Shown here: positions 1 through 64,000 of the stretch, piece by piece
How the letters are laid out: the number at the start of each line of letters is the position of its first letter
Numbering within the stretch: position 1 is the stretch's first letter
Assembly: GCF_007859855.1 (NCBI RefSeq)
Contig: NZ_SJPK01000007.1
Span: 148,542-212,541 of the forward strand
Length of the DNA stretch: 64,000 bases
Reading direction: 5' to 3'
Source: Allorhodopirellula solitaria
GTDB lineage: Bacteria > Planctomycetota > Planctomycetia > Pirellulales > Pirellulaceae
Program-made: the position numbers and the translations under genes
Notes under the pieces: generated by a model
What the model saw: only the letters and a program-made list of their open reading frames with translations
What the model was told of the DNA's origin: nothing
Database searches by the model: none

Positions 1-124
1 GTTTTCCCAGTGCTGGGCCCCTCCCCGACGAGGCTTCGCCCGTCGACCCTCCCCAAACTTCGTTTGGAGAGGGTGAAGTCAAGAAATTGCGCAAGACCTA
101 TCGAGCGTCAACCCCAAAGATTGA
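1..124. other. Intergenic, with a stable hairpin
   Basis: No gene is seen. Positions 47-73 form a hairpin, CCCTCCCCAAAC / TTC / GTTTGGAGAGGG, with one mismatch, followed by TGAAGTC. The same layout, a short stem closed by a TTCG-like loop and ending in GGGAGGGTGA or similar, recurs near 14549-14578 and 44226-44256. It therefore looks like a dispersed repeat of this genome and not a terminator specific to one gene. Confidence 0.4.
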
Positions 125-228
125 ACAGCCCAGCGCAAGCCCCGGTTTTCTGCCGCCAAACGCGAAGCGTTGAAGGAACCGGGGCGAATGCTGAATGGCT
201 AATAAACCGAAACAACTGCCCCGACCTG
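125..228. repeat. Degenerate copy of the GCCCCGGTT palindrome repeat
   Basis: Shares the core CCCCGGTTTTCTGCCGCCAA, then CGCGAAGCGTTG, then the trailing AACCGAAACAACT..CCCCGACCTGCTTA with the intact palindrome at 14393-14475. The outer arms have decayed here: CGAATGCTGAATGGCTAAT replaces the clean complement. It lies downstream of the kinase gene, which ends at 277. Confidence 0.6.
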
Positions 229-276
229 CTTAGAAGTGCACTCGTTTAGAAGTGCACTCGTTTAGAAGTGCACTCG
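229..276. repeat. Three tandem copies of a 16-bp unit
   Basis: The unit TTTAGAAGTGCACTCG occurs three times in a row at 229-244 (first base C instead of T), 245-260 and 261-276. It ends directly at the stop codon of the kinase gene (277-279 on the minus strand). The first copy overlaps the CTGCTTA tail of the degenerate palindrome repeat, so the amplification probably started from that tail. The unit contains the palindrome GTGCAC. Confidence 0.75.
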
Positions 277-2271
277 TCACTGATCCGGCGTTGTTTGGCC
301 GCCATCGATCAGCGACTGCAACTGCGTCTCGGCTTCATCGATCACAGGGCGGGCCCAGGTCTCGTCGCCGAACGAATCGATCAAGCTCCGCAGTTTTCGC
401 TCGCGCGGCTCCGGTGGCAGACCCTCGCTCGCCTTGAGCAGCTCCTGGAGTTCTACCAAGCTCCCGTTGGTTTCCAATTCTCCCGCGAGCGGGTCTTGGA
501 GATGAGCCAGCTCCGTGCGGGCGAGACGGGTCAGATGGTCGAGCCCGACCAGTGGTGCCACGCCATCCAAGTCCGGTGCCGTATCGTCGTCACCGGCCCC
601 ATCGTTGTTCTCATCGCTTTGCCCGTCATCGGCCCCATCGTCGGCAAAGAGTTCCAACCAGCTCTCGAGCCGCACAATCGCGTCCTGAGGTGATGTCGTA
701 CGCAGATCCATGGCTTTGACGAACGCCAGTGCGGGGGGATCGAGCTTCGAAACGCCCCCCGACAAACGAGCTTGGCCCATCAAGCGTTTGAGCGTGCGTT
801 CCAAGTCCGCTTGCTCTTTCCAGCGTTGGACCTGAGCGAAGTGCTCATCCTCGGGGTAATGTACTAAGAAGCGGTCAATGATTGCTTCATTGAGAGTCAA
901 TTCGCCATCCTGCTCGGCGGTCTGCAGGGTTTCATACATGGACTCGGCTGAGGGCACGCGTGTGGCGCGAACGAACAGGTAAATCCCGCCGGCGAGGATC
1001 GCCAGCATCGCGGCAAACGAAGCGACCTGGAGCCAGTGATGCGTGGGCGGAGACACGGAGTCACCGTGTAAATACCCCGCGTTGGCGTCTTCCTGTTCGA
1101 CGGATTGGAAACTCGTGAGGGCCCCAGACGATGTCTTGGCGGGCGGACCTTGCGCTGGAACGCGGGTCTGAGAATCCTTTGGATCGGTCGCCGACGCGGC
1201 TCCTGTTGCCGCCGTGACCTTGGCATTGCTCCCGCTTGGATGCCTCTCGTTGAATTCCACGGCTGCGGAACTGTCTCCCGGTCCGGTGCAGTCGCCGGTT
1301 CCGCCCGAGCCCTCATCAACCTGGATGTCGTCCGCCGGCAATCCACTGGTCAGATGGGATTGCTGCGTATCGATATGCCCACCGTCCTCACCGCTGGGTT
1401 TCGGCCCATGCTGTGTGACTTCACTTTTGAACGAGACCGTGCGGCCCCGCTGCAGACCAGCGCGAGTCGATTTGAGTCGCTTGTTCACAGCAATCGCGGT
1501 AGGCGGTCGCTTCTGCGGATCTTTCTCGAGCAGGTCATGGACGATCTCGACGACTTCGCGCGGGATTTCGGGATTGATCAGGTCCAACGGAACGGCCTGA
1601 TCTCGTTGCAGAGCATCCATGACCTGCGTCAGTTTTTTGCCGGCAAAGGGCGACCGCCCCGCCATCATGGCGTACATCACACTTCCCAGTGCATACAGGT
1701 CCGTACGAGGTGTGACGGGACCATCGCCCGCTTGCTCGGGGGCCATGTAGTCGGCGGTGCCCAGCACCGATCCGGCCAGCGTTTGGTCGCCGTAGCCGAA
1801 CAACTTCGCGATCCCGAAATCCACAATCTTGACTTCGTTGGATTCAGTCAGCAGCAAATTGGCGGGCTTGAGATCACGGTGAATCACGCCCATGTCGTGG
1901 GCTTGCTTGAGCGCGGCCGTGATCTGGATAGCAATATCGACCGCTGGCAACCAATTCATGCGTTTGACATCGCGGATGCGCTGTTGCAGCGATTCGCCAT
2001 AAACCAATTCCATTGCATAGAACAACCGGCCTGACTCTTCACCGTATCCGATCAAGCGCACGATCCCGGGGTGTCGCAGGCGACGGAGCGTTTCGATCTC
2101 GGCATCGAACCGGCGACGAAACCGCATATCGTCGGCAACGTGGGGCGCGATCAGCTTGACTGCGACCTCTTCGCCCGAGGTGACATGAGTGGCCTCGTAG
2201 ACCGATCCCATACCGCCCCGGCCAATCACCTTGCCGATTTTGTAGGGACCCAGGTGCTCGAATTCACTCAT
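277..2271 (-). CDS. Membrane-anchored serine/threonine protein kinase (PknB/Hanks type)
   Basis: A 664-residue eukaryotic-like kinase. Start chosen at the ATG at 2271 because homology begins with LGPYKIGKVIGRGGMG a few residues later. Visible motifs are the glycine-rich loop (about 17-22), VAVK with the ATP-binding Lys39, HRDLKPANLL at 131-140, DFG at 151-153 and APE at 177-179, so it should be catalytically active. The kinase domain covers about residues 8-275. A low-complexity linker follows, then one membrane helix (WLQVASFAAMLAILAGGIYLF, near 410-432), then an acidic helical domain of about 230 residues that would be outside the cytoplasm. The start overlaps the end of the DUF4432 gene by 8 bp, so the two are probably translated together. 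The substrate is unknown; an adaptor or sensor role for the C-terminal domain is inferred. Confidence 0.9.
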   Translation of the reverse strand: MSEFEHLGPYKIGKVIGRGGMGSVYEATHVTSGEEVAVKLIAPHVADDMRFRRRFDAEIETLRRLRHPGIVRLIGYGEESGRLFYAMELVYGESLQQRIRDVKRMNWLPAVDIAIQITAALKQAHDMGVIHRDLKPANLLLTESNEVKIVDFGIAKLFGYGDQTLAGSVLGTADYMAPEQAGDGPVTPRTDLYALGSVMYAMMAGRSPFAGKKLTQVMDALQRDQAVPLDLINPEIPREVVEIVHDLLEKDPQKRPPTAIAVNKRLKSTRAGLQRGRTVSFKSEVTQHGPKPSGEDGGHIDTQQSHLTSGLPADDIQVDEGSGGTGDCTGPGDSSAAVEFNERHPSGSNAKVTAATGAASATDPKDSQTRVPAQGPPAKTSSGALTSFQSVEQEDANAGYLHGDSVSPPTHHWLQVASFAAMLAILAGGIYLFVRATRVPSAESMYETLQTAEQDGELTLNEAIIDRFLVHYPEDEHFAQVQRWKEQADLERTLKRLMGQARLSGGVSKLDPPALAFVKAMDLRTTSPQDAIVRLESWLELFADDGADDGQSDENNDGAGDDDTAPDLDGVAPLVGLDHLTRLARTELAHLQDPLAGELETNGSLVELQELLKASEGLPPEPRERKLRSLIDSFGDETWARPVIDEAETQLQSLIDGGQTTPDQ

Positions 2272-3487
2272 TGCGTGTTTCCGTTGATGGGGATGTCGAC
2301 TCACCCGCGTCGACGCTCCAGCCACTGCGGGGCGTCCGAGAGATGGAAGCGGACACAGACTGGTCCGTGTTGATCTTTCGGATTACGTCTTGGACCTGCT
2401 GCACTTCATCTCGCGATGTGAGCGGGGCCAGTGTGACCCGGAACGATGCCGTTTCACCACCGGCGAGTTCCACGGTGCGACCGTTGTCCTGCTCGAAACT
2501 GTGGGGGTTGGGAAAGTTGGTGGCCGGTTCGAGTCCGCAGACATAGCCGTCGCCGATGTCGGCGTTATTCTTCCAGAGAATAAACCACGGCAGGGTGGAC
2601 GTTTTGAAACGAACGGCGAGTCCCCGCTCCCGCTCGGCGTCGGCGAGCAAAGCGTGAGCGACGCCCGCACCATCGGGTAGAGGGCGAGCAAAATAGACTC
2701 GCTCCTCAGCTCCAGATGTGGGCTCGCCAAAGCGGTTCCACTCATCGATCTGCTCGGCGGCATGATCGTCACGCGGCGCCAACTCATCGATCGCCACACT
2801 CAACTCTGCGTTCTCACCGAGCACCGGCGGACCGACATTGATATGGTAGAGCAGTTGCATGGTTTTGGGCGTGGACAATTCGTTGGTAACGTCATCGAGC
2901 AATTCCACCTCGTCGCGATCAGCATGAATACGAACTCGGGTGCGCATTCGCCACCGCTTAAAGAACAAACGAGCCTCAATCGTTTCGGCGACCAACTCGA
3001 CTCGCCCGGACGCTTCGTCAAATTCGACGGTGAGCGCGTCGGCGGGCGTGTTGGCAATATGTCCGTGGAGAGGGTAGACGAGCTGCCCGTTGGCGTCGTG
3101 CTCGGGCGCACCATTGCTATCAAGACCACAGCGGACCACGAGTTCGTCGAACCCCGACAGCCACCCCAATCCGCTCGGTTCGCTGATGTCGACGTGATTC
3201 GGGTGGACCGGGCCGGCGACCGGAGATTGCCACTGATAACGGACTCCATCGGCCTGCATCCGCCAGAGCGACATGCCGCGGGTTGGCAACACATCGACGT
3301 GCATCTGCGAATTCGCCAAACGGATGATCTCCACCCCCTCACTGACGCCGCCGCGAAAAACGCCGCGGCGAATCGTCACCTCGCCCACCCGGGTTTCAAT
3401 GGTCAGGTGCAATGCACTCGATTCGTCCCATTCAATGCGATCTTCACGGTCTTCGGTGGTTCGCAAGACGATAGATTCTGTCGGCAT
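2264..3487 (-). CDS. DUF4432 family, aldose-1-epimerase-like protein
   Basis: 407 residues from the ATG at 3487; an in-frame extension upstream to 3628 has no family-like sequence. The chain resembles the DUF4432 branch of the galactose-mutarotase (supersandwich) fold: LPTRGMSLWRM, a substrate-site-like stretch SGFDELVVRCGL, HGHIANTPA, LLYHINVG and GYVCGLEPATNFPNP. These proteins are assumed to act on sugars as epimerases or sugar-binding enzymes, but the substrate is not established. The 3' end overlaps the kinase gene by 8 bp, and the 5' end faces the cupin gene at 3706 across 218 bp, which must hold both promoters. Pairing with a phosphomannose-isomerase-like cupin supports a sugar-related role. 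The last about 25 residues are Ser/Thr-rich and not part of the fold. Confidence 0.75.
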   Translation of the reverse strand: MPTESIVLRTTEDREDRIEWDESSALHLTIETRVGEVTIRRGVFRGGVSEGVEIIRLANSQMHVDVLPTRGMSLWRMQADGVRYQWQSPVAGPVHPNHVDISEPSGLGWLSGFDELVVRCGLDSNGAPEHDANGQLVYPLHGHIANTPADALTVEFDEASGRVELVAETIEARLFFKRWRMRTRVRIHADRDEVELLDDVTNELSTPKTMQLLYHINVGPPVLGENAELSVAIDELAPRDDHAAEQIDEWNRFGEPTSGAEERVYFARPLPDGAGVAHALLADAERERGLAVRFKTSTLPWFILWKNNADIGDGYVCGLEPATNFPNPHSFEQDNGRTVELAGGETASFRVTLAPLTSRDEVQQVQDVIRKINTDQSVSASISRTPRSGWSVDAGESTSPSTETRNE

Positions 3488-3705
3488 GAGAAAAAATAGA
3501 GAGTTGGAAGGAATAAAAATTTCTGGCGCGGTCACGTCCCGCGGATCGATGGACGATACTCTGTGGTCACTCGGATTCTTGTAATGGGCCGACGACCAGC
3601 TTAAAACAACATCTGCCGGTGCTTTCAATCACGATTACACTATCGTTCCCGGCATACCATCATCATCCCACCTTTCCAGTCACACCGTAAGCGGACCCCA
3701 CTTCG

Positions 3706-4956
3706 ATGAGCAACGTGAAATTAGATGAAGGCCTCGTAAAAGGCGACAGTGTCACTAGGTTACTCGATTCGGCTCTCGATGCGGGCGAAGGGCTGTTGCG
3801 ATTGACCCCCACGTGGGTACCCCGGTCGTTCCTGCATCCCGGTCGCCGCATCAAGTTGCACCCCGGTGATTATTATCGCTTCGGAGCCGACCGAGGAGGC
3901 ATCGATGAACGCTGGTTCGGCAGCACCACGGATGCCGCTAACGAGGGCCGCGTGTGGCACGAAGGGCAGAGTTTCTGCTTGTTCGAAGGCAAAAAATTCA
4001 TGCTCAAGGATGCCGTTGCTGAGCGAGGTGCCGACTTGGTGGGTGAGCCCATCTTCAGCGAATACGACCGCTGGCCGGTCTATTCCAAGTTCTTTGACAA
4101 CATGGGTCCGATCCCGCACCACATGCACCAAAGCTTCGAAGACGCCGAACTCGTCGGTCAAGAAGGCAAGCCGGAGAGCTACTACTTTCCACCCCAGCTC
4201 AACAACGTCGACAATAACTTCGCCTACACCTTCATGGGGCTCGAGCCGGGCACCGAGCCGGCGGACGTGCGGAAGTGTCTCGAGAACTGGAATGCCGGCG
4301 ACAATGGCATTCTCGACCTCAGCCGCGCCTACCGGCTCAAACGGGGCACCGGCTGGCTGATCCCACCGGGCGTTCTGCACGCCCCCGGTTCGCTGTGCAC
4401 CTACGAACCCCAATGGGGCAGTGACGTCTTCGGCATGTATCAATCCATCGTCGAAGGCCGCTACGTCCCCTGGTCGCTCCTGGTCAAGGACATGCCTGAG
4501 GAAAAGCACCAGGACCTCGACTTCATCGTCGGCCAACTCGACTGGGACAAGAACGTCGATACCCACTTCAAAAACAGCAACTACCTCGAGCCCATCCGCG
4601 ACGAGAAACGCAGCGGCGATGGTTACGAAGACCTGTGGGTCGTGTACGGGACCGTCGATGGCAAGCAGTGCTTCAGCGCCAAAGAGCTGACGATCCAGCC
4701 GGGTGCGAAATGCACGCTCAAGGACGGGGCAACGAGTAGTTGGATCACGGTACAAGGCCGTGGCCGGATCGGATCACTCGACCTGCAAACACCAGCCATG
4801 ATCCACTTCGGTGAGAATACAACCGACGAGGTCTTCATCTCTCACGTCGCCGCAACGCAGGGTGTCGAGATCGAAAACCTCGGCAGCGAACCACTCGTCG
4901 GCCTCCGCTACTTCGGCCCCGACGCCCATTCCGATCTGCCCAAAGGCGGCTCCTGA
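3706..4956 (+). CDS. Cupin protein, class I mannose-6-phosphate-isomerase-like
   Basis: 416 residues, start ATG at 3706. It has a double cupin layout. The first barrel contains GPIPHHMHQSFEDAE (about 134-148), in which the closely spaced His and the following Glu match the metal-binding cupin motif 1. PPGVLHAPGS further on fits motif 2, supplying the other His. The C-terminal part (about 300-410) forms a second, metal-free-looking barrel (LTIQPGAKCTLKD..GRGRIG). This is the pattern of type I phosphomannose isomerases, which interconvert mannose-6-phosphate and fructose-6-phosphate, but sequence alone does not fix the sugar. It is divergent from the DUF4432 epimerase-like gene and convergent with the squalene-cyclase-fold gene, whose stop lies 6 bp away. 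Confidence 0.7.
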   Translation: MSNVKLDEGLVKGDSVTRLLDSALDAGEGLLRLTPTWVPRSFLHPGRRIKLHPGDYYRFGADRGGIDERWFGSTTDAANEGRVWHEGQSFCLFEGKKFMLKDAVAERGADLVGEPIFSEYDRWPVYSKFFDNMGPIPHHMHQSFEDAELVGQEGKPESYYFPPQLNNVDNNFAYTFMGLEPGTEPADVRKCLENWNAGDNGILDLSRAYRLKRGTGWLIPPGVLHAPGSLCTYEPQWGSDVFGMYQSIVEGRYVPWSLLVKDMPEEKHQDLDFIVGQLDWDKNVDTHFKNSNYLEPIRDEKRSGDGYEDLWVVYGTVDGKQCFSAKELTIQPGAKCTLKDGATSSWITVQGRGRIGSLDLQTPAMIHFGENTTDEVFISHVAATQGVEIENLGSEPLVGLRYFGPDAHSDLPKGGS

Positions 4957-4961
4957 GATCG

Positions 4962-6524
4962 CTAGAGCGGGAAGTCGTCTTCTTCACTCTGCTGAGAATA
5001 CAGCGGCATGTGACGATAGTAGACTTCGAGAATCATTGTTGCGAACGACGTCATGCACAGCCGCCCACCATTGGAAACGTGGGCGCTCTCGAAGTACCAA
5101 CTGCCTTTGGCACCGCCTTCCTGTGCCTGCGTTTCGACGAGCCAGTCGCGTAGTTCGGCATTGAACTTGTCCCATTCCGGACCGCCGGTTTGGCGGAGGA
5201 CTTGGGCGGCGTAGTAGTCGTAATAGATGTCGTTTTTCATGACACCTCGCTCAGCGAGGTCGGCAACACCTCGCTGCAAGGCTTCGTTATTCTTCTGCCA
5301 GCCGGTGTACATCCGGCAGAGCAGCCCCACGGCGGTCATCGACGCGTTGAAATCGGTCGTCTTCTTGTCGTAGCCATACCTCGCTCCACCATTGGACTGG
5401 ACGCGGTCGAGAAACAGCAGCGAGCCTTGGATCGTTTTAGGTGGCACCATCAGATGCCCCATGTATCCGCTCTTGAGAGCCATGATCTGCCAGCCAACGA
5501 CCGAGGTGTCGCCACCGCGGGAGTCCTGGTACTTGTATTTCCACCCGCCGTCGCGGCACTGGGCTGCGACGATAAAGTTCAACGCCGCTTGCGTCGGCGC
5601 CGCGAGCGTGGGATCACCGGTCATCGCATACGCCTCGCTGAGGGCGATCGCGGCCAGACCGTGTGAGTACATATTGCCGTCGGGTTCGGTCAAATCAAGG
5701 ACGGCCAAACCTTCCTTCGTCCCTGGCCTGCCGCTGCGAATCAGGTACTGCAGACCGCGGCGTACCACGGATTGGTAGTCTCCTGATTTATGAGTCTGGC
5801 CAGCCCCTAAGAATGGTAACAGCGCCATCGCGGTGGCGCCGTTGAACGCCGAGGCGCGTTTGGCGATGCAGGGATCTCCGCAAGCGTTCTTGCACACCAA
5901 GTTATGAGCAAAGGTCCAACGGCCGTCTCGCATCTGGTGCAGGGCAATCCATTTCAAGGCCTCGGTGACCGCTGCCTCACTGGCCGAATTGCCCCCCAGT
6001 TCACGCAGTAGCTTTTTCTTCATCTGCTCCGAACGACTGTCCATCGCGGTGGTTTCCACCGAGGCCAGCGTCTGCAGGGTGGTCGACGTAGGAGCCATCT
6101 CGGCAGCCAAATCGGAGATGTCCAGTGGGACCGCTGCGATGTCCATGGGCACGTCGAGCGAAACCGGTTCGGTCACGTCCATCGCTTCGGCGACCTCGAC
6201 GGGCTCGCTGACTTCCTCAATCACCTCCATCTCCCCCGGATCGATCTGTTCAATCGTGAACTCTTCGATCTCGGGACCCTCCTCACCCGTCGCGGTCGCC
6301 GAGAGCACATTGACGAGTTTGACCGGATCGGTGAGCGTGACCAATCCCAGGGCGAGCAGGATTGCCACATGAACCAAGGTGCTGATCAGCCAGGCGGGAG
6401 CTTCTTTAAGAAACCCTAGCCGCCGTCTCCGAGGCTCCTCCGCTTCAGCCTCGTCCTGGGCGGAAACCTCCGTCGACAACAGCTCATCCAGATCTGGCAG
6501 GTCGGGGTCTGTCGTGGTCGACAT
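4962..6524 (-). CDS. Membrane-anchored prenyltransferase/squalene-cyclase-fold repeat protein
   Basis: 520 residues from ATG 6524; an alternative ATG at 6602 would add 26 Pro/Ser-rich residues. Order of parts: a cytoplasmic acidic N-terminus ending in the basic stretch EEPRRRR; one membrane helix (WLISTLVHVAILLALGLVTL, about 45-64), giving N-in topology; a long Glu/Pro/Val-rich spacer (about 80-150) like the rod of TonB proteins; then an alpha/alpha-barrel of repeated motifs such as LKWIALHQMRDGRW, GLQYLIRSG, ALNFIVAAQCRDGGWKY and LLFLDRVQSNGG. The QxxDGxW-type repeats are those of the squalene cyclase/prenyltransferase superfamily. The catalytic DxDD motif of hopene cyclases is not seen, so an enzymatic role in hopanoid synthesis is not supported. 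Such TonB-like plus cyclase-repeat proteins are common in planctomycetes and their function is unknown. Confidence 0.8.
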   Translation of the reverse strand: MSTTTDPDLPDLDELLSTEVSAQDEAEAEEPRRRRLGFLKEAPAWLISTLVHVAILLALGLVTLTDPVKLVNVLSATATGEEGPEIEEFTIEQIDPGEMEVIEEVSEPVEVAEAMDVTEPVSLDVPMDIAAVPLDISDLAAEMAPTSTTLQTLASVETTAMDSRSEQMKKKLLRELGGNSASEAAVTEALKWIALHQMRDGRWTFAHNLVCKNACGDPCIAKRASAFNGATAMALLPFLGAGQTHKSGDYQSVVRRGLQYLIRSGRPGTKEGLAVLDLTEPDGNMYSHGLAAIALSEAYAMTGDPTLAAPTQAALNFIVAAQCRDGGWKYKYQDSRGGDTSVVGWQIMALKSGYMGHLMVPPKTIQGSLLFLDRVQSNGGARYGYDKKTTDFNASMTAVGLLCRMYTGWQKNNEALQRGVADLAERGVMKNDIYYDYYAAQVLRQTGGPEWDKFNAELRDWLVETQAQEGGAKGSWYFESAHVSNGGRLCMTSFATMILEVYYRHMPLYSQQSEEDDFPL

Positions 6525-6995
6525 AGAAGGATCCGATGGACGCGGTGGCGATAGAGAACTCGCGATCCGAAAAGGGGTCTTCCCCTCGGGAGGCGAGGTC
6601 ATTTGAAATATGGGTTAACGGCCTCGCCAGAGAGGGTAGGCCCCGTTTCGGCTAGGCACGTAAGGTGACCGAAACAACTTTACGCGGGATAGTATAGAAC
6701 AAACCCTACCCTTCGTTTTGCGTTTCTGAGTGTCTCCTGTAGTAAAAAAACGCGTTCGCTGGTCGCTTGTACCCATCCCATCAGGAGGGCTTGCCGACAC
6801 CCGTAACAGCCACACCATCCGATCGAACCACACCGCCACCACCCACTGGAGCAGGCATTGCGTGCTCGTAGTGGCGGTGCCTGCTACCTACTGCCCTAAA
6901 AATCTGCTAGTTTGCCGGTCCATTTCCACGGGGAATGCCCCTGGGTGAATGCCAATCCGATAGTCTCTTATTCCTCGAACCTTCGCGAACCATCG
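6525..6995. other. Divergent promoter region with a hairpin in the metY leader
   Basis: About 470 bp between the cyclase-fold gene and metY. Arms AGCAGGCA (6850-6857) and TGCCTGCT (6878-6885) can pair around a 20-nt loop roughly 110 bp before the metY start. No match to the SAM-I, SAM-II or SAH riboswitch cores could be made by eye. A segment near 6622-6650 (GGCCTCGCCAGAGAGGGTAG) is similar to one at 47743-47765, so part of this spacer is dispersed repeat. No gene is supported. Confidence 0.4.
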
Positions 6996-8315
6996 ATGTC
7001 AGAAGACGCCACCGCCAACCATCGTATTGCCACGCAAGCTCTCCATGCCGGGCAGGTTGCTGACCCGACGACTAAATCGCGAGCGGTGCCGATTTATGCG
7101 ACCACGAGCTACCAGTTCGACAACACCGACCACGCGGCGGCGTTGTTCGGCCTGACCGAGTTCGGCAATATCTACAGCCGGTTGATGAACCCGACCGTCG
7201 ACGTTCTGGAGAAACGCTTGGCCGAGATGGAAGGCGGCGTGACCGGGTTGTGCTTCGCATCGGGCCAAGCCGCGATCACAGCCGCGGTGCTGACGATCGC
7301 CCACAGCGGCCAGAACATCATCAGCAGCACGTCGCTCTATGGCGGGACGTGGACGCTGTTCTCTCAAACTCTCAAAAACCTCGGCATCGAAGTCCGCTTT
7401 TTCGATCCGGACAAGCCGGAAGACATCCACAAACTGGTCGACGAGAACACGCGGCTGGTGTACATGGAGAGCATCGGCAATCCTCGCAACGATGTCCCCG
7501 ATTTCAAAGCGATCACCAAGGCTGCCCACTCGGCTCCGCACGGTGCTCTGCCGGTACTGTGCGACAACACCGTGATGACCCCGATGCTACTGCGTCCGAT
7601 CGAACACGGCGTCGATATCGTGATCTACAGCACGACGAAGTTCTTGGGCGGCCACGGTGTCCACATCGGCGGGGCGATCATCGATAGCGGTAACTTCCAG
7701 TGGGCCGACCAACCCGAAAAATGGCCTGAGTTCTGTGCCCCATCGCCCTCCTATCACGGTGCGGTTTTCGAAGAGCATCTGCGGCCGATGGGCAACATCG
7801 CCTACAACCTGCATATCCGCACGCACTGGCTTCGCGATACCGGGGCGGCAATGAGCCCCTTCGCCGCTTTCCTATTCCTGATGGGGATCGAAACCCTGCA
7901 CTTGCGGATGCCACGCCACTGCGAGAACGCAGCGAAGGTCGCCGAGTTCCTTGATGCTCACGAGAGCGTCGAGTGGGTCAATTATCCCGGATTGAAAACG
8001 CACACGCATCACGCCAACGCTCAGAAGTATCTCCCCAATGGCAAGGGAGCCATCTTGGGATTCGGCATCAAGGGCGGCGCCGAGGCGGGCAAGAAATTCA
8101 TCAACGCCTGCAAGCTTTGCTCGCACTTGGCAAACATCGGTGACGCCAAAACGCTGGTCATCCATCCCGCCAGTACCACGCACCAACAGCTCACCGAAGA
8201 CGAGCAACGGCAGGCGGGCGTGAGCCCCGAGTACATCCGCGTGTCGGTCGGTATCGAAGACAGCGCTGACATCATCGATGATTTGAAACAAGCACTCGCC
8301 GCCGCCACTGCCTAA
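6996..8315 (+). CDS. metY: O-acetylhomoserine (thiol)-lyase
   Basis: 439 residues, start ATG 6996 (MSEDATANHRIATQALHAGQ). It is a Cys/Met-metabolism PLP-dependent enzyme of the fold-type I family: NIYSRLMNPTVDVLEKRLAEMEGG (59-81), FASGQAAI for phosphate binding, CDNTVMTP and the Schiff-base lysine K215 in YSTTKFLGGHG. The long insertions and overall length near 430 are those of O-acetylhomoserine sulfhydrylases, not of cystathionine gamma-synthases (about 380). It makes homocysteine from O-acetylhomoserine and sulfide in direct sulfhydrylation. The stop is 3 bp before the metX-metW fusion, which makes its substrate, so the pair forms an operon for methionine synthesis. Confidence 0.93.
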   Translation: MSEDATANHRIATQALHAGQVADPTTKSRAVPIYATTSYQFDNTDHAAALFGLTEFGNIYSRLMNPTVDVLEKRLAEMEGGVTGLCFASGQAAITAAVLTIAHSGQNIISSTSLYGGTWTLFSQTLKNLGIEVRFFDPDKPEDIHKLVDENTRLVYMESIGNPRNDVPDFKAITKAAHSAPHGALPVLCDNTVMTPMLLRPIEHGVDIVIYSTTKFLGGHGVHIGGAIIDSGNFQWADQPEKWPEFCAPSPSYHGAVFEEHLRPMGNIAYNLHIRTHWLRDTGAAMSPFAAFLFLMGIETLHLRMPRHCENAAKVAEFLDAHESVEWVNYPGLKTHTHHANAQKYLPNGKGAILGFGIKGGAEAGKKFINACKLCSHLANIGDAKTLVIHPASTTHQQLTEDEQRQAGVSPEYIRVSVGIEDSADIIDDLKQALAAATA

Positions 8316-8318
8316 CGC

Positions 8319-10247
8319 ATGACCTCCAGCGAAGAGCGATTGAGCACCGACGACGTTCGCAGTGACGAACCACTCACGCACGCCCAAACAGTTTGGTTCG
8401 AAGAACCGCTGTTGCTCGAGCGTGGTGGCGAGCTGCCGCGAATCCGTTGCTGCTACGAGACTTGGGGGACGCTCAACGCGGACGCCTCCAATGCGATCTT
8501 GGTCTGTCATGCTGTCTCGGGCGACTCCCATGCCGCCCGCCACGATGCCGACGACCAACCGGGCTGGTGGGATGGCTTGATCGGGCCAGGGCTGCCCATT
8601 GACACCAATCGTTTTTTCGTGGTCTGCCCGAACGTGCTCGGCGGATGCCGGGGGACAACCGGCCCCGGCGATTTGCGTGGCGAGAGTGGTAGCGAGAAAA
8701 ACGGGGCGCTCGACGGGCAGAGCCATCCGCCAGCGAGCCATCCGGCGCCGAGCGATCCGGCGCCGACGAGCGGTGGCCAGCCCTATGGTGCGGATTTCCC
8801 TCGGATCACACTCGGTGACATGGTGGAGGTCCAGCGTCGCTTGGCCGATTCGCTGGGGATTACCAAGTGGCGGGCCATCGTCGGTGGATCCCTCGGTGGG
8901 CATCAAGCGTTGCAGTGGGTCAGTCGCTACCCAGACTGCACCCACACATGCATCGCAATCGCCACCTCGCCGCGGCTGACCAGCCAAGCGTTGGGATTCG
9001 ACGTGATCGCCCGCAACGCGATTCAAACCGATCCGCATTTCCATGGCGGCCAGTACTACGACCGTCCCAATCGTCCGGTTACCGGCTTGGCCATCGCCCG
9101 CATGCTCGGGCACATCACGTATCTCAGCGTGGCGGCGATGGAGGCTAAGTTCGATCCGGACCGCCACGACCCGCGCCACATCGCCTCCGATTTCGAGCAG
9201 CGTTTCAGCGTCGGTTCCTACCTCGCCCACCAAGGGCAAAAGTTCACGACACGGTTCGATGCCAACAGCTACATCACGCTGTCGATGGCGATGGACCTAT
9301 TCGACTTAGGTAGCAACCGCTTGCGTTTGATGGAAACCTTTGACGAGTGCACGTGCGATTTTCTACTGATCAGTTTCAGCAGTGACTGGTTGTTCCCGCC
9401 GGATCAGTCGCGAGAGATTGTCAACGCGCTGACCGCACTCGACAAACGGGTGACCTATGCGGAGATCACCACCGATGCTGGTCACGACGCATTTCTGATC
9501 GCCCGAGACATGGCGACCTACGGGCCGCTGGTGCAAGAACGCCTGCGTCCCCTCTCAGAGAAGCTACGGCCCCCGACCGAAGAACCGTCCGGTGAAGACG
9601 CGTCCCACGCAGCGGCATCCGAAACTCAAGCTCCGGTGCAGCTGACTGTTGCGGAAGAATCGATCCTGGAAATCATTCCCGCGGGCAGTCGAGTGCTCGA
9701 TCTCGGCTGCGGCTGCGGCGAGCTGCTCGCGGCGATCCGAGATCGTCACGCGGAAACCCCGATGAGACTGATGGGTGTCGAAGTCGCTCAAGAAAAAATT
9801 CTTTCGACGGCCATGCGTGGCCTCGATGTCATCGACTATGACCTCAACAACGGACTACCCGCTTTCATCGACAACCAATTCGATGTGGTCATCCTCAATG
9901 CCACCCTGCAGGCGGTCGACAATGTCGTTGCACTGCTCGAAGAGATGCTGCGAGTGGGCAAGAAAGGGATCATCAGCTTTCCCAATTTCGCCTACCGTGT
10001 CCTGCGGGACGACTACGTCACTCGGGGACGATCACCTCGGGCGGCAGGCGAGTTTGACTTTGCCTGGCACGACACGCCCAATCGGCGATTTCCCACGATT
10101 GCCGACGTACACGATCTGCTAATTGAATTGGGTGTGACAATCGATCGTGAGATCTACTGGGACGTCAGCCAGTCGCGTCATATTGAAGCGGACGACGACC
10201 CCAACTTGAATGCAGACACCGCCGTCCTGGAATTTCATTGCGATTGA
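8319..10247 (+). CDS. metX: MetX-MetW fusion: homoserine O-acetyltransferase with C-terminal MetW methyltransferase-like domain
   Basis: 642 residues. Residues about 20-415 are an alpha/beta-hydrolase of the MetX family: the nucleophile Ser191 in VGGSLGGHQALQW, Asp356 in SSDWLFPPDQS and His389 in TDAGHDAFL make up the triad. Residues about 445-642 match MetW, a SAM-binding-fold protein: RVLDLGCGCGELL (458-470), DVVILNATLQAV and GIISFPNFA. In many bacteria metX and metW are adjacent separate genes, and MetW supports MetX activity; here they form one chain joined by a polar linker (about 416-444). Between GTTGPGDLR and PYGADFPRITLGD, where MetX usually has about 10-15 residues, lies a low-complexity insert (about 120-154, containing HPPASHPAPSDPAPTSGG) encoded by short repeated DNA. 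The stop overlaps the convergent pseudouridine synthase gene by 13 bp. Confidence 0.92.
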   Translation: MTSSEERLSTDDVRSDEPLTHAQTVWFEEPLLLERGGELPRIRCCYETWGTLNADASNAILVCHAVSGDSHAARHDADDQPGWWDGLIGPGLPIDTNRFFVVCPNVLGGCRGTTGPGDLRGESGSEKNGALDGQSHPPASHPAPSDPAPTSGGQPYGADFPRITLGDMVEVQRRLADSLGITKWRAIVGGSLGGHQALQWVSRYPDCTHTCIAIATSPRLTSQALGFDVIARNAIQTDPHFHGGQYYDRPNRPVTGLAIARMLGHITYLSVAAMEAKFDPDRHDPRHIASDFEQRFSVGSYLAHQGQKFTTRFDANSYITLSMAMDLFDLGSNRLRLMETFDECTCDFLLISFSSDWLFPPDQSREIVNALTALDKRVTYAEITTDAGHDAFLIARDMATYGPLVQERLRPLSEKLRPPTEEPSGEDASHAAASETQAPVQLTVAEESILEIIPAGSRVLDLGCGCGELLAAIRDRHAETPMRLMGVEVAQEKILSTAMRGLDVIDYDLNNGLPAFIDNQFDVVILNATLQAVDNVVALLEEMLRVGKKGIISFPNFAYRVLRDDYVTRGRSPRAAGEFDFAWHDTPNRRFPTIADVHDLLIELGVTIDREIYWDVSQSRHIEADDDPNLNADTAVLEFHCD

Positions 10248-11224
10248 TTCGATTGCGCCCAACCCGGCGGTGGACTCTCATACACACATCGCTGAGGTGT
10301 GCCCTCGGACGCGGCGTTGTCTGGATGAATCAAGCCAATCCGCCAGGCATGCAGGCACATCACAGGGTCGCCGACACCCAACGTTTGAGTGGGCCGCCGG
10401 TTTCGATCTGATTTATCGACGACAGTTGTAGCGTAGAACGGATCACCAACGACAGGAAACCCCATCGCCGCGGCGTGTACCCGAATCTGGTTCGTGCGGC
10501 CGGTGATGGGAGTCGCCTGCAGCAACGACGTGCCGTCTTGAAAACGATCCAGGCGACGAAACAAGGTATCGGCAGGCTGACTGCCCTCGTTGACGATCCG
10601 TGCCCCCGCCGTATTGCGATGGCCCAATGATTTGGCATCGCCGATCTCAAGGTCGCACCGATACTCGTCCCAGGGGACGTGGCCCTGGACTCGGGTGAGG
10701 TACTGCTTCTCGACTTGGCGGCTCTCAAACTGAGGCTGCACGATCGAGGCCGCAGCCGCTGTGCGAGTGAAGATGACCACGCCCGTCGTGTTGGCGTCGA
10801 GCCGATGAGCGATCCGCAGTGAATCATCGGGATACGCGGTTGCGAGCAGCATTGACAATGTGTTGCGATAGAAGCGACCACTCGGATGCACGGGTAACGG
10901 AGCGGGCTTGTCGACGACCAGCAGTGCCCGATCGGCATGCAGGATCCCGATCGTCGCACTGACAGCGGGCTCCACATAGCGAGGGATCACATGTCGATAC
11001 CGTTCGCCCGCAGCGACGCGGCGGTCCTCACCGACCTCTTGGTCTCCGATGGTGATTTCACCGCAGGCGATCCACCTCCGCCAGTTCTCTCGAGGCGTGG
11101 GCGGATGGAACTCGCACAAAAAGTCGATCAGTGGCAGGCCCGACTGAGCCTGTCGCACGCGCATCAAACGCTCGTTCAGATAGGGCAGGCAGCCGGGGAG
11201 CGGGTCGAAACGGATCGTTTTCAT
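10235..11224 (-). CDS. RluA-family pseudouridine synthase
   Basis: 329 residues, ATG at 11224. An S4-like N-terminal region (RENWRRWIACGEITIGDQEV) precedes the RluA catalytic domain: VVDKPAPLPVHPSGR, then the signature IAHRLDANTTGVVIF with the catalytic Asp, and TGRTNQIRVHAAAMGFPVVGDPFY near the end. These enzymes convert uridine to pseudouridine in rRNA or tRNA; the exact site cannot be deduced. Its last 13 bp overlap the end of metX-metW, so the two genes converge with no room for a terminator between them. The 5' end is 146 bp from the divergent aldehyde dehydrogenase gene. Confidence 0.88.
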   Translation of the reverse strand: MKTIRFDPLPGCLPYLNERLMRVRQAQSGLPLIDFLCEFHPPTPRENWRRWIACGEITIGDQEVGEDRRVAAGERYRHVIPRYVEPAVSATIGILHADRALLVVDKPAPLPVHPSGRFYRNTLSMLLATAYPDDSLRIAHRLDANTTGVVIFTRTAAAASIVQPQFESRQVEKQYLTRVQGHVPWDEYRCDLEIGDAKSLGHRNTAGARIVNEGSQPADTLFRRLDRFQDGTSLLQATPITGRTNQIRVHAAAMGFPVVGDPFYATTVVDKSDRNRRPTQTLGVGDPVMCLHAWRIGLIHPDNAASEGTPQRCVYESPPPGWAQSNQSQ

Positions 11225-11370
11225 ATTGACGGGAAATCCTGCTACCGAGCGAGCCGGTGAGGGACGGGTGTCTCGCCGCCCCCGTGATGCCCGGTTGAGA
11301 AGAATGCTTGGATCATCGACGATAGAGCCTCACTGTTCATCTCGCAATATCTCACACTTGAGCGCCCGCC

Positions 11371-12963
11371 ATGACTATCGCCGCTACCGATCTTCGCCCC
11401 GTTCTGATCGCTGGATCCTGGCGTGATGCCTCGTCAAATTCGACGTTTCAGGCCACCGATCCCAATCGCAACGAGACGCTCACCCCCACCTTTCCAGTCA
11501 GCGATTGGCAGGACTGCGACGCGGCTCTCGATGCCGCAGCCGAAGCTGCCGTGGAGCTGCGGCGATTGCCGGCAACGAAAATCGCTGCCTTTCTCGAACT
11601 GTATGCGGACAAGATCGAGGCGGCTAAAGACGCGTTGGTCGAGTCGGCATTCGCCGAGACCGGGCTCGCCCGCTCACCCCGTTTGGCAGACGTCGAGTTG
11701 CCACGCACGAGCAACCAACTGCGCGCCGCCGCGGCGGCCTGCCGCAGTGGGAACTGGGCACTGCCCACGATTGATACCCAAGCCGGCATCCGCTCCTGCT
11801 ATCGACCTCTCGGCCCGGTCTGCATTTTCGGCCCGAACAACTTTCCCTTCGCCTTCAACAGTGTCTCCGGAGGCGATTTCGCCGCCGCCATCGCAGCGGG
11901 CAACCCCGTCATCGGCAAAGCAAACAGCTCGCATCCCGAGACCACACGTCTGCTCGCCGAGCTCGCCCAGGAAGCGGTGAACGAAAGCGGACTGCCCGCG
12001 GCAACGGTCCAGTTGATCTATCGCACCAGCCACGCCGACGGTGAACGACTGGTGGCCGATCCACGCGTCGGCGCGACCGGATACACGGGCAGCCGCGGTG
12101 CTGGCCTGGCTCTGAAGTCCGCTGCCGACCAGGCAGGCAAGCCCATCTATCTGGAACTCTCTAGCGTGAATCCGGTCGTCGTGACTCCGGGAGCATTGGC
12201 ACAGCGGGGTGAAAAGATGGTCGATGAATTCGTCGGCAGTGCGTTGATGGGGGCGGGTCAGTTCTGTACCAATCCCGGCATCGTGATGCTGGTCGCGGGC
12301 TCGGAAACGGATGAGTTCATCGATGGGGTGAAAGCTCGCTTTGCCTCCGCCGCAGCCGGCACGCTGCTCTCGCCCGCCGTGGCTCGCTCGCTCACTCAAA
12401 GCGTGCAGACGCTGACCGGACTCGGGGCTGAGCTGCTGACCGGCGGTGGTGAATCGGAATCCGGCCGCTGCGCCGTCGCCAACACGTTGATGCGCGTCGA
12501 CGGTGCGGCGTTCGTCAAAGACCCGGAAGGGTTTCAAACCGAAGCGTTTGGCAACGCGTCCTTGATGGTCGTGGCCGACAGTGTTGAGCAACTCTGCCAA
12601 GCCATCGATCAGCTCGAAGGCAACCTGACAGGCTGCATCTATTCGAGTGAGAGCGGTAGTGAAGAAGCCGATGTCGAAAGGATCACGTTCGTGCTCGAGC
12701 CGAAGGTCGGCCGCCTACTCAATGATAAAATGCCAACGGGAGTTGCCGTCAGCCCCGCGATGAACCACGGCGGCCCCTATCCAGCGACCGGTCACCCCGG
12801 ATTCACCGCGGTGGGCATCCCCGCCTCGATGCTGCGTTTTGGCAAACTGACGAGCTTCGACAACGTTCGCCCCCCGCGGCTACCGTGCTTGCTCAAAGAC
12901 GAGTCGCCAATGGAGGAAACCATGCGGCTGATCGATGGCCAATGGCGCGGCGGCAGCGTGTAA
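11371..12963 (+). CDS. Aldehyde dehydrogenase (NADP+), alpha-ketoglutaric semialdehyde dehydrogenase type
   Basis: 530 residues, ATG at 11371. Catalytic Cys299 in MGAGQFCTNPG, general base Glu262 in YLELSSVNPV, and the cofactor and oxyanion segment GPNNFPFAFN (154-163) are all present. TGSRGAG marks the Rossmann glycine loop. Length and the ELSSVNPV/QFCTNPG forms match the KGSDH branch, which oxidises 2,5-dioxopentanoate to 2-oxoglutarate in pentose, hexarate and hydroxyproline breakdown. No partner genes of those pathways are next to it, so the substrate is inferred from family only. A strong hairpin begins at its stop codon. Confidence 0.85.
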   Translation: MTIAATDLRPVLIAGSWRDASSNSTFQATDPNRNETLTPTFPVSDWQDCDAALDAAAEAAVELRRLPATKIAAFLELYADKIEAAKDALVESAFAETGLARSPRLADVELPRTSNQLRAAAAACRSGNWALPTIDTQAGIRSCYRPLGPVCIFGPNNFPFAFNSVSGGDFAAAIAAGNPVIGKANSSHPETTRLLAELAQEAVNESGLPAATVQLIYRTSHADGERLVADPRVGATGYTGSRGAGLALKSAADQAGKPIYLELSSVNPVVVTPGALAQRGEKMVDEFVGSALMGAGQFCTNPGIVMLVAGSETDEFIDGVKARFASAAAGTLLSPAVARSLTQSVQTLTGLGAELLTGGGESESGRCAVANTLMRVDGAAFVKDPEGFQTEAFGNASLMVVADSVEQLCQAIDQLEGNLTGCIYSSESGSEEADVERITFVLEPKVGRLLNDKMPTGVAVSPAMNHGGPYPATGHPGFTAVGIPASMLRFGKLTSFDNVRPPRLPCLLKDESPMEETMRLIDGQWRGGSV

Positions 12964-13018
12964 GCGTTGAGCTGAACTGCGGACAGCTCGGGAAGATCAT
13001 CCCGAGCTGCCCAACGCT
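12963..13018 (+). terminator. Nested hairpin after the aldehyde dehydrogenase gene
   Basis: Arms CAGCTCGGGA (12984-12993) and TCCCGAGCTG (13000-13009) pair perfectly around a 6-nt loop. An outer pair AGCGTTG (12963-12969) / CAACGCT (13012-13018) extends the structure. It begins at the stop codon. There is no T-run, so it may act as a Rho-type or RNA-stabilising element instead of an intrinsic terminator. Confidence 0.55.
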
Positions 13019-13059
13019 AGGAAGCAATCGTCGCTGGCATTCAAAGGGTCCTTGACCCA

Positions 13060-13185
13060 CAAGTTCTCCTACGCCGAAGGCGTTTAAGATAATACCCGGT
13101 GGTTTGAGCGCAAGCGAACACCCCCAGATACGTCGCGAGACGCAAGAACCAACCCCGAATGGGGTGGAAGATCATTCACGACAAA
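13060..13185. repeat. Dispersed intergenic repeat, copy 1 of 2 in the window
   Basis: About 120 bp that aligns along its length with 52302-52425. Shared blocks are CCGNNGGCGTTT, CCGGTGGTT, GAGCGNAGCGAACACC, ACGCAAGNNCCAACCCCG and TGAAGATCATTCACG-like tails (here GGAAGATCATTCACG). ACCCCGAATGGGGT forms a small hairpin. The rest of 13019-13418 shows no gene. Confidence 0.6.
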
Positions 13186-13418
13186 ATCTGCGTCCCACTT
13201 CGAGGTCGACACTCCACGACCAACGAACCACAAGCTGACGAGGGAACCCGTCTCGATGCCGCGGTTTTCTAATTTCAAAACGCTGCTTCCCGTGTGACAA
13301 GCACACAGGGAAGCTGACTCATGGGCGATCATCAGGACGAAGGCCCTCGGCATAATCCACCGAAACACTTCATCCGACGAACTTAGCCCCTGTTGCCCTG
13401 CACTACAGCGTCATCAGA

Positions 13419-14303
13419 TCACTTCATCAGTGCAGCGACTGGTTCGCCCTCTTCGCTGAGGTTTCCGGTGGTCCACAGCAGTCCACGGACGACGAGATCG
13501 AGGTAGCGGGCGTCGGCTACCGTTTCGTTTTGATGGCCCAGTGTGGTGCTGAAGATTTTGGTTTGCTTCGGTCCGTATTCGCTCGTCCAGACGACAACCG
13601 CCTCGGACACGTTCCCCTTGGCGTCGGGATCGCGTTTGAGCTGGCGCTTGTTGGGTGGGACCGCTTGCTTGCCCGACGCCAGCGCCGTCGTGCCATCCAT
13701 CACGCGCACGTTGTTGTACAGTTCTTCGTTGATGGTCGTCCAATTCTCGAGTCCCTTGGTGGCTGGATGATCAGCGTTGGTAAAGACTACATCGATCGGA
13801 AACTTGGGGCCGTGGCCCGTCGACTGCAATCCGATCATCTCATACCACTTCGAATTTTCAGCACCCTGCTCGACGGGCTTGCGAAAATCGCCCCAGCGAT
13901 AGCTGTGCATGGCACAGTGCAGGTTCACCGCAGGCACGCCGCTTCGATGGGCGGCTAAGATCCGTTCCACGTAGGCTTTGTCGGTCACGTCGGCCGAGCA
14001 TTCATCGTGGACAACGACATCATAACCTTCGGCCCAATCATCGGACTGGTAGATCTCAAACGTTGCTCGGGTTGTCGCATTGGGGCTGAGCGCCACCGTG
14101 ACGTCGGCATGCAGACGCGCCTCGATCCCCTCTTTGAGCAGTTTGGACTGGGTCGGATAGTCGTGACAACAGCCTCCTGCGACGAGTAGCACTTTCAGCG
14201 GAGAAGAGTCAGCCGCGCCGTCGTTCGCCTGAGCGTGATGGGGTCCTTGGGAGAGGAGGATGGCAAGGACGAGAAGACAGAAGGTGATCGATTTGTGTGT
14301 CAT
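13419..14303 (-). CDS. Exported ThuA-domain protein
   Basis: 294 residues with a signal peptide (MTHKSITFCLLVLAILLSQGPHHAQA), so it is secreted or periplasmic. The body is a ThuA-like class I glutamine-amidotransferase-like fold: VLLVAGGCCHDYPTQSKLLKEGIEAR, YDVVVHDECSADV, VPAVNLHCAMHSYRWGDF and GHGPKFPIDVVFTNADHPATKGL. ThuA domains are frequent in planctomycetes and are linked to sugar (trehalose) utilisation in rhizobia, but the reaction is not known. It is a single-gene unit flanked by repeat-bearing spacers. The ThuA call is firm; the function is not. Confidence 0.82.
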   Translation of the reverse strand: MTHKSITFCLLVLAILLSQGPHHAQANDGAADSSPLKVLLVAGGCCHDYPTQSKLLKEGIEARLHADVTVALSPNATTRATFEIYQSDDWAEGYDVVVHDECSADVTDKAYVERILAAHRSGVPAVNLHCAMHSYRWGDFRKPVEQGAENSKWYEMIGLQSTGHGPKFPIDVVFTNADHPATKGLENWTTINEELYNNVRVMDGTTALASGKQAVPPNKRQLKRDPDAKGNVSEAVVVWTSEYGPKQTKIFSTTLGHQNETVADARYLDLVVRGLLWTTGNLSEEGEPVAALMK

Positions 14304-14392
14304 GCGAAATGTCGTTGGAGAGGTGGATCAGAGAGGAATGGGGGGAAAGAGTCCGAGTAAGCACGTCTGGGGAAGTTTGTCCGCATCACTCC

Positions 14393-14475
14393 ATTAGCCG
14401 GTGGGCGTTAGCCCCGGTTTTCTGCCGCCAACCGCGAAGCGTTGGCGGAACCGGGGCTAACGCCCACCGGCTAAT
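14393..14475. repeat. 83-bp near-perfect palindrome (intact member of a dispersed family)
   Basis: Perfect 27-bp arms at 14393-14419 and 14449-14475 (ATTAGCCGGTGGGCGTTAGC.. and its complement). Inside, CCGCCAA (14425-14431) pairs with TTGGCGG (14442-14448), leaving only TTCTG unpaired on one side and a CCGCGAAGCG loop. Diverged relatives lie at 125-228 and 50911-50990. It sits in the 343-bp spacer 14304-14646, which holds no gene and also contains a GAACCTTGCTTCGCTCGGGA hairpin repeat near 14552. Confidence 0.8.
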
Positions 14476-14646
14476 GAACCGAAACAACTCCCCCGACCTG
14501 CTTACTACGAGAACGCGTTGATTGTTGTGAAAGTGTTGCCGATTCCTGCCCGAACCTTGCTTCGCTCGGGAGGGTGACATCAGGAAAGGAAACTACCACA
14601 ACGAAATGCAACGGTAACCGTTCACAACCTCGACGAATCAACAGGT

Positions 14647-17600
14647 TCAGAACAGATTGGATTGACCGAAGACAGCGTCGATGCTTTCTTCACGGGTCGC
14701 GTGATCTTCCCGAGAGGCGAAAGCATCGTCAACCGGCACGGTGATGTGATCCAAACCGGAGGCCCCCACCGGATCGGTGGTAGGTTCCCCGGCGGGCTCT
14801 TGTTCGACCCCGCCAAGACGGTTCAGCTCGTTGATCACTTGCAGGGCATCGAGTTCGGTGACAAATCCATCTCCCGATACGTCGAGATAAACGAGATCGT
14901 CCGAGAGGCTGCCTGCGGTAGCGACCGTCGTTCTCGATTCATTGAGGAAATTAATGATTCTCAATGCGTCCAGTGACGTCACGGCATCGTCGTTGTTGAC
15001 GTCGTAAGCATCAGCCAGATTCTGCAAAGGAGCGACGGGCAGCACGAACTCATGATCGACCGAGAGCGGGAACGGGCCGACTTCCAATGCACGGATAACC
15101 AGATCAATATCGCCGTGGACGTCTCTACCGGGGCGACCTACTAGCTCGAGCGTGTCAGGATTGAAGGTCAACCAATCCGGAAGGCTCAGTTTGACCCGGC
15201 CTCCTTCGTCGAGCACCACGTCGCCATTCTGATCGCGTACCTTCTGACCGATCCGCAATAAGAAATCACCATCTTCGGGATCCGATGCGATGTCTTGAGG
15301 AATCGTCAGACGGTAGGTGGTCCCGGTCACGATGTGTTCGCCGTCAAAGGTACGGGCGAGAATCGCATCGTTGAACACCGGCGGCTCGTTGACTTCGTTC
15401 AGCTCGATCTGCACATCGATCGGCTGCACGGTCGAGCTATTGCCGTCGGAAACTCGGACCTGCAGATCCAGGTCCTCTGGATCGATCGCTCGGAAGTCCG
15501 CTAGATCAAAATCGCCGCGAACTTTCAACAAGAACGGGTCGATATCCGCAACCGGTTTGCCGGGCGAATTGGCCGCCGATTCAAACTCAAAGAACTGCTG
15601 CGCCGTGCCGCCGATGATCTCAATCGAGAGGCTGCTGCCGGCAATGTTTGGATCGGGATCGACAACTCCGATGCGTCCAATCTCATCTCCAGGGGAAGGC
15701 ACTTCGGAGACAAAGATTTTATTGGTCGTTACGTAAGCTGGCTCGTTGACATCGTTGACGTAGACTCGAAATGGCTGCGTTGTGGTCGGGAGCTGGCCGG
15801 TCCGGTCGACGATTTCAAAAGACAGGTCGTGATGGGGTGCCGCCTCGTAATCGAGAGTGACTCCGTCGGCCAATTGCAAACGGCCGCTGAGCGGATCGAA
15901 CTGGAACAGGTCCGAATCGGGGCCCGGCAGCAGCTCATACGCGTAATCAGAATTCAGCCCTTCCGGATCGACCAGCGCCAGCGTCGCGATCAACAGTCCT
16001 GGCTGGTTCTCGCTCGCGGGGCTGTTCTGATTGCTGTTTCGGTTCAGCACAGCGGGCTCGTTCACATCCTGCACGTTCAGAACGATCGTGGATGTCGTGG
16101 CCAGCGGCGGGCTACCGTTGTCACTGACGGAAACGTCGAACCGAATTTCCGGAGCGGTTTCAAAATCCAATGCTTGCCCCGGATTGAGGACCACCTGGCC
16201 GGCGGCTGTTACGTGCAGCAAGGAACTTGGGTTGACGAGTTGGAATGTGTGATTCTGCCCGTCGTCTGGGTCCATCGCTTCGAGGTTCGCCAATTCGCCG
16301 GTCGCCGACTCGGGCACGTCGAAGGATGTCGTGGCAACCTGTGGCGGATCGTTTTCATCGGAGACACGAATGATTTTGTCGGCGATGGCAACGCCCGGTG
16401 TCTGCCCCTCAGCCGAGTTGTTGTCGCTGACGCGAACCCTCAGGACCAGTGAGCTGATCGCTTCAAAATCAAGCGGAGCGGTCAGGCGGACGACTCCGGT
16501 GAGTTGATCGACCGAGAAATAGGGTGAGCCGTCATTCTCAAAGAAATCCTCGTCCGTACTTGGAATCACATCATAGGTGAGCTGTTGGTCGGAATCGGCA
16601 TCCGGGTCGACCGCATCGATGCGCCCGATTACGGTGCCTGTTGTCGCGCCAGCGACAGCGCCCTCGGGCACCGACAGCTCCGCATCCGAAATAACCGGCG
16701 CCTCGTTGATGTCGTTGAGTTGCAACGTGACGCGTGCCGATTCGCTCGCACCAAGCTCGTCCGAAACACGAACGGTCAAGATCCGCTCGGGCTCGGCTTC
16801 AAAGTCCAGGTCCGCGTCAGCGGTCGTGCGGATCTCGGCGGTGAAGTCGGGCAGGACCACGAGTTCCAATCCCGTGCTGTTGCCGGCAACGAACTCATAG
16901 GTCAACCCAGAGTTATCGGCGTCGTAGGCATCGATGGTCCCGATCACGCTACCCGCCGGTGGATTCTCATCGAGGTTGAAGACAATATTCGTGCCCTCTG
17001 GGAAAGTGGGCGCGGTGTTGGGACGAAACTCGCTATCGAAGAAAAAGTTTTCGTACTTCGTAATCCGGAACGGTGTCGTCGACGTGGCGAGCAGATTGGC
17101 GACTTCGGCGGTCCCGGCAACGGCGAGTTCATAGTTGCCGGGGAACAGGCCGCCGATCTCGTAAATCCCATTTTGATCCGTGATCGCAACCGGTTCAGGC
17201 TGCAGGTAGCTGAACGAATCAAAGCTCACATTGAATGAGTCTGCGTTGAAGGAATCGTCGCCGTAGGCCTCCACACGCACGATCTGCTCACCGGGCGCAG
17301 ACACGGTTATCCGTCCTCGCTGACTACCACTGACGGCCGAACTCAGCGACGTGGCGACGAGCTCGCCTGCGGCGTTGTAAGCATCGAGCCGCCCGTACAC
17401 AAATCCACGCGAGTTCGAATTGAACACATCAATCGATGCTGAGCTGATCGGCCGAAAGAAATCGAATCGCAAACGGTTCGATGAGTAGAACTCATCGAAC
17501 GGGCCCGCACTGAAAATCCGATTTCCCACGGTACGAAAACCAATCTGCTGGCGACGCGAAACAATATCGTCCGTGACGATCGCACCATCGGCTCGGGCCC

Positions 17601-20334
17601 AACTGATGGTGACACCGTCGTACTCCTGCGTCAGCGGATACTCGGCATCGTTGGGGAGGGGATTGTTGATATCAAACGGCGGAGCGGCGTCATCGGGTTC
17701 CACCACATGCAACAGATCGTCGCGCGTTCCATTGCCATTGGTGTCGACAAAGACCGTCACGCCTTCGGCGGGCAAGGTGGTGTCGGGAGGTGTGCCGTTC
17801 TCAATGTCGCCATTGGAAGGCAATAGCGAAATCCTGCCGCGCACGCCGCCGACAAAATTGCTTTCGCCAATATGATCCAGAGCATGATCGTTCAAGGCCG
17901 GAAAGGTGAGCTCATTTTCATGAAACTCAAACAAGCCTTCCTCATCTGCTTCACCGCCCCAGAAGCCTGGGCCGACATCGTCAACGGTCCCGCCCACCCA
18001 GTCTTCGTAGTCACTGCCGATCGAGTCTCCGATACGGCCGACGTAACCGAAGCCATCGATGGACACGATCGTTTGGCCACGGCTGTTGCGCTCCACCACA
18101 GGTTGATAATTCGTGGCATTCTCGACAAAAACGATGGGGGCAAAGGATGCTTGATTGAACGTGTAGCCATGCATCGCGACAGCGTCGAATGTCGTCCAGT
18201 CCGCAGCCGGACTATCGGCATCAATGAATCCATCGTCGTTGGCATCAATGTCATCATCGACCGCCGGCGGCGTGTCGGATTGGATGAGGAAGTAACTCGC
18301 ATCATCTAACGGCGTGTCCAGCGAGCCGTTGGACTGAGCACTACTAAAAATCCCACCGGGCAGCCCATTGAATCCGGTAAGATCGCTTTGCAACACGTTG
18401 GCGCCAAACGAGGCGTCATAGCTATTCGCCCCCTGCAACAAGACGAGGAAACCATTCTCACCAAACGATTGGCCGCTCAGATCGATCACGGTGCTGATAT
18501 CGCCGGTGTTGGTTGACCATTCCTCAATGACGACGAAATAGGTACCCGCGGGCAGTACTTCGTTGGGTTTACCACGCAATTCGATGTATTGGTCGGTGGT
18601 ATTGGTGACCGCAGAAGTGAACCGGCCGTCGATCAATATCTCGCTGATGACTGGCGTGTCGAACTTGTCCGCGTCGAGTGCTGGCAAAGCGCGGACGGGT
18701 AACGTCTGCGCTGGCAGGTTGGCGAACTGAGGATCCGAGCTCGCCGCGTCCACGGTCGCGGTCAACGTGCTCGGCGTGATCACCTGGACTTCGTGAGCCG
18801 GATCCGGGGTCAATCTCACGCGGCGGGGCGTCGCCCAGTCATCGGGCGTGAAGGTCAGTTGATTCACATCGAGCACGACGCCGGGATCGCCCCCGAGACC
18901 GCTCGAACGTGACAGGTTCAGCGTCACATCGGAATCGGGCTGCCGATTCAGCGACACCTCGACGAAATCTTCCTCGATCGCGCCACCGACGACAGTCGCC
19001 CCCACTTGTCCGAGCGACCCTGCACCGGTTAGCGGCCTGCTCGGCAGAAGCCTAAATCCAATCACGTCCGGGGCGACTGCGAAGTTCACGCCGTTGCGAG
19101 ATTCAAACTGGGTCACTGTAATATCCCGCGCATTGTTGCCAATTGCGCTGCGCGTCAGAGCCACCGGACGAACGGCCTCGCTGACGTCGATTGAGGCCCG
19201 CACAATCGCCGTCTCCACGATATTGGGCAGCGCATCGGGGATCTCAACCAACAATGTCGAGGTGCGATCGTTGTCATCGGCATCGAACATCCACACATAG
19301 GTCGACGTGCTGGTGGGTCCACCGGGCAAGACTCCCTCGAGTTGCTCAGCGGTTGCCAGAGCCATCGAACTGGCGTCGATCCCCGTGAAACTCGCGCGGG
19401 CGAGCGTGCCTCCGATCCCGTTGAGATCAAACGCAAAGAACTCATCGTCGCTGTTATCGAAACCGATCACCCGACGATTCACAGGATCAAACGCCAAGTC
19501 GCTGACCGAACTCAACCCCGAATAGCCATCACCGATCAAGGTCGCACTCGCCGTATTGGTATCGATCCGCGCCAGCGTTCGGTTGGTCGCCTCGGAACTG
19601 CCTCGCACCAAGGTGTACACCGCGTTGCCGACGCGGTCGTATGCCAAGCCACCAACGATGTCCAAATTAGATTCGGAGATGCGAAACCGCTCCCCCGTAT
19701 ACGGATCGACGCGGAAGACTTCGTTGGCCCGGGTATCGATACCGAGCAGTGAATTGTCGCCGATCTGGACCAGCCCATCCATGCGGCGACTGGTGGGTTG
19801 GCCGATCGACTCGACCTCCCCTTGAGCATCAACTTGGAACAACTGCGCGGCACGGAAGTAATCACCGTTCTCATCTTGAACGACCGTGTCGTCCCACCCA
19901 AAGGTGACCGACGGCGCCGTCTGCACGAAGCCTGCAGCAGGATCGACGCGGACCTGGTAATCGCCCGCGTTCAGGGTTGGAAACGAGTAAAACCCATCCA
20001 CATCGGTGTTCGTCGACAGCTCGGCGGCATCGAGCTTCCCGTTCGTGTTCTGATCGATATACACGCGAACATCCGCCGCGGCAACTTCGTCGTCCTGGCG
20101 CAGGCCATCTTGATTGACGTCGAGGAACACCTCACCGCTGACGACAGCCAAGAGTTGTCGCGATTCGAGTTTTTCCAGTTGAATACGGCGTTGGGCCGCG
20201 CGCCGATTCGATGTTCCCGCGATCGATCGGGACAGCCGCCGACGGCGGGCAGCCGAGGAAGATTCACCATCAGGAATATCGGAGCGAGAGCCAACCAACC
20301 AATCTCGCAGGGGGGTCGAAGTGAAGCGTTTCAT
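14647..20334 (-). CDS. Giant exported surface protein: SdrD-B-like, cadherin-like repeats, dockerin
   Basis: 1895 residues from ATG 20334; the longer frame would need a TTG 15 bp earlier. The N-terminus carries the planctomycete export segment IQLEKLESRQLLA about 60 residues in, after a long basic leader. Then follow an SdrD B-like domain (SGEVFLDVNQDGLRQDDE), a beta-propeller-like stretch of residues about 145-320 (FRVDPYTGERF), a lamin-tail-like region (ISEILIDG..YIELRGKPNEVLPAG), a second SdrB-type segment, and four or five cadherin-like repeats (about 1140-1680) with repeated ENxPxxSVIG, DADxxxxLTYE and VxDxNEAP motifs that bind calcium. Near the end lie two dockerin-like calcium loops, DVNNDDAVTSLDALRIINFL and DVSGDGFVTELDALQVINEL. 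A cell-surface adhesion or scaffold role is inferred. Its promoter must lie in 20335-20795, shared with the HtrA gene. Confidence 0.85.
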   Translation of the reverse strand: MKRFTSTPLRDWLVGSRSDIPDGESSSAARRRRLSRSIAGTSNRRAAQRRIQLEKLESRQLLAVVSGEVFLDVNQDGLRQDDEVAAADVRVYIDQNTNGKLDAAELSTNTDVDGFYSFPTLNAGDYQVRVDPAAGFVQTAPSVTFGWDDTVVQDENGDYFRAAQLFQVDAQGEVESIGQPTSRRMDGLVQIGDNSLLGIDTRANEVFRVDPYTGERFRISESNLDIVGGLAYDRVGNAVYTLVRGSSEATNRTLARIDTNTASATLIGDGYSGLSSVSDLAFDPVNRRVIGFDNSDDEFFAFDLNGIGGTLARASFTGIDASSMALATAEQLEGVLPGGPTSTSTYVWMFDADDNDRTSTLLVEIPDALPNIVETAIVRASIDVSEAVRPVALTRSAIGNNARDITVTQFESRNGVNFAVAPDVIGFRLLPSRPLTGAGSLGQVGATVVGGAIEEDFVEVSLNRQPDSDVTLNLSRSSGLGGDPGVVLDVNQLTFTPDDWATPRRVRLTPDPAHEVQVITPSTLTATVDAASSDPQFANLPAQTLPVRALPALDADKFDTPVISEILIDGRFTSAVTNTTDQYIELRGKPNEVLPAGTYFVVIEEWSTNTGDISTVIDLSGQSFGENGFLVLLQGANSYDASFGANVLQSDLTGFNGLPGGIFSSAQSNGSLDTPLDDASYFLIQSDTPPAVDDDIDANDDGFIDADSPAADWTTFDAVAMHGYTFNQASFAPIVFVENATNYQPVVERNSRGQTIVSIDGFGYVGRIGDSIGSDYEDWVGGTVDDVGPGFWGGEADEEGLFEFHENELTFPALNDHALDHIGESNFVGGVRGRISLLPSNGDIENGTPPDTTLPAEGVTVFVDTNGNGTRDDLLHVVEPDDAAPPFDINNPLPNDAEYPLTQEYDGVTISWARADGAIVTDDIVSRRQQIGFRTVGNRIFSAGPFDEFYSSNRLRFDFFRPISSASIDVFNSNSRGFVYGRLDAYNAAGELVATSLSSAVSGSQRGRITVSAPGEQIVRVEAYGDDSFNADSFNVSFDSFSYLQPEPVAITDQNGIYEIGGLFPGNYELAVAGTAEVANLLATSTTPFRITKYENFFFDSEFRPNTAPTFPEGTNIVFNLDENPPAGSVIGTIDAYDADNSGLTYEFVAGNSTGLELVVLPDFTAEIRTTADADLDFEAEPERILTVRVSDELGASESARVTLQLNDINEAPVISDAELSVPEGAVAGATTGTVIGRIDAVDPDADSDQQLTYDVIPSTDEDFFENDGSPYFSVDQLTGVVRLTAPLDFEAISSLVLRVRVSDNNSAEGQTPGVAIADKIIRVSDENDPPQVATTSFDVPESATGELANLEAMDPDDGQNHTFQLVNPSSLLHVTAAGQVVLNPGQALDFETAPEIRFDVSVSDNGSPPLATTSTIVLNVQDVNEPAVLNRNSNQNSPASENQPGLLIATLALVDPEGLNSDYAYELLPGPDSDLFQFDPLSGRLQLADGVTLDYEAAPHHDLSFEIVDRTGQLPTTTQPFRVYVNDVNEPAYVTTNKIFVSEVPSPGDEIGRIGVVDPDPNIAGSSLSIEIIGGTAQQFFEFESAANSPGKPVADIDPFLLKVRGDFDLADFRAIDPEDLDLQVRVSDGNSSTVQPIDVQIELNEVNEPPVFNDAILARTFDGEHIVTGTTYRLTIPQDIASDPEDGDFLLRIGQKVRDQNGDVVLDEGGRVKLSLPDWLTFNPDTLELVGRPGRDVHGDIDLVIRALEVGPFPLSVDHEFVLPVAPLQNLADAYDVNNDDAVTSLDALRIINFLNESRTTVATAGSLSDDLVYLDVSGDGFVTELDALQVINELNRLGGVEQEPAGEPTTDPVGASGLDHITVPVDDAFASREDHATREESIDAVFGQSNLF

Positions 20335-20795
20335 GACGGAAAAGTCCAAATAAGCGAGCGGCGAAATCCAGCGACCTAGCCATAAGGAACGGTGACGGGC
20401 AGATTATCTCACGTAATCACCCCGATAAAGCTGGCGTGATTTTTGGATGCCCACCACCCAAAAAGGTTCCTGTGAATGAATACAGAAAAAACGGCTTGGA
20501 ACCCCAGTCGGAATGAACTCCCGCTCCTTTCAAGGGGGGCAGCCCCCTATCCGGACAGGTTCCCAAGCCTCCTAGGATAAATATCCAGAGCATCCGGAAC
20601 AACAGAAAAGATCGGTATTTGGCGAACAATCGATCGAGTAGCGGCCATTTTCAGGTCCGATTAGACGGGTTTTTGCCGTTGTGCCTCGTCGACACCGATC
20701 TCCAAAGCTGGCCCCGCGAGGTGGACGATGCCTACAATCTGTTGTCCCACGGCTCGGCCCACGAGCCCGGGTTCATTTCGCTGGAAAGGGTCTCG
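20335..20795. other. Divergent spacer with a nested hairpin
   Basis: 460 bp between the surface-protein gene and the HtrA gene. GGCTTGGAACC (20493-20503) pairs with GGTTCCCAAGCC (20558-20569) with one bulged base; inside it, AGGGGG / GCAG / CCCCCT near 20533-20549 gives a second stem. It could be a structured leader of the HtrA transcript or a dispersed repeat. No gene is supported; the in-frame TTG-started extension from 20619 has no signal-peptide logic. Confidence 0.45.
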
Positions 20796-22250
20796 ATGCC
20801 GAGCTGGAACCAAATGCGCCAACGCACCACCACAATCGCACCGATCTCCGGTGGCAGCACAGGCAGTCACCTATCGACGGCCGCCCTGGCTGTGATCCTA
20901 CTCAGCACTGTCAGTGTTGTCGCCTGGAATCCCGCAGCGGCGCAGGACGCCGGCGCGGCCCGGTCACGCAGCGGCTCGGTCGATCGCAGCGAGAGCATTT
21001 ACCGAAGTGGCCCGATCACCCGATCGGCTCCTCACGCGACAGCTCAACCGCCCGCCCTCGCCCCACCGTCGACTCAAACCGCTCCGGTTCCCCACGCGAC
21101 TCTGGGTAGAATCCCTTCGCGCAGCCAAGCGGATGTCCAACGCGACCAAATGTTCAGCGAACTGGCTGAGGAGGTCGCCCAATTCGATCGCCTGGGCAAT
21201 CTCGTTCGGCACGTTTCTCAATTGGTCAAACCGAGCGTGATCCACATCGAGGCGCACAAGGTAACGGGCAACGGTGCGTCGTCTGAATCCTATGACGAAG
21301 CGGGTAGCGGTGTGGTACTCGAAATCTCCGGTGAGCGGTGGGTCATGACCAATCGGCATGTCATCCACGGCGCCACCGTCGACCAAATCACGATGCGGAC
21401 GAGTGACGGACGCAGCTGGAGTCCCGAACGGATCCTGATGGACGCGAGCACCGATGTCGCAGTCATGAAACTGGCAGCCCACTCCAGGTCCGCTCGCGAT
21501 ACAAGCCGCCGTCCCCTGCCCTCCTCTCAACCGCTGCCCCCGGCGGCTCGGTTGGCCGACAGTGACCGGGTCCAAATCGGCGACTTCGTGATCGCGATCG
21601 GCAGCCCCTTCGGGCTCAGCCACTCAGTCACCTTCGGCATCATGAGCGCCAAAGGGCGGCGTGATTTGTCGCTGGGCGAAGAACGGATCGACCTGCAAGA
21701 TTTCTTCCAAACCGACGCCGCCATCAACCCCGGAAACAGTGGCGGCCCCCTACTCAATCTTCGCGGCGAAGTGATCGGCATGAATACGGCGATTGCCAGC
21801 AGCAGTGGCGGCAGCGAGGGCATCGGGTTCGCGATCCCCATCAACATGGCCGCCCGGGTGGCCGAAGAACTCATCATGCACGGCCAACTCCGCCGCGGCT
21901 ATCTCGGTGTCACCCTCGACCCTGAATTTGCTGCGACCGAATTCCCGACAGTATCGGGGCAATACGCGTCGATGAAAGTCAGCCCGGATTCGGCCGTGGA
22001 CGTCTACCGCGAGAACGACCTGAAATTCGGCGGCGCCCGCGTCAAGAACGTCCGTTCGGGATCCCCTGCGGAAACCGCTCGACTACAAAAAGACGACGTG
22101 ATCCTGCAGTTCGACGGCTACCGCATCGAAGACGACGACCATCTCGTCGCCCGCGTCGGCATCACCCCAACGAACCAACCGATCGAGATGGTAATCCTCC
22201 GCGACGGAAAACGATATCGCACCGAAGTCACCCTGCAACAGATCCCGTAA
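20796..22250 (+). CDS. HtrA/DegP-type serine protease with one PDZ domain
   Basis: 484 residues from ATG 20796, preceded by GGAAAGGG as ribosome-binding site. A hydrophobic segment (about 28-50, ending in AAAQ) is a signal peptide or anchor. A Ser/Pro/Arg-rich stretch (51-115) leads to a trypsin-like domain with His188 (MTNRHVIHG), Asp220 (DASTDVAVMKL) and Ser315 (INPGNSGGPLL), so the catalytic triad is complete. A polar insert of about 25 residues (RSARDTSRRPLPSSQPLPP) follows the Asp. One PDZ domain (about 365-480) contains VRSGSPAETARLQKDDVILQFDG. HtrA proteases degrade or refold damaged envelope proteins. Repeat array A begins 9 bp after its stop. Confidence 0.9.
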   Translation: MPSWNQMRQRTTTIAPISGGSTGSHLSTAALAVILLSTVSVVAWNPAAAQDAGAARSRSGSVDRSESIYRSGPITRSAPHATAQPPALAPPSTQTAPVPHATLGRIPSRSQADVQRDQMFSELAEEVAQFDRLGNLVRHVSQLVKPSVIHIEAHKVTGNGASSESYDEAGSGVVLEISGERWVMTNRHVIHGATVDQITMRTSDGRSWSPERILMDASTDVAVMKLAAHSRSARDTSRRPLPSSQPLPPAARLADSDRVQIGDFVIAIGSPFGLSHSVTFGIMSAKGRRDLSLGEERIDLQDFFQTDAAINPGNSGGPLLNLRGEVIGMNTAIASSSGGSEGIGFAIPINMAARVAEELIMHGQLRRGYLGVTLDPEFAATEFPTVSGQYASMKVSPDSAVDVYRENDLKFGGARVKNVRSGSPAETARLQKDDVILQFDGYRIEDDDHLVARVGITPTNQPIEMVILRDGKRYRTEVTLQQIP

Positions 22251-22259
22251 TACGTTCCT

Positions 22260-22937
22260 CCCAGGGCGTTGCCCTGGGTCGTCACGCCGCCGCCCCGTTG
22301 GGGCTCTCAATGCAGCCCCGGGACGCCACGCCACCGCCCCGTTGGGGCCAAGACAAACACGGATTTCGCCCCAACGGGGCAGCCCTATGAAAGCCCCAGG
22401 CAACGCCTGGGGAATCCGGCAACAACACATCGCGCCAGCCCCAACGGGGCGGTTCTATGGGCACACGTCATCCGATTGGCAGAACAGAAGGGCCGCCCCG
22501 TTGGGGCTACCATATCATCCCGCCATTCCACCCAGGGCGTTGCCCTGGGCTTTCATAGCGACGCCCCGTTGGGGCTCTCAATGCAACCCCGGGACGTCAC
22601 CCTGGGACGTCACACCACCGCCCCGTTGGAACCAAAACAAACACGGATTTCGCCCCAACGGGGCAGCCCTATGAAAGCCCCAGGCAACGCCTGGGGAACC
22701 CGACAACAACACATCGCGCCAGCCCCAACGGGGCGGCTCTATGGGCACACGTCATCCGATTGGCAGGACAGAAGGGCCGCCCCCGTTGGGGCTACCATAT
22801 CATCCCGCCATTCCACCCAGGGCGTTGCCCTGGGCTTTCATAACGACGCCCCGTTGGGGCTCTCAATGCAACCCCAGGCATCATGCCACCGCCCCATTGG
22901 GGCCAAGACAAACACGGATTTCGCCCCAACGGGGCGG
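22260..22937. repeat. Palindromic repeat array A (about 2.4 units, no transposase)
   Basis: The unit is marked by CCCAGGGCGTTGCCCTGGG at 22260, 22531 and 22816, giving periods of 271 and 285 bp. Each unit carries about five copies of GCCCCAACGGGGC or its complement, plus CCCCAGGCAACGCCTGGGG. The order is the same as in array B (31965-33730): ..GGGGCAGCCCTATGA.., CCAGCCCCAACGGGGCGG.., GGGCCGCCCCGTTGGGGCTACC.., but the spacers differ (for example AAGACAAACACGGATTTC here). It fills the space between the stop codons of the convergent HtrA and thioredoxin-like genes. Long open frames through it are an effect of the repeats and are not genes. Confidence 0.88.
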
Positions 22938-22950
22938 TTCTGCTGGGTAC

Positions 22951-23547
22951 TTACTTGGCGCTGCCGTTGGGATCGAAGTACTCCGGTTCATTGCCCGGTT
23001 TCCACTTGATGTTGCAGCCGATCGAGGGTTTTTGGTCGATCGCTGCGGTACGCCCTGCCAAGGTTTCATCCAAGGCCGCGCGGAGGTCGACGCCGGTAAC
23101 GGCCGTGCCCGATTTGGGGCGGCTACCGTCGAGTTGGCCGCGATAGGTCAGCCGATGATCACCGTCAAAGAGAAAGAAATCGGGAGTGCACGCGGCGCCG
23201 TAGGCAATCGCTACCGATTGATCTTCATCGAGCGCGTAGGGGAACGAGTAATTGCGTTCCTCCTTCTCTGCCGTCATCGCGGCAAAGTTATCATCGGGAT
23301 ACTTCTCGATATCGTTGCTGTTGATGCCCACCACGCCGACGCCGTGCTGCATGTACTCGTCGCTGAGCAGTTTGAGCTGTTCAGCAACATGCTTGACGTA
23401 GGGGCAGTGATTGCACATGAAAACCACCAACAGCGCCTTGCTCTCTTTAAAATCCGCCAGCGAAACGGTGTCGCCGTCGGTTTCGGGAAGAGAAAAATCG
23501 GGAGCCGCTGTGCCCAATGGCATCATCGTCGAAGCAGTGCGAACCAT
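22951..23547 (-). CDS. Thioredoxin-fold protein, AhpC/TSA-like, with CNHC motif
   Basis: 198 residues, ATG at 23547. The chain begins APDFSLPETDGDTVSLADF, as in peroxiredoxin-like and thiol-disulfide proteins, and has the redox motif C45-N-H-C48 in VVFMCNHCPYVKHVAEQLK. Later CTPDFFLFDGDHRLTYRGQLD supplies the cis-Pro region. This CNHCPYV group is widespread and cytoplasmic (no signal peptide) and is usually taken as a thiol oxidoreductase; the partner is unknown. The stop is 14 bp from the last palindrome of array A. Confidence 0.85.
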   Translation of the reverse strand: MVRTASTMMPLGTAAPDFSLPETDGDTVSLADFKESKALLVVFMCNHCPYVKHVAEQLKLLSDEYMQHGVGVVGINSNDIEKYPDDNFAAMTAEKEERNYSFPYALDEDQSVAIAYGAACTPDFFLFDGDHRLTYRGQLDGSRPKSGTAVTGVDLRAALDETLAGRTAAIDQKPSIGCNIKWKPGNEPEYFDPNGSAK

Positions 23548-23714
23548 GACTGATCGTCTCGTTGGAAGATGAAATGGAATATCTCACCAGCCCGGTGAAA
23601 CGACCGAAGTGTAACATGGGTGCGTGTCAAATCAATCACGCTCGCGACCGGCACGCTGAGCGGCCGGAGCATTCTTGATTGGGCAATCGCGCGCCCCTGC
23701 ACCGCGGCGGTCGC

Positions 23715-25631
23715 CTATTTAACCAATTCAGCGAGTTCGTCGTCGAGTTCGGCTTCGCCAATGTTATGACGAACGACACGTCCCTTGCTATCGATCAACA
23801 TCATCGTTGGCAGCGTTTGCACACCAAACTGTTTGGCCAGCGGGCTGCCTTCGAGACCGCCATCCTCATACAGTTGGAACCACGGCAGCGGGTTCGCCTT
23901 GAGGTAGGCGACGGCCTGTTCACGTGAGTTATCGATGTTGACCCCGACGATCTGTAATCCGGCCCGTTGGTAGCGAGCCTGCAGACTGCGCAGTCGTTTC
24001 ATGTCCTGTTTGCAGGGCTCACACCAGGTGGCCCAGTAGTGCAGCACGACGGGGCGGCCCCGCAGTTGGCTCAACCGGAACGCTTTGCCCTGGATCGTGT
24101 GTCCTTCGAGGTCGACCTGTTTCCCCACCGATTGCAGTCGCACGATCGCTCCGGCAGCCCGTTCGGCAGCGTCGCTGCCGCGGAAATCGGTCACAACCTG
24201 CTTATAGAATTCGAGTGCATCTTTGTCCTGGCCTTCGAATTCCTTGCTCAGAGCCAATTGCAGCTTGGCTTGTGCGGTTTCGGGTGCCTGAGGATGTCGC
24301 TCGGCAAACTCATTGAGCTCGCCCAACCACCATTCTTGAATTTTGGCAAAGTCGGCATCGGGGCTTTGCCGGGCGATATACTCCGTCCCGATCAGTTGGT
24401 ACTCGGTATACGCCCGCAGTGATTCTGTTTGCGGGCTTCCCGACCGCGCCAACGATTTGGCGAGCGATTGGATGCGTGCCAAACCTTCGGGATAGGCACC
24501 ACTCTGTACCGCGACGCTGACGGTATCGACGAGTTGACGCGTCCAGGTATCGCGTTCCTCAGCCGACGTGGCGGCGTCGACCAGATTCGACACGACGTCG
24601 GCACGCTGTTCATTGAGGACGGCGAGGTCTTTGGTCTGCGATGCCTGCGCCAACTTGGTATCGATCGCTTCGAGTTTACTGACGAGCATTTGTGTTTTGG
24701 TATCTCCCGCGCTGGAGCCCGACGCGGAGATGGCTGACGTTCCTCCCGGGGTGAAGAAGTTGCCGCCTGCTTGGGCAATCGGTTCGCCCTGCTCCGCCAG
24801 TACAGGTAGGTCGAGTAGTTTCCAGGCATCACCCGATCGCATGATCGTGCCCACCAGCAACTGTCCCGAACGGTCGCCGCTTTCGAACATCGCCACTGCG
24901 TTCTCGTAGGCCAGCACGTCTTTCTCGAATCCAGGCTCGCCCGCGGGCATCAGGCCCGGAGCATTCGCTGCGAATTGCAACCATTCCGATTCCCGATCGA
25001 CGGTATCTTGCGAACCCGCAAAGTCCTTGAACTTCGACGCTGCACGCGTGGCTTTGCGGTTGAGGGACTCCTGCATGTCGCCACGAATCCCCGCGGCCTG
25101 GATATCCGACTCGGTCGCCAAGAGGGCCGCGAACCGCGTCGCGTCTTCGGTCGCCAGTGCCGCGATCAGTTCCATCGTGGTCTCCTCTGCGGAGATCACT
25201 TTCCATTGATCAATAGTCCCGTCCTCATTGGCATCGACGCCCCAGCGGGTTCCACCGGTGGCCATCCACCGATACTGGTCGGCCTTGCCATTGAAGTTGG
25301 CATCGACATCACGATAAACCTCGACGCCGTACTGGAAGTAACTCCACAAATCGATCTTCTTGTCGCCGTTGGTATCGGCAAAGCGCCGCAGGAGCGTGCC
25401 ATCGGCAGCAACCACTTCCCAGCCGGACCAGTCACTGCGGTCGATATCTTGCACCGTGCAGCGATCGACCTGGTCGTCCTGCACCAATTCATAGACAACG
25501 CCATCCTGGACTGGCTCGAGACCGAGCGCCGCCGCAGCAGAGGGCGGGGCCGCCCAGGCCGGCGAGGCGGAAAGCAGGAATAACGCACAAAACCACAACC
25601 GATTGGGTTGCAAACGCGATTGTGTTGGCAT
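23715..25631 (-). CDS. Exported TlpA-like thioredoxin-domain protein with EF-hand-like N-terminal repeats
   Basis: 638 residues from ATG 25631; an ATG at 25649 is the alternative. Signal peptide about 1-27 (LWFCALFLLSASPAWA). Residues about 75-150 hold three Asp-rich loops resembling calcium-binding EF-hand or thrombospondin-3 motifs: DTNGDKKIDLWSYF, DANFNGKADQYRW and DANEDGTIDQWKV. A long helical middle follows, with TPR-like content (AQAKLQLALSKEFEGQDKDALEFYKQVV). The C-terminal about 140 residues form a TlpA/ResA-like thioredoxin domain with the motif WCEPC in HYWATWCEPCKQDMKRL and cis-Pro QTLPTMMLID. It should reduce or oxidise disulfides outside the cytoplasm. It runs in the same direction as the CNHC thioredoxin gene, 167 bp upstream of it. 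Confidence 0.82.
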   Translation of the reverse strand: MPTQSRLQPNRLWFCALFLLSASPAWAAPPSAAAALGLEPVQDGVVYELVQDDQVDRCTVQDIDRSDWSGWEVVAADGTLLRRFADTNGDKKIDLWSYFQYGVEVYRDVDANFNGKADQYRWMATGGTRWGVDANEDGTIDQWKVISAEETTMELIAALATEDATRFAALLATESDIQAAGIRGDMQESLNRKATRAASKFKDFAGSQDTVDRESEWLQFAANAPGLMPAGEPGFEKDVLAYENAVAMFESGDRSGQLLVGTIMRSGDAWKLLDLPVLAEQGEPIAQAGGNFFTPGGTSAISASGSSAGDTKTQMLVSKLEAIDTKLAQASQTKDLAVLNEQRADVVSNLVDAATSAEERDTWTRQLVDTVSVAVQSGAYPEGLARIQSLAKSLARSGSPQTESLRAYTEYQLIGTEYIARQSPDADFAKIQEWWLGELNEFAERHPQAPETAQAKLQLALSKEFEGQDKDALEFYKQVVTDFRGSDAAERAAGAIVRLQSVGKQVDLEGHTIQGKAFRLSQLRGRPVVLHYWATWCEPCKQDMKRLRSLQARYQRAGLQIVGVNIDNSREQAVAYLKANPLPWFQLYEDGGLEGSPLAKQFGVQTLPTMMLIDSKGRVVRHNIGEAELDDELAELVK

Positions 25632-25914
25632 AATCGTCGGAACGTCCATCACAGAGGGTTACTTTTTTCTTTGGCCGTGAAAGTGAGCACCGCAGCGGTG
25701 CATTGACAACAACCCCGATCATCCCCGCAGCGGCGTCAAAAGATCAAGATCAGTTCGGAAATATCAGTCCCGCGCGCCAAAGCATGCGATTGCCCGCCAA
25801 GGCGAGCCTCTTTTACCGACGAACCCCATGGAGTCGTGCGGATGTGCCACAATTGGATCCAGGTGGGGCGGTCGTCCCCATCGGTTGCGTGGTCGCTGAT
25901 TTGAGGTGGAACTC

Positions 25915-26808
25915 ATGGTCGAACCGTCGGATGTCGCTTGGCTGCCGGGCGAACGGGATTATCAAATTGGCCTGGCGGGCGGCAAATTGGTGTGCCGCAA
26001 CCCCAAGGGCAAGACGCTCGCGTCGGTGCCGAAATGGTTGAAGGAATCCGAAACGGCAGAATCCCTGCGGGCCCTCGCCGAATGGCTCGACGATCACCGC
26101 AACGAATGCTTGCTCCGCGTCGAGCGTTGGATGTTGCGGTCGCTGCCGATCCCGCGTGATGTCCTCCAAGAAATCTGGCCGGACCCAGATTGGCGGTCCA
26201 GCTTGGAGAACCTCGTCGTCGCGCCAGTCGATGCCAAGGGCAAACCTGATTTCGAAAAAACAGGCCTGCTCCGCGACGTCGAGACTAAACGCGGATTCGG
26301 CGTGATCGATCTCGATGGCGAGACCCAGTGGCACAAGTCGCCTGCGGTCATGATGCCGCATCCGATCTTGATCGCCGACCTCGCCGAACTGCGGGAACTC
26401 GCCAGCGACCTGTCGATCTCACAAACGATCGATCAACTCTATCGCCCCGTCAATCAACCCACCGCCGAGCAAACGGAGTTGAAGTCAATCGACGATTACT
26501 CCGGCGGCATGTTCGAACAGCTCAATTTTGCGTTGTCTCTCTGCCGGCGACTCGGGTATCCCGTTCGCGGTGGCTACGCAACCTGCCGAATCTGGGAAAA
26601 CGACACGTTGATCGAGGCTCGCTACTACGTCGGTGACGAGTACCCGGAATCGGAAACCTACACCGGGCAGCTCGTGTTCGTCGATGCCAGCGAACGGGCG
26701 GTCAAGATCGCTGACCTCGGTGCGGTCACGTTCAGCGAAGGAGTACGGATGGCATCGGCGATCTATGCGAAACGGAAGGTCGAAGAGTCAGCGGAGAAAA
26801 CGGCATGA
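25915..26808 (+). CDS. DUF4132 (MolR-like) domain protein
   Basis: 297 residues, ATG at 25915 with GAGGTGGA just upstream. The chain reads as the DUF4132 domain found at the C-terminus of E. coli MolR/YehI: GKTLASVPKWLKESETAESLRALAEWLDDHR, then the helical ERWMLRSLPIPRDVLQEIWPDP, then MMPHPILIADLAELRELASDLSISQTIDQLYRP, matching the family's HPL...W...L..Y.I.QPF.QL.RP ending. No WGR domain is present, so it is a stand-alone version. The stop overlaps the start of the 1717-residue gene (ATGA, 4 bp), so the two are translationally coupled. It is the first gene of the YehI/L/M/P/Q-like cluster. Biochemical function is unknown. Confidence 0.72.
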   Translation: MVEPSDVAWLPGERDYQIGLAGGKLVCRNPKGKTLASVPKWLKESETAESLRALAEWLDDHRNECLLRVERWMLRSLPIPRDVLQEIWPDPDWRSSLENLVVAPVDAKGKPDFEKTGLLRDVETKRGFGVIDLDGETQWHKSPAVMMPHPILIADLAELRELASDLSISQTIDQLYRPVNQPTAEQTELKSIDDYSGGMFEQLNFALSLCRRLGYPVRGGYATCRIWENDTLIEARYYVGDEYPESETYTGQLVFVDASERAVKIADLGAVTFSEGVRMASAIYAKRKVEESAEKTA

Positions 26809-29800
26809 GCAGCGTGAAATCGAAACCAACCAAAGCAAAAAAGAGAACCGCTCAACAGGTGCGTTGGGATGCCCAGTTGGCTGCGGGAGGGATGGTGGCT
26901 GCGTCGGCCAAGGTCGATCAGAATGCCACCGAGAAGGTAGTCGCACGACGTTACACCGGAGCGGCACTGGGAGGCCGCGTGGTCGTTCGTTTGAGCGCCG
27001 ACCGACTGGGCCCCGCCGAAGACTTGGCGATGGAATTCCTCGGCCTGCAGCCCGCGGGTGAGAGCAAGCCGATTGGACAGCAGAGTCGCCAGGCACTTGG
27101 CTTTGCCAGCTGGGCGTTGATCCATCATCCCGAGAATGCCAAAGATGCGCTCGTGTTGGTCAAGCGGATCAAAGCGGCAGCGCGGAAGGCGAAGTCGAAA
27201 CCCGGCCACGCCATGGATGCCTTCGTGGAGATGGCTGGCGAGCTCAACCGCTCGGTGCGGCATTTCCTGCCTCCGTTTTGGGAGGAAGCGGCGAGGATTT
27301 ATAAAGACCTAGGCAACACCACCTACGCCGGGCGCGCGATCGGCAAAGCGTTGGAGGCCGAACGGGTTCACTCCCTCGCGGTCGATCCCATTCGGCGCCG
27401 CGATGCTGTGCTCGAGTTCACCCTCAGTGGCTGCCTCTCGGGGAAGGCATTGACGGAGTACACACGCGATCTGGCCAATCAGTTCGAGCCAGCCGAGGCT
27501 TTTGAAACGCTACTGGATTTAATGGTACGACGGACCATGGGCGGGATGCCACCGATGGCGACCGCGGCCAAGGATCTCGCCAAGTTCGCCAAAGCTGCCG
27601 ACCGGGATCCCGACACCGAAGTCGACGCGTTCTTGCTGGCGGTTATCTCATCGCCAGCGATGTCGCGGACATCGATGCAATTTTGGAAATCGGTCAAGAA
27701 GAACGTCGCCCGGATCGTCAAGCAGGACGACACGTTCGCGATGTGGTTACTCGCCCATACCGACCCACAGTCGTCCTACCAAGGCGACAGCCCCGTGTGG
27801 GCTTGGTTGGATTTGCTCGACACGTGGAATGTCTTGCCGCTGCTGGGCCGACCCACTTCCGATCTGCCCGAGGACGTTGAAATTCCTGGCGGACGGGCGG
27901 GCTGGATCGGTCGGCTCGCGTCGGTCGAGTCGTCGCCGAACTCTCGGGTCTTTGATCTCATCGCGTTGACGGCGGACGTGATCCGAGACGAAGCCGTTGC
28001 CATTGCGTTGGATCGTCGCGGGTACTACGGCGGTGTGCTCGATGTGGATGTGATCGAGCTGATGCTGGAACTCGAACTTCCGATCGCCGTTGCCGCCGAT
28101 CACCGCGAACTGAATTTTGATGGTTGGCTGCGGGCCGACGTCGATCATGACCGGCGCAACTCGCAATTGACTCACGTGATCGCTGACGAGCGATTTGGAC
28201 CCAAGGTCTACTCGCAACTGGAGTCCTTGGTCACCTTCACGGGCAGCACGCCGCGTCGGCATTCGTATGGCCGGGCGGTGCCGGCCCAGCGTAGCTTTGA
28301 AGCCGCCGCGGCTGATCATGCGGCCGTCCGCGAACTGTGGTGGCGGTTCCTCGATGACCACGTCAAGAATCTCGAATCGGGAGGACTCTGCGACGTCGAG
28401 GAAAGCCTCAACGTACTCGCCAAATGTGCCGGCCGGACAACGGGCGAGCAATTTCCCGAACTCGGCCCGCGATTGTCCAAGGTCGATTTCGTGGCGGCGC
28501 TCACGCGAACGCTCGCCGCCGGCGTGCTCGACGAATACGGCTGGCCCGCCCTCGACGCGTTCGGTGATGAGCGGAAACTCCCTCGCATCTCCGAGCACCG
28601 CTCCAAAGCTGTCGCTAGCTTTCCGTACCTGACGATGGTGGTCGATGGGAAGGTAGAGTCGTTCGGACCGGACGGCCATCAAACACTCGGTGAATTCCAA
28701 TTGGAAAAGGACCAGCATCTCGAGAAAATCATTCGCGTGCGCGATGACGCAGTAATCGGGTTGCTCGATAGAGGAACGGGCTATGAATACAAACTGGCTT
28801 GGTTGAGCGAAGGTGGCCAGGCAAAAGCGACCAGTCAGTATTTCTATGGGCTCAACGTCGACAGAATGATGCCCTGTGATGGTGGCGTGTTCTACGGCAC
28901 TCGGGTGCTCCACAGCGGTGACGATGTGCTACCCGAATCGCAACATTGGTTCTCCGACGGGGAGCGATTCTGGAATCAGAAGAATTTGTACAGGGCCTGG
29001 AACGAGTTCGATACCGATGAAGAAGAATCCGCGGCCGAGGCCGCAAAACGTTTGGGTCTGCAGGAGATCGACCCCGCCACGGGTAAAGCGATCCGTGATA
29101 GCGTCCCGGCATGGTTCGAGCAGAATCTGCCTGCGGGCGGGAAGATCCATTGGACGATGTCGCACCTGATGCCGGCACCGAGTTCGCTGAAACAATCACC
29201 ACTCGGTGTTGCCGGTGGCATGCTAGGTCTGCGTGTGGTTCGGCGGCGGGACCAGCAATTCGAAAGCTGCGGCGTCGATGGACGCCGCGTCGTGCTGGCA
29301 CCCTCGGCCGACGCGGGCATGCACTGTGCCGCAGCGATCGTGGACCGACCGGCCAGCGATTCGTATTGGTGTGTTTCCAATCAGGACGAACTCATTGACA
29401 TCGACTCCGGCATTCGAATTGCCTCGCTCAAGGGGAACCTGAGTCGATACCGAGAAGGCCAGCCGATCGGGTTGCCGCCCCTGTTCTTGCACTTCTTTCA
29501 GATTCGTTGCGCGGCGAGTTCGACCAAACTGCGAAAGGTGACCGCAGCGCAGTCGAAGAAACTCTTCGCGGCGGGTGCTGTCGAGCATGAAGCGTTGAAG
29601 ATCAAGGAAGACCCCAAGCATCCCGATGCCAATCGAACTGCCTGCGCCACCGCAGTGAGCAAGCTACTGCCGAAGGCGCCGCCGCGTCTCGTGCGCGGCG
29701 TGGCTCGCATCGCCCGCCTCGCCGCAGTGGAACAAATCTCGCTCGACAAATTGACACGAGCCGTGATGGGGATCGCAGACGAGGGCTCGGCATCAACCGC

Positions 29801-31958
29801 AACGGAATCGAAGAAAAAGACTCCTCTGGCGTCTGACAAAGCCATTGGTGCGGGGCTGTCAGAACTGTTCGTTGCGTTCGCTCCGTCGATCATTCCTCAA
29901 AGCTACCGAGGCCGATACCACGATACGGTCGATCCCAAACAGTTGACGACCATTGTTGACTTCCTTCGTGGTGGTGATGTCGAAACGATGCCCAAAGGTG
30001 ACAACTGGTACTTTGGCTTGATCGACGATGCGGCCGCAGTGGCGTGGAAAGTGTTCTGGCAACACGCACATGAGGGCGCCGACGCCGGGACACCGGTGGG
30101 CAAGCGACTGACAGGGGCCTGGCTCGACGCTTTGCGATTTATCGCAGACGGAGGGCTCTTGGATCTGCCAGGTAAACTGGTAGTCCACGTCGCGGCGGCT
30201 CCCGATAAAGCGGCTGCCAAAAAACTCGGCAAGGCGGGCAAGTACCCGAGCGATGAACGGCCAGCCGCGTTCGTGGAGGCGAAAACTCGACACATTGCTT
30301 ATAAGGTCGGTAACTACATGGCCGAGAAAGTCGTGATCTTGTCCTATGCCGAGTCTGGAAATCCCAAACCACCGAAGAGTTTTGTGATCGAGCACACCGT
30401 GCCTTTACAAAAACGCTGGGGTGGCGATCCCCTGCGGCGGTTTGTCGATGCGGTCGGCGACGTGGAAACTCTGCCGCTGATCCCCGCTGAGATGCTCGAC
30501 GCCGCGGCGGAGAAACTTGGTGTCACGCCCATCGAAGTCGCACTCGGTTGGATGGGAAATTTCCGTACAGTCGCGTACGGTCAAGAGAAACTGACCAAGG
30601 AACTGCGATCCCACTACGGTTGGAAAGTCAACGAGATCAAGGCCGCTGTGGTAGCGGCCGATGCTGATCCCGTTTCCCTCTCAGTCGTGGCCGAAGGGTG
30701 TCGTCGCAGTAGTGTCGGTGCGTTGGGCAAGAGCGTCGAGTTGGCGTTTCGTTTCATGGTCGATGCGTGGCAACAAGCCCGCAAGGTGTCGGTGAAGTTG
30801 CCCGCCGATTTGATCGGTAAGATGCAGTCGGTTCGGGCTGGCTATCAGACGCTCAATACGAAACTGCTCTGCGATCTACTAGCCGATCCGGCGGCGTCTC
30901 CCGTGCTCCAGCCTCGAGAACTGCATTTCGCCTATGGAACGAAGTATCGTCAGCAGGTACTCAGCGGCACGCTAACGCCGCCGATGACGTTCAGTATCGA
31001 TGCGGTGCTGCCGAATCTCCCGGCGGCGATCGCGTTTGTGAACTACCAATTGCCACACGGAGACGAAGCGAGAAAGAAAATTCCGGCGTTGATCGATGCG
31101 GTACGAGAATACCTCGACAATCCCAACGTGGTTCTGCCGATGGGGTGCCGCCGAACCGAACCCTACCACACCGATCAAACCACCGACGTCGACGGAACCA
31201 TTGAGAAATTTTCGGCTATGATCGCCAAGTGCGAACAGACCGCCGAGGGCTTCTACACCTTCGACAGCGGCCTGATCGTTGGCGCCGTGATGCCACCGGC
31301 GGTGGATCAATGGTTCCGCCCTGCCCGACTGCACACGGACAAAGAGGATGCCGCTCTGCTCGTTGCCGCCGCACTGACGTTTGATTGGGAAACCGATGGA
31401 ACCGCGCATCTCCAGTTCGCTGAGATGGTGCGAGCCATGCGAGGCGAGGAGCTAACGAATATTCGCCAGGGCAACCGCGATGACGACTCATCCATTGCCG
31501 AAGGGCAATGGGAACAGGATCCACGAATCTCCGCAGCCGATACCGTCGCCAAGGTGAAGAAGAAGCTCAAAGTCAGCGAAGACGCCGCTGCGTTGTACCT
31601 GCAGATTCTCGCCCTTCACGACTGTACCAATGCGAACCTAAAAAGATGGAATGGCTGGACCACCACGCAATTGAAGGCGGCGACATCGGAATTGGTCGAA
31701 AGCGAATATCTCGTCTCGGCCAAACGCAGTCGCGCCGGACGCGATGCGTTCCTGCCCGGTGGTTGGGAGCCCTTGAAATTACCGAATCTACCCATCGAGA
31801 GCTGGAAACTGACGATGTTCGGGTACGAGAACACCGATCGATTGCGCGGTGGTTACGCCAATCTAATCGTTTGCCCACGCCGCGTCGGCGATCAATTCCG
31901 GCTGGCCTGGCAGCGGGTTTGCGACGGAGACCCACCCAAATACGAAGAGACCCTCTAG
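26805..31958 (+). CDS. 1717-residue protein of a MolR/YehI-type cluster
   Basis: Start ATG at 26805 overlaps the previous stop. The N-terminus is Lys-rich (KSKPTKAKKRTAQQVRWD). Helical segments fill about 60-500. A beta-rich region of about 600-900 has short repeats such as DGKVESFGPDGHQTLG, IIRVRDDAVIGLLDRGTGYEYKLAWL, MMPCDGGVFYGTRVLHSGDDV and GRRVVLAPSADAG, which look like blades of a beta-propeller (inference from the pattern, not a family match). The C-terminal third is alpha/beta, ending in a winged-helix-like segment (TTTQLKAATSELVESEYLV). No signal peptide or membrane segment is seen, so it is cytoplasmic. In E. coli the corresponding position is taken by large MolR/YehI proteins. Repeat array B starts 6 bp after the stop, separating this gene from the ATPase gene. 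Confidence 0.6.
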   Translation: MSSVKSKPTKAKKRTAQQVRWDAQLAAGGMVAASAKVDQNATEKVVARRYTGAALGGRVVVRLSADRLGPAEDLAMEFLGLQPAGESKPIGQQSRQALGFASWALIHHPENAKDALVLVKRIKAAARKAKSKPGHAMDAFVEMAGELNRSVRHFLPPFWEEAARIYKDLGNTTYAGRAIGKALEAERVHSLAVDPIRRRDAVLEFTLSGCLSGKALTEYTRDLANQFEPAEAFETLLDLMVRRTMGGMPPMATAAKDLAKFAKAADRDPDTEVDAFLLAVISSPAMSRTSMQFWKSVKKNVARIVKQDDTFAMWLLAHTDPQSSYQGDSPVWAWLDLLDTWNVLPLLGRPTSDLPEDVEIPGGRAGWIGRLASVESSPNSRVFDLIALTADVIRDEAVAIALDRRGYYGGVLDVDVIELMLELELPIAVAADHRELNFDGWLRADVDHDRRNSQLTHVIADERFGPKVYSQLESLVTFTGSTPRRHSYGRAVPAQRSFEAAAADHAAVRELWWRFLDDHVKNLESGGLCDVEESLNVLAKCAGRTTGEQFPELGPRLSKVDFVAALTRTLAAGVLDEYGWPALDAFGDERKLPRISEHRSKAVASFPYLTMVVDGKVESFGPDGHQTLGEFQLEKDQHLEKIIRVRDDAVIGLLDRGTGYEYKLAWLSEGGQAKATSQYFYGLNVDRMMPCDGGVFYGTRVLHSGDDVLPESQHWFSDGERFWNQKNLYRAWNEFDTDEEESAAEAAKRLGLQEIDPATGKAIRDSVPAWFEQNLPAGGKIHWTMSHLMPAPSSLKQSPLGVAGGMLGLRVVRRRDQQFESCGVDGRRVVLAPSADAGMHCAAAIVDRPASDSYWCVSNQDELIDIDSGIRIASLKGNLSRYREGQPIGLPPLFLHFFQIRCAASSTKLRKVTAAQSKKLFAAGAVEHEALKIKEDPKHPDANRTACATAVSKLLPKAPPRLVRGVARIARLAAVEQISLDKLTRAVMGIADEGSASTATESKKKTPLASDKAIGAGLSELFVAFAPSIIPQSYRGRYHDTVDPKQLTTIVDFLRGGDVETMPKGDNWYFGLIDDAAAVAWKVFWQHAHEGADAGTPVGKRLTGAWLDALRFIADGGLLDLPGKLVVHVAAAPDKAAAKKLGKAGKYPSDERPAAFVEAKTRHIAYKVGNYMAEKVVILSYAESGNPKPPKSFVIEHTVPLQKRWGGDPLRRFVDAVGDVETLPLIPAEMLDAAAEKLGVTPIEVALGWMGNFRTVAYGQEKLTKELRSHYGWKVNEIKAAVVAADADPVSLSVVAEGCRRSSVGALGKSVELAFRFMVDAWQQARKVSVKLPADLIGKMQSVRAGYQTLNTKLLCDLLADPAASPVLQPRELHFAYGTKYRQQVLSGTLTPPMTFSIDAVLPNLPAAIAFVNYQLPHGDEARKKIPALIDAVREYLDNPNVVLPMGCRRTEPYHTDQTTDVDGTIEKFSAMIAKCEQTAEGFYTFDSGLIVGAVMPPAVDQWFRPARLHTDKEDAALLVAAALTFDWETDGTAHLQFAEMVRAMRGEELTNIRQGNRDDDSSIAEGQWEQDPRISAADTVAKVKKKLKVSEDAAALYLQILALHDCTNANLKRWNGWTTTQLKAATSELVESEYLVSAKRSRAGRDAFLPGGWEPLKLPNLPIESWKLTMFGYENTDRLRGGYANLIVCPRRVGDQFRLAWQRVCDGDPPKYEETL

Positions 31959-32493
31959 ATTCAACCCAGGGCGTTGCCCTGAGCTTTCATACCGCCGCCC
32001 CGTTCGGGGCCAAACAGAACCCCCGCCCCAGGGAGGGTAAACAGCCACGGCTCTCGCCCCAACGGGGCAGTCCTATGACAGCCCCAGGCAACGCCTGGGG
32101 AATCCGACGCCAACACATCACGCCAGCCCCAACGGGGCGGTCCTATTGACACACGCCACCCTATCGAGCGGACAGAAGGGCCGCCCCGTTGGGGCTACCA
32201 AACCGTCTCACCATTCAACCCAGGGCGTTGCCCTGGGCTTTCATACAGCCGCCCCGTTCGGGGCTAAACAGAAACGCCGCCCCAGGGAGGGTAAACAGCC
32301 ACGGCTCTCGCCCCAACGGGGCAGCCCTATGACAGCCCCAGGCAACACCTGGGGAATCCGACGCCAATACGTCACGCCAGCCCCAACGGGGCGGTCCTAT
32401 TGACACATGACACCCCATCGAGCGGACAGAAGGGCCGCCCACGTTGGGGCTACCAAACCGTCTCACCATTCAACCCTGGGCTTTCATACAGCC

Positions 32494-33034
32494 GCCCCGT
32501 TGGGGCTAAAACAGAACGGAGCTGGACATGTCGCAATCGCTCGCCAATGTCACATTGCATTTCGTGTTCTCAACGAAAAATCGACAACCGTTACTGCAAC
32601 CCGTGGGACTACGCAACGAACTCTACGCCTACATGGCAACGATCTTGACGGACAATGTCGACTCACCGGCGATCATCATTGGCGGTGTCAAAGACCACAT
32701 CCACGCCCTGGTCAATCTCAGTCGAAATCACGCGATCAAAGACGTCGTTCAAACAATGAAAACCGAAACCAGCAAATGGCTCAAGAAGCAATCAACCGAA
32801 CTGCGAAACTTCTCTTGGCAAGCGGGTTACGGCGTGTTTTCGGTAAGCCAATCCATCGTCCCCAATTGCAAAGGTTACATCGCCCACCAAGAGGCTCATC
32901 ATAAGAAGATCGACTTCCAAGACGAGTTCCGCAAGATGTGCAAGGACGCCGGAATCGAGATTGACGAACGGTATGTCTGGGATTGAACGCCATCGATATT
33001 CGCCACAAAACCACCCAATTCGCCCCAACGGGGC
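32494..33034 (+). mobile_element. IS200/REP-transposase-type element bounded by array palindromes
   Basis: Left boundary palindrome GCCCCGTTGGGGC at 32494-32506 and right boundary GCCCCAACGGGGC at 33022-33034 enclose only the transposase gene and short flanks. These are the palindromes that border the non-coding linker in neighbouring units, so the ordinary unit can be read as the same element without its gene. Exact cleavage sites cannot be fixed from one copy. Confidence 0.65.
32528..32986 (+). CDS. Y1 (HUH) tyrosine transposase, IS200/REP-associated type
   Basis: 152 residues, ATG at 32528 with GGAG 7 bp upstream. The HUH metal motif is H57-I-H59 (GGVKDHIHALVNL), and the nucleophile is Tyr117 in the YxxxQ helix GYIAHQEAHHKK. 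VTLHFVFSTKNRQPLL at the start is the usual first beta-strand of the family. All catalytic parts are intact, so it could be active. Enzymes of this family cut single-stranded DNA beside hairpins, forming a 5'-phosphotyrosine link; the REP-associated subgroup is domesticated to mobilise or maintain short palindromes. Being the only gene inside a six-unit palindrome array points to the REP-associated mode. No TnpB-like gene is present. Confidence 0.88.
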   Translation: MSQSLANVTLHFVFSTKNRQPLLQPVGLRNELYAYMATILTDNVDSPAIIIGGVKDHIHALVNLSRNHAIKDVVQTMKTETSKWLKKQSTELRNFSWQAGYGVFSVSQSIVPNCKGYIAHQEAHHKKIDFQDEFRKMCKDAGIEIDERYVWD

Positions 33035-33775
33035 AGCCCTATGACAGCCCCAGGCAACGCCTAGGGAATCCGACGCCAACACATCACGCCAGCCCCAACG
33101 GGGCGGTCCTATTGACACATGACACCCCATCGAGCGGACGGAAGGGCCGCCCCGTTGGGGCTACCAAACCGTCTCACCATTGGACCCAGGGCGTTGCCCT
33201 GGGCTTTCATACAGCCGCCCCGTTGGGGCTAAGACAGAAACGCCGCCCCCATGGAGGGCCAAACAGAAACGCCTCTCGCCCCAACGGGGCAGCCCTATGA
33301 CAGCCCCAGGCAACGCCTGGGGAATCCGACGCCAACACATCGCGCCAGCCCCAACGGGGCGGTCCTATTGACACACGTCACCCTATCGAGCGGACAGAAG
33401 GGCCGCCCCGTTGGGGCTACCAAACCGTCTCACCATTGGACCCAGGGCGTTGCCCTGGGCTTTCATACAACCGCCCCGTTGGGGCTAAACAGAAACGCCG
33501 CCCCAGGGAGGGTAAACAGCCACGGCTCTCGCCCCAACGGGGCGGTCCTATTGACACATGACGCCCCATGGAGCGGACGGAAGGGCCGCCCACGTTGGGG
33601 CTACCAAACCGTCTCACCATTGGACCCAGGGCGTTGCCCTGGGCTTTCATGCAGCCGCCCCGTTCGGGGCTGAACAGAAACGCCGCCCCGCTCGGGGCTA
33701 GCACTAAAACTTCGCCCCTGCGGGGGCTAAAACAAGCTAACTCATCCCTATTTCCATCCAAAGGTCGATTCAATC

Positions 33776-34942
33776 GTGGCTAAGAAAAAAGCGACATCCA
33801 GAGCGGCTTCGACTCGCGTGCAACTGCCGCCCGCGGAGGTTCGTTATGCGGAGGAACTCACTGCATTGTCGGCGTCCGACTCCGCTCCCCGGCCTGAGGG
33901 CTGGGCGCTGTCGCCGCAGGCGGTGGTGGACTTTATCTGTGGCAGCGATGGGGTGAAGGTCGGCAAGACCAAAGCGGGGGCGCGCGTGATCACGGAGAAG
34001 TTCGTGGGCCCGCGTGATATTGTTCAGCGATGTGTCGTGACGCTCGCCGGTGAACGAGGCTTGATGCTCGTCGGGGAACCGGGCACGGCCAAGTCGATGC
34101 TCGGCGAACTGCTCGCCGTCGCGATCAGCGGAACCGGCTCGCTCGCAGTCCAGGGGACCGCCGGGACGACTGAGGATCAAATTCGCTACGGCTGGAACTA
34201 TGCCATGCTGCTCGACCGCGGTCCGGTGCGGGAAGCGCTCGTGCCCTCGCCGGTGATGACGGCGATGCGAGACGGCAAGGTCGTCCGATTCGAAGAGATC
34301 ACTCGCTGCCTGCCGGAGGTCCAGGATGCCCTGATCTCGATCTTGAGCGAACGGCGATTGATGATTCCTGAAATGGATCAAGCGGGTGACGGGGAAGGTA
34401 ACAGTATCTTTGCGGCGCCCGGGTTTGCCATGATCGCGACTGCCAACTTGCGTGACCGCGGCGTTTCGGAGATGTCGGCAGCATTGAAGCGACGTTTCAA
34501 CTTCGAAACGATCGCGCCCATTGCTGACGAAGTCCGTGAGCGTGAATTGGTATCGACCCGCGCGGCCGCTCTGTTGGCGGAGACCGGTTCTCCCGTCGCG
34601 GTGGACCAATCACTGATCGAGTTGCTGGTCACGGTGTTCCGTGATCTGCGCAGCGGTCGCAGCGATGAGGGATGGCAGGTGACTCGGCCGAGCACGGTGA
34701 TGAGCACTGCCGAGGCGGTCGCGGTCGCTACAGCGATCACTCGTGAAAGTGTATTTTTCCCCAGTGGATTTGATCCGGTATCGCGAATGCCGGGACACCT
34801 GCTCGGCGTCGTCATGAAAGACGAAGCCAAGGACCGCGAACGATTGCTCGCCTATTGGGATGGACCGGTCCGGCGGCGAGCCGAAGACGGGGGCCCGCTG
34901 TGGAAGCGATTGGTGGAGCTGCGAGGGGACCTGGAGGAGTGA
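33776..34942 (+). CDS. MoxR-type AAA+ ATPase (YehL-like)
   Basis: 388 residues from GTG 33776 (reads MAKKKATSRA). Walker A is GEPGTAKS at 100-107, Walker B VVRFEE at 169-174, sensor 1 in ATANLRDRG (221-229), and the arginine-finger region is LKRRFNF (237-243). The typical MoxR segment VQDALISILSERRLMIPE is present. MoxR ATPases act as chaperone-like remodellers with vWA partners, often for metal or cofactor insertion. The stop and the next start share one base (TGATG), preceded by GGAGGAG, so it is tightly coupled to the DUF5682-vWA gene. Size and neighbours match E. coli YehL. It now lies behind array B, which may separate it from the promoter of the upstream genes. Confidence 0.88.
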   Translation: MAKKKATSRAASTRVQLPPAEVRYAEELTALSASDSAPRPEGWALSPQAVVDFICGSDGVKVGKTKAGARVITEKFVGPRDIVQRCVVTLAGERGLMLVGEPGTAKSMLGELLAVAISGTGSLAVQGTAGTTEDQIRYGWNYAMLLDRGPVREALVPSPVMTAMRDGKVVRFEEITRCLPEVQDALISILSERRLMIPEMDQAGDGEGNSIFAAPGFAMIATANLRDRGVSEMSAALKRRFNFETIAPIADEVRERELVSTRAAALLAETGSPVAVDQSLIELLVTVFRDLRSGRSDEGWQVTRPSTVMSTAEAVAVATAITRESVFFPSGFDPVSRMPGHLLGVVMKDEAKDRERLLAYWDGPVRRRAEDGGPLWKRLVELRGDLEE

Positions 34943-37900
34943 TGGATTCCTTCGAATTCGATCCGTCGATGCCGGTGCTGGCGCAGTCACGCAGACCATT
35001 TTTGATCGGGGTTCGCCATCATTCGGCGGCGCTCGCCCGAGCTCTGCCAGCGATGCTCGACGGGTTCGCGCCAGAATGCGTACTCGTTGAGCTGCCGTCG
35101 GACCTGCAGGACTGGATCGAACATCTCGCCGATCCGCAAACAATCGCGCCCGTGGCGATCTCCGCGGTGCACGATCAGTCCGGATTGTTCTTCTATCCGA
35201 TGGCGGATTTTTCGCCCGAGTGGGTCGCGATCCGCTGGGCCCGCAGGCGGGGAGTGCCCGTGGTGGCTTGCGATCTATCGGTCGCGGCCAAGACCCACTT
35301 GTCGGCAATCGAATCGACCGAACCGGATGATCCGCCCGACGGTGAAATCGCCACCACGCTGCTGGATCGGCTGCTCCAACGCACCGGCCAATCCGATACA
35401 GGAGCATTGTGGCAGCGATTGGTTGAATCGCCCGGATTCGACTCGGACGCCGAATCGATCCGGAACGCGGCATTGTTGTTTGGCTATGCCGTGCGTCAGA
35501 GCACGCCGCAGGTCTCACCGCGTGACCTCGTCCGTGAAGCCGCCATGCGCGAGGCGATTCGCGCCGCCCCGGAGCAGAGCGCGGCGGTGATCGGCTCCTT
35601 TCACGCGGCCGCTTTGCTTCCCGATGTGATCGTGTCGGAGCGGGATCGCGATGCCGCGATGCTAGCCGAATCGAAGGCCGAGTCCGCTGATGCGGTCGGC
35701 GTATCGCTGGTGCCCTATTCGTTTGACCAACTCGACGAACGCAGTGGCTACCCGGCAGGTGTCCGCGATCCCGTCTGGCACCAGCGGATGTGCGAATCAA
35801 CGTCGTCGCAAGCGGCAGACGCGGCCGCCGCCGAGCTCGTCACTGCCGTTTGCCGGCAACTGCGTCGAGCCGGTCACGTTGCCGGCATGCCTGACGCGAC
35901 GGAGACACTCCGCATGATGCGGGATCTGGCGCGGCTACGCGGTCTCGGCACCGCCGGCCGGGGCGAGCTCGTCGAAGCGATCGAGTCATGTTTGGTCCAA
36001 GGCGATTTGATGGGACGTGGGCGAGCGGTCGCCAAAGCAGCGGGCGAAGTACTGATCGGCGATCGGACGGGTCAGGTAACACCCACCACACCTCGCTGCG
36101 GGCTCGCCGTCGATATCGATCGGCAACTCGAAGCGTTGAAACTGCCGGGTCGTGATTCGTTTGCCAGCCGATCCCGCCCGACTCGCCGAGCATCGAGCGG
36201 CGTACCCATGCATGCTGATGAAGATGCCAAGGAGATCAAGCTCGATGTTCTGCGTCAGCCGCGCGATCGAGCACGTGCGGTTGTGCTGCGGCAGTTCAGT
36301 GCGGCCGGAATCCCCTATGCTGAGCGTGTCGATGAAGTCCAACGTGGTCACCGCGAGAACCTGATCGAACGCTGGCGGGTCGGTTGGCAACAAGGGACCG
36401 CCGCCACGATCGAATCGGTTTCGCGTTACGGTGTCACGCTCGGTCAAGTCGTCGAGGGGATCGTGCGAGGGGCGGGTCGGATTCCTGGCCAGGAAGCTTC
36501 CGAGACGGAGGACTTGCCCGCGACGATATTGCACCGTCTGCAAATCGCCACGCAGTGTGGTTTGGTCCGGCTGACGCGGCAATCGCTACACCAGATCGGT
36601 GATTCCTTTCGCGCGGCGGCTGGATTGTCCGAGCTCATGGCGGCGACGACCATTGCCACCCGAATCCGCGCCGGGCACCTGCCGGGTTTGCCGGCGGACG
36701 CCGAATCTGCCTACCCGCCGTGGGTGCAAGCATTTGTCTGGCCGGAGTCACTCTCGACCATCCATTCCTGCTTGCAGGCCGCCATGCAGCGGCTAGCCGG
36801 TCTGAGCGGGTCGAACGATCCCACCGATGTCATTGCCCTGGTCGATCTACTGGACTGGATGACGGGTGACCTGCAAGCCTCGGTGATGGCCGATATCGAT
36901 CAGCCGCCCTCTCAATCGGGGCGCGTGCGTCTAACGCATTGGTGTCGTCAAACAATGCGCAGCGGCAGCGACCGCATGGGTGGTGCCGGAGCGGGCGCAC
37001 TGTGCGTCTTGAATGAACAGCGTGACGCCGAGTTCGCTGCTTTGACGCGGGGTTGGCTGGACTCGGCAACCGATCAGGCGGGGCGAGCACGACTGAAGGA
37101 ATCGCTCGCCGGTGCGACCCAAGTACTCTTGCCGAGAATGCAGAGTGACGCGGCCTGGCTATGCGGGATCCGCGATGGCATTCGACCTATGAGCGACGAA
37201 GTGTTCCTATCCAGGCTGCCTTCACTGCGCGGTGCTTTCTCTGAATGTTCACCCGCTGACCGCCAGCGTTTGTTGCAGGTCAGTCTATCGGACTTGGACG
37301 AGCGAGGTTCACGACTGGACGAGCAGGGTGCCACCTTGTCTTACCGACAACAGCACAACCCCGATGCCATCGCCGATGAGCTGGTCCGACTACGACGAGC
37401 CGACTTGGCCGGTCGCGCGGCAGTCGAGGCGAAGTATCCAAACACCATCTCGTGGACCGGAGCTGAAAGACCGAGCCAGAGTGCAGCGAGTACCGATCCG
37501 CTGGATCGAGTCGATGAGATTGCAGCGAGTGTATCCAATGGCGATCTACCGCTGGCTGACCGCTGGCGTTTGATCTTTGGATTGCCACCGGAATCCAACT
37601 CACCGATGTCGATCCGGTGTGCTACATCGTTGGACCAGTTGTACGGTCGCGGCCGTGGCGAAGGCGCACGTGCGGGGCTGGCCAATCGTCCCGGTGCCGG
37701 TGGTGGGACGGAGGCACCGCAACCTTCCACGGCCCAATGGGCAGAGGATCTCGAGGCTCTATTCGGCAGCGATCTATGTCAGGAGGTCCTGGGGGCAGCG
37801 GCGGGTGCAGGCCGGTCGACGGCATTAGAGCTACTCGATCCCGATTCGGTCACCCCATCAATCGAACTGCTCGAACAAGTCCTCTCGCTCGCCGGTGCGA

Positions 37901-38670
37901 TGCCCGAGTCGAAGGCCGCGACGCTGCGGCGTTTGGCGCGCCGGATCACGGAGGATCTGGCCCAGCAACTGGCGGTGCGACTGCAACCGGCCTTGAATGG
38001 CCTGTCATCGCCACGTCCCACCCGCCGCCGGGCACGCAAACTCAATCTCGCGCGGACAATCCGAGACAATCTTGCGAACTGCTATCGTCGACCTGACGGG
38101 CGTGCCACGATGGTGGCCGAGCGGTTGATGTTTCAATCACCCGCGAAACGTCAAATGGACTGGCACGTCATCTTCGTCGTCGACGTCTCGGGTTCGATGT
38201 CCGCTTCGGTGATCTACAGCGCCCTCGTCGCGGCCGTGCTCGATGCTCTCCCTGCGCTATCGGTGAAGTTCCTAGCATTCAGCACGGAGGTGATCGACTT
38301 GAGCGAACAGGTCACCGATCCCTTGTCGCTCCTGCTAGAAGTGCAGGTCGGTGGGGGCACTCAGATTGGACTCGGACTCCGCGCCGCGAGGGCAGCTGTC
38401 ACGGTCCCCTCACGCAGCATCGTCATCTTGGTTTCTGATTTTGAAGAGGGTGTGTCGGTCGGCCAAATGATTGGCGAGGTTCGCTCACTCGTCGATTCGG
38501 GAGTCACCTGTCTGGGTCTGGCGGCGCTCGATGACCGTGGGGTCGCGAGGTATCACGAGGGCTACGCTGCGATGGTAGCGGGAGCGGGGATGCACGTGGC
38601 TGCGGTCAGCCCTGAGAACCTGGCCCGCTGGATTGGCGATCAAATCCGCGGGGCACAGGCGGGCCGATGA
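34942..38670 (+). CDS. DUF5682 protein fused to a C-terminal vWA domain (YehM-YehP fusion)
   Basis: 1242 residues from ATG 34942; a longer frame would need a TTG inside the ATPase gene. The N-terminal part opens with RRPFLIGVRHHSAALARALPAMLDGFAPECVLVELPSD, the signature of DUF5682 (YehM). The C-terminal part, about 1065-1240, is a vWA domain: VIFVVDVSGSMSASV holds the MIDAS DxSxS motif near residue 1081, GGGTQIGLGL supplies the conserved Thr, and ILVSDFEEG the conserved Asp. In E. coli YehM and YehP are separate proteins; their fusion shows that they work as one unit. The vWA part is expected to contact the MoxR ATPase. A region of about 930-960 is Gly/Arg-rich and probably flexible. No signal peptide. 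Confidence 0.83.
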   Translation: MDSFEFDPSMPVLAQSRRPFLIGVRHHSAALARALPAMLDGFAPECVLVELPSDLQDWIEHLADPQTIAPVAISAVHDQSGLFFYPMADFSPEWVAIRWARRRGVPVVACDLSVAAKTHLSAIESTEPDDPPDGEIATTLLDRLLQRTGQSDTGALWQRLVESPGFDSDAESIRNAALLFGYAVRQSTPQVSPRDLVREAAMREAIRAAPEQSAAVIGSFHAAALLPDVIVSERDRDAAMLAESKAESADAVGVSLVPYSFDQLDERSGYPAGVRDPVWHQRMCESTSSQAADAAAAELVTAVCRQLRRAGHVAGMPDATETLRMMRDLARLRGLGTAGRGELVEAIESCLVQGDLMGRGRAVAKAAGEVLIGDRTGQVTPTTPRCGLAVDIDRQLEALKLPGRDSFASRSRPTRRASSGVPMHADEDAKEIKLDVLRQPRDRARAVVLRQFSAAGIPYAERVDEVQRGHRENLIERWRVGWQQGTAATIESVSRYGVTLGQVVEGIVRGAGRIPGQEASETEDLPATILHRLQIATQCGLVRLTRQSLHQIGDSFRAAAGLSELMAATTIATRIRAGHLPGLPADAESAYPPWVQAFVWPESLSTIHSCLQAAMQRLAGLSGSNDPTDVIALVDLLDWMTGDLQASVMADIDQPPSQSGRVRLTHWCRQTMRSGSDRMGGAGAGALCVLNEQRDAEFAALTRGWLDSATDQAGRARLKESLAGATQVLLPRMQSDAAWLCGIRDGIRPMSDEVFLSRLPSLRGAFSECSPADRQRLLQVSLSDLDERGSRLDEQGATLSYRQQHNPDAIADELVRLRRADLAGRAAVEAKYPNTISWTGAERPSQSAASTDPLDRVDEIAASVSNGDLPLADRWRLIFGLPPESNSPMSIRCATSLDQLYGRGRGEGARAGLANRPGAGGGTEAPQPSTAQWAEDLEALFGSDLCQEVLGAAAGAGRSTALELLDPDSVTPSIELLEQVLSLAGAMPESKAATLRRLARRITEDLAQQLAVRLQPALNGLSSPRPTRRRARKLNLARTIRDNLANCYRRPDGRATMVAERLMFQSPAKRQMDWHVIFVVDVSGSMSASVIYSALVAAVLDALPALSVKFLAFSTEVIDLSEQVTDPLSLLLEVQVGGGTQIGLGLRAARAAVTVPSRSIVILVSDFEEGVSVGQMIGEVRSLVDSGVTCLGLAALDDRGVARYHEGYAAMVAGAGMHVAAVSPENLARWIGDQIRGAQAGR

Positions 38671-38731
38671 AATCGATGACGCGATGGAGATGGTATTTCT
38701 CACCGTTTGTTGGGCTTGGAAAGACGAAGAC

Positions 38732-40618
38732 ATGACGACATCTCGCCCCACTCTCACCTCCGAGTTGCTCGCCGCGATCATCGACGCTGCGCCGGGCCGG
38801 GTCCGCAAACGGCTCGATCGTCAACCCGCTGCGGCCAGCGACTGGAGCTGGAATCACGCAGCCCACGTCTGGACGATCCAGGCGGGCGAAGAAACGGTTC
38901 GTCTGCAGGTAGACGCTGACGACCATTTGACAACGATCAACGATGTGGCTTGCTCCTGCCTGCTCTCACCGAAGTGCTTCCACGTGCTCGCCTGCGTGAC
39001 GTCGCTGGCCGTCCATGATCCGACATCCGTTGCCGAAGCGGAGTCTGCTGCCGATGAGAGTTCGTCGCCGAATCGGACGTCATCTGAAATAGGCACCGAT
39101 GTCAATGCCGGCGATCCTATCGAGATCAGTGACGCGGTGCGTCAGGCTGCAATCGCGAGCCTCCGGGCGATCGACGGGGTCTTGGTCAGTGGAGCGCGAG
39201 CGAGCGGTGTGATCATCCAATCCTCGCTCCTGCGGGCGGCCCACCAAGGGCGAGCGGAGGGATTGGTTCACCTCTCGGCAGCCCTGATCCGCACCGCTGA
39301 GGGTATCCAGCGACTGCGCCGCGGCGATGATCACACCGATAGCGAAGCACTTCGTCGCGATATCGTCATCGCTATCGATGCCGCCGCTGAACTGCGCCAA
39401 TCCGAGACTCTCACGCCAGCGAAAACTGGCTTCGCTCGCCGACCCTTTTCGCCGGTGTCGCTGCGATCACTCGATGGTGCGGTGGCCGAACCCATCCTGA
39501 CTCGGAGCGGCTACGCGGGCGTGGCGACCCATCTGATCGGTGACGATCAACAGCTTTATCAGATCGTCGAAACGCGCCCTGGCGATGCCACCTTGATCGG
39601 TCAAGCTTATCGGGGAGGGATCGATCTGGGAACAACCACGGCTTCGGCGCAGACGCTTAGCCGATCGCATCTCGACGTCCAAAACTTGAGCTGTTCGCCT
39701 GACGGACGACTCGGCAAAGGCAGCAAAACTCGCTGGGCGATCGATCGCAAGAACGACACTGCGATTGGCAGCGGCTCGTCGTCATGGGAGCGATGGTCTG
39801 TGCCGTTGGGCGATCAAGTTGCCGCGGTCTTTGAACAAGCGACGAGTCCCGCGTGGCTGCGGCGAGGCGGATGGGACTTGGTCTGTGTGCGCGGCGTGGT
39901 TCTCGGCGTGAGCGGTCGTACAGTGGCGTTGGAGCACGAGGGCAGCGGAGCTCGGTTGAGGTTGGGGATCTCGATCGATCATGCGTCGCTCCCATTCCGA
40001 GAGAATCTGCAGCTCCTCGCACGCTGCCCGGGGCTGGCCGTGGAAGTGGTCGGCCGCGTGCAACTGGATCAAGCCGGACTCATTGATGGGTTGACTCTGC
40101 GCGGCTTGTCTGACGACTGGATATTGCCGGATTCCTGGGCCGGACGCTGTCATCTGGGGCTCGACAGATTGCAACGACACCATCTGCGGAGCCCTGAGCG
40201 GTTTGCCTCGGAGGTCGATGCCCCGCCCGCCGAGCCGCTGCAGCCCGGTTCGTCGCGACAACCGGACACCCGCTCAAGCTCGCAGACCGATCTCTTCTCT
40301 GGACTGGAACGCCACTGCACCGCCTTGGTGCTCGGTGGCCGCGACGCGGTGGGCTCGATCGGCTCGGCCTCGCATCGCCGCGATCAGGCGAGGTTGGTAT
40401 CGCGGGGCCAGGTAGCCGCGGCAAGCCTACTGGATTCGCTCGCGATGGCCTGTGCCGAAGCGCCCGCGGTCACGCGTCGCAATCGTCTGGCTGAAGACAA
40501 TAGGCATCTCCAGCGTCCACTCGTACTCGCTGCTGCTGCGGCATACCTCGATGCATCCCGCCGTTTCTACGAGCGAGAGCAGTGGATGCGTGTCCTCGGC
40601 TGCCCAGACCTTGATTGA
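38732..40618 (+). CDS. SWIM zinc-finger protein (YehQ-like)
   Basis: 628 residues from ATG 38732, 61 bp after the vWA fusion gene; an in-frame ATG at 38684 is possible. The SWIM motif CxC-n-CxH is complete: C74-S-C76 and C82-F-H84 in VACSCLLSPKCFHVLACV. SWIM domains bind zinc and usually DNA or protein. The rest is alpha/beta with no other recognised domain (ILPDSWAGRCHLGLDRLQRHHL, SVSLRSLDGAVAEPI). Position and SWIM domain match yehQ at the end of the E. coli yehL-M-P-Q genes. It is the last gene of the cluster. Confidence 0.8.
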   Translation: MTTSRPTLTSELLAAIIDAAPGRVRKRLDRQPAAASDWSWNHAAHVWTIQAGEETVRLQVDADDHLTTINDVACSCLLSPKCFHVLACVTSLAVHDPTSVAEAESAADESSSPNRTSSEIGTDVNAGDPIEISDAVRQAAIASLRAIDGVLVSGARASGVIIQSSLLRAAHQGRAEGLVHLSAALIRTAEGIQRLRRGDDHTDSEALRRDIVIAIDAAAELRQSETLTPAKTGFARRPFSPVSLRSLDGAVAEPILTRSGYAGVATHLIGDDQQLYQIVETRPGDATLIGQAYRGGIDLGTTTASAQTLSRSHLDVQNLSCSPDGRLGKGSKTRWAIDRKNDTAIGSGSSSWERWSVPLGDQVAAVFEQATSPAWLRRGGWDLVCVRGVVLGVSGRTVALEHEGSGARLRLGISIDHASLPFRENLQLLARCPGLAVEVVGRVQLDQAGLIDGLTLRGLSDDWILPDSWAGRCHLGLDRLQRHHLRSPERFASEVDAPPAEPLQPGSSRQPDTRSSSQTDLFSGLERHCTALVLGGRDAVGSIGSASHRRDQARLVSRGQVAAASLLDSLAMACAEAPAVTRRNRLAEDNRHLQRPLVLAAAAAYLDASRRFYEREQWMRVLGCPDLD

Positions 40619-40801
40619 TCGGGGGAAGCGAGCCAGCCGCTTCGTAGGTGTTAGAATAACTGGGCGGACAACAGTGTTGGTAACCCCCGCACCGACGACG
40701 TTCGGAGCCGATCCCCAAGACGGGTTCTGAGCTGAACATGTTTTGCCGCCCTTCGTTTCACCACCTCCGCCGTTTACCGCGCGCTGAAGGACCATCCCAC
40801 G

Positions 40802-42262
40802 ATGACATATCCACACAATTGGGTCAGCTCCTGTGCCGCTGTCCTCGCGGTCGCGTTTCTGCTTTCGGACTGTTCTGCCGACGATGTGACGAAGGCCTTG
40901 AATGAGAGTCGTCAATCGATGGCTCAGCAGTGGACCCCCGACATGGCCAACGATGTCGACTTTGAGTGGTTGGATTTCAACGGAGATTCGGGCTCGATCA
41001 AGAGGCTGCCCGATGGCCTGCGGCATCATCACAGCATGACCGATGGGGTTCGCGGAATCCGCGCATGCATCTCGCTCGGGGGCGATTTTGATATACAGGT
41101 AAGCTACCACGACCTCGAGATCAGCGAGGGCGAGCCAACGTGGCACTGCGGTATCGGCTTGGTGGTGCAACTAGACAATCACGACCGCAATCGTGTCACC
41201 ATCTATCGGCGCCGAGATCGCATCGATGGGCAGCACGTGTTAGCGATGACTCGTCAAGAACTAGGCGAGAATGGCAAGATGACGTACGTCGACGGCACGC
41301 AGGTAGCCGATGATTCGGTCGCCGGGCGATTGCGGTTGGCCCGTCGCGGCACGACCCTGACGGCTCTGCAGTCGGACCGGGAGGGGCATCATGAGCGCGT
41401 GATCGGTACCGTTGAGGTCCCGCCGGGGCCGGTCGAGGTTCAGGGCGTGCGGTTGATCACTCAAGTCGGCAAAGGGCTTGAAACCACCGTCACGTGGAGC
41501 GATCTGCGAATCCATGCTCAACAGATCGAAACTTACACGCTTCCGCCGGCTGGTTTGACCGCCACCGAACTGACGGCGCAGCTGGACGCCAATCGAGAGA
41601 ACATGGCCGACCTGGCCAACAAAGTGGACGAGACAACGGGTCAAGGCGGTCTTTCCTGGACGCTCACACCGGGCGCCACGATTGCGCCCGACGAGCCAGG
41701 ATTTCGCTTGCTCGTCGAAGCGTCGGGTGATGTCGAATCCGCCATCATTCGCAAACGCTGCGATACCCGAGGTGACATGGACCTGGAAACGTCACTGCGT
41801 ATCCTTCATATCGATCCGTCGACCAAACCCTCGACTAACAATGACGTGACGTTGCGGTTTTCTGCGATCCCGCAAGTAGAAGTTGACCAAGGTGTCGGCC
41901 GCCTTCGCGAGGACCGCACCGTCGAGATTGCCGAAGCGACACTCTCGCTGCGGTACAAGGAAGACGGGACCAAGGAACTCAATTGCCGCACGGTGGGGCG
42001 AAACCACCTCGGGCGAGTCGTCTATCGTCCCATCCGCTCGATACCGGTCGACTCGATCGACCAGATGCGGATCGCGGTTTCGGACCGAACGCTGTACTTT
42101 TTGTACTCGCTGCCCGATGACGATGAGAGGATCGTCCTGGCCCGGCTTCCCTTCAAGAACGATTTCGTCATCCGTGAGATCGGGGTCGCCCAGACAGCCC
42201 GAGGCGCCACCGGCCGCTCGGAAGTTCAATGGAAGAAGGTGCAGATCTTTGCCGACGAATGA
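40802..42262 (+). CDS. Exported protein of unknown function, two concanavalin-like halves (DUF1583-like)
   Basis: 486 residues, ATG at 40802 after GAAGGACC. The signal peptide is about 1-26 (CAAVLAVAFLLSDCSA); the Cys near the end is not in a good lipobox. Two similar beta-rich parts follow: FDIQVSYHDLEISEGEPTWHCGIGLVVQLDN..VTIYRRRDR, and later GDMDLETSLRILHI..DVTLRFSAIP..ATLSLRYKEDGT, each ending in a strand like VTWSDLRIHAQQ or VQWKKVQIFADE. This looks like a duplicated lectin-like (LamG/concanavalin) sandwich as in planctomycete DUF1583 proteins. The family name is a weak guess; export and the internal duplication are firmer. Confidence 0.6.
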   Translation: MTYPHNWVSSCAAVLAVAFLLSDCSADDVTKALNESRQSMAQQWTPDMANDVDFEWLDFNGDSGSIKRLPDGLRHHHSMTDGVRGIRACISLGGDFDIQVSYHDLEISEGEPTWHCGIGLVVQLDNHDRNRVTIYRRRDRIDGQHVLAMTRQELGENGKMTYVDGTQVADDSVAGRLRLARRGTTLTALQSDREGHHERVIGTVEVPPGPVEVQGVRLITQVGKGLETTVTWSDLRIHAQQIETYTLPPAGLTATELTAQLDANRENMADLANKVDETTGQGGLSWTLTPGATIAPDEPGFRLLVEASGDVESAIIRKRCDTRGDMDLETSLRILHIDPSTKPSTNNDVTLRFSAIPQVEVDQGVGRLREDRTVEIAEATLSLRYKEDGTKELNCRTVGRNHLGRVVYRPIRSIPVDSIDQMRIAVSDRTLYFLYSLPDDDERIVLARLPFKNDFVIREIGVAQTARGATGRSEVQWKKVQIFADE

Positions 42263-42306
42263 GTCGGTGGCGGCAAAGTTCACTCAGTGGCGGTGGATGG
42301 ATTGGG

Positions 42307-43323
42307 TCATCGTCGGTCACCCGGTCGTGCTAGACCGGTGACGGGTTGGTATGCCGACCGGATGCCGTCACCCGTCGCCGAATCCTCCAACGCGGAGAGC
42401 ACCGCGTTGTCGGCCATCTCTGATTGATTGATGCTGCTTCGTACCCAGCCCGATGCTGCCACGGCTTCCGGATCGATTCGCATGGCTTGAGCGAGCCAGT
42501 TTTGGGCGGCCGCTGAGTCGCCGCCGGAGATCGACGCCGCAGCGAGCTGGAGACGCGCGGTCACATCCGCTGGATTCTTTTCCGCGGCAGCGATCAGGTA
42601 TCGATTGGCTTCGTCACCGCGTCCCAACTCACGATAGGCCAAACCGCGCAGCAGATCGGCGCGACCGGGGATGATCCCCCCGTCGGTTTGCGTCAGTTGG
42701 GCCGAGCTGCTGGCACCGTTGAACCGATCGAGCGTGGCGAGCAATCGGTCGTGCCGTTGATGTTGATGATAGATCTCCGCCGCTTGCAGCTGCACGTACG
42801 GGTAGTCTGGCTGCAGGGACAAGGCTCGGTGATAGGCGGCCAAGGCAGAATCGGAGCGACCCTGAGCCGTTTCGCAGTCTCCCCACAATGCCCACAGGGC
42901 AGCCCATTCACGATCCGATTGCAGCGCGATCTCACACTGCCGCGCCGCTTCATCGACCCGCCCCAATTCGAGATACATCCGGCCGAGCCGCTGGAGGTGC
43001 TTGGGATCGCCCGCACTAAGCTGGACGGCCTTCTTCAGATGCACGACCGCGTCATTGCGTCGGCCGCGTAGCCAGAGTGTGTCAGCCAGCCCTCGATGAG
43101 CCGCGTCGTTGTTGTTGGACACATCGAGCGATTTGCTGAACAAGTCCTCCGCGACCGTCCAATCTCCCTGGCGAGCCGCTTTGAGTCCCTGACGCGATAG
43201 CCGCCGGGCCGCGACGCTCTGCCGGCTTTCACCGAACTTCACAATGCTGCGGCACCCCAGCTGCAGACTGACCAGTGTCAGCGCAGCGGCGAGCAGCGAT
43301 GCCCCAAGGCACCTGCCGAACAT
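42307..43323 (-). CDS. TPR-repeat lipoprotein
   Basis: 338 residues from ATG 43323, with GGAG 6 bp upstream. The first residues form a lipoprotein signal with lipobox LQLGC (Cys24). Then come at least six TPR units: GLKAARQGDWTVAEDLFSKSL, AHRGLADTLWLRGRRNDAVVHLKKAV, HLQRLGRMYLELGRVDEAARQCEIAL, AALWALWGDCETAQGRSDSALAAYHRAL and others. It is therefore a lipid-anchored scaffold on the periplasmic side. It is convergent with the exported protein gene at 40802 and divergent from the small coiled-coil gene. Confidence 0.83.
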   Translation of the reverse strand: MFGRCLGASLLAAALTLVSLQLGCRSIVKFGESRQSVAARRLSRQGLKAARQGDWTVAEDLFSKSLDVSNNNDAAHRGLADTLWLRGRRNDAVVHLKKAVQLSAGDPKHLQRLGRMYLELGRVDEAARQCEIALQSDREWAALWALWGDCETAQGRSDSALAAYHRALSLQPDYPYVQLQAAEIYHQHQRHDRLLATLDRFNGASSSAQLTQTDGGIIPGRADLLRGLAYRELGRGDEANRYLIAAAEKNPADVTARLQLAAASISGGDSAAAQNWLAQAMRIDPEAVAASGWVRSSINQSEMADNAVLSALEDSATGDGIRSAYQPVTGLARPGDRR

Positions 43324-43611
43324 GCGTCTCCGGGCGTCGGAGACGGTCAATCGGCGCGTTCTACGGTCATGCAAACTCGTACTCAATGAGTCTATTTCTC
43401 GACAAAACCTGTCGCAGCTCCATGGATTCCACTCCTCTGATATCAAATCCCCCGCGACCGGTGCCAGCCGGAGAACCCGCAAACTCTTCCTTTTCAGAGC
43501 GACCCGCACGACCTGAGCACCGCCGCGAATCCCGACAGAAATCGGCCGATCGTCAATATCGTCAGCCAGACGTCTGACGCTCGCTACTTCCATTTCACCC
43601 CGGTCGCGCCG

Positions 43612-43782
43612 ATGTTCCCAACCTGTTTATCTGAACCCAGCGAAAATGCCCCCGGTCAACTACTCGCCGAACTCGAACGCCGTCAGGACGACGCGATGGC
43701 GCAGCTCGACGACTTGGAGAGCAAACTCAATGAAGTGCTCAAAGGCTTGAACGTCGAACCCGATGTCACCGAGCTCGACTGA
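43612..43782 (+). CDS. Small coiled-coil protein, 56 residues
   Basis: ATG at 43612, TGA at 43780-43782. The chain opens MFPTCLSEPSENAPGQLLAE and continues LERRQDDAMAQLDDLESKLNE, a clear amphipathic coiled coil, with a short acidic tail. Small proteins of the form LLAELxRRQDxxxxQLDxLxxxI occur throughout planctomycetes. Function is unknown; a dimerising partner of another protein is a guess. It lies in the 993-bp space between the divergent TPR lipoprotein and the methyltransferase, on the strand of the latter. Confidence 0.6.
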   Translation: MFPTCLSEPSENAPGQLLAELERRQDDAMAQLDDLESKLNEVLKGLNVEPDVTELD

Positions 43783-44316
43783 AAAGTGCCAGTCTGAAGA
43801 GCCACCCAGTCTCCCGTTGCCCCACGCTTCGTGGGTCCAGTGTTCTTCCGGGCTGCTGACTTATTGGGCCGAGACGCGTAAGCGGTCGGGTGGACGGCGT
43901 TACCCGGGGCCTGACGGCCAATGCCGTCTAATTTCCACCGCAAAGCGGTCTTGGTAGCCCGACGCGTCAGCGAGGATCACTTGTTCGCCACGCAAAACAC
44001 TGCATTTTCCTCGCTGACCAGCGAGTTGTGCAGTTTCTCAGTTATGTGTTGGCAAGCGTTTTAGAAGCCCGAAGCGCTAGCAAGTGGAGTCAGGTGAACT
44101 CTCCCTTGCGCATCGGGCTTGTATTTCAGCAGTCTCCGGAGCTCGTGGACGGGAGAGCACGCAGGTTTGGGACGTTCCGTTACGCTGTCGGACCTCTCCT
44201 GATATCTCGCTGAAATCTCGATGCCCGACCCTCCCAGCTTCGCCGGGCGGGTGAAGGAAATCTCCCACTAGCAAAGCACCGCGTCCAAAATACGCTATCA
44301 TCGCCAGCCCACTTGA
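43783..44316. other. Repeat-rich intergenic space
   Basis: 534 bp without a gene. It holds AGCCCGACGCGTCAGCGAG (43956-43974) and AGCCCGAAGCGCTAGCAAG (44066-44084), two copies of one dispersed motif. Between them, GCAAAACACTGCATTTTCCT (43992-44011) and the CGCTGAC that follows recur at 48979-49004. A CCCTCCCAGCTTCGCCGGGC hairpin repeat lies near 44228. CCACGCTTCGTGG near 43822 is a small hairpin that may end the upstream small gene. Confidence 0.5.
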
Positions 44317-44952
44317 GTGAGTTTCACGCCCCGTCCGAGAGCCCCTGCTATTTCTACCGATCCCACCCGCAGCGGCCTGCCCGCGTGGACCTTTCTAAAA
44401 AACTTTGCTCGCAACCCCACCGCTGTCGGCGCCATCGCACCGAGCAGCCAGGGGCTCGTCGACACGATGGTGGATTGGTTTGATTGGGACGAGCTGCGCG
44501 GCGTTGTCGAATTTGGACCCGGCACGGGCGTCTTTACCGAGGGGATTACCCAGCGTCTGCATCCCGACGCGGCTTTCTTTGCGATTGAACGATCACCCGA
44601 CCTGGCGGCTCTGACACGCGCTCGTTGCCCGGCAACCACGGTTCACGAAGCCTCGGCAGCTGAGGTTCAACGATTGTGCCAGAGCGAGGGCATGCAACAG
44701 GTCGATGCGATCATCTGCGGATTACCATGGGCATCCTTCCCCGAATCGCTGCAGGCCGGCATCCTCGACGCCACCCTCGATGTGCTCCGACCCGGCGGCC
44801 GGTTCGCCACGTTCGCCTATTGGCAGGGCGTTGCACTGCCCGCAGGCAGGCGTTTTTCAAAACGCCTGCGATCAAGTTTTTCCGACGTGCATCGCAGTCC
44901 GACCGTGTGGCGAAATCTGCCACCGGCGTTCGTGTATCGATGCACTAAGTAG
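44317..44952 (+). CDS. SAM-dependent methyltransferase, phospholipid N-methyltransferase-like
   Basis: 211 residues from GTG 44317; no ATG precedes the conserved start. FLKNFARNPTAVGAIAPSSQGLV followed by VVEFGPGTGVFTEGI (SAM-binding motif I) and DAIICGLPWASFP (motif IV) match the PmtA-like/rRNA-adenine-dimethylase-like group. Those enzymes methylate phosphatidylethanolamine to phosphatidylcholine, but substrate cannot be decided here. The stop lies 4 bp from the end of the convergent PpiD-like gene. No membrane helix. Confidence 0.78.
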   Translation: MSFTPRPRAPAISTDPTRSGLPAWTFLKNFARNPTAVGAIAPSSQGLVDTMVDWFDWDELRGVVEFGPGTGVFTEGITQRLHPDAAFFAIERSPDLAALTRARCPATTVHEASAAEVQRLCQSEGMQQVDAIICGLPWASFPESLQAGILDATLDVLRPGGRFATFAYWQGVALPAGRRFSKRLRSSFSDVHRSPTVWRNLPPAFVYRCTK

Positions 44953-44956
44953 GCAA

Positions 44957-47575
44957 CTACTCTTCTTCGCCCAGGTTGAGCTCAAAGCTGGTTTCTCGAT
45001 CGACCGACTGCAGATAGCCACCGATCAGCTTGCGTGCATCTTGGCTACCAAGCATTTGGGCCATGATGCGCTGCTGCGGTTGACGGAACTGCTCGCGGAG
45101 GAGATCCATTTCCGGCTGGAACTCGGTCGGTGTGACCACGTAGTAGACCGTTTGCGGATCATTCGCAGCGACGGCGTACTGCCCCACTTTGGTGGTGAAG
45201 ACAGCCCGCATGAAATCGTCGCCGACCGCATCGAGTTCAGGGACTTCGGCGGGCACCGTTTGCATGAAGCCAACTTGGTCGAGCCAGCTGAATGGGCCGA
45301 CGCCCTCGATCAAATTCTCTTTCTTGTCAGCCGGGATCGCTTCGGCGAGCGTTTTCTCGCCGTCCTGGACCGCCGCAGCAATTTCATCCGCTGCCGCTTT
45401 GGCGAGCTCCTTCGCTTCGCCCATGCGAAGGAAATGCACAATCTCGTCGCGAGCCTCATCCAACTCCGGAATGTAAGAACGAACGTCCTCTGTTTTCCAG
45501 CTGATGTAGGTCACACCCGCTTCCAGGTCGACCGAGCGGAGTGGGGAGAAGACAGGTTGCGGCGGCAGCACCGAGCCGTCTTGCATCGGTGAACCGAACA
45601 TCATCGCGCTGTAAGGCGCCCCGCGTTGGTTCATCCCACTACCGAGACCAAAGGAATTTCCCGGAGCGATTTCCTGGACGCTCACGCGGTTTACCAACTC
45701 ATCGGATTGGCCGTACTGCAGTCCGAGTTCAGCGGCCATCTTCTTCAGATCCAAACGCTTGGGAGCGTCGTCGGCCGTCTGCACTCCCACAGAGACGTTA
45801 CTCTCGTGGACGGCGAGTTCACTGAAGTAGCGACGCATCCGCTTGTTCGCTTCAGTGACGGCATTATCGAGTGCTTGGCGTGCCGGGCCGCTGGCCAATT
45901 CCGTCGCGATCTGGTCCCGGACCTCTTCAAAGGATTGCGACTGGGTCGGTGCCGGTTCGTCATCGAGATCCAAATCGGAATCATCGGACGCCTCAGCAGG
46001 CATCTCGGCCTGTTCCGCCGGCTCGGGCTCTGCGGGCGTTTGCGGCTCGGTTTCCGATTCAGGGACAGCCGCGTCGTCGGCTGGCTCCACTGGCGAATCG
46101 CCCTCTTCGTCCTGGAACGCTACCAACTGAACCGCTGAGTTGCGGCGGCGATTCAACGACGATTCTTCCTCGGCCGGTTCGGCTGGCTCTTCTTCGGTGA
46201 CAGCCTCCTCAGTGGGCTCGTCTTCAGCCGCTGCCTCTTCGCTGTTCTCGCTGCCCTCAGACTCCTCGTTCGAGCCCGACTCCTCAGCCTCCGATTCTTC
46301 CATGGTGGATTCTTCCGTCACGGATTCCTCCGTCACGGATTCCTCCGTGGTGGATTCCTCCGTGGTGGATTCCTCCGTAGCGGTAGGCTCTTCGCTCGGC
46401 ATGGCTTCCTCTTCCACCACAACTTCTTCTTCCGCAGCAGCTTCCTCGCCGGAGGCCGCTTCTTCGTCGGAGGCCGCTTCCTCGTTTGATTCAGCTTCTT
46501 CGCTGGGCATCGACTCTTCGCTCACTGCAGTGTTTTCATCCGAGCTACCGCTCGTATCCTCGAGTGACAGCTCGTCGGTGCTAGTTTCAGCAGCGGGATC
46601 GGCCATGTCGGCGGGGTTGGCCGCGTCAGCGGGGATCTGGAAATCACCGCCAGCGAGTCGGCGATCGTACTCAGCGCGGAGTTGCTCCTCGGTCAGCTTG
46701 GACTTCTCCGCCTCGAGAAACTGCTCCAGGTGGGCGGCAACGTATTCGATTTCAGCCGAGTCAGGACGGCGGAACCCAGGCAGGCGAGAATCGTCGCTGT
46801 TGAAGCTGATCCGCTCACGGCCCGCATCGTAGGTGTCTTGAATATCCGATTGACTCGGGTTTTTGTCAGTTTTGTCAAAATACTCGCTGGCCAGAACCCC
46901 GTAGGCGTTCACGGTGGCCTGTTGGCTCATCTTCAGGAAGTTCTCCCACTGACCCAACGGCGTGACGATCGGCATCTGTCCGTTACTGAGGCCGACGAGG
47001 GCTCCCCGTTGATAGAGGTCCGCCAATAGATGCATGCGGAGTTGTTCGTAGAGGTGTTGCGGTCCGAGCTGTCGGCCGCTGCTCTGCATCAACATCGAGG
47101 AAATTTCACTGTCGCTGACCGTGCCGTCGGAGAATCGGGTCAACCAATCCTTGATTTGCACGTCATCGAGTTCAAAGCCGGCTTTTTCGGCTTCGTGGTA
47201 GAAACGCAGCGTGTGGATCGTGGCCTCTTCGCTCGGGTTGGCATCGATGCCGATCGCACGGATCTGGCCGGATTGCTCGTCGAATTGGAATCCCGGGGTC
47301 TGCGGCACGCCGCCTCGTGCGAGCGTTTCGTTTGCCAATTCAAACAGGAACCGAACCACCGAGCGATGATTCTGGGTGGTGCGAGCGACGCGGGTACGCG
47401 TCAATTCGATCCCGTCATAGCTGGCTGCTACTGGATTGGAGTTCATCCCGCCGCCACGACGCATGTACGTGTCCAACGCCGGTAGAACGACGAAGGAGAA
47501 CAGAGCCAAAAGGGTCAAAAAGACCATCAAGGGCTTGAGGTTGCGTCGAAATATCTCGAACGGACTCGAACTCAT
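44957..47575 (-). CDS. Membrane-anchored SurA/PpiD-like foldase with an acidic spacer
   Basis: 872 residues, ATG at 47575. An N-terminal membrane helix (LMVFLTLLALFSFVVLPAL, about 16-34) anchors a SurA_N/PpiD-like domain (ANPSEEATIHTLRFYHEAEKAGFELDDVQIKDWL). Residues about 315-540 are a Glu/Ser-rich spacer with the imperfect repeats TEESTTEESVTEESV encoded by short tandem DNA near 46310-46380. After it come helical segments (EEVRDQIATELASGPARQALDNAV) and a C-terminal domain like PpiD. No parvulin active-site motif could be seen, so isomerase activity is doubtful; a chaperone role at the membrane is more likely. Confidence 0.7.
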   Translation of the reverse strand: MSSSPFEIFRRNLKPLMVFLTLLALFSFVVLPALDTYMRRGGGMNSNPVAASYDGIELTRTRVARTTQNHRSVVRFLFELANETLARGGVPQTPGFQFDEQSGQIRAIGIDANPSEEATIHTLRFYHEAEKAGFELDDVQIKDWLTRFSDGTVSDSEISSMLMQSSGRQLGPQHLYEQLRMHLLADLYQRGALVGLSNGQMPIVTPLGQWENFLKMSQQATVNAYGVLASEYFDKTDKNPSQSDIQDTYDAGRERISFNSDDSRLPGFRRPDSAEIEYVAAHLEQFLEAEKSKLTEEQLRAEYDRRLAGGDFQIPADAANPADMADPAAETSTDELSLEDTSGSSDENTAVSEESMPSEEAESNEEAASDEEAASGEEAAAEEEVVVEEEAMPSEEPTATEESTTEESTTEESVTEESVTEESTMEESEAEESGSNEESEGSENSEEAAAEDEPTEEAVTEEEPAEPAEEESSLNRRRNSAVQLVAFQDEEGDSPVEPADDAAVPESETEPQTPAEPEPAEQAEMPAEASDDSDLDLDDEPAPTQSQSFEEVRDQIATELASGPARQALDNAVTEANKRMRRYFSELAVHESNVSVGVQTADDAPKRLDLKKMAAELGLQYGQSDELVNRVSVQEIAPGNSFGLGSGMNQRGAPYSAMMFGSPMQDGSVLPPQPVFSPLRSVDLEAGVTYISWKTEDVRSYIPELDEARDEIVHFLRMGEAKELAKAAADEIAAAVQDGEKTLAEAIPADKKENLIEGVGPFSWLDQVGFMQTVPAEVPELDAVGDDFMRAVFTTKVGQYAVAANDPQTVYYVVTPTEFQPEMDLLREQFRQPQQRIMAQMLGSQDARKLIGGYLQSVDRETSFELNLGEEE

Positions 47576-47780
47576 CTGAGAAGCCTAGCGGGGGCGGGGG
47601 CAATCGGAAAACTGCGCGAAGGTGCAAACGGCAAAGGGTATCGCCAGAGGAAATCAGAGGTCAAGACGACTTGACACGAAGAAGCTACCCAAAACGAGCG
47701 CTGACTCTTTGGAGACGAGACATCTGACATCGATTTTAGCGGCCTCGCCGGAGAGGGTCAGACCCCTTTTCGCGTAGACT

Positions 47781-48962
47781 CTAAATTCGGGCCACGTATT
47801 GGCCGCTGAGCCGTCTCACGAAGCGTTTCATCTCCAACACACTGACGATCGCCGAGACTCTCGCAGAGGACAATTCGCAGGCAACGGTCACCGCATCGAG
47901 CGAGCTGCCGGTGGGCGATATTTGGTCGAGGACAGCAATCTCCAGCTCGTTGAGCGAAATTTCTCGCCCATCTCGCATCTCGCGATCCGCCTGCTGGACG
48001 TCCTGGTCGACGCCGCGAACAATGGGCTGGCTCAGCGGACCGAGTAGTTCGAGCACATCGTCGGCGCTCGTGATGAGGATCCCGCCATCGCGGATCAAGC
48101 GGTGGCAGCCCTGCGAGGCGCGATTGTTGACGGGACCGGGCAGCGCCCCGACGCTGCGCCCCAGTTCACCGGCGAGTCGCGCCGTGATCAGAGCCCCGGA
48201 CCGTTCGGGGGCTTCGACGACGATCGTGACCAGCCCCGCAGCCGCAATCAGTCGATTTCGCTGTGGAAACATGCCGCCTCGCGGCTTCGACATCGGCGCG
48301 TATTCGCTGATCACGGCCCCCGCAGCGGCAATCTCCGCGGCCAGTGGCTTGTTCTCGGCCGGGTACATCTGGCCCAAGCCGCCGCCCAAGAACGCAATCG
48401 TCCGCCCACCCGCCTCCAACGCCGCACGGTGTGCCGCCGTATCGATGCCGCGCGCCAGACCACTGATGATCGTTACCGAGGCCGCAGCGAGGTCACGGGC
48501 CAATCGGCGAGTTTGCTCCACACCATAAGCCGTCGCGTGCCGCGTCCCCACGATCGACACCGCAATCGGATCAATCGGTTTCCACTGGCCCTGGCAAAAT
48601 AGGACCGCAGGCGTGTCCTCGAGCTCTTCCAATGGTTGAGGGTACCCGTCGCTGCCCGGACCAACGATCTCGACATCGTGGCATTGGCACCACCGCAACA
48701 CGCCATCGACGTCAATGTGGTCGCTCGCGGTGCGAATCGTGTGGGCTAGTTTCGGTCCAATCCCCGGACATCGCTGCAACGAGTCGGTATCCGCGGCCAA
48801 CACGTCAGCCGCCGTTCCGAAACTCTCCATCAACACGCTCAGACTCCGTGGCCCCAGACCGGGTAGCAAACACAGCTGCAATTGAGCTCGCAGATCAGCG
48901 CCGATGCCCGCAGGCTCATCGCCCTCTTGTTCCTGCTGCCAATAGAAAAGCTCATCGGACAC
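47781..48962 (-). CDS. dprA: DNA-processing protein DprA/Smf
   Basis: 393 residues from GTG 48962. N-terminal helix-hairpin-helix (SLQRCPGIGPKLAHTI), then the Rossmann-like DprA core with IVGTRHATAYG, TIISGLARGIDTAAHRAAL, GGRTIAFLGGGL, YPAENKPLAAEI and ERSGALITARLA, then a C-terminal winged helix (LDQISPTGSSLDAVTVACELSSARVSAIVSVLEMKRFVRRLSGQY). DprA loads RecA on incoming single-stranded DNA during natural transformation. Domain order and length are complete. It runs in the same direction as the PpiD-like gene (205 bp downstream). No other competence gene is in the window. Confidence 0.93.
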   Translation of the reverse strand: MSDELFYWQQEQEGDEPAGIGADLRAQLQLCLLPGLGPRSLSVLMESFGTAADVLAADTDSLQRCPGIGPKLAHTIRTASDHIDVDGVLRWCQCHDVEIVGPGSDGYPQPLEELEDTPAVLFCQGQWKPIDPIAVSIVGTRHATAYGVEQTRRLARDLAAASVTIISGLARGIDTAAHRAALEAGGRTIAFLGGGLGQMYPAENKPLAAEIAAAGAVISEYAPMSKPRGGMFPQRNRLIAAAGLVTIVVEAPERSGALITARLAGELGRSVGALPGPVNNRASQGCHRLIRDGGILITSADDVLELLGPLSQPIVRGVDQDVQQADREMRDGREISLNELEIAVLDQISPTGSSLDAVTVACELSSARVSAIVSVLEMKRFVRRLSGQYVARI

Positions 48963-48978
48963 CAGACGATCCTTTCAA

Positions 48979-49004
48979 GCAAAACACTGCATCTCCTCGC
49001 TGAC
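48979..49004. repeat. Short dispersed repeat, second copy
   Basis: GCAAAACACTGCATCTCCTC plus GCTGAC repeats the 43992-44018 sequence with one internal difference. It starts about 16 bp upstream of the dprA start codon, so it may lie in the dprA leader. Confidence 0.45.
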
Positions 49005-49049
49005 GACATCGGGATCGGAACGCGGGAACCATCAGTGGCGAGTTTCCAA

Positions 49050-49219
49050 GTGGCGTAAGCTGCCAGCTGGCGATCTTTGCCGACCGCAAGCTGGCAGCTT
49101 ACGCCACGATTTGCTCTCCCGATGCTTGCCCAACGATTGATGCCAAAGTAGGTGGCACGGCGGGTAGCTCGCGACGGGCGGAGCTCGCGAACGGGTGGGT
49201 AGCTCGCGACGGGCGGAGC
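49050..49219. repeat. 19-bp inverted repeat and 35-bp tandem repeat
   Basis: GTGGCGTAAGCTGCCAGCT (49050-49068) and its exact complement (49089-49107) frame a 20-nt loop. Downstream, the 23-bp block GGGTAGCTCGCGACGGGCGG+AGC occurs at 49162-49184 and again at 49197-49219, a period of 35 bp. Both are in the spacer between dprA and pyrC. Confidence 0.65.
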
Positions 49220-49256
49220 CGTCGGTCGACTATGGACTATCGCTAGTGTACCAGAA

Positions 49257-50630
49257 TCACTGGCCGATCCCGTCGGCGGTCATCCAGTATCCACCGCGGC
49301 TGTGATCGAATCGAGGTTTAGATCCCCGCATGGCTTCGTCAAATCCCGTGCTGGCCGCCCAGACCTGGCGGCCACCGACCCAGGTGCGTACCGGCCACCC
49401 GGTCAGGGACTCACCATCCCAGGGACTCCAACGCGACTTGGTATGCTGCTCGGCGTCGCGGATCGTCCGCTGCTCGGCCAGATCGACCAAGACGAGGTCG
49501 GCGTCGTAGCCCGCCGCGATCCGGCCCTTGCCCGTCACCCCCCATACCCGAGCCGGCGCGTCGCTCATCCAGTGTGCGACCTGTGGCAGGGTGATCCGGC
49601 CGGCGTGAACCTGGTTGAGCATCAGAGCCAACGAATTCTCGACGGCGGGCAGACCCGATGGACTCTGGGGATAGGGTTGGTTCTTCTCTTCGAGCGTATG
49701 CGGCGCATGATCGGTGGCGATGACCTGAATGACGTCATCGCAAAGCGCCTGCCACAATCCAGCATTGTCGGCCGCCGTCTTGATCGACGGATTCATCTGC
49801 ACACGGCTGCCGAGTCGATCGTAGTCCTCGACCTGGAACAGCAAGTGATGCGGGCAAACCTCGGCGGTGAGGTAGGGGGAGGGATCTCGCAAGAATTCGA
49901 GCTCGGCCGCTGTCGATACATGCAGCACGTGGAAACGATGCCGATGCCGTCGCGCCAACTCCGTCGCACGCTTGGTCGCAATCATCGCGGCACGCTCATC
50001 GCGAATGCGAGAGTGGTCGGCTAGATCGTCCGTTGGCCCCAACCGCTCCGCGTTGGCGCGGACGGTCGACTCGTCTTCGCAGTGAGCACAGATCGGTAGC
50101 GTGGTCTCTGCGAAGATGCGTTCCAGAGCCGCCTGTTCATCGACCAACAGATTCCCGGTGCTGCTGCCGATGAAAATCTTGATCCCAGGCACGTCGCTGA
50201 CATCGGCTAACTCCTTCACGTTGTCCGGCGTGGCCCCGATATAGAATCCATAATTGACGAGCGATTTCTCCGCAGCGAGACGTTCTTTGGCGCGGACGCC
50301 CTCGACCGTGATCGCCGGCGGCTTCGTATTGGGCATCTCGAGAAACGTGGTCACTCCGCCAGCGGCACAGGCGTGGCTCGCGGCGGCGAGATCCTCTTTC
50401 TGAATCAGCCCCGGTTCTCGAAAGTGGACTTGATCGTCGACCACCCCTGGCAACAGATGCAATCCGTCCGCGTCGATCACCTCGTCGCAGGAGGCCGACG
50501 GCGACGCGTCGACGTCGAGAATTTTGCCGTCGCCGACGAGCACGTTGCCCACCCGGACTTCACCCGAGGCGGATCGAATCCCATCACCGGGAAAAACGAT
50601 CGAAGCGTTGCGAATGAGAAGACGTGCCAT
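49257..50630 (-). CDS. pyrC: Dihydroorotase with a DDQVH metal motif
   Basis: 457 residues, ATG at 50630. An amidohydrolase-fold enzyme that closes N-carbamoyl-aspartate to dihydroorotate in pyrimidine synthesis. Motifs: [14 protein letters not shown] (61-74), [23 protein letters not shown], and [12 protein letters not shown] near the end with the catalytic Asp. The usual first metal pair HxH reads Q67-V-H69, so one metal-ligand His is replaced by Gln. This form is also known from Bacteroidetes dihydroorotases (for example Porphyromonas). [17 protein letters not shown] supplies the lysine normally carboxylated. The enzyme is probably active, perhaps with altered metal content. No other pyr gene is adjacent. 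Confidence 0.88.
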
Positions 50631-50910
50631 GAGCTGAGCAACCTCGGAGTGATGAAAAGATGCCGGCCCTCTCAGTCGAGCCGTCCATGAAAAGAACCTG
50701 TCGCCAGACTAACAATTTTCTTCCGGCGGTGCGATGGACGGGATCCCTCGGCCTGTATCGATGGAAGCGGTCACGCCTGTCGAAAGATTTTTTCAGCAGA
50801 GGGCGGCCACAACACGTCGCCTCGCGCCGACCAATCTCGCCGCCTCCAATGGACGATAAGGATGAAACGTCGTTTCAGCAGGCTCGGAGAACTCCTGCGG
50901 AGTAGCCCGA

Positions 50911-50990
50911 TGAGCCGGTGAACGCTTTTTGCGCTAAACGTGAAGCGTTCTACGAACCGGGATCAGCTCATGTGTCTCCTACCTGCTTCG
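50911..50990. repeat. Diverged copy of the GCCGGTG..AACCGG palindrome repeat
   Basis: TGAGCCGGTGAACGCTTTTT, then AACGTGAAGCGTT, then GAACCGGGATCAGCTCA, followed by CTACCTGCTTCGTC, follows the layout of the intact palindrome at 14393-14475 (arm, GCGAAGCGTT-like loop, arm, CCTGCTTA tail). The remaining spacer 50631-51039 shows no gene. Confidence 0.5.
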
Positions 50991-51039
50991 TCCTTTCCGC
51001 GCTGCCCGGCGCGATCCATCCATCCGATCGGAAACATCT

Positions 51040-52212
51040 ATGCCCTTCCTCTCTGGCAGCCTCTCTTTTGAACGATTCCGTGTCGAAAAGTTTGATTCTG
51101 CGAGTTTTGATCAAGAACACCTCGACCTGATGCATCAGCACGCTGCGGGAAAAGTCGAAACCGACTCCGCAGAGAACGTTCACACCGGATTTCTCGGTGG
51201 TGCCCACCTGTTTGACCAAGACTTTGATCTCGAGAAGAACGTGATCAACGACGCTGTCCACTTTGGTATCCGGATTGATACCAACCAAATCCCTGCCGCG
51301 ATCAAGAACGCCTGGTTGCAGATGGAACTCGCTGGTTTGGGACGTGACAACCCCAGCGGCGTGCCTACGAAAACGCAGCGGAAGGAAGCCAAGGAAGCCG
51401 TCGAGCAACGTTGTGAAGTGGAAGCGGCAACGGGGAAGTACCGCAAATTTCAACCCTTCTCACTGCTCTGGGACCATGGCTATGAAATGCTGTACTTCGG
51501 CGGCTCGGCGGGTACGGCGAGCGGTCACTGTGCCGACCTGCTCGAACGAATATTCGAGATCGAACTGCGACACGTCAGTGCTGGTACGATCGCACAGGCC
51601 TGGGCCATCGAAGCGGATCGCTACGCGGAGATGGATGAAGTCGTCCCCGCCGCGTTCATCGCCGGGCCCTCGCACGGCAGCGTTGCGTGGGCGAACGAAC
51701 ACTCGCAAGCCCCTGATTTTCTCGGCAACGAGTTCCTGCTCTGGCTGTGGTGGACCCTCGAGACCCAAACCGACACGATCACGATCGCCGACGACACGGA
51801 AGTCACCGTGATGCTGTCGAAAACTCTGTCCCTGGAATGCCCCGTTGGCGAATCGGGCAAGGAAACCATCACGGCGGAATCACCCGTCAAGTTACCCGAA
51901 GCGATGCAGGCGATCCAGCACGGCAAGCTGCCCCGGAAAACCGGCATGATCCTCGTGCGGGACGGCCAGCAGTTTGACTTGACCCTGCAAGCGGAATCGT
52001 TCGGCATCAGTGGCGCCAAGATCATTCTCGATGAAGATACCGAGTTCGATGCCGACGATCGCATCGAAGCGGTGCGGACTCTATGCGATACCGTCGATGG
52101 ACTGTTCCACACGTTCTGCGACCGCCGCACCGGCGCCGATTGGCACAAGGACCTCAGCGCCATCCAAAATTGGCTGGCTCCCGTCCCCCAACGCGCAGTG
52201 CAAGCCGCTTAA
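51040..52212 (+). CDS. rdgC: RdgC-like recombination-associated protein
   Basis: 390 residues, ATG at 51040. FSLLWDHGYEMLYFGGSAGTASGHCADLLERIFEIELRHVSAGTIAQ, the KTQRKEAKEAVEQRCEVEAATGKYRKF block and an N-terminal MPFLSGSLSFERFRV match the layout of RdgC, a ring-shaped non-specific DNA-binding protein that modulates RecA. Proteobacterial RdgC is about 300 residues; here the C-terminal part (about 250-390) is longer and beta-rich. The ending DADDRIEAVRTLCDTVDGLFHTFCDRRTGADW is helical. The family assignment is by eye and moderately sure. The gene is alone between two repeat-bearing spacers. Confidence 0.62.
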   Translation: MPFLSGSLSFERFRVEKFDSASFDQEHLDLMHQHAAGKVETDSAENVHTGFLGGAHLFDQDFDLEKNVINDAVHFGIRIDTNQIPAAIKNAWLQMELAGLGRDNPSGVPTKTQRKEAKEAVEQRCEVEAATGKYRKFQPFSLLWDHGYEMLYFGGSAGTASGHCADLLERIFEIELRHVSAGTIAQAWAIEADRYAEMDEVVPAAFIAGPSHGSVAWANEHSQAPDFLGNEFLLWLWWTLETQTDTITIADDTEVTVMLSKTLSLECPVGESGKETITAESPVKLPEAMQAIQHGKLPRKTGMILVRDGQQFDLTLQAESFGISGAKIILDEDTEFDADDRIEAVRTLCDTVDGLFHTFCDRRTGADWHKDLSAIQNWLAPVPQRAVQAA

Positions 52213-52231
52213 GAGTCGGCCGGACAACGAC

Positions 52232-52247
52232 CGGGGCTTCGGCCCCG
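52232..52247 (+). terminator. Hairpin after the RdgC-like gene
   Basis: CGGGGC / TTCG / GCCCCG, a GC-rich stem with a very stable UUCG loop, 20 bp after the stop. No T-run follows (TTACGCTACG), so termination may not be intrinsic. Confidence 0.55.
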
Positions 52248-52301
52248 TTACGCTACGCTGAGAAGTATTTTCCACTCGTGACAAAGCCCGTCCTTTCCCC
52301 A

Positions 52302-52425
52302 CGAGTTTGTCTCCGCCAACGGCGTTTTGGAAAATAGCCGGTGGTTCCGAGCGGAGCGAACACCACCGGAACAAACACGAAACGCAAGCCCCAACCCCGA
52401 CAGGGGTTGAAGATCATTCACGGAT
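52302..52425. repeat. Dispersed intergenic repeat, copy 2 of 2 in the window
   Basis: Aligns with 13060-13185. Here the inner arms CCGGTGGTT / AACACCACCGG pair better than in copy 1, and CCAACCCCGACAGGGGTTG forms a hairpin before AAGATCATTCACGG. The rest of 52213-52814 has no supported gene. Confidence 0.6.
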
Positions 52426-52727
52426 GTCCCGGCCGAGATTTCTCATTGAGGATACGGCGACCGCAAACCAGTTCGCACACATCGAATCATGGTAGCGCCA
52501 TGACGCAAACCGCTTCTCCACACGATTGGCACAATCCCCTCGGCACGGGACGTAGCGGCCAGCGATGTGATATCGCCGCTGCGTTCAAAGCGTCAGCAGG
52601 CTGAATAGTTACCGGTTTCTGACGCTCGCTACTGGTCAATCGACTGGCCTTTAAATGTCGGTAACGGAGGCGAACGGCGCCATCTCTGGGACATGCGGCG
52701 TTACGCACTAAAAAAAGCCTGCCCGTT

Positions 52728-52758
52728 TTGGAATCCCTGTGAAATATTGTGTTATAAC
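52728..52758 (+). promoter_or_regulatory. Possible promoter of the lipoprotein/DUF1559 pair
   Basis: TTGGAA (52728-52733) and TATAAC (52753-52758) resemble -35 and -10 boxes with a 19-bp spacer, about 57 bp before the lipoprotein start. A leader hairpin GACTC/GGAGA/GAGTC follows at 52771-52785, then AGGAG as ribosome-binding site. Read by eye only. Confidence 0.3.
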
Positions 52759-52814
52759 ATGGCATGTCATGACTCGGAGAGAGTCTCGTACAGTTCCTTC
52801 CTAGGAGACTTCCC

Positions 52815-53006
52815 ATGCGGCCAATCCCCCGCACCGTGTTTTTTCTGTTGCTCAGTTCTGTGATCGCTGGGTGTAGCACTTCAGAATCCTTCTCCCCTGA
52901 GGAGGGGGAACTGGAACGCTATCTCCAAGCGAATCCCGAAGCCGCCGCGCTCCGCGGACAAGGCGAGCCAGCAGGATTCGGTAGCGCGCCCGAAGTGCCC
53001 CGCTGA
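52815..53006 (+). CDS. Small lipoprotein preceding a DUF1559 gene
   Basis: 63 residues, ATG at 52815 after CTAGGAGAC. The signal peptide ends in lipobox VIAGC (Cys20). The mature 44-residue chain is acidic, with EEGELERYLQANPEAAA, then Gly/Pro-rich. Small lipoproteins of this type often sit beside DUF1559 genes in planctomycetes, and here the DUF1559 start is 57 bp downstream. An anchoring or assembly role for the pseudopilin is a guess. Confidence 0.78.
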   Translation: MRPIPRTVFFLLLSSVIAGCSTSESFSPEEGELERYLQANPEAAALRGQGEPAGFGSAPEVPR

Positions 53007-53063
53007 AGCCACGCGACCGGACAAGTCTTTCTCCTTACGTTTCAGAATTTCCAGAGGTTTCCT

Positions 53064-54272
53064 ATGAGTGTTAGACGGTATCGAGGTTTCACGTTGGTCG
53101 AGTTGCTGGTGGTCATTGCCATTATCGGGGTCCTGGTTGGATTACTGCTCCCCGCTGTCCAAGCAGCACGTGAAGCGGCACGGCGGATGAGTTGCAGTAA
53201 TAATTTCAAGCAGATTGGATTGGCGTTTCACAACTACCAATCTGCCTACAATCAACTGCCAGCGCATGGAGGTGGAACCTCACGCTTGCCAGGCTCGCAT
53301 TGGGACTCGACGTTCACACCGACAGCCAGCGGTGGCGGCAACAACCTAGTTCTACTCAGTACATTAGTTGGGATTACCCCGTTCATTGAGCAGCAAGCAC
53401 TCTGGGAACAGATCAGTAACCCGTTTCAGGTCGACTCGGGTGCTTTTTACGCACCGATGGGGCCCACCCCTTGGATGCAACTCGCTGATCACGCCGCCAA
53501 CGGCGAGTACACACCTTGGTTAACGACTTTGTCGGCATTCCGCTGCCCCAGCGATCCGGGGACAGGGTTGCCTGGCCATGGTCGGACCAATTACGGGGTC
53601 TGCATCGGTGATACAGTTTACTTTCAATACAACGGGATCACGGACCAGTACGGCCGGCCAGGAACGGACGTTGCCGGCGCGAAAAAGACCGCCCGAGGTA
53701 TGTTCGCCCACGGATATCTGACGCCGAGATTCCGTGACGTGCTTGACGGGTTGTCCAATACCATCATGGGAGGTGAGTTCAATACCGACTTGGGCGATCG
53801 TCATATCACGACCCAAGCGCGAACTGGCATCACGGGGCACCATCTCGACCCCCAACGCTGTTACGAGAAGATCGATGCAGCGCGACCAAGTTTCTGGGCG
53901 TCCGACGCCAGCATTGCTGGCTCCGATGAAGAGCGACGTGGTTTTAAGTGGGCCTTTGGACTCGCTATGTTTACCGGCGTCACGACGATCCTGCCTCCCA
54001 ATGCGCCGATGTGCTACGACACCGGCCAGGTCGGCATTTTTCGCCATGGGATCTTTCCTCCCAGCAGTCGGCATCAAGGCGGTTGTCACGTGTTGATGGG
54101 TGACGGTGCGATTAAGTTTGTGACCGATTCGATTGAGGCCGGTGGAGGCCCAATGGTATCACCCAATGGCACCGGCGGAACGACGCTCATGCCCGGTTCC
54201 GAGAGTCCCTATGGGGTCTGGGGAGCGCTGGGGACTAAAGCCAGTCGAGAGATCATCGACGAGGAGCTATAA
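53064..54272 (+). CDS. DUF1559 protein with type IV pilin-like N-terminus
   Basis: 402 residues, ATG at 53064 after AGAGGTTTCCT. The start RYRGFTLVELLVVIAIIGVLVGLLLPAVQAAREAARR is a prepilin cleavage site (G/FTLVE) plus the pilin helix. The body and ending are DUF1559 type: MSCSNNFKQIGLAFHNYQSAY, FRCPSDP, FRDVLDGLSNTIMGGE and HQGGCHVLMGDGAIKFVTDSI. Dozens of paralogues per genome are typical for planctomycetes. They are expected to be processed by a prepilin peptidase and exported by a type II/IV system; the role is not known. Confidence 0.93.
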   Translation: MSVRRYRGFTLVELLVVIAIIGVLVGLLLPAVQAAREAARRMSCSNNFKQIGLAFHNYQSAYNQLPAHGGGTSRLPGSHWDSTFTPTASGGGNNLVLLSTLVGITPFIEQQALWEQISNPFQVDSGAFYAPMGPTPWMQLADHAANGEYTPWLTTLSAFRCPSDPGTGLPGHGRTNYGVCIGDTVYFQYNGITDQYGRPGTDVAGAKKTARGMFAHGYLTPRFRDVLDGLSNTIMGGEFNTDLGDRHITTQARTGITGHHLDPQRCYEKIDAARPSFWASDASIAGSDEERRGFKWAFGLAMFTGVTTILPPNAPMCYDTGQVGIFRHGIFPPSSRHQGGCHVLMGDGAIKFVTDSIEAGGGPMVSPNGTGGTTLMPGSESPYGVWGALGTKASREIIDEEL

Positions 54273-54380
54273 TTCCTGAAGCTTCTTCAGCGATTGGTGG
54301 GCGTCCGGGCGTAGAGATCCTACGCCCGGACTCGAGGCCCTTCGCGAAGTCTTTTCTTCCGCCTAGTTAGCGAGTCACCC

Positions 54381-55082
54381 GTGGAACCAAGCCTGGCAGA
54401 CGTATCGTACGAGTTCATTCGAGCTAAACTCGCCAATGGTGATTATTCACCGGGGCGACGCTTGGTGAATCGAGCGCTGGCGGAACAGATCGGGGTAAGT
54501 GTGATTCCGGTTCGAGAAGCAATCAGTCGGTTGGTTAGCGAGGGCTTAGTTGAGCATGTTCGCGGAGCGGGTGCCTATGTCCGCCAAGTCAATCGTCAGG
54601 AGCTGAACAATCTGTACGTTCTGCGTGAGGCACTTGAAAGTTGCGCAGCGGCGGAAGCAGCGCAGCATATTACCGAGGATCAGCTGGACGAACTCGATCA
54701 CATCCTCGATCGAGCGAAGCAAACCGCCAAGCAGATCTGCGCACAGCCGAAAGAACGTAGCAACAGGCGACAGTTGGATCGTTGGATGGACGACGAACAG
54801 CAGTTCCACGAGCTACTGATTGAGGCCTCGCGAAATCCGCTGCTTGCCAAAGTTGTCAAAGACAACCGTGCCATCGGCTCGGTGTTTGAAATTCAACGCA
54901 ATGATCCGCGACTCCTTACCGGAGACGTCGCGAAGGCGACGTGCGAATCAAAAGCTGAGTTGCTTGCGGCCTTGCGAGACCGCGATGCAAAGCGAGCGAA
55001 ACAATTAATGAGTGACCAGATCCAACGCGGCCGACGAAGATTCATGGATTTTCTCAACCAGCAGGGATGCAAGCGAAGCTAG
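54381..55082 (+). CDS. GntR/FadR-family transcriptional regulator
   Basis: 233 residues from GTG 54381. N-terminal winged helix (RRLVNRALAEQIGVSVIPVREAISRLVSEGLVEHVRGAGAYVRQV) and C-terminal all-helical FCD domain (LYVLREALESCAAAEAAQHIT..DRWMDDEQQFHELLIEASRNPLL). The FCD metal site usually uses Asp-x3-4-His plus two later His in EHxxI and a final HI. The first pair (DDEQQFH) is here, but the later positions read CESKAELLAAL and SDQIQRG, so the metal site seems lost. It precedes the sialidase/lactonase genes on the same strand and may control them. Confidence 0.85.
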   Translation: MEPSLADVSYEFIRAKLANGDYSPGRRLVNRALAEQIGVSVIPVREAISRLVSEGLVEHVRGAGAYVRQVNRQELNNLYVLREALESCAAAEAAQHITEDQLDELDHILDRAKQTAKQICAQPKERSNRRQLDRWMDDEQQFHELLIEASRNPLLAKVVKDNRAIGSVFEIQRNDPRLLTGDVAKATCESKAELLAALRDRDAKRAKQLMSDQIQRGRRRFMDFLNQQGCKRS

Positions 55083-55153
55083 CTGTATACCAGTACTCAG
55101 GCGAAAACAACTGGCTCGACCGACGCAAGCGTGCGCGGAGCACAGAGGAAGAT

Positions 55154-55400
55154 TTTTCTAGACATGGCTCTCGTATCCAATGATGGTTCAAAAATGCGTC
55201 CCTGACGAACAAACGCTCGCCAGGGACCGACAACATCATTGGCGTACCGCTTTTGCAGGGAAACGCTGGCGACCGGGATATCCCTTTCTAAGCCAGCACC
55301 TCTGCAAAGCTCGGCTCCGTTTCTCCCGGCAGTGCCAGTCTAACATTGATAATCACATCCCACAAATAAATCCTTCGATACGGGAGCCATGCCTTGAAAA
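55154..55400. repeat. Possible MITE-like remnant with inverted ends
   Basis: Positions 55154-55178 and 55376-55400 are inverted copies of a 25-bp sequence (core CATGGCTCNCGTATC) differing at four positions; the distance end to end is 247 bp. No open frame between them is convincing. It occupies the middle of the 515-bp spacer 55083-55597, which otherwise shows nothing. Confidence 0.4.
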
Positions 55401-55597
55401 CCTCGGGCCCACGCTTCCGTCGGATGAGCCAATCAACTTCGATCCAACCTGAGTCCCTGGGCTGAAAAGTCAATCGTGGTTGTCGGGATGCGTGTCCCAT
55501 TCATCGGATGGACCGAAGGCAACTGTTGATCATGACGTCCCAACTTCGCCCACTCCTTTGAACGGGCAAGCTTAAGAATGAATGTGAGAACGAATCC

Positions 55598-57484
55598 ATG
55601 AGAACTCTAATTTTGACGCTTTTGCTCAGCTTGGCGTTGCTTGTCCCAGACCTCGCGGGGGCTGAGCGGACGTCGATCTCGCTGGACACGATGACACGCC
55701 AGCGATGTCTGGACGTTTTGAGATCCGGCCTGCGGAGCGACGACTTCTGGCCGTCAATTCACGCAGCCGAAGGACTGACCCTGGCTGGCCACGGCGAAGA
55801 GGTCATCAACTATTTGACTGACAAACTCGCAGCAGAAACCGATGACCAGCGGCGCTGCGGGCTCGCTCGCGAATTGGTGCGGGCCGGTGACAAGTCGCAA
55901 GTCAGCGTGATGTTGGGCATTCTGGCAGGTGAAGATTCCCATGGTCACATTCACGCTGCCGAGAGTCTTTACAAGGTGGTTGAAATCGGCGACGGAGCGG
56001 CCCTCCGCAAGACCTTCGCGACTGCCGGCAACGGACCGCTGAAGCTGATGGCTGCCGCCGCGCTGGGGCGTTGCGGCAACCCCGACGCGATGCTGTATCT
56101 CCGCGAATCGTTGAGCAGCAAAGACCCGGATGCGCTGCGAATCGCGGCCTGGATTCTGGGACGGATTGGAAGTGCAGCCGACATTCCATTACTCAAAGCC
56201 CAACTGCCACGGTGTGAAACCCCAGTCCAGAAGGCCTACATTCATCATTCTTTGGCGGCGTTGGGTGATGCCGAGGGGCACCAAGCACTGGCGGAGAATC
56301 TTCACGATCGAGATCCAGCCATCCGCACCTACGCTGCCACCTTCGCCGGTGATGCCTGGGCGACCGACGTTGCGGATTCCTTGAAACAACTGCTAGACGA
56401 CGAGAACGCCGATACCGCGTTGCGAGCTGCTCAGTCGTTACTTGTTCTCAGCGGTCCGGCGCCCGAACCAGCCGATGCTGATATCTCGATCAAAGTGTTT
56501 CCAGCGACGCTCCAGCATCCTCGGTACACAGAGGGTTCGATCATTACGCTTCAAGATGGTTCGCTCTTGTTTGCGGTCACGGAATTTCACGGCAGTGGTA
56601 GCGATTTTGCGCATGCCCATATTATCGGCCGCCGTTCGACCGATGGCGGTCGGACGTGGTCAGCATCTCGAGTGCTGCACGCCAATACAGGCAGCATGAA
56701 TGTGATGAGCGTTACCTTGCGGCGACTGGCCAATGGTGCCATTGCCATGTTCTATCTGCAGAAGAACAGTCACAGTGATTTGACGCCGTACCTGCGAATT
56801 TCGACAGACGAAGCAGAGACGTTTGGGGATCCGGTGCAGATCTCTTCCACTCCCGGCTACCACGTGGTCAACAATGATCGCGTGACGGAGTTGTCAACAG
56901 GACGGCTATTGATGCCCGCCGCGTCGTCGCCGGATGTGGCGACCGACAACCACTTTCGGTCGCACTGTTTTCTGTCCGATGATGGGGGCAAAACATGGCG
57001 GGACGGCATCGGCAACGTGGATGCGGATAAACGCGGAGCTATGGAACCGGAAGTCGTTGAACTGAAGGATGGCCGAATCATGATGCTGGCCAGAACTCAG
57101 TTGGGCTATCCGGGCAAAGCGTATTCAGAGGATGGAGGAGACACATGGGGCCCGTTGACATCGTTGGGAGTCCAGGGGCCAGAAGCTCCTGCAACCGTCC
57201 GGCGCATACCATCGACGGGAGATCTGTTGCTGATTTGGAACAACACCTACACCCCAGGAGCAGGTCATGGCGGCAAGCGAACACCGCTGACAGCCGCTTT
57301 ATCGCGCGACGAAGGCGAAGCCTGGACGGTGGTTGGCAACTTAGAGTCAGACCCGAGCCGTACGTTCTCGTACATCAGCCTGACGTTCGTACGCGACCGG
57401 GCAGTAATGAGCTACTGGGACCAAGACAAAGCCGGATATTCGTGCCGATTTCGGTCGCTACCAGTCAGTTGGTTTTATCGTTAA
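55598..57484 (+). CDS. Exported HEAT-repeat plus sialidase-fold protein
   Basis: 628 residues, ATG at 55598. Signal peptide 1-22 (LILTLLLSLALLVPDLAGA). Residues about 30-290 are HEAT-like repeats (LRKTFATAGNGPLKLMAAAALGRCGNPDAM, LRIAAWILGRIGSAADIPLLKAQL, IRTYAATFAGDAWA). The rest is a six-bladed sialidase propeller with Asp-box repeats STDGGRTWS, SDDGGKTWR, SEDGGDTWG and the weaker SRDEGEAWT. It should cleave or bind a glycan outside the cytoplasm; true sialic-acid specificity is unproven, and planctomycetes use such folds for varied sugars. It overlaps by one base (TAATG) a possible upstream start of the lactonase-like gene, so the two are probably one operon. Confidence 0.83.
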   Translation: MRTLILTLLLSLALLVPDLAGAERTSISLDTMTRQRCLDVLRSGLRSDDFWPSIHAAEGLTLAGHGEEVINYLTDKLAAETDDQRRCGLARELVRAGDKSQVSVMLGILAGEDSHGHIHAAESLYKVVEIGDGAALRKTFATAGNGPLKLMAAAALGRCGNPDAMLYLRESLSSKDPDALRIAAWILGRIGSAADIPLLKAQLPRCETPVQKAYIHHSLAALGDAEGHQALAENLHDRDPAIRTYAATFAGDAWATDVADSLKQLLDDENADTALRAAQSLLVLSGPAPEPADADISIKVFPATLQHPRYTEGSIITLQDGSLLFAVTEFHGSGSDFAHAHIIGRRSTDGGRTWSASRVLHANTGSMNVMSVTLRRLANGAIAMFYLQKNSHSDLTPYLRISTDEAETFGDPVQISSTPGYHVVNNDRVTELSTGRLLMPAASSPDVATDNHFRSHCFLSDDGGKTWRDGIGNVDADKRGAMEPEVVELKDGRIMMLARTQLGYPGKAYSEDGGDTWGPLTSLGVQGPEAPATVRRIPSTGDLLLIWNNTYTPGAGHGGKRTPLTAALSRDEGEAWTVVGNLESDPSRTFSYISLTFVRDRAVMSYWDQDKAGYSCRFRSLPVSWFYR

Positions 57485-57546
57485 TGATGATTCCGGAGCA
57501 GAACTGTGTTCCCAGCCGATGTCAAAATTCCATCCCGTTAGGATAC

Positions 57547-58719
57547 ATGCGTCGTTTCCTCCTCCCCATATTCAGTCTTTTTCTCATGAACAGTCCTTTC
57601 AATACCTCCGCATCGGACGTTGCCTGTGAACCGGTGGTCTTTGTGTCGGCATTCGGTTCGGGTGACGATGGGGCCGACGATGGGGCCGACGATGGAGCCA
57701 TCCACTCCTTCCGATTTGAGACACAATCAGGGACCCTCGAGCCACTTCATCGAACCACTGGAACCGGGCTACCGTTCTTCATGGTGATCTCGCCCAATCA
57801 ACGATTTTTGTACGCCAGTGATGCGGAGCAATTTGGTGGGGACAAGGATGAATTCATTGCGGCGTATGCCATCGCGGACGACACCGCTGAGCTGACCCGG
57901 TTGAACCGTCAATCGTCGCGAGGCAGCGCATCGTGCTATCTCGAAATTGACGCAACCGGAAAATCGGTGCTCGTCGCGAACTATGCAACCGGTAGCGTTG
58001 CGGCGTTGCCGGTCCATGAAGATGGATCGCTCGAGGCAGCTACTGCGTTCATTCAGCACGAGGGATCCAGTGTCGACCCACAACGCCAAACGGGACCGTT
58101 TGCACACTGTATCGTGACCAGTCCTGACAACCGCTTTGCACTGGCTGCCGATCTGGGAATCGACCAAGTGCTAATCTATCGACTCGATGCGGCCGCCAGC
58201 CAACTGGTGAAAAGTGACGTGCAACCGTTCGCGAGCCTGCCGCCTGGATCAGGGCCGCGTCATTTAATATTCGATCCGAGCGGTCAACGCGTGTATGTCG
58301 TCAACGAGCTAACAAGTACCGTCGCGTTATTTGCCTATACCGCCGACACGGGGCGACTGACGCTGCAGCAAACGATTCCCACGTTGCCCGAGAACTTCTC
58401 GGGTGCAAGCAAATGTGCGGATTTAAAAATCACACCTGATGGCCAGTTTCTGTACGCCAGCAATCGCGGACACGACAGCATTGCCATCTATCGCATCGAT
58501 GCGGATGGGCGTTTGAGTTTGGTCGGAATTGAACCGAGCTTGGGTGGCAGTCCGCAGAATCTGTTGATCACCCCAGACGGTCGCTGGCTACTCTGCGCAA
58601 ACATGACCGGCAGCAACGTGGTGGTGTTTCAAATCGATTCCAAGTCAGGCAAATTGATCGCGAAGGGCAATCCGGCTTCGGTACCGACGCCCACCTGTAT
58701 AAGCTGGTTACCGCGTTAA
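57547..58719 (+). CDS. Exported lactonase-family beta-propeller (6-phosphogluconolactonase-like)
   Basis: 390 residues from ATG 57547, with AGGA upstream; an ATG at 57484 overlapping the previous stop is the alternative. Signal peptide about 1-22 (LLPIFSLFLMNSPFNTSA). The body is a seven-bladed propeller: PFFMVISPNQRFLYASD, ISYLEIDATGKSVLVANYATGSVAALPV-like blades, HCIVTSPDNRFALAADLGIDQV, HLIFDPSGQRVYVVNELTSTVALF and NLLITPDGRWLLCANMTGSNVVVF. This is the YbhE/lactonase family, which opens sugar lactones. Export suggests an extracellular lactone. A 12-bp unit GACGATGGGGCC occurs three times at 57664-57699, giving DDGADDGADDGA near the mature N-terminus. Confidence 0.82.
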   Translation: MRRFLLPIFSLFLMNSPFNTSASDVACEPVVFVSAFGSGDDGADDGADDGAIHSFRFETQSGTLEPLHRTTGTGLPFFMVISPNQRFLYASDAEQFGGDKDEFIAAYAIADDTAELTRLNRQSSRGSASCYLEIDATGKSVLVANYATGSVAALPVHEDGSLEAATAFIQHEGSSVDPQRQTGPFAHCIVTSPDNRFALAADLGIDQVLIYRLDAAASQLVKSDVQPFASLPPGSGPRHLIFDPSGQRVYVVNELTSTVALFAYTADTGRLTLQQTIPTLPENFSGASKCADLKITPDGQFLYASNRGHDSIAIYRIDADGRLSLVGIEPSLGGSPQNLLITPDGRWLLCANMTGSNVVVFQIDSKSGKLIAKGNPASVPTPTCISWLPR

Positions 58720-59015
58720 TGCGGTTCATCCGACGTATCGCCTGGTTCCACCAGCAGGGCCTTGGGAACGCGGGAGTAGCAAGCGTCGTATTGGGCGAAG
58801 CAACGAGCTGTTGAATCCCCTGAGGTATCCCGTCAGGGATGATAGAGAATAGCCGTAGCTCAGCGCAATGCCACCTACGGTGTATCAGCTCGTCGGCTCG
58901 TCCACCATAGAAAAGCTTTCGCAAAATTCGCCACTTATTGATCACGCGTTGCTTACCAGCCAGTGGGTCCCCATCAGCTATGGATGCCGAGGGAACCCAC
59001 TTCGATAGGTCCGAT
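58720..59015. other. Intergenic space between convergent genes
   Basis: No gene is supported. GATACCTCAGGGG-like and ATAGCCGTAGCTCAGCGCAA stretches (58830-58868) and GCCACCTACGGTGTATC look like a degraded dispersed repeat, but no second copy lies in the window. CCCTGACGGGAT in reverse can form a short hairpin with ATCCCGTCAGGGAT (58826-58839). Confidence 0.3.
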
Positions 59016-60182
59016 CTACTCGGCGGCTTCACTTGATTCGTACAGCCAATTGACTGGAAAGCGAGTGATTTGCAGTGAATTCAAACCCGGGTACTCACAA
59101 TGGCCTAGCACCACATGGTCGTCTGCGAATTCAATCGCCGTGTAGCAGTACCAGCCTTGTGGATCGGTGCCAATGTTTTGAACGCGCTGCCACGTGCTTC
59201 CTTCATCTCGAGAGATTGCCACTGTAAAGGGACGGCGGCCGACTGGTTTAGCAGATGCCAGAGGGTCGTCACCATTGTTCCATACCAGCAACAGGTCACC
59301 TGTTGACGGGATTCGCTCGATCGAAGCCGGCGAGGTGGTTAGCTGGGCCATATTCGATTGCTGCAGCGGCGACCACGTTTCGCCGCCATCTTTGGAATGT
59401 GAAACAAGTTGACTTTTATTACTGCGAGCGAACATCATCAGTTCACCATCTTTTAATTCCACCACGCCGGGCTCCTGAGCGAGCAGTTTGGATTCCAGTG
59501 TGCTGCTTGCCCGCCATGTCTTGCCTTGATCATCCGAGAGGTAGCAGACCATCGCCGCCGACCCCCGAAATCCCGGCCAGCCGGGCAAATAGTGGACGGC
59601 CAGCGGCACTACCAAACGTCCCGATTTCAGCTGGATCACACGGTCATTGTTGAGCACACGATAACCTGGTTCGTCTTTCGGTACGACGTAGGTCGGCTCG
59701 GACCACGTTTTTCCTTCGTCAGCACTGGTGCGCATCAAGATATAGTTCAGTTGCGAGTACTTGGTTCCCGGCGGCCCCACATACTTTTGGATATAGAACA
59801 TTGCGATCCGGTCATCTTGCAGACGCAGTAGAGAAACCGACATCAAGTTCGTCTCGCCAGATTTTCTCGCGAGCACCGGCACGTCCTCCTTGCTCCAGGT
59901 CTTGCCGCCGTCAGTGGAGTGTCGCGACATCAGTTCGGCGGGTGCGTGATCGCTGGTGCCGATAAACTTCGTGTAGATCAACAGAAGTCGCCCATCCTTG
60001 AGTTGGATAAAATCGCCTTCGCTATTGCGAGCGTTCTCAGGCCGGGGAGAAATCCGCAGTGGTTTTTCGATCCCCGGGACAACGCCCTGAGGGGCTCGTG
60101 GCTCCGCACCAGTGGCCGACACCGCGAAGCAAGCCGCTACGGTAAGAACGGGGATCAGAGAACAGCAGTTTCGAATTAGCAT
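59016..60182 (-). CDS. Exported sialidase-fold protein
   Basis: 388 residues, ATG at 60182. Signal peptide about 1-26 (LIPVLTVAACFAVSATGA). A six-bladed sialidase propeller with Asp boxes STDGGKTWS, SADEGKTWS, SDDQGKTWR, SKDGGETWS and SRDEGSTWQ, the first Arg-rich strand LRISPRPENARNSEGDFIQL and the GYRVLNNDRVIQLKSGRL region. It resembles the propeller half of the 55598 gene (FNxGYxVxNNDRV in both), so the two are paralogues. It is the last gene of the iclR-rraA-sialidase unit, 38 bp after rraA. Confidence 0.85.
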   Translation of the reverse strand: MLIRNCCSLIPVLTVAACFAVSATGAEPRAPQGVVPGIEKPLRISPRPENARNSEGDFIQLKDGRLLLIYTKFIGTSDHAPAELMSRHSTDGGKTWSKEDVPVLARKSGETNLMSVSLLRLQDDRIAMFYIQKYVGPPGTKYSQLNYILMRTSADEGKTWSEPTYVVPKDEPGYRVLNNDRVIQLKSGRLVVPLAVHYLPGWPGFRGSAAMVCYLSDDQGKTWRASSTLESKLLAQEPGVVELKDGELMMFARSNKSQLVSHSKDGGETWSPLQQSNMAQLTTSPASIERIPSTGDLLLVWNNGDDPLASAKPVGRRPFTVAISRDEGSTWQRVQNIGTDPQGWYCYTAIEFADDHVVLGHCEYPGLNSLQITRFPVNWLYESSEAAE

Positions 60183-60220
60183 CGTGTCGACAACCTTTTC
60201 TAAAAGTGAAGTAAGGGACC

Positions 60221-60970
60221 TTATAGAACACCAAAGCGTTCATACGCCGCGGTGGCAGACATTCCACCCTGCACCGCGATTCGCATCTCGTTCTCTGCGG
60301 TGGCTTTGTCCCAGGCCGCCAGGATAACGTCGCTCTGGATCGCTCGGGGCACGATCGCGATCCCGTCATCATCGGCAGCGATCAGGTCACCGGGATGGAC
60401 GGTAACACCGCCGAGATTGATGGGCACGTCGTAGGCACTCACACGCTGCCGATGCTGACTATCGTAGGGATTCGCTCCACGGGCGTAGACGGGGAATTTC
60501 AGCTGACGCATTTTGTGTTGATCCCGCACCGCACCGTCAACCACGGCGCCACAACAGCCTCGATTCACCGCGGCGCTGGAAAGCAGTTCGCCCCACACGC
60601 CCGATCGCATCGAGCCATCGGCGGCACAGACGATGACGTCATCGGGTTGGCAGGAGTCGATGGCCGCCAGCTCCAATTCATAAGGGTTCGGATCTTCGTG
60701 GCTGATGTCTTCCCAAAGCGTCGTCTTGGCGTTGCCGATCAGGAGCGTTCCGCTTGTCGTCAACGGCGTGATCGGCAAGCACGGCGACTGATCACGATAG
60801 CCAGCCGTATCCAGTGCATCGCACAACAGCGCCACTGTCAACTTTTGACGCAGCTCGTCGAGCGGTATCGGCAAAACCCCGATCGCTGGCGACGGCGGGT
60901 TGGTTTGGTTGGATTGCCGTTGCCCACTATCGTCCTTGGCATGGGATTGATCGGGATGCTGATTCGTCAT
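60221..60970 (-). CDS. RraA family protein (4-hydroxy-4-methyl-2-oxoglutarate aldolase-like)
   Basis: 249 residues from ATG 60970; longer frames have no family sequence. Motifs: CDALDTAGYRDQSPCLPI, WGELLSSAAVNRGCCGAVVDGAVRDQHKMRQLKFPVYARG, with the G-x-x-x-R-D substrate and metal region, and VHPGDLIAADDDGIAIVPR. The fold is shared by RraA (RNase E inhibitor) and class II pyruvate aldolases such as HMG/CHA aldolase; given the catabolic neighbours, an aldolase or related lyase is more likely. It starts 13 bp after iclR, so the genes are co-transcribed. An N-terminal Gln/Asn/Ser-rich 35-residue stretch is not part of the fold. Confidence 0.85.
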   Translation of the reverse strand: MTNQHPDQSHAKDDSGQRQSNQTNPPSPAIGVLPIPLDELRQKLTVALLCDALDTAGYRDQSPCLPITPLTTSGTLLIGNAKTTLWEDISHEDPNPYELELAAIDSCQPDDVIVCAADGSMRSGVWGELLSSAAVNRGCCGAVVDGAVRDQHKMRQLKFPVYARGANPYDSQHRQRVSAYDVPINLGGVTVHPGDLIAADDDGIAIVPRAIQSDVILAAWDKATAENEMRIAVQGGMSATAAYERFGVL

Positions 60971-60983
60971 GAATGAAAAGCGG

Positions 60984-61745
60984 CTAGTCCGCCTCCTTCT
61001 GTTGCGTTTGAAGCGATTTAGAAATTGATTGAGCCCCAGCAAGTAGCTGAGGCACCCATTTAGCTTGGATATTGTCGTCTTGGATCCGCACCGTCGGGAC
61101 CGACAAGCTGATTGCGGCCGCAATCCCTTCGGAGTCGAAGACCGGCACACCGATGCAGGTTACCCCGATATCTGTTTCGTCCTCCTCGATTGCAAAACCG
61201 TCCTTCTTAACCTGTTTCAAAATCTTCCTAATCTCGGCTTCGTCGATCACGGTTTTGGGAGTTCGTCGTTCGATCGTTGCATGGCGAAGCAAAAACTCCT
61301 GCCGCGCCTCTGGCAGGAACGACACAATCGCCCGTCCGAGCGAGGTGCTGAAGCAGGGGTCGCTCATCTGCGGCGAAACCGCTCGTCGAAGCGTTTTGGT
61401 TGTTTCGATCACGTGCAGGTAAAAAATCTTTTCGAACCGCAAAATTCCCAAGTTGATTGTTTCGCCAGTCTCCTTGTTCAGTTTTCGCATGACCGGGTCG
61501 GCGACTGAGACCCAATACGGATCGTTTGCTGCCAACGCCAGCCGTTTCACCATGCCTGTTTGTCGGTACGTGCCACTACCACAGTTGGCGGTGTATCCGA
61601 GCGTGCAGAGCGTTTTGAGCAACCGGTGAGCTGTCGATTTAGGCAGGCCCACGAGGGCGGCCAGCTCGTTCAGCGAAACACCCTCCGGGCGACCGGCCGT
61701 TGCTTCCAGAATGGCGAATACTTTTACCAAGTGAGCGGATTCCAT
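60984..61745 (-). CDS. IclR-family transcriptional regulator
   Basis: 253 residues from ATG 61745, with AGGAG 8-12 bp upstream. N-terminal winged helix (VKVFAILEATAGRPEGVSLNELAALVGLPKSTAHRLLKTLCTLGY) and C-terminal GAF-like effector domain (VMRKLNKETGETINLGIL, CFSTSLGRAIVSFLPE, GFAIEEDETDIGVTCIGVPVFD, AAISLSVPTVRI). The order EESDETGVxCIGVPV is typical. It heads an operon with rraA and the sialidase gene and is divergent from mlrC. Two GTTCC-N7-GGAAC sites in the shared promoter region suit autoregulation and control of mlrC. Confidence 0.9.
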   Translation of the reverse strand: MESAHLVKVFAILEATAGRPEGVSLNELAALVGLPKSTAHRLLKTLCTLGYTANCGSGTYRQTGMVKRLALAANDPYWVSVADPVMRKLNKETGETINLGILRFEKIFYLHVIETTKTLRRAVSPQMSDPCFSTSLGRAIVSFLPEARQEFLLRHATIERRTPKTVIDEAEIRKILKQVKKDGFAIEEDETDIGVTCIGVPVFDSEGIAAAISLSVPTVRIQDDNIQAKWVPQLLAGAQSISKSLQTQQKEAD

Positions 61746-61768
61746 GACTGATCGTCTCCTAAAGTAGC

Positions 61769-61785
61769 GTTCCGCCATGCGGAAC
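61769..61785. promoter_or_regulatory. Probable IclR operator 1
   Basis: GTTCCGCCATGCGGAAC is a perfect 7+3+7 palindrome 24 bp upstream of the iclR start. IclR-family regulators bind such short dyads, often with TTCCGC-type halves. Binding by this IclR is inferred from position and from the matching second site. Confidence 0.6.
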
Positions 61786-61878
61786 GATAGCCCTTGTCGC
61801 GGTGATTGGCGAACTGAACCAGAAATTGGCTTTAGCACAGTAGACATTTGAATGCATTTTCCGTCCCGTGCAACCTGT

Positions 61879-61895
61879 GTTCCTCTTGACGGAAC
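61879..61895. promoter_or_regulatory. Probable IclR operator 2
   Basis: GTTCCTCTTGACGGAAC has the same GTTCC-N7-GGAAC layout as operator 1, with a less perfect centre. Centre-to-centre distance is 110 bp. It lies 92 bp before the mlrC start. Confidence 0.5.
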
Positions 61896-61987
61896 GGACT
61901 TGGCTGATTCGAATGCAGCCACGACCGGAAGCTGAACGCCTCGTTCGGCCCAAACGACATCGTAATCCGGCCAGCAATTGAAGTCTC

Positions 61988-63592
61988 ATGATTCCTACCG
62001 AAAGCGATTCGATGACGTACTACAAGCCCCGCGTGTTGATCGCCGGCTTGTTCCACGAATCGCATACTTTCATCGAGGGGCGTACGCGGTGGTCCGAGAT
62101 GACGGTCCACCGCGATGATGAATTGCTGGATCTCTGCGGCGATTCATCACCGCTGGGAGGCGTGTTGGAGTTTGCCGCAATGGACGGTTGGGAAGTGCTG
62201 CCGTCGATCTCCGCCACTACCACGCCAGGACCGACACTCGATGATGACGTGTTGGAGAACTATTGGTCCGAATTCCAGCAGCGCGTGGAGCGGTTTCGTT
62301 CCGATTGGAGCGTTCCTGCAGCTCACGGGATCGATGGTATCTTTCTGGTGCTTCACGGCGCATCGGTAGCAAGCACGGTCACTGACGTCGAAGGGGAACT
62401 GCTGACCCGCATCCGCCGCATCGATGGCTTCGCGACGCTTCCGATCTTTGGCGTCTACGATCTTCACGCCAACTTTTCCGACGCGATGGCGAGGCACGCC
62501 AATTGCCTGCTCGGCTACCGAGAGAACCCGCACAGTGACGCACGGGCGACATCGGTTCGGGCGGCGAAGTTGCTTAGCCGGTCTCTGCGATCGGGCGTTC
62601 AGCCTCATCAGATCGTATCACGACCGGGCATCGTTTGGCCGCCGACGGGGACCGCCACGGCCAACGAACCGATGGCCGGGCTCATGGCGAGGGCACGCCA
62701 GCTCGAGCGAGCCCATCCCGATTTCTGGGCAATCAGTGTCAACGCTGGATTTTCGTTTGCCGATACGCCTGAGACCGGCGTTTCCTTCGTGGTTTCCACT
62801 GCGGGTGATCTGCCGGAGGCCAATGCAGCGATCGCAGCTCTCAATGATCTGGCACTCGAAAACGCAGCCTTAGGGAACGTCGTCGAACCGCCGCTACCAG
62901 TCGTGATGGAACAACTGGAGCAATTGAAAAGCCTCGGGCCACTCGAGGGTTTGACGTTGCTAATCGAACCGGCTGACAACATTGGTGGCGGTGCGCCGGG
63001 CAGCGGCATCACGACACTTCGCGTTTTGCTCGATGCGGGTTACACCGGAGTTGGTATCTGCTTGTGGGATCCGCCTGCGGTGGATGTCGTCTCGCAATCG
63101 AAAGTTGGCGACACCTTCACGCTCCCGCTCGGTGGTCGAGGCAGCGATCTACTCGACCCCTCTCTGAGGCTCCGCTGCGAACTACTGCGGGTCGGCGACG
63201 GTGTGTTCGAATTGGAAGACAAGAACAGTCATTTGGCCTCGCTGGTTGGCGATCACTTCGACATGGGTCGAATCGCCGTTGTTCGTGCAACTGATCCGCA
63301 CCGCCCCGGTGGAGAGGCAACCGTGTTGCTGACCACTCGTCGCACTCCGCCAATGGATTTGGGCGGATGGAAGCTCGTCGGAATCAATCCAGAGTCATTT
63401 TCAATCATGGTGATCAAGGCGGCGGTTTCCCATCGTCAGGCCTACGACCCGATCGCGACCCGTCAGTTTTGGGTCGATACGCCGGGGCCGTGTTCTTCGC
63501 GGCTGGAGTCGTTGCCGTTCCAAAAGATAGCCCGTCCGATTTTTCCGCTCGACCCACTCGTCGAAAGCAAGCAGAAACCGTCGTGCGGTTAA
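61988..63592 (+). CDS. M81 family metallopeptidase (MlrC/microcystinase C-like)
   Basis: 534 residues, ATG at 61988; MTYYKPRV from ATG 62012 is an alternative start. Motifs of the family: VLIAGLFHESHTFIEG (His of the metal site), GIDGIFLVLHGASVAST..DVEGELLTRIR, FGVYDLHANFSDAMARHAN (DxHxN) and GYRENPHSD. MlrC-type enzymes hydrolyse linear peptides; many homologues stand in amino-acid or carbohydrate catabolic clusters and may act on other amides. It is divergent from iclR, followed 42 bp later by a RidA gene, so it is probably regulated by that IclR. Confidence 0.88.
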   Translation: MIPTESDSMTYYKPRVLIAGLFHESHTFIEGRTRWSEMTVHRDDELLDLCGDSSPLGGVLEFAAMDGWEVLPSISATTTPGPTLDDDVLENYWSEFQQRVERFRSDWSVPAAHGIDGIFLVLHGASVASTVTDVEGELLTRIRRIDGFATLPIFGVYDLHANFSDAMARHANCLLGYRENPHSDARATSVRAAKLLSRSLRSGVQPHQIVSRPGIVWPPTGTATANEPMAGLMARARQLERAHPDFWAISVNAGFSFADTPETGVSFVVSTAGDLPEANAAIAALNDLALENAALGNVVEPPLPVVMEQLEQLKSLGPLEGLTLLIEPADNIGGGAPGSGITTLRVLLDAGYTGVGICLWDPPAVDVVSQSKVGDTFTLPLGGRGSDLLDPSLRLRCELLRVGDGVFELEDKNSHLASLVGDHFDMGRIAVVRATDPHRPGGEATVLLTTRRTPPMDLGGWKLVGINPESFSIMVIKAAVSHRQAYDPIATRQFWVDTPGPCSSRLESLPFQKIARPIFPLDPLVESKQKPSCG

Positions 63593-63634
63593 CAACCTAA
63601 CCATTCTTAATATTTTCACTTCGAGATTCAACCG

Positions 63635-64000
63635 ATGCCCAACCCTGAAGTCTCCTACCCTCGCGACGCTGACACACCGGTTTCCCACCTCCCATTCAGC
63701 CCCTGTGTTGTCGTCGGTAACCTCGTTTTCGTTTCGGGTCAAGCATCCGTCGACAAGACCGGCAAAATCATCTCGGGTGATATTGAAAGCGAATTTCGTC
63801 TGTCGATGCAGAACGTCGAGGCCGTTTTGAAAACGGCTGGCACCGACTTGGCTCACGTAGTCCAAACCCGCAACTATGTTCGCGACGAGAACGACCTACC
63901 GAAATACAACGAGTTGTATGCCGAGTACTTTACCGACGCCAAACCGGCACGCACGACGATCACTCAGTGCTTGCCTCAAACTCTGCGGTATGAGATCGAA
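63635..64000 (+). CDS. RidA/YjgF family protein, cut by the window end
   Basis: The first 122 residues are in the window; no stop has been reached. MPNPEVSYPRDADTPVSHLP, then VGNLVFVSGQASVDKTGKII, FRLSMQNVEAVLKTAGTDLAHVVQTRNYVRDENDLPKYNELYAEYF and ARTTITQCLP are typical RidA, with the conserved Arg in PARTTI that binds the carboxylate. RidA proteins deaminate reactive enamine/imine intermediates. Placement after mlrC suggests that the pathway yields 2-aminoacrylate-like or imine products. Confidence 0.9.
   Translation, partial: MPNPEVSYPRDADTPVSHLPFSPCVVVGNLVFVSGQASVDKTGKIISGDIESEFRLSMQNVEAVLKTAGTDLAHVVQTRNYVRDENDLPKYNELYAEYFTDAKPARTTITQCLPQTLRYEIE

Follow-up and report, generated by a model that had tools for sequence, protein, structure and literature searches.

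A five-gene cluster related to the E. coli yeh genes

Five genes in the window (the whole stretch of 64,000 nt analyzed here) have, in our estimate, an even chance of encoding a NorQ/NorD-like MoxR/vWA remodelling machine, in which the vWA plug would carry a predicted Tiki-type hydrolase. The cluster, proposed in the initial annotation and found to be real, spans positions 25915 to 40618 and encodes a DUF4132 protein, a 1717-aa protein designated BIG, a MoxR AAA+ ATPase, a DUF5682-vWA chain, and a SWIM-type zinc-finger protein. As judged from sequence comparison, it is more than a Yeh cluster with a gene fusion, since it falls into a separate clade and has BIG in place of YehI.

The first gene (25915 to 26808) specifies a stand-alone protein of 297 aa, whose assignment to DUF4132 was borne out by a PF13569 match of 89.8 bits versus a cut-off of 27 (E = 2.7e-25). 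This is the single match to the family in the whole genome, and the protein shares 53 to 86% identity with its counterparts in 10 relatives. The ORF of BIG (26805 to 31958) begins within the end of the DUF4132 gene, yielding the ATGA coupling described before, and the TGATG coupling is common to the MoxR (33776 to 34942) and DUF5682-vWA (34942 to 38670) ORFs. The SWIM gene, of about 628 codons, ends at 40618 and likely starts at 38732 instead of 38633. All five genes lie on the plus strand, as had been claimed, but they are not contiguous: a block of 1.8 kb parts BIG from MoxR. It consists of a REP-like array of GC-rich palindromic repeats (31959 to 33720; six copies of a 71-nt unit), within which lies a plus-strand ORF for an IS200-type Y1 transposase of 152 aa (32528 to 32986; PF01797, E = 2e-21; NCBIfam transpos_IS200, E = 4.8e-15). 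The palindrome of the array occurs 27 times in the window with at most 1 mismatch, versus 0.05 expected, and related copies of the repeat are present elsewhere in the genome. At 28 other loci carrying both genes on the same strand, the gap between BIG and the point where the MoxR profile match begins ranges from −22 to 675 bp. The array is no part of the machine. A search of positions 25600 to 40900 against Rfam gave no match at the gathering threshold.

Pairwise and profile matches support a relationship to E. coli yehL-M-P-Q, whose gene order is also that of the window. E. coli K-12 (NC_000913.3) carries yehI-yehL-yehM-yehP-yehQ, in which MoxR, DUF5682, vWA_CoxE, and SWIM follow the order seen in the window and the DUF4132 gene lies upstream. 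The window MoxR (PF07728, AAA_5, E = 7.5e-37) is 47% identical to YehL over 375 aa (E = 5e-107) and bears the P-loop GEPGTAKS; the GxPGTAKS form recurs in 81 of 88 MoxR rows, duplicates included. Whereas yehM and yehP are separate genes in E. coli K-12, a single ORF in the window matches both DUF5682 (E = 1.9e-134) and VWA_CoxE (E = 1.1e-50). The suggested YehM-YehP fusion is real, because one chain aligns with YehM (residues 18 to 404 and 680 to 778) and then with YehP (residues 873 to 1235). Its vWA part, at about residues 873 to 1235, shows the MIDAS pattern DVSGS / GGT / SD, and the vWA match stops 6 to 12 residues short of the C terminus of the fusion. PHROG matches of the fusion were phrog_31592 and phrog_30700. 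The SWIM protein has no Pfam match and no pairwise match to YehQ. Its family profile matches the YehQ profile at an E-value of 2e-31, CxCx5CxH is invariant in all 11 aligned sequences (the one from the window included), and all 32 SWIM rows collected from the loci, counting duplicates, show a CxC..CxH pattern. A YehQ-like identity was therefore upheld on the basis of the profile match and the motif.

The large partner is exchanged among three types of cluster

E. coli YehI is one protein of 1210 aa with DUF4132 at residues 954 to 1138, and the window shares only this domain with it; BIG is absent among the annotated genes of the E. coli K-12 yeh region. The initial annotation had described the window DUF4132 as split off. 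It does stand alone, but it is not merely detached from YehI, as its partner is BIG. In one genome (L143), DUF4132 is naturally fused in front of BIG. By sequence, BIG occupies the place of the long N-terminal part of YehI without detectable similarity to it; BIG as a diverged YehI was rejected, as profile comparison gave at best an E-value of 0.068 over 31 columns, the YehI profile holding 7 rows only. BIG showed no match in Pfam, NCBIfam, and PADLOC (up to E 0.1) or in PHROG (up to E 0.001). A model of its residues 1 to 1200 (mean pLDDT, 83.8) predicted a helical N-terminal part at about residues 100 to 590 and a beta-rich, propeller-like middle at about residues 600 to 880, for which Foldseek retrieved WD40, clathrin, and Kelch propellers with low TM-scores. 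The C-terminal domain, about residues 1560 to 1717, is conserved in alignments. A winged helix was considered for it and not assigned, the PDB matches being insignificant (for the whole profile, Nse1 at E = 0.56; for the C-terminal profile, a VP2 chain as the best at E = 0.39).

The large partner bears on the possibility that the cluster provides a factor that responds to DNA damage or desiccation and acts on nucleoprotein via DUF4132/WGR and SWIM, a role that we regard as quite improbable. One DUF4132 protein (L116) bears an adjoining N-terminal WGR domain, the DUF4132 protein DRA0166 of Deinococcus radiodurans reportedly shows strong upregulation upon DdrO depletion (PMC8533742), and the BIG protein of Streptomyces is annotated as a "DNA-binding protein". 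However, no NCBIfam match supports that label, and neither sequence searches nor the model of residues 1 to 1200 revealed a DNA-binding fold in BIG.

We then compared loci across genomes, counting one locus per distinct BIG with a match of >1100 residues and leaving split copies (L061/L114) and fragments outside. The order DUF4132-BIG-MoxR-[DUF5682-vWA]-SWIM is kept at 20 of the 34 loci, those on Streptomyces megaplasmids among them, with 3 rearranged and 11 incomplete or divided, in keeping with the earlier expectation that gene order is conserved in relatives. In one genome (G009), DUF4132-BIG and MoxR-fusion-SWIM are both kept on separate contigs. Clusters fell into type A with DUF4132 and BIG, type B with a YehI-type protein, and type C with the arrangement SWIM-HEAT/DUF5691-MoxR-DUF5682-vWA. 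In a tree of MoxR, DUF5682, and vWA from 38 hand-picked clusters, each of which encodes all three, A, B, and C separate with support of 100 (starred), 91, and 100 (starred). The type A clade contains no YehI-type rows and received the starred value of 100 both there and in a tree of MoxR alone (88 rows, 6 exact duplicates dropped); type B forms one clade in the 38-cluster tree and does not in the MoxR-only tree. One locus (L146) was placed in C for lack of a visible YehI in its vicinity but sits among the B rows of the latter. True YehI-type clusters also exist in the family of the host. Since type A is one clade, co-occurrence counts within it are not independent. Across the three types, MoxR, DUF5682, and vWA are constant and SWIM is usual, while the large partner differs from type to type. 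Of 27 type C loci, just 20 showed a SWIM-family gene; SWIM and HEAT/DUF5691 genes are the most recurrent extra neighbours of this type, along with a four-locus family of long ORFs.

Fusion of DUF5682 to vWA was seen for 27 of 33 type A MoxR rows, 4 having no DUF5682 and 2 (L108 and L115) being cut by the end of the retrieved sequence or contig. The fusion state changed at least twice on the tree, at the base of A and at L135 within B, which supports the proposal that the fused parts work as a unit.

The distribution is patchy. BIG is present in 17 of 149 genomes of the host's family and in 6 credible copies in 372 genomes of the phylum; a seventh genome (G360, L158) was dropped as a chance match to a kinase/M64-peptidase protein. 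Among six genomes of the same genus, 3 have type A, 2 have MoxR-DUF5682-vWA without BIG (type C), and 1 has neither. Two genes that flank the cluster in the window sit apart from it in two relatives (G045 and G115), and the same five genes occur on three Streptomyces megaplasmids, for which transfer from planctomycetes was unsupported (AU test, p = 0.20). Such a spread would suit the defence role raised initially. In our version of it, the cluster would be an anti-phage or anti-competitor conflict system akin to the MoxR-vWA ternary systems, in which DUF5682 acts as the effector and DUF4132-BIG as the sensor. The patchiness and the megaplasmids speak for this role, but the five proteins have no PADLOC 2.0.0 match except one at an E-value of 0.042. 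Among ten neighbours, PADLOC matched a trypsin-PDZ, a TPR, and a DprA-like protein, which we read as family-level matches. BIG has no match among 50,697 phage records either, and a swap of the effector part was not seen within type A.

The suggested link to MoxR-vWA-propeller loci, on which that role had been based, held in part. In common with the ternary systems of Kaur et al. 2020 (PMC7159879), the window has a vWA partner and a MoxR with the GXXXTAKS P-loop, which is shared with two of these systems. A large third component with TPR and a beta-propeller is described there, and the window BIG has a predicted helical N-terminal part and a propeller-like region, the latter matched with low TM-scores. 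In contrast, Pfam bpMoxR reaches only 22.5 bits in the window versus a cut-off of 27, the window vWA chain lacks the C-terminal beta-propeller, and the main text of PMC7159879 does not contain DUF5682, yeh, MolR, SWIM, or DUF4132. A further cluster with a MoxR-like ATPase and a vWA protein, Arc2 (PA4317-23) of Pseudomonas aeruginosa, is reported to give some specific protection against a competitor's ColA (PMC8926400). Taken together, we consider a conflict system unlikely.

DUF5682 is predicted to contain a TraB/Tiki-like domain

The N-terminal domain of DUF5682, about residues 18 to 290, is predicted to be TraB/Tiki-like from sequence motifs and modelled structure. The TraB/Tiki motif set GxxH ... 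E ... R ... GxxH is present in DUF5682 in the same order as in TraB/GumN (Tiki) proteins such as E. coli YbaP. H26, E50, R198, G218, and H221 are invariant in 83/83 distinct sequences, YehM included (89 rows minus 6 exact duplicates), and G23 of the first GxxH is kept in 64 of the 83 and is P in 19. With the model of fusion residues 1 to 870 (pLDDT, 79.6), the best Foldseek match for DUF5682 in the PDB was a Tetrahymena complex IV subunit and that in BFVD a Marseillevirus TraB-family protein, both at a probability of 1.00 and with weak E-values (0.017 and 0.010; query-normalised TM-scores, 0.15 and 0.12). Complex IV is reported to contain a TraB-family subunit (PMC10060162), for which the matched chain (7w5z_E/8b6h_DQ) is a candidate and not an established one; a sequence search with YbaP did not recover this chain.

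For profile comparison, the TraB and EreA families were absent from the 30 close-relative genomes (0/30 each), and YbaP and plasmid TraB proteins (6 of 20 records) were therefore taken as sources. The DUF5682 profile scored 34.7 against the resulting seven TraB-family proteins, two of them near-identical and one a fragment, versus at most 19.3 for 60 column shuffles, 15.4 for the reversed profile, and 20.6 for seven other families. The match covered 32 columns surrounding the second motif, with a probability of just 31%. No Pfam HMM match of DUF5682 to PF01963 (TraB family) was obtained, and a search of PDB sequences with the DUF5682 profile gave a designed protein at an E-value of 1.7 and nothing else. 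DUF5682 differs further from TraB/GumN proteins in its long helical C-terminal region and its link to an AAA+ ring.

Weak Foldseek E-values and a short profile alignment are what would be seen if the TraB-like signal arose by chance and DUF5682 were just a helical scaffold whose alpha/beta domain is unrelated. Two structure libraries concur, however, and the shuffle and family controls fall far below the score, so that we hold a chance signal to be improbable. Tiki proteins are reported to be metalloproteases (PMC12329661). The conserved motif set in its predicted TraB/Tiki-like domain makes DUF5682 a probable hydrolase, which could be a metallopeptidase, or else a hydrolase-derived binding module.

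A proposed MoxR ring with a vWA plug

NorQ/NorD offers a parallel for the ATPase and vWA remodelling reading, which our results support. NorD combines an N-terminal domain with a MIDAS-bearing vWA at the C terminus, as does the window fusion; one NorD monomer binds the NorQ hexamer, whose pore the vWA is proposed to plug (PMC9976466). The window differs in that the N-terminal domain is DUF5682 and three further proteins are linked to the pair. By analogy, MoxR would form the ATPase ring, and the vWA domain would contact it as plug and adaptor, as NorD does on NorQ. In type A, this plug is covalently joined to the predicted TraB/Tiki-like DUF5682, and ATP hydrolysis in the ring may bring the DUF5682 module to bear on a target, by moving or exposing it. 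The large partner would pick the target, a task that would fall to DUF4132 plus BIG here, to YehI in E. coli-type clusters, and in type C to a protein of the HEAT or DUF5691 kind. SWIM may serve as a usual zinc-binding accessory.

The same parallel could point to a chaperone of the NorQD or CbbQO type, devoted to maturing a single metalloenzyme or complex, with DUF5682 as a noncatalytic target-binding or stator domain, and known MoxR/vWA pairs are reported to be chaperones or cofactor inserters (PMC9976466, PMC8926400). No client gene stands out, though, among the neighbours of type C, the most recurrent of which are SWIM and HEAT/DUF5691 genes, or in the type A flanks, compared in two relatives; furthermore, the invariant TraB-type residues point to an active site. 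We therefore view a dedicated chaperone as rather unlikely. For the remodelling machine with a Tiki-type hydrolase, the biological role is a guess at present: a stress or damage response, or conflict.

The E. coli K-12 yeh genes are annotated as putative, as uncharacterized, or by domain only. In the open-access subset of the literature, we found neither DUF5682 nor any pairing of MoxR, DUF5682, and DUF4132, where a MoxR paper may still discuss YehL, nor a pairing of DUF5691, SWIM zinc finger, MoxR, and WGR domain. The five-gene version in Planctomycetota and Streptomyces, the fusions on two branches, and the DUF5682 motifs provide a testable mechanism for a neglected cluster and turn "function unknown" into concrete questions as to the identity of the catalytic residues, of the ring plug, and of the part that selects the target. 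More tentatively, and with rather less confidence than in the machine itself, these clusters may represent a new class of AAA+-powered enzyme, in which a MoxR ring and a vWA plug tied to a TraB/Tiki-type hydrolase would be aimed by interchangeable giant subunits (DUF4132 plus BIG, YehI, or HEAT/DUF5691), with E. coli YehL-M-P-Q as the same engine in pieces. If true, MoxR/vWA machines would be connected to the Tiki/TraB family of animals and mitochondria (PMC12329661).

Organization of the gene cluster

The five ORFs of the cluster all lie on the forward strand. Pfam bore out the family assignments of the initial annotation for DUF4132 (25915-26808, E 2.7e-25), the MoxR ATPase (33776-34942, AAA_5, 7.5e-37), and the long chain at 34942-38670 (DUF5682, 1.9e-134; VWA_CoxE, 1.1e-50), and had no match for the 1717-residue protein (BIG, 26805-31958) or the SWIM protein (probable start, 38732). 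The proposed couplings were likewise seen, an ATGA overlap joining DUF4132 to BIG and a TGATG overlap joining MoxR to the DUF5682-vWA ORF. When compared pairwise with the E. coli K-12 proteins, the MoxR protein, which has a P-loop, was 47% identical to YehL, and the long chain aligned with YehM (residues 18-404 and 680-778) and then with YehP (residues 873-1235, the vWA part having a MIDAS pattern), as expected of the claimed YehM-YehP fusion. The SWIM protein had no pairwise match to YehQ; its YehQ-like nature is upheld by a profile-profile match (E 2e-31), and its CxCx5CxH motif was kept in 11/11 aligned sequences. NCBIfam and PADLOC scans of the five proteins gained nothing specific, and PHROGs yielded only ATPase families plus two unnamed families matching the fusion.

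A 1.8-kb gap between BIG and MoxR, absent from the initial annotation, holds a REP-like array of GC-rich palindromes (31959-33720) in which a 71-nt unit is present six times and which encloses an ORF for an IS200-type Y1 transposase. The palindrome set that includes these repeats occurs 27 times in the window (≤1 mismatch; 0.05 expected), and related repeats form a second REP-like GC-rich palindromic array at 22280-22940 and lie at many other places in the genome. Since the two genes are separated by only −22 to 675 bp in 28 other loci having both on the same strand (measured up to the start of the MoxR profile match), the block looks like an insertion.

Conservation and distribution

The order DUF4132, BIG, MoxR, fused DUF5682-vWA, SWIM (type A) recurs in relatives, being complete in 20 of the 34 distinct loci whose BIG match is long, rearranged in 3, and incomplete in 11, of which 8 are limited by the end of a contig or of the fetched stretch. 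The MoxR-fusion-SWIM block is inverted in L072 and L073, and the SWIM gene is upstream and divergent in L084. The other three incomplete loci are L092, L105, and L109. L092 and L078 are two halves of one divided locus in genome G009. DUF5682 was not found within ~7 kb after MoxR in L105, nor DUF4132 in the 8 kb upstream of BIG in L109. L143, counted as complete, carries a single 1945-aa ORF comprising DUF4132 and BIG. Two BIG copies lie in tandem after DUF4132 at L108:8387-18495, and at L061:3151-15600, in one genome, BIG, DUF4132, and SWIM are each divided into two ORFs by frameshifts or assembly errors.

A scan of genome contigs for BIG gave 23 loci; one is from a Myxococcales MAG, and the other 22 belong to Planctomycetota, with Aquisphaera and Singulisphaera among them. 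BIG matches were also present in ten plasmid records (8 Streptomyces, 2 Embleya). Seven were fetched: three with long BIG matches carry the five genes in order, and four (L164-L167) have DUF4132-BIG alone or BIG pieces, the fetched stretches of the Embleya megaplasmids L165 and L166 containing BIG pieces but matching neither MoxR nor DUF5682.

In the family sample, DUF5682 was present in 41/149 genomes and BIG, partly as pieces, in 17/149; in the phylum sample, DUF5682 was present in 34/372 (33 above the cut-off) and BIG credibly in 6/372, a seventh match being dropped as spurious. DUF5682 accompanies BIG in 16/17 family-sample genomes (the exception, G128, is 78% complete) and in 6/6 phylum-sample genomes, with Fisher p values of 1e-9 and 4e-7, respectively, which are optimistic because the genomes are related.

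Locus mapping revealed two more architectures: type B, with a YehI-like protein, MoxR, DUF5682, vWA, and a YehQ-like protein, and type C, with MoxR, DUF5682, and vWA and neither BIG nor YehI. Types A and C are both present in G148, and types A and B in G140. Three extra gene families recur in the 27 clustered type C loci (20/27, 11/27, and 7/27); of the members tested with Pfam, two are SWIM proteins, one is a HEAT-repeat protein, and one is a DUF5691 protein. In type C loci including L055-L060, L063, L066, and L127-L130, the trio lies next to a SWIM-family gene and to a gene encoding a HEAT-repeat or DUF5691 protein, and four loci share a further long-ORF family (L055:12272-15109, L056:12453-15314, L127:8629-10185, and L130:469-3333). 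DUF5682 was present in L064, L065, and L071 with no MoxR or vWA gene detected within the fetched 20 kb. The presence pattern of the three types indicated that MoxR, DUF5682, and vWA are constant and SWIM is usual, while the large partner changes.

Phylogeny and fusion history

The 82 distinct MoxR sequences gave a tree in which the 33 type A rows, together with a row whose BIG is on another contig, formed a clade (100* support), and the type B rows did not make one clade. A midpoint-rooted MoxR+DUF5682+vWA tree of 38 clusters separated A (100*), B (91), and C (100*). The DUF5682-vWA fusion requires at least two changes of state on this tree, the simplest account being one gain at the base of A and another in L135 within B. 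It is visible in 27 of the 33 type A rows of the MoxR tree (4 have no DUF5682 seen; 2, L108 and L115, are cut) and, outside the A label, in L135 and the divided locus L078. A WGR domain is found on the DUF4132 protein beside BIG in L116, and the WGR protein YehF is encoded near yehI in MG1655.

Transfer of the cluster between phyla is plausible; a test on the 38-cluster tree did not demonstrate it (p 0.20). Among six same-genus genomes compared, three have BIG, two have type C, and one has neither, and in G045 and G115 two flanking genes of the window are located away from the cluster.

Such patchiness bears on the defense role proposed earlier, for which support is circumstantial: the patchy distribution, the plasmid-borne copies, and the Arc2 precedent (PMC8926400) favor a conflict function, but PADLOC, neighboring genes, and phage records gave no direct support. 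PADLOC matches to ShosA and PsyrA at 47781-48962 probably reflect the DprA-like family of that protein (DNA_processg_A, E 2.2e-72). Elsewhere in the window, 14647-20349 encodes a protein of 1900 aa that combines cadherin, SdrD_B, and dockerin domains. A damage-response role, alternatively, rests on one gene, a Deinococcus DUF4132 gene upregulated upon DdrO depletion (PMC8533742).

Structural features of DUF5682 and BIG

Residues 1-870 of the fusion were modeled with a mean pLDDT of 79.6. The best Foldseek matches of the model were a 383-aa Tetrahymena complex IV subunit in the PDB (probability 1.00, E 0.017) and a TraB-family protein in BFVD (probability 1.00, E 0.010). According to PMC10060162, that complex includes a TraB-family subunit, which may be the chain matched. 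When seven TraB-family proteins, of which two are near-identical and one is a fragment, were made into a profile, it aligned with DUF5682 at the second motif with a probability of 31% and a score of 34.7. Controls scored at most 19.3 in 60 column shuffles, 15.4 with the profile reversed, and 20.6 against seven other families. GxxH, E, R, and GxxH occur in this order in both families, and H26, E50, R198, G218, and H221 are identical in 83/83 distinct DUF5682 sequences, including YehM. This motif set is said to have been recognized in 2013 as the TraB/Tiki hallmark, by Bazan and by Sanchez-Pulido and Ponting. The Pfam TraB family, PF01963, was not matched by the chain. From sequence motifs and the predicted fold, the N-terminal domain of DUF5682 appears TraB/Tiki-like.

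The model of BIG residues 1-1200 (pLDDT 83.8) is helical in its first half, with 21 strands of ≥3 residues between 600 and 880. Its sole Foldseek match below E 0.001 was human UBR4, with 9% identity across 908 aligned columns (E 3.5e-4, TM 0.12); weaker matches were clathrin and WD40 and Kelch propellers (probability up to 1.00, TM-scores <0.35). No significant match was found among sequences of solved structures. The C-terminal 160 residues form a conserved domain, and a Streptomyces plasmid protein of ~830 aa in a different gene context (L167:8081-10570) matches only the last ~440 positions.

A possible mechanism

In the proposal for NorQ/NorD (PMC9976466), the vWA domain acts as a plug for the MoxR ring, the client is bound by the MIDAS, and specificity comes from the N-terminal domain. 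By analogy, DUF5682 would sit where NorD has its N-terminal domain. ATP hydrolysis by MoxR could then drive the Tiki-like DUF5682 module onto its target, which DUF4132-BIG would present. The cluster most likely encodes an ATP-driven Tiki-like module acting on a target presented by DUF4132-BIG, in which we infer every step past domain assignment.
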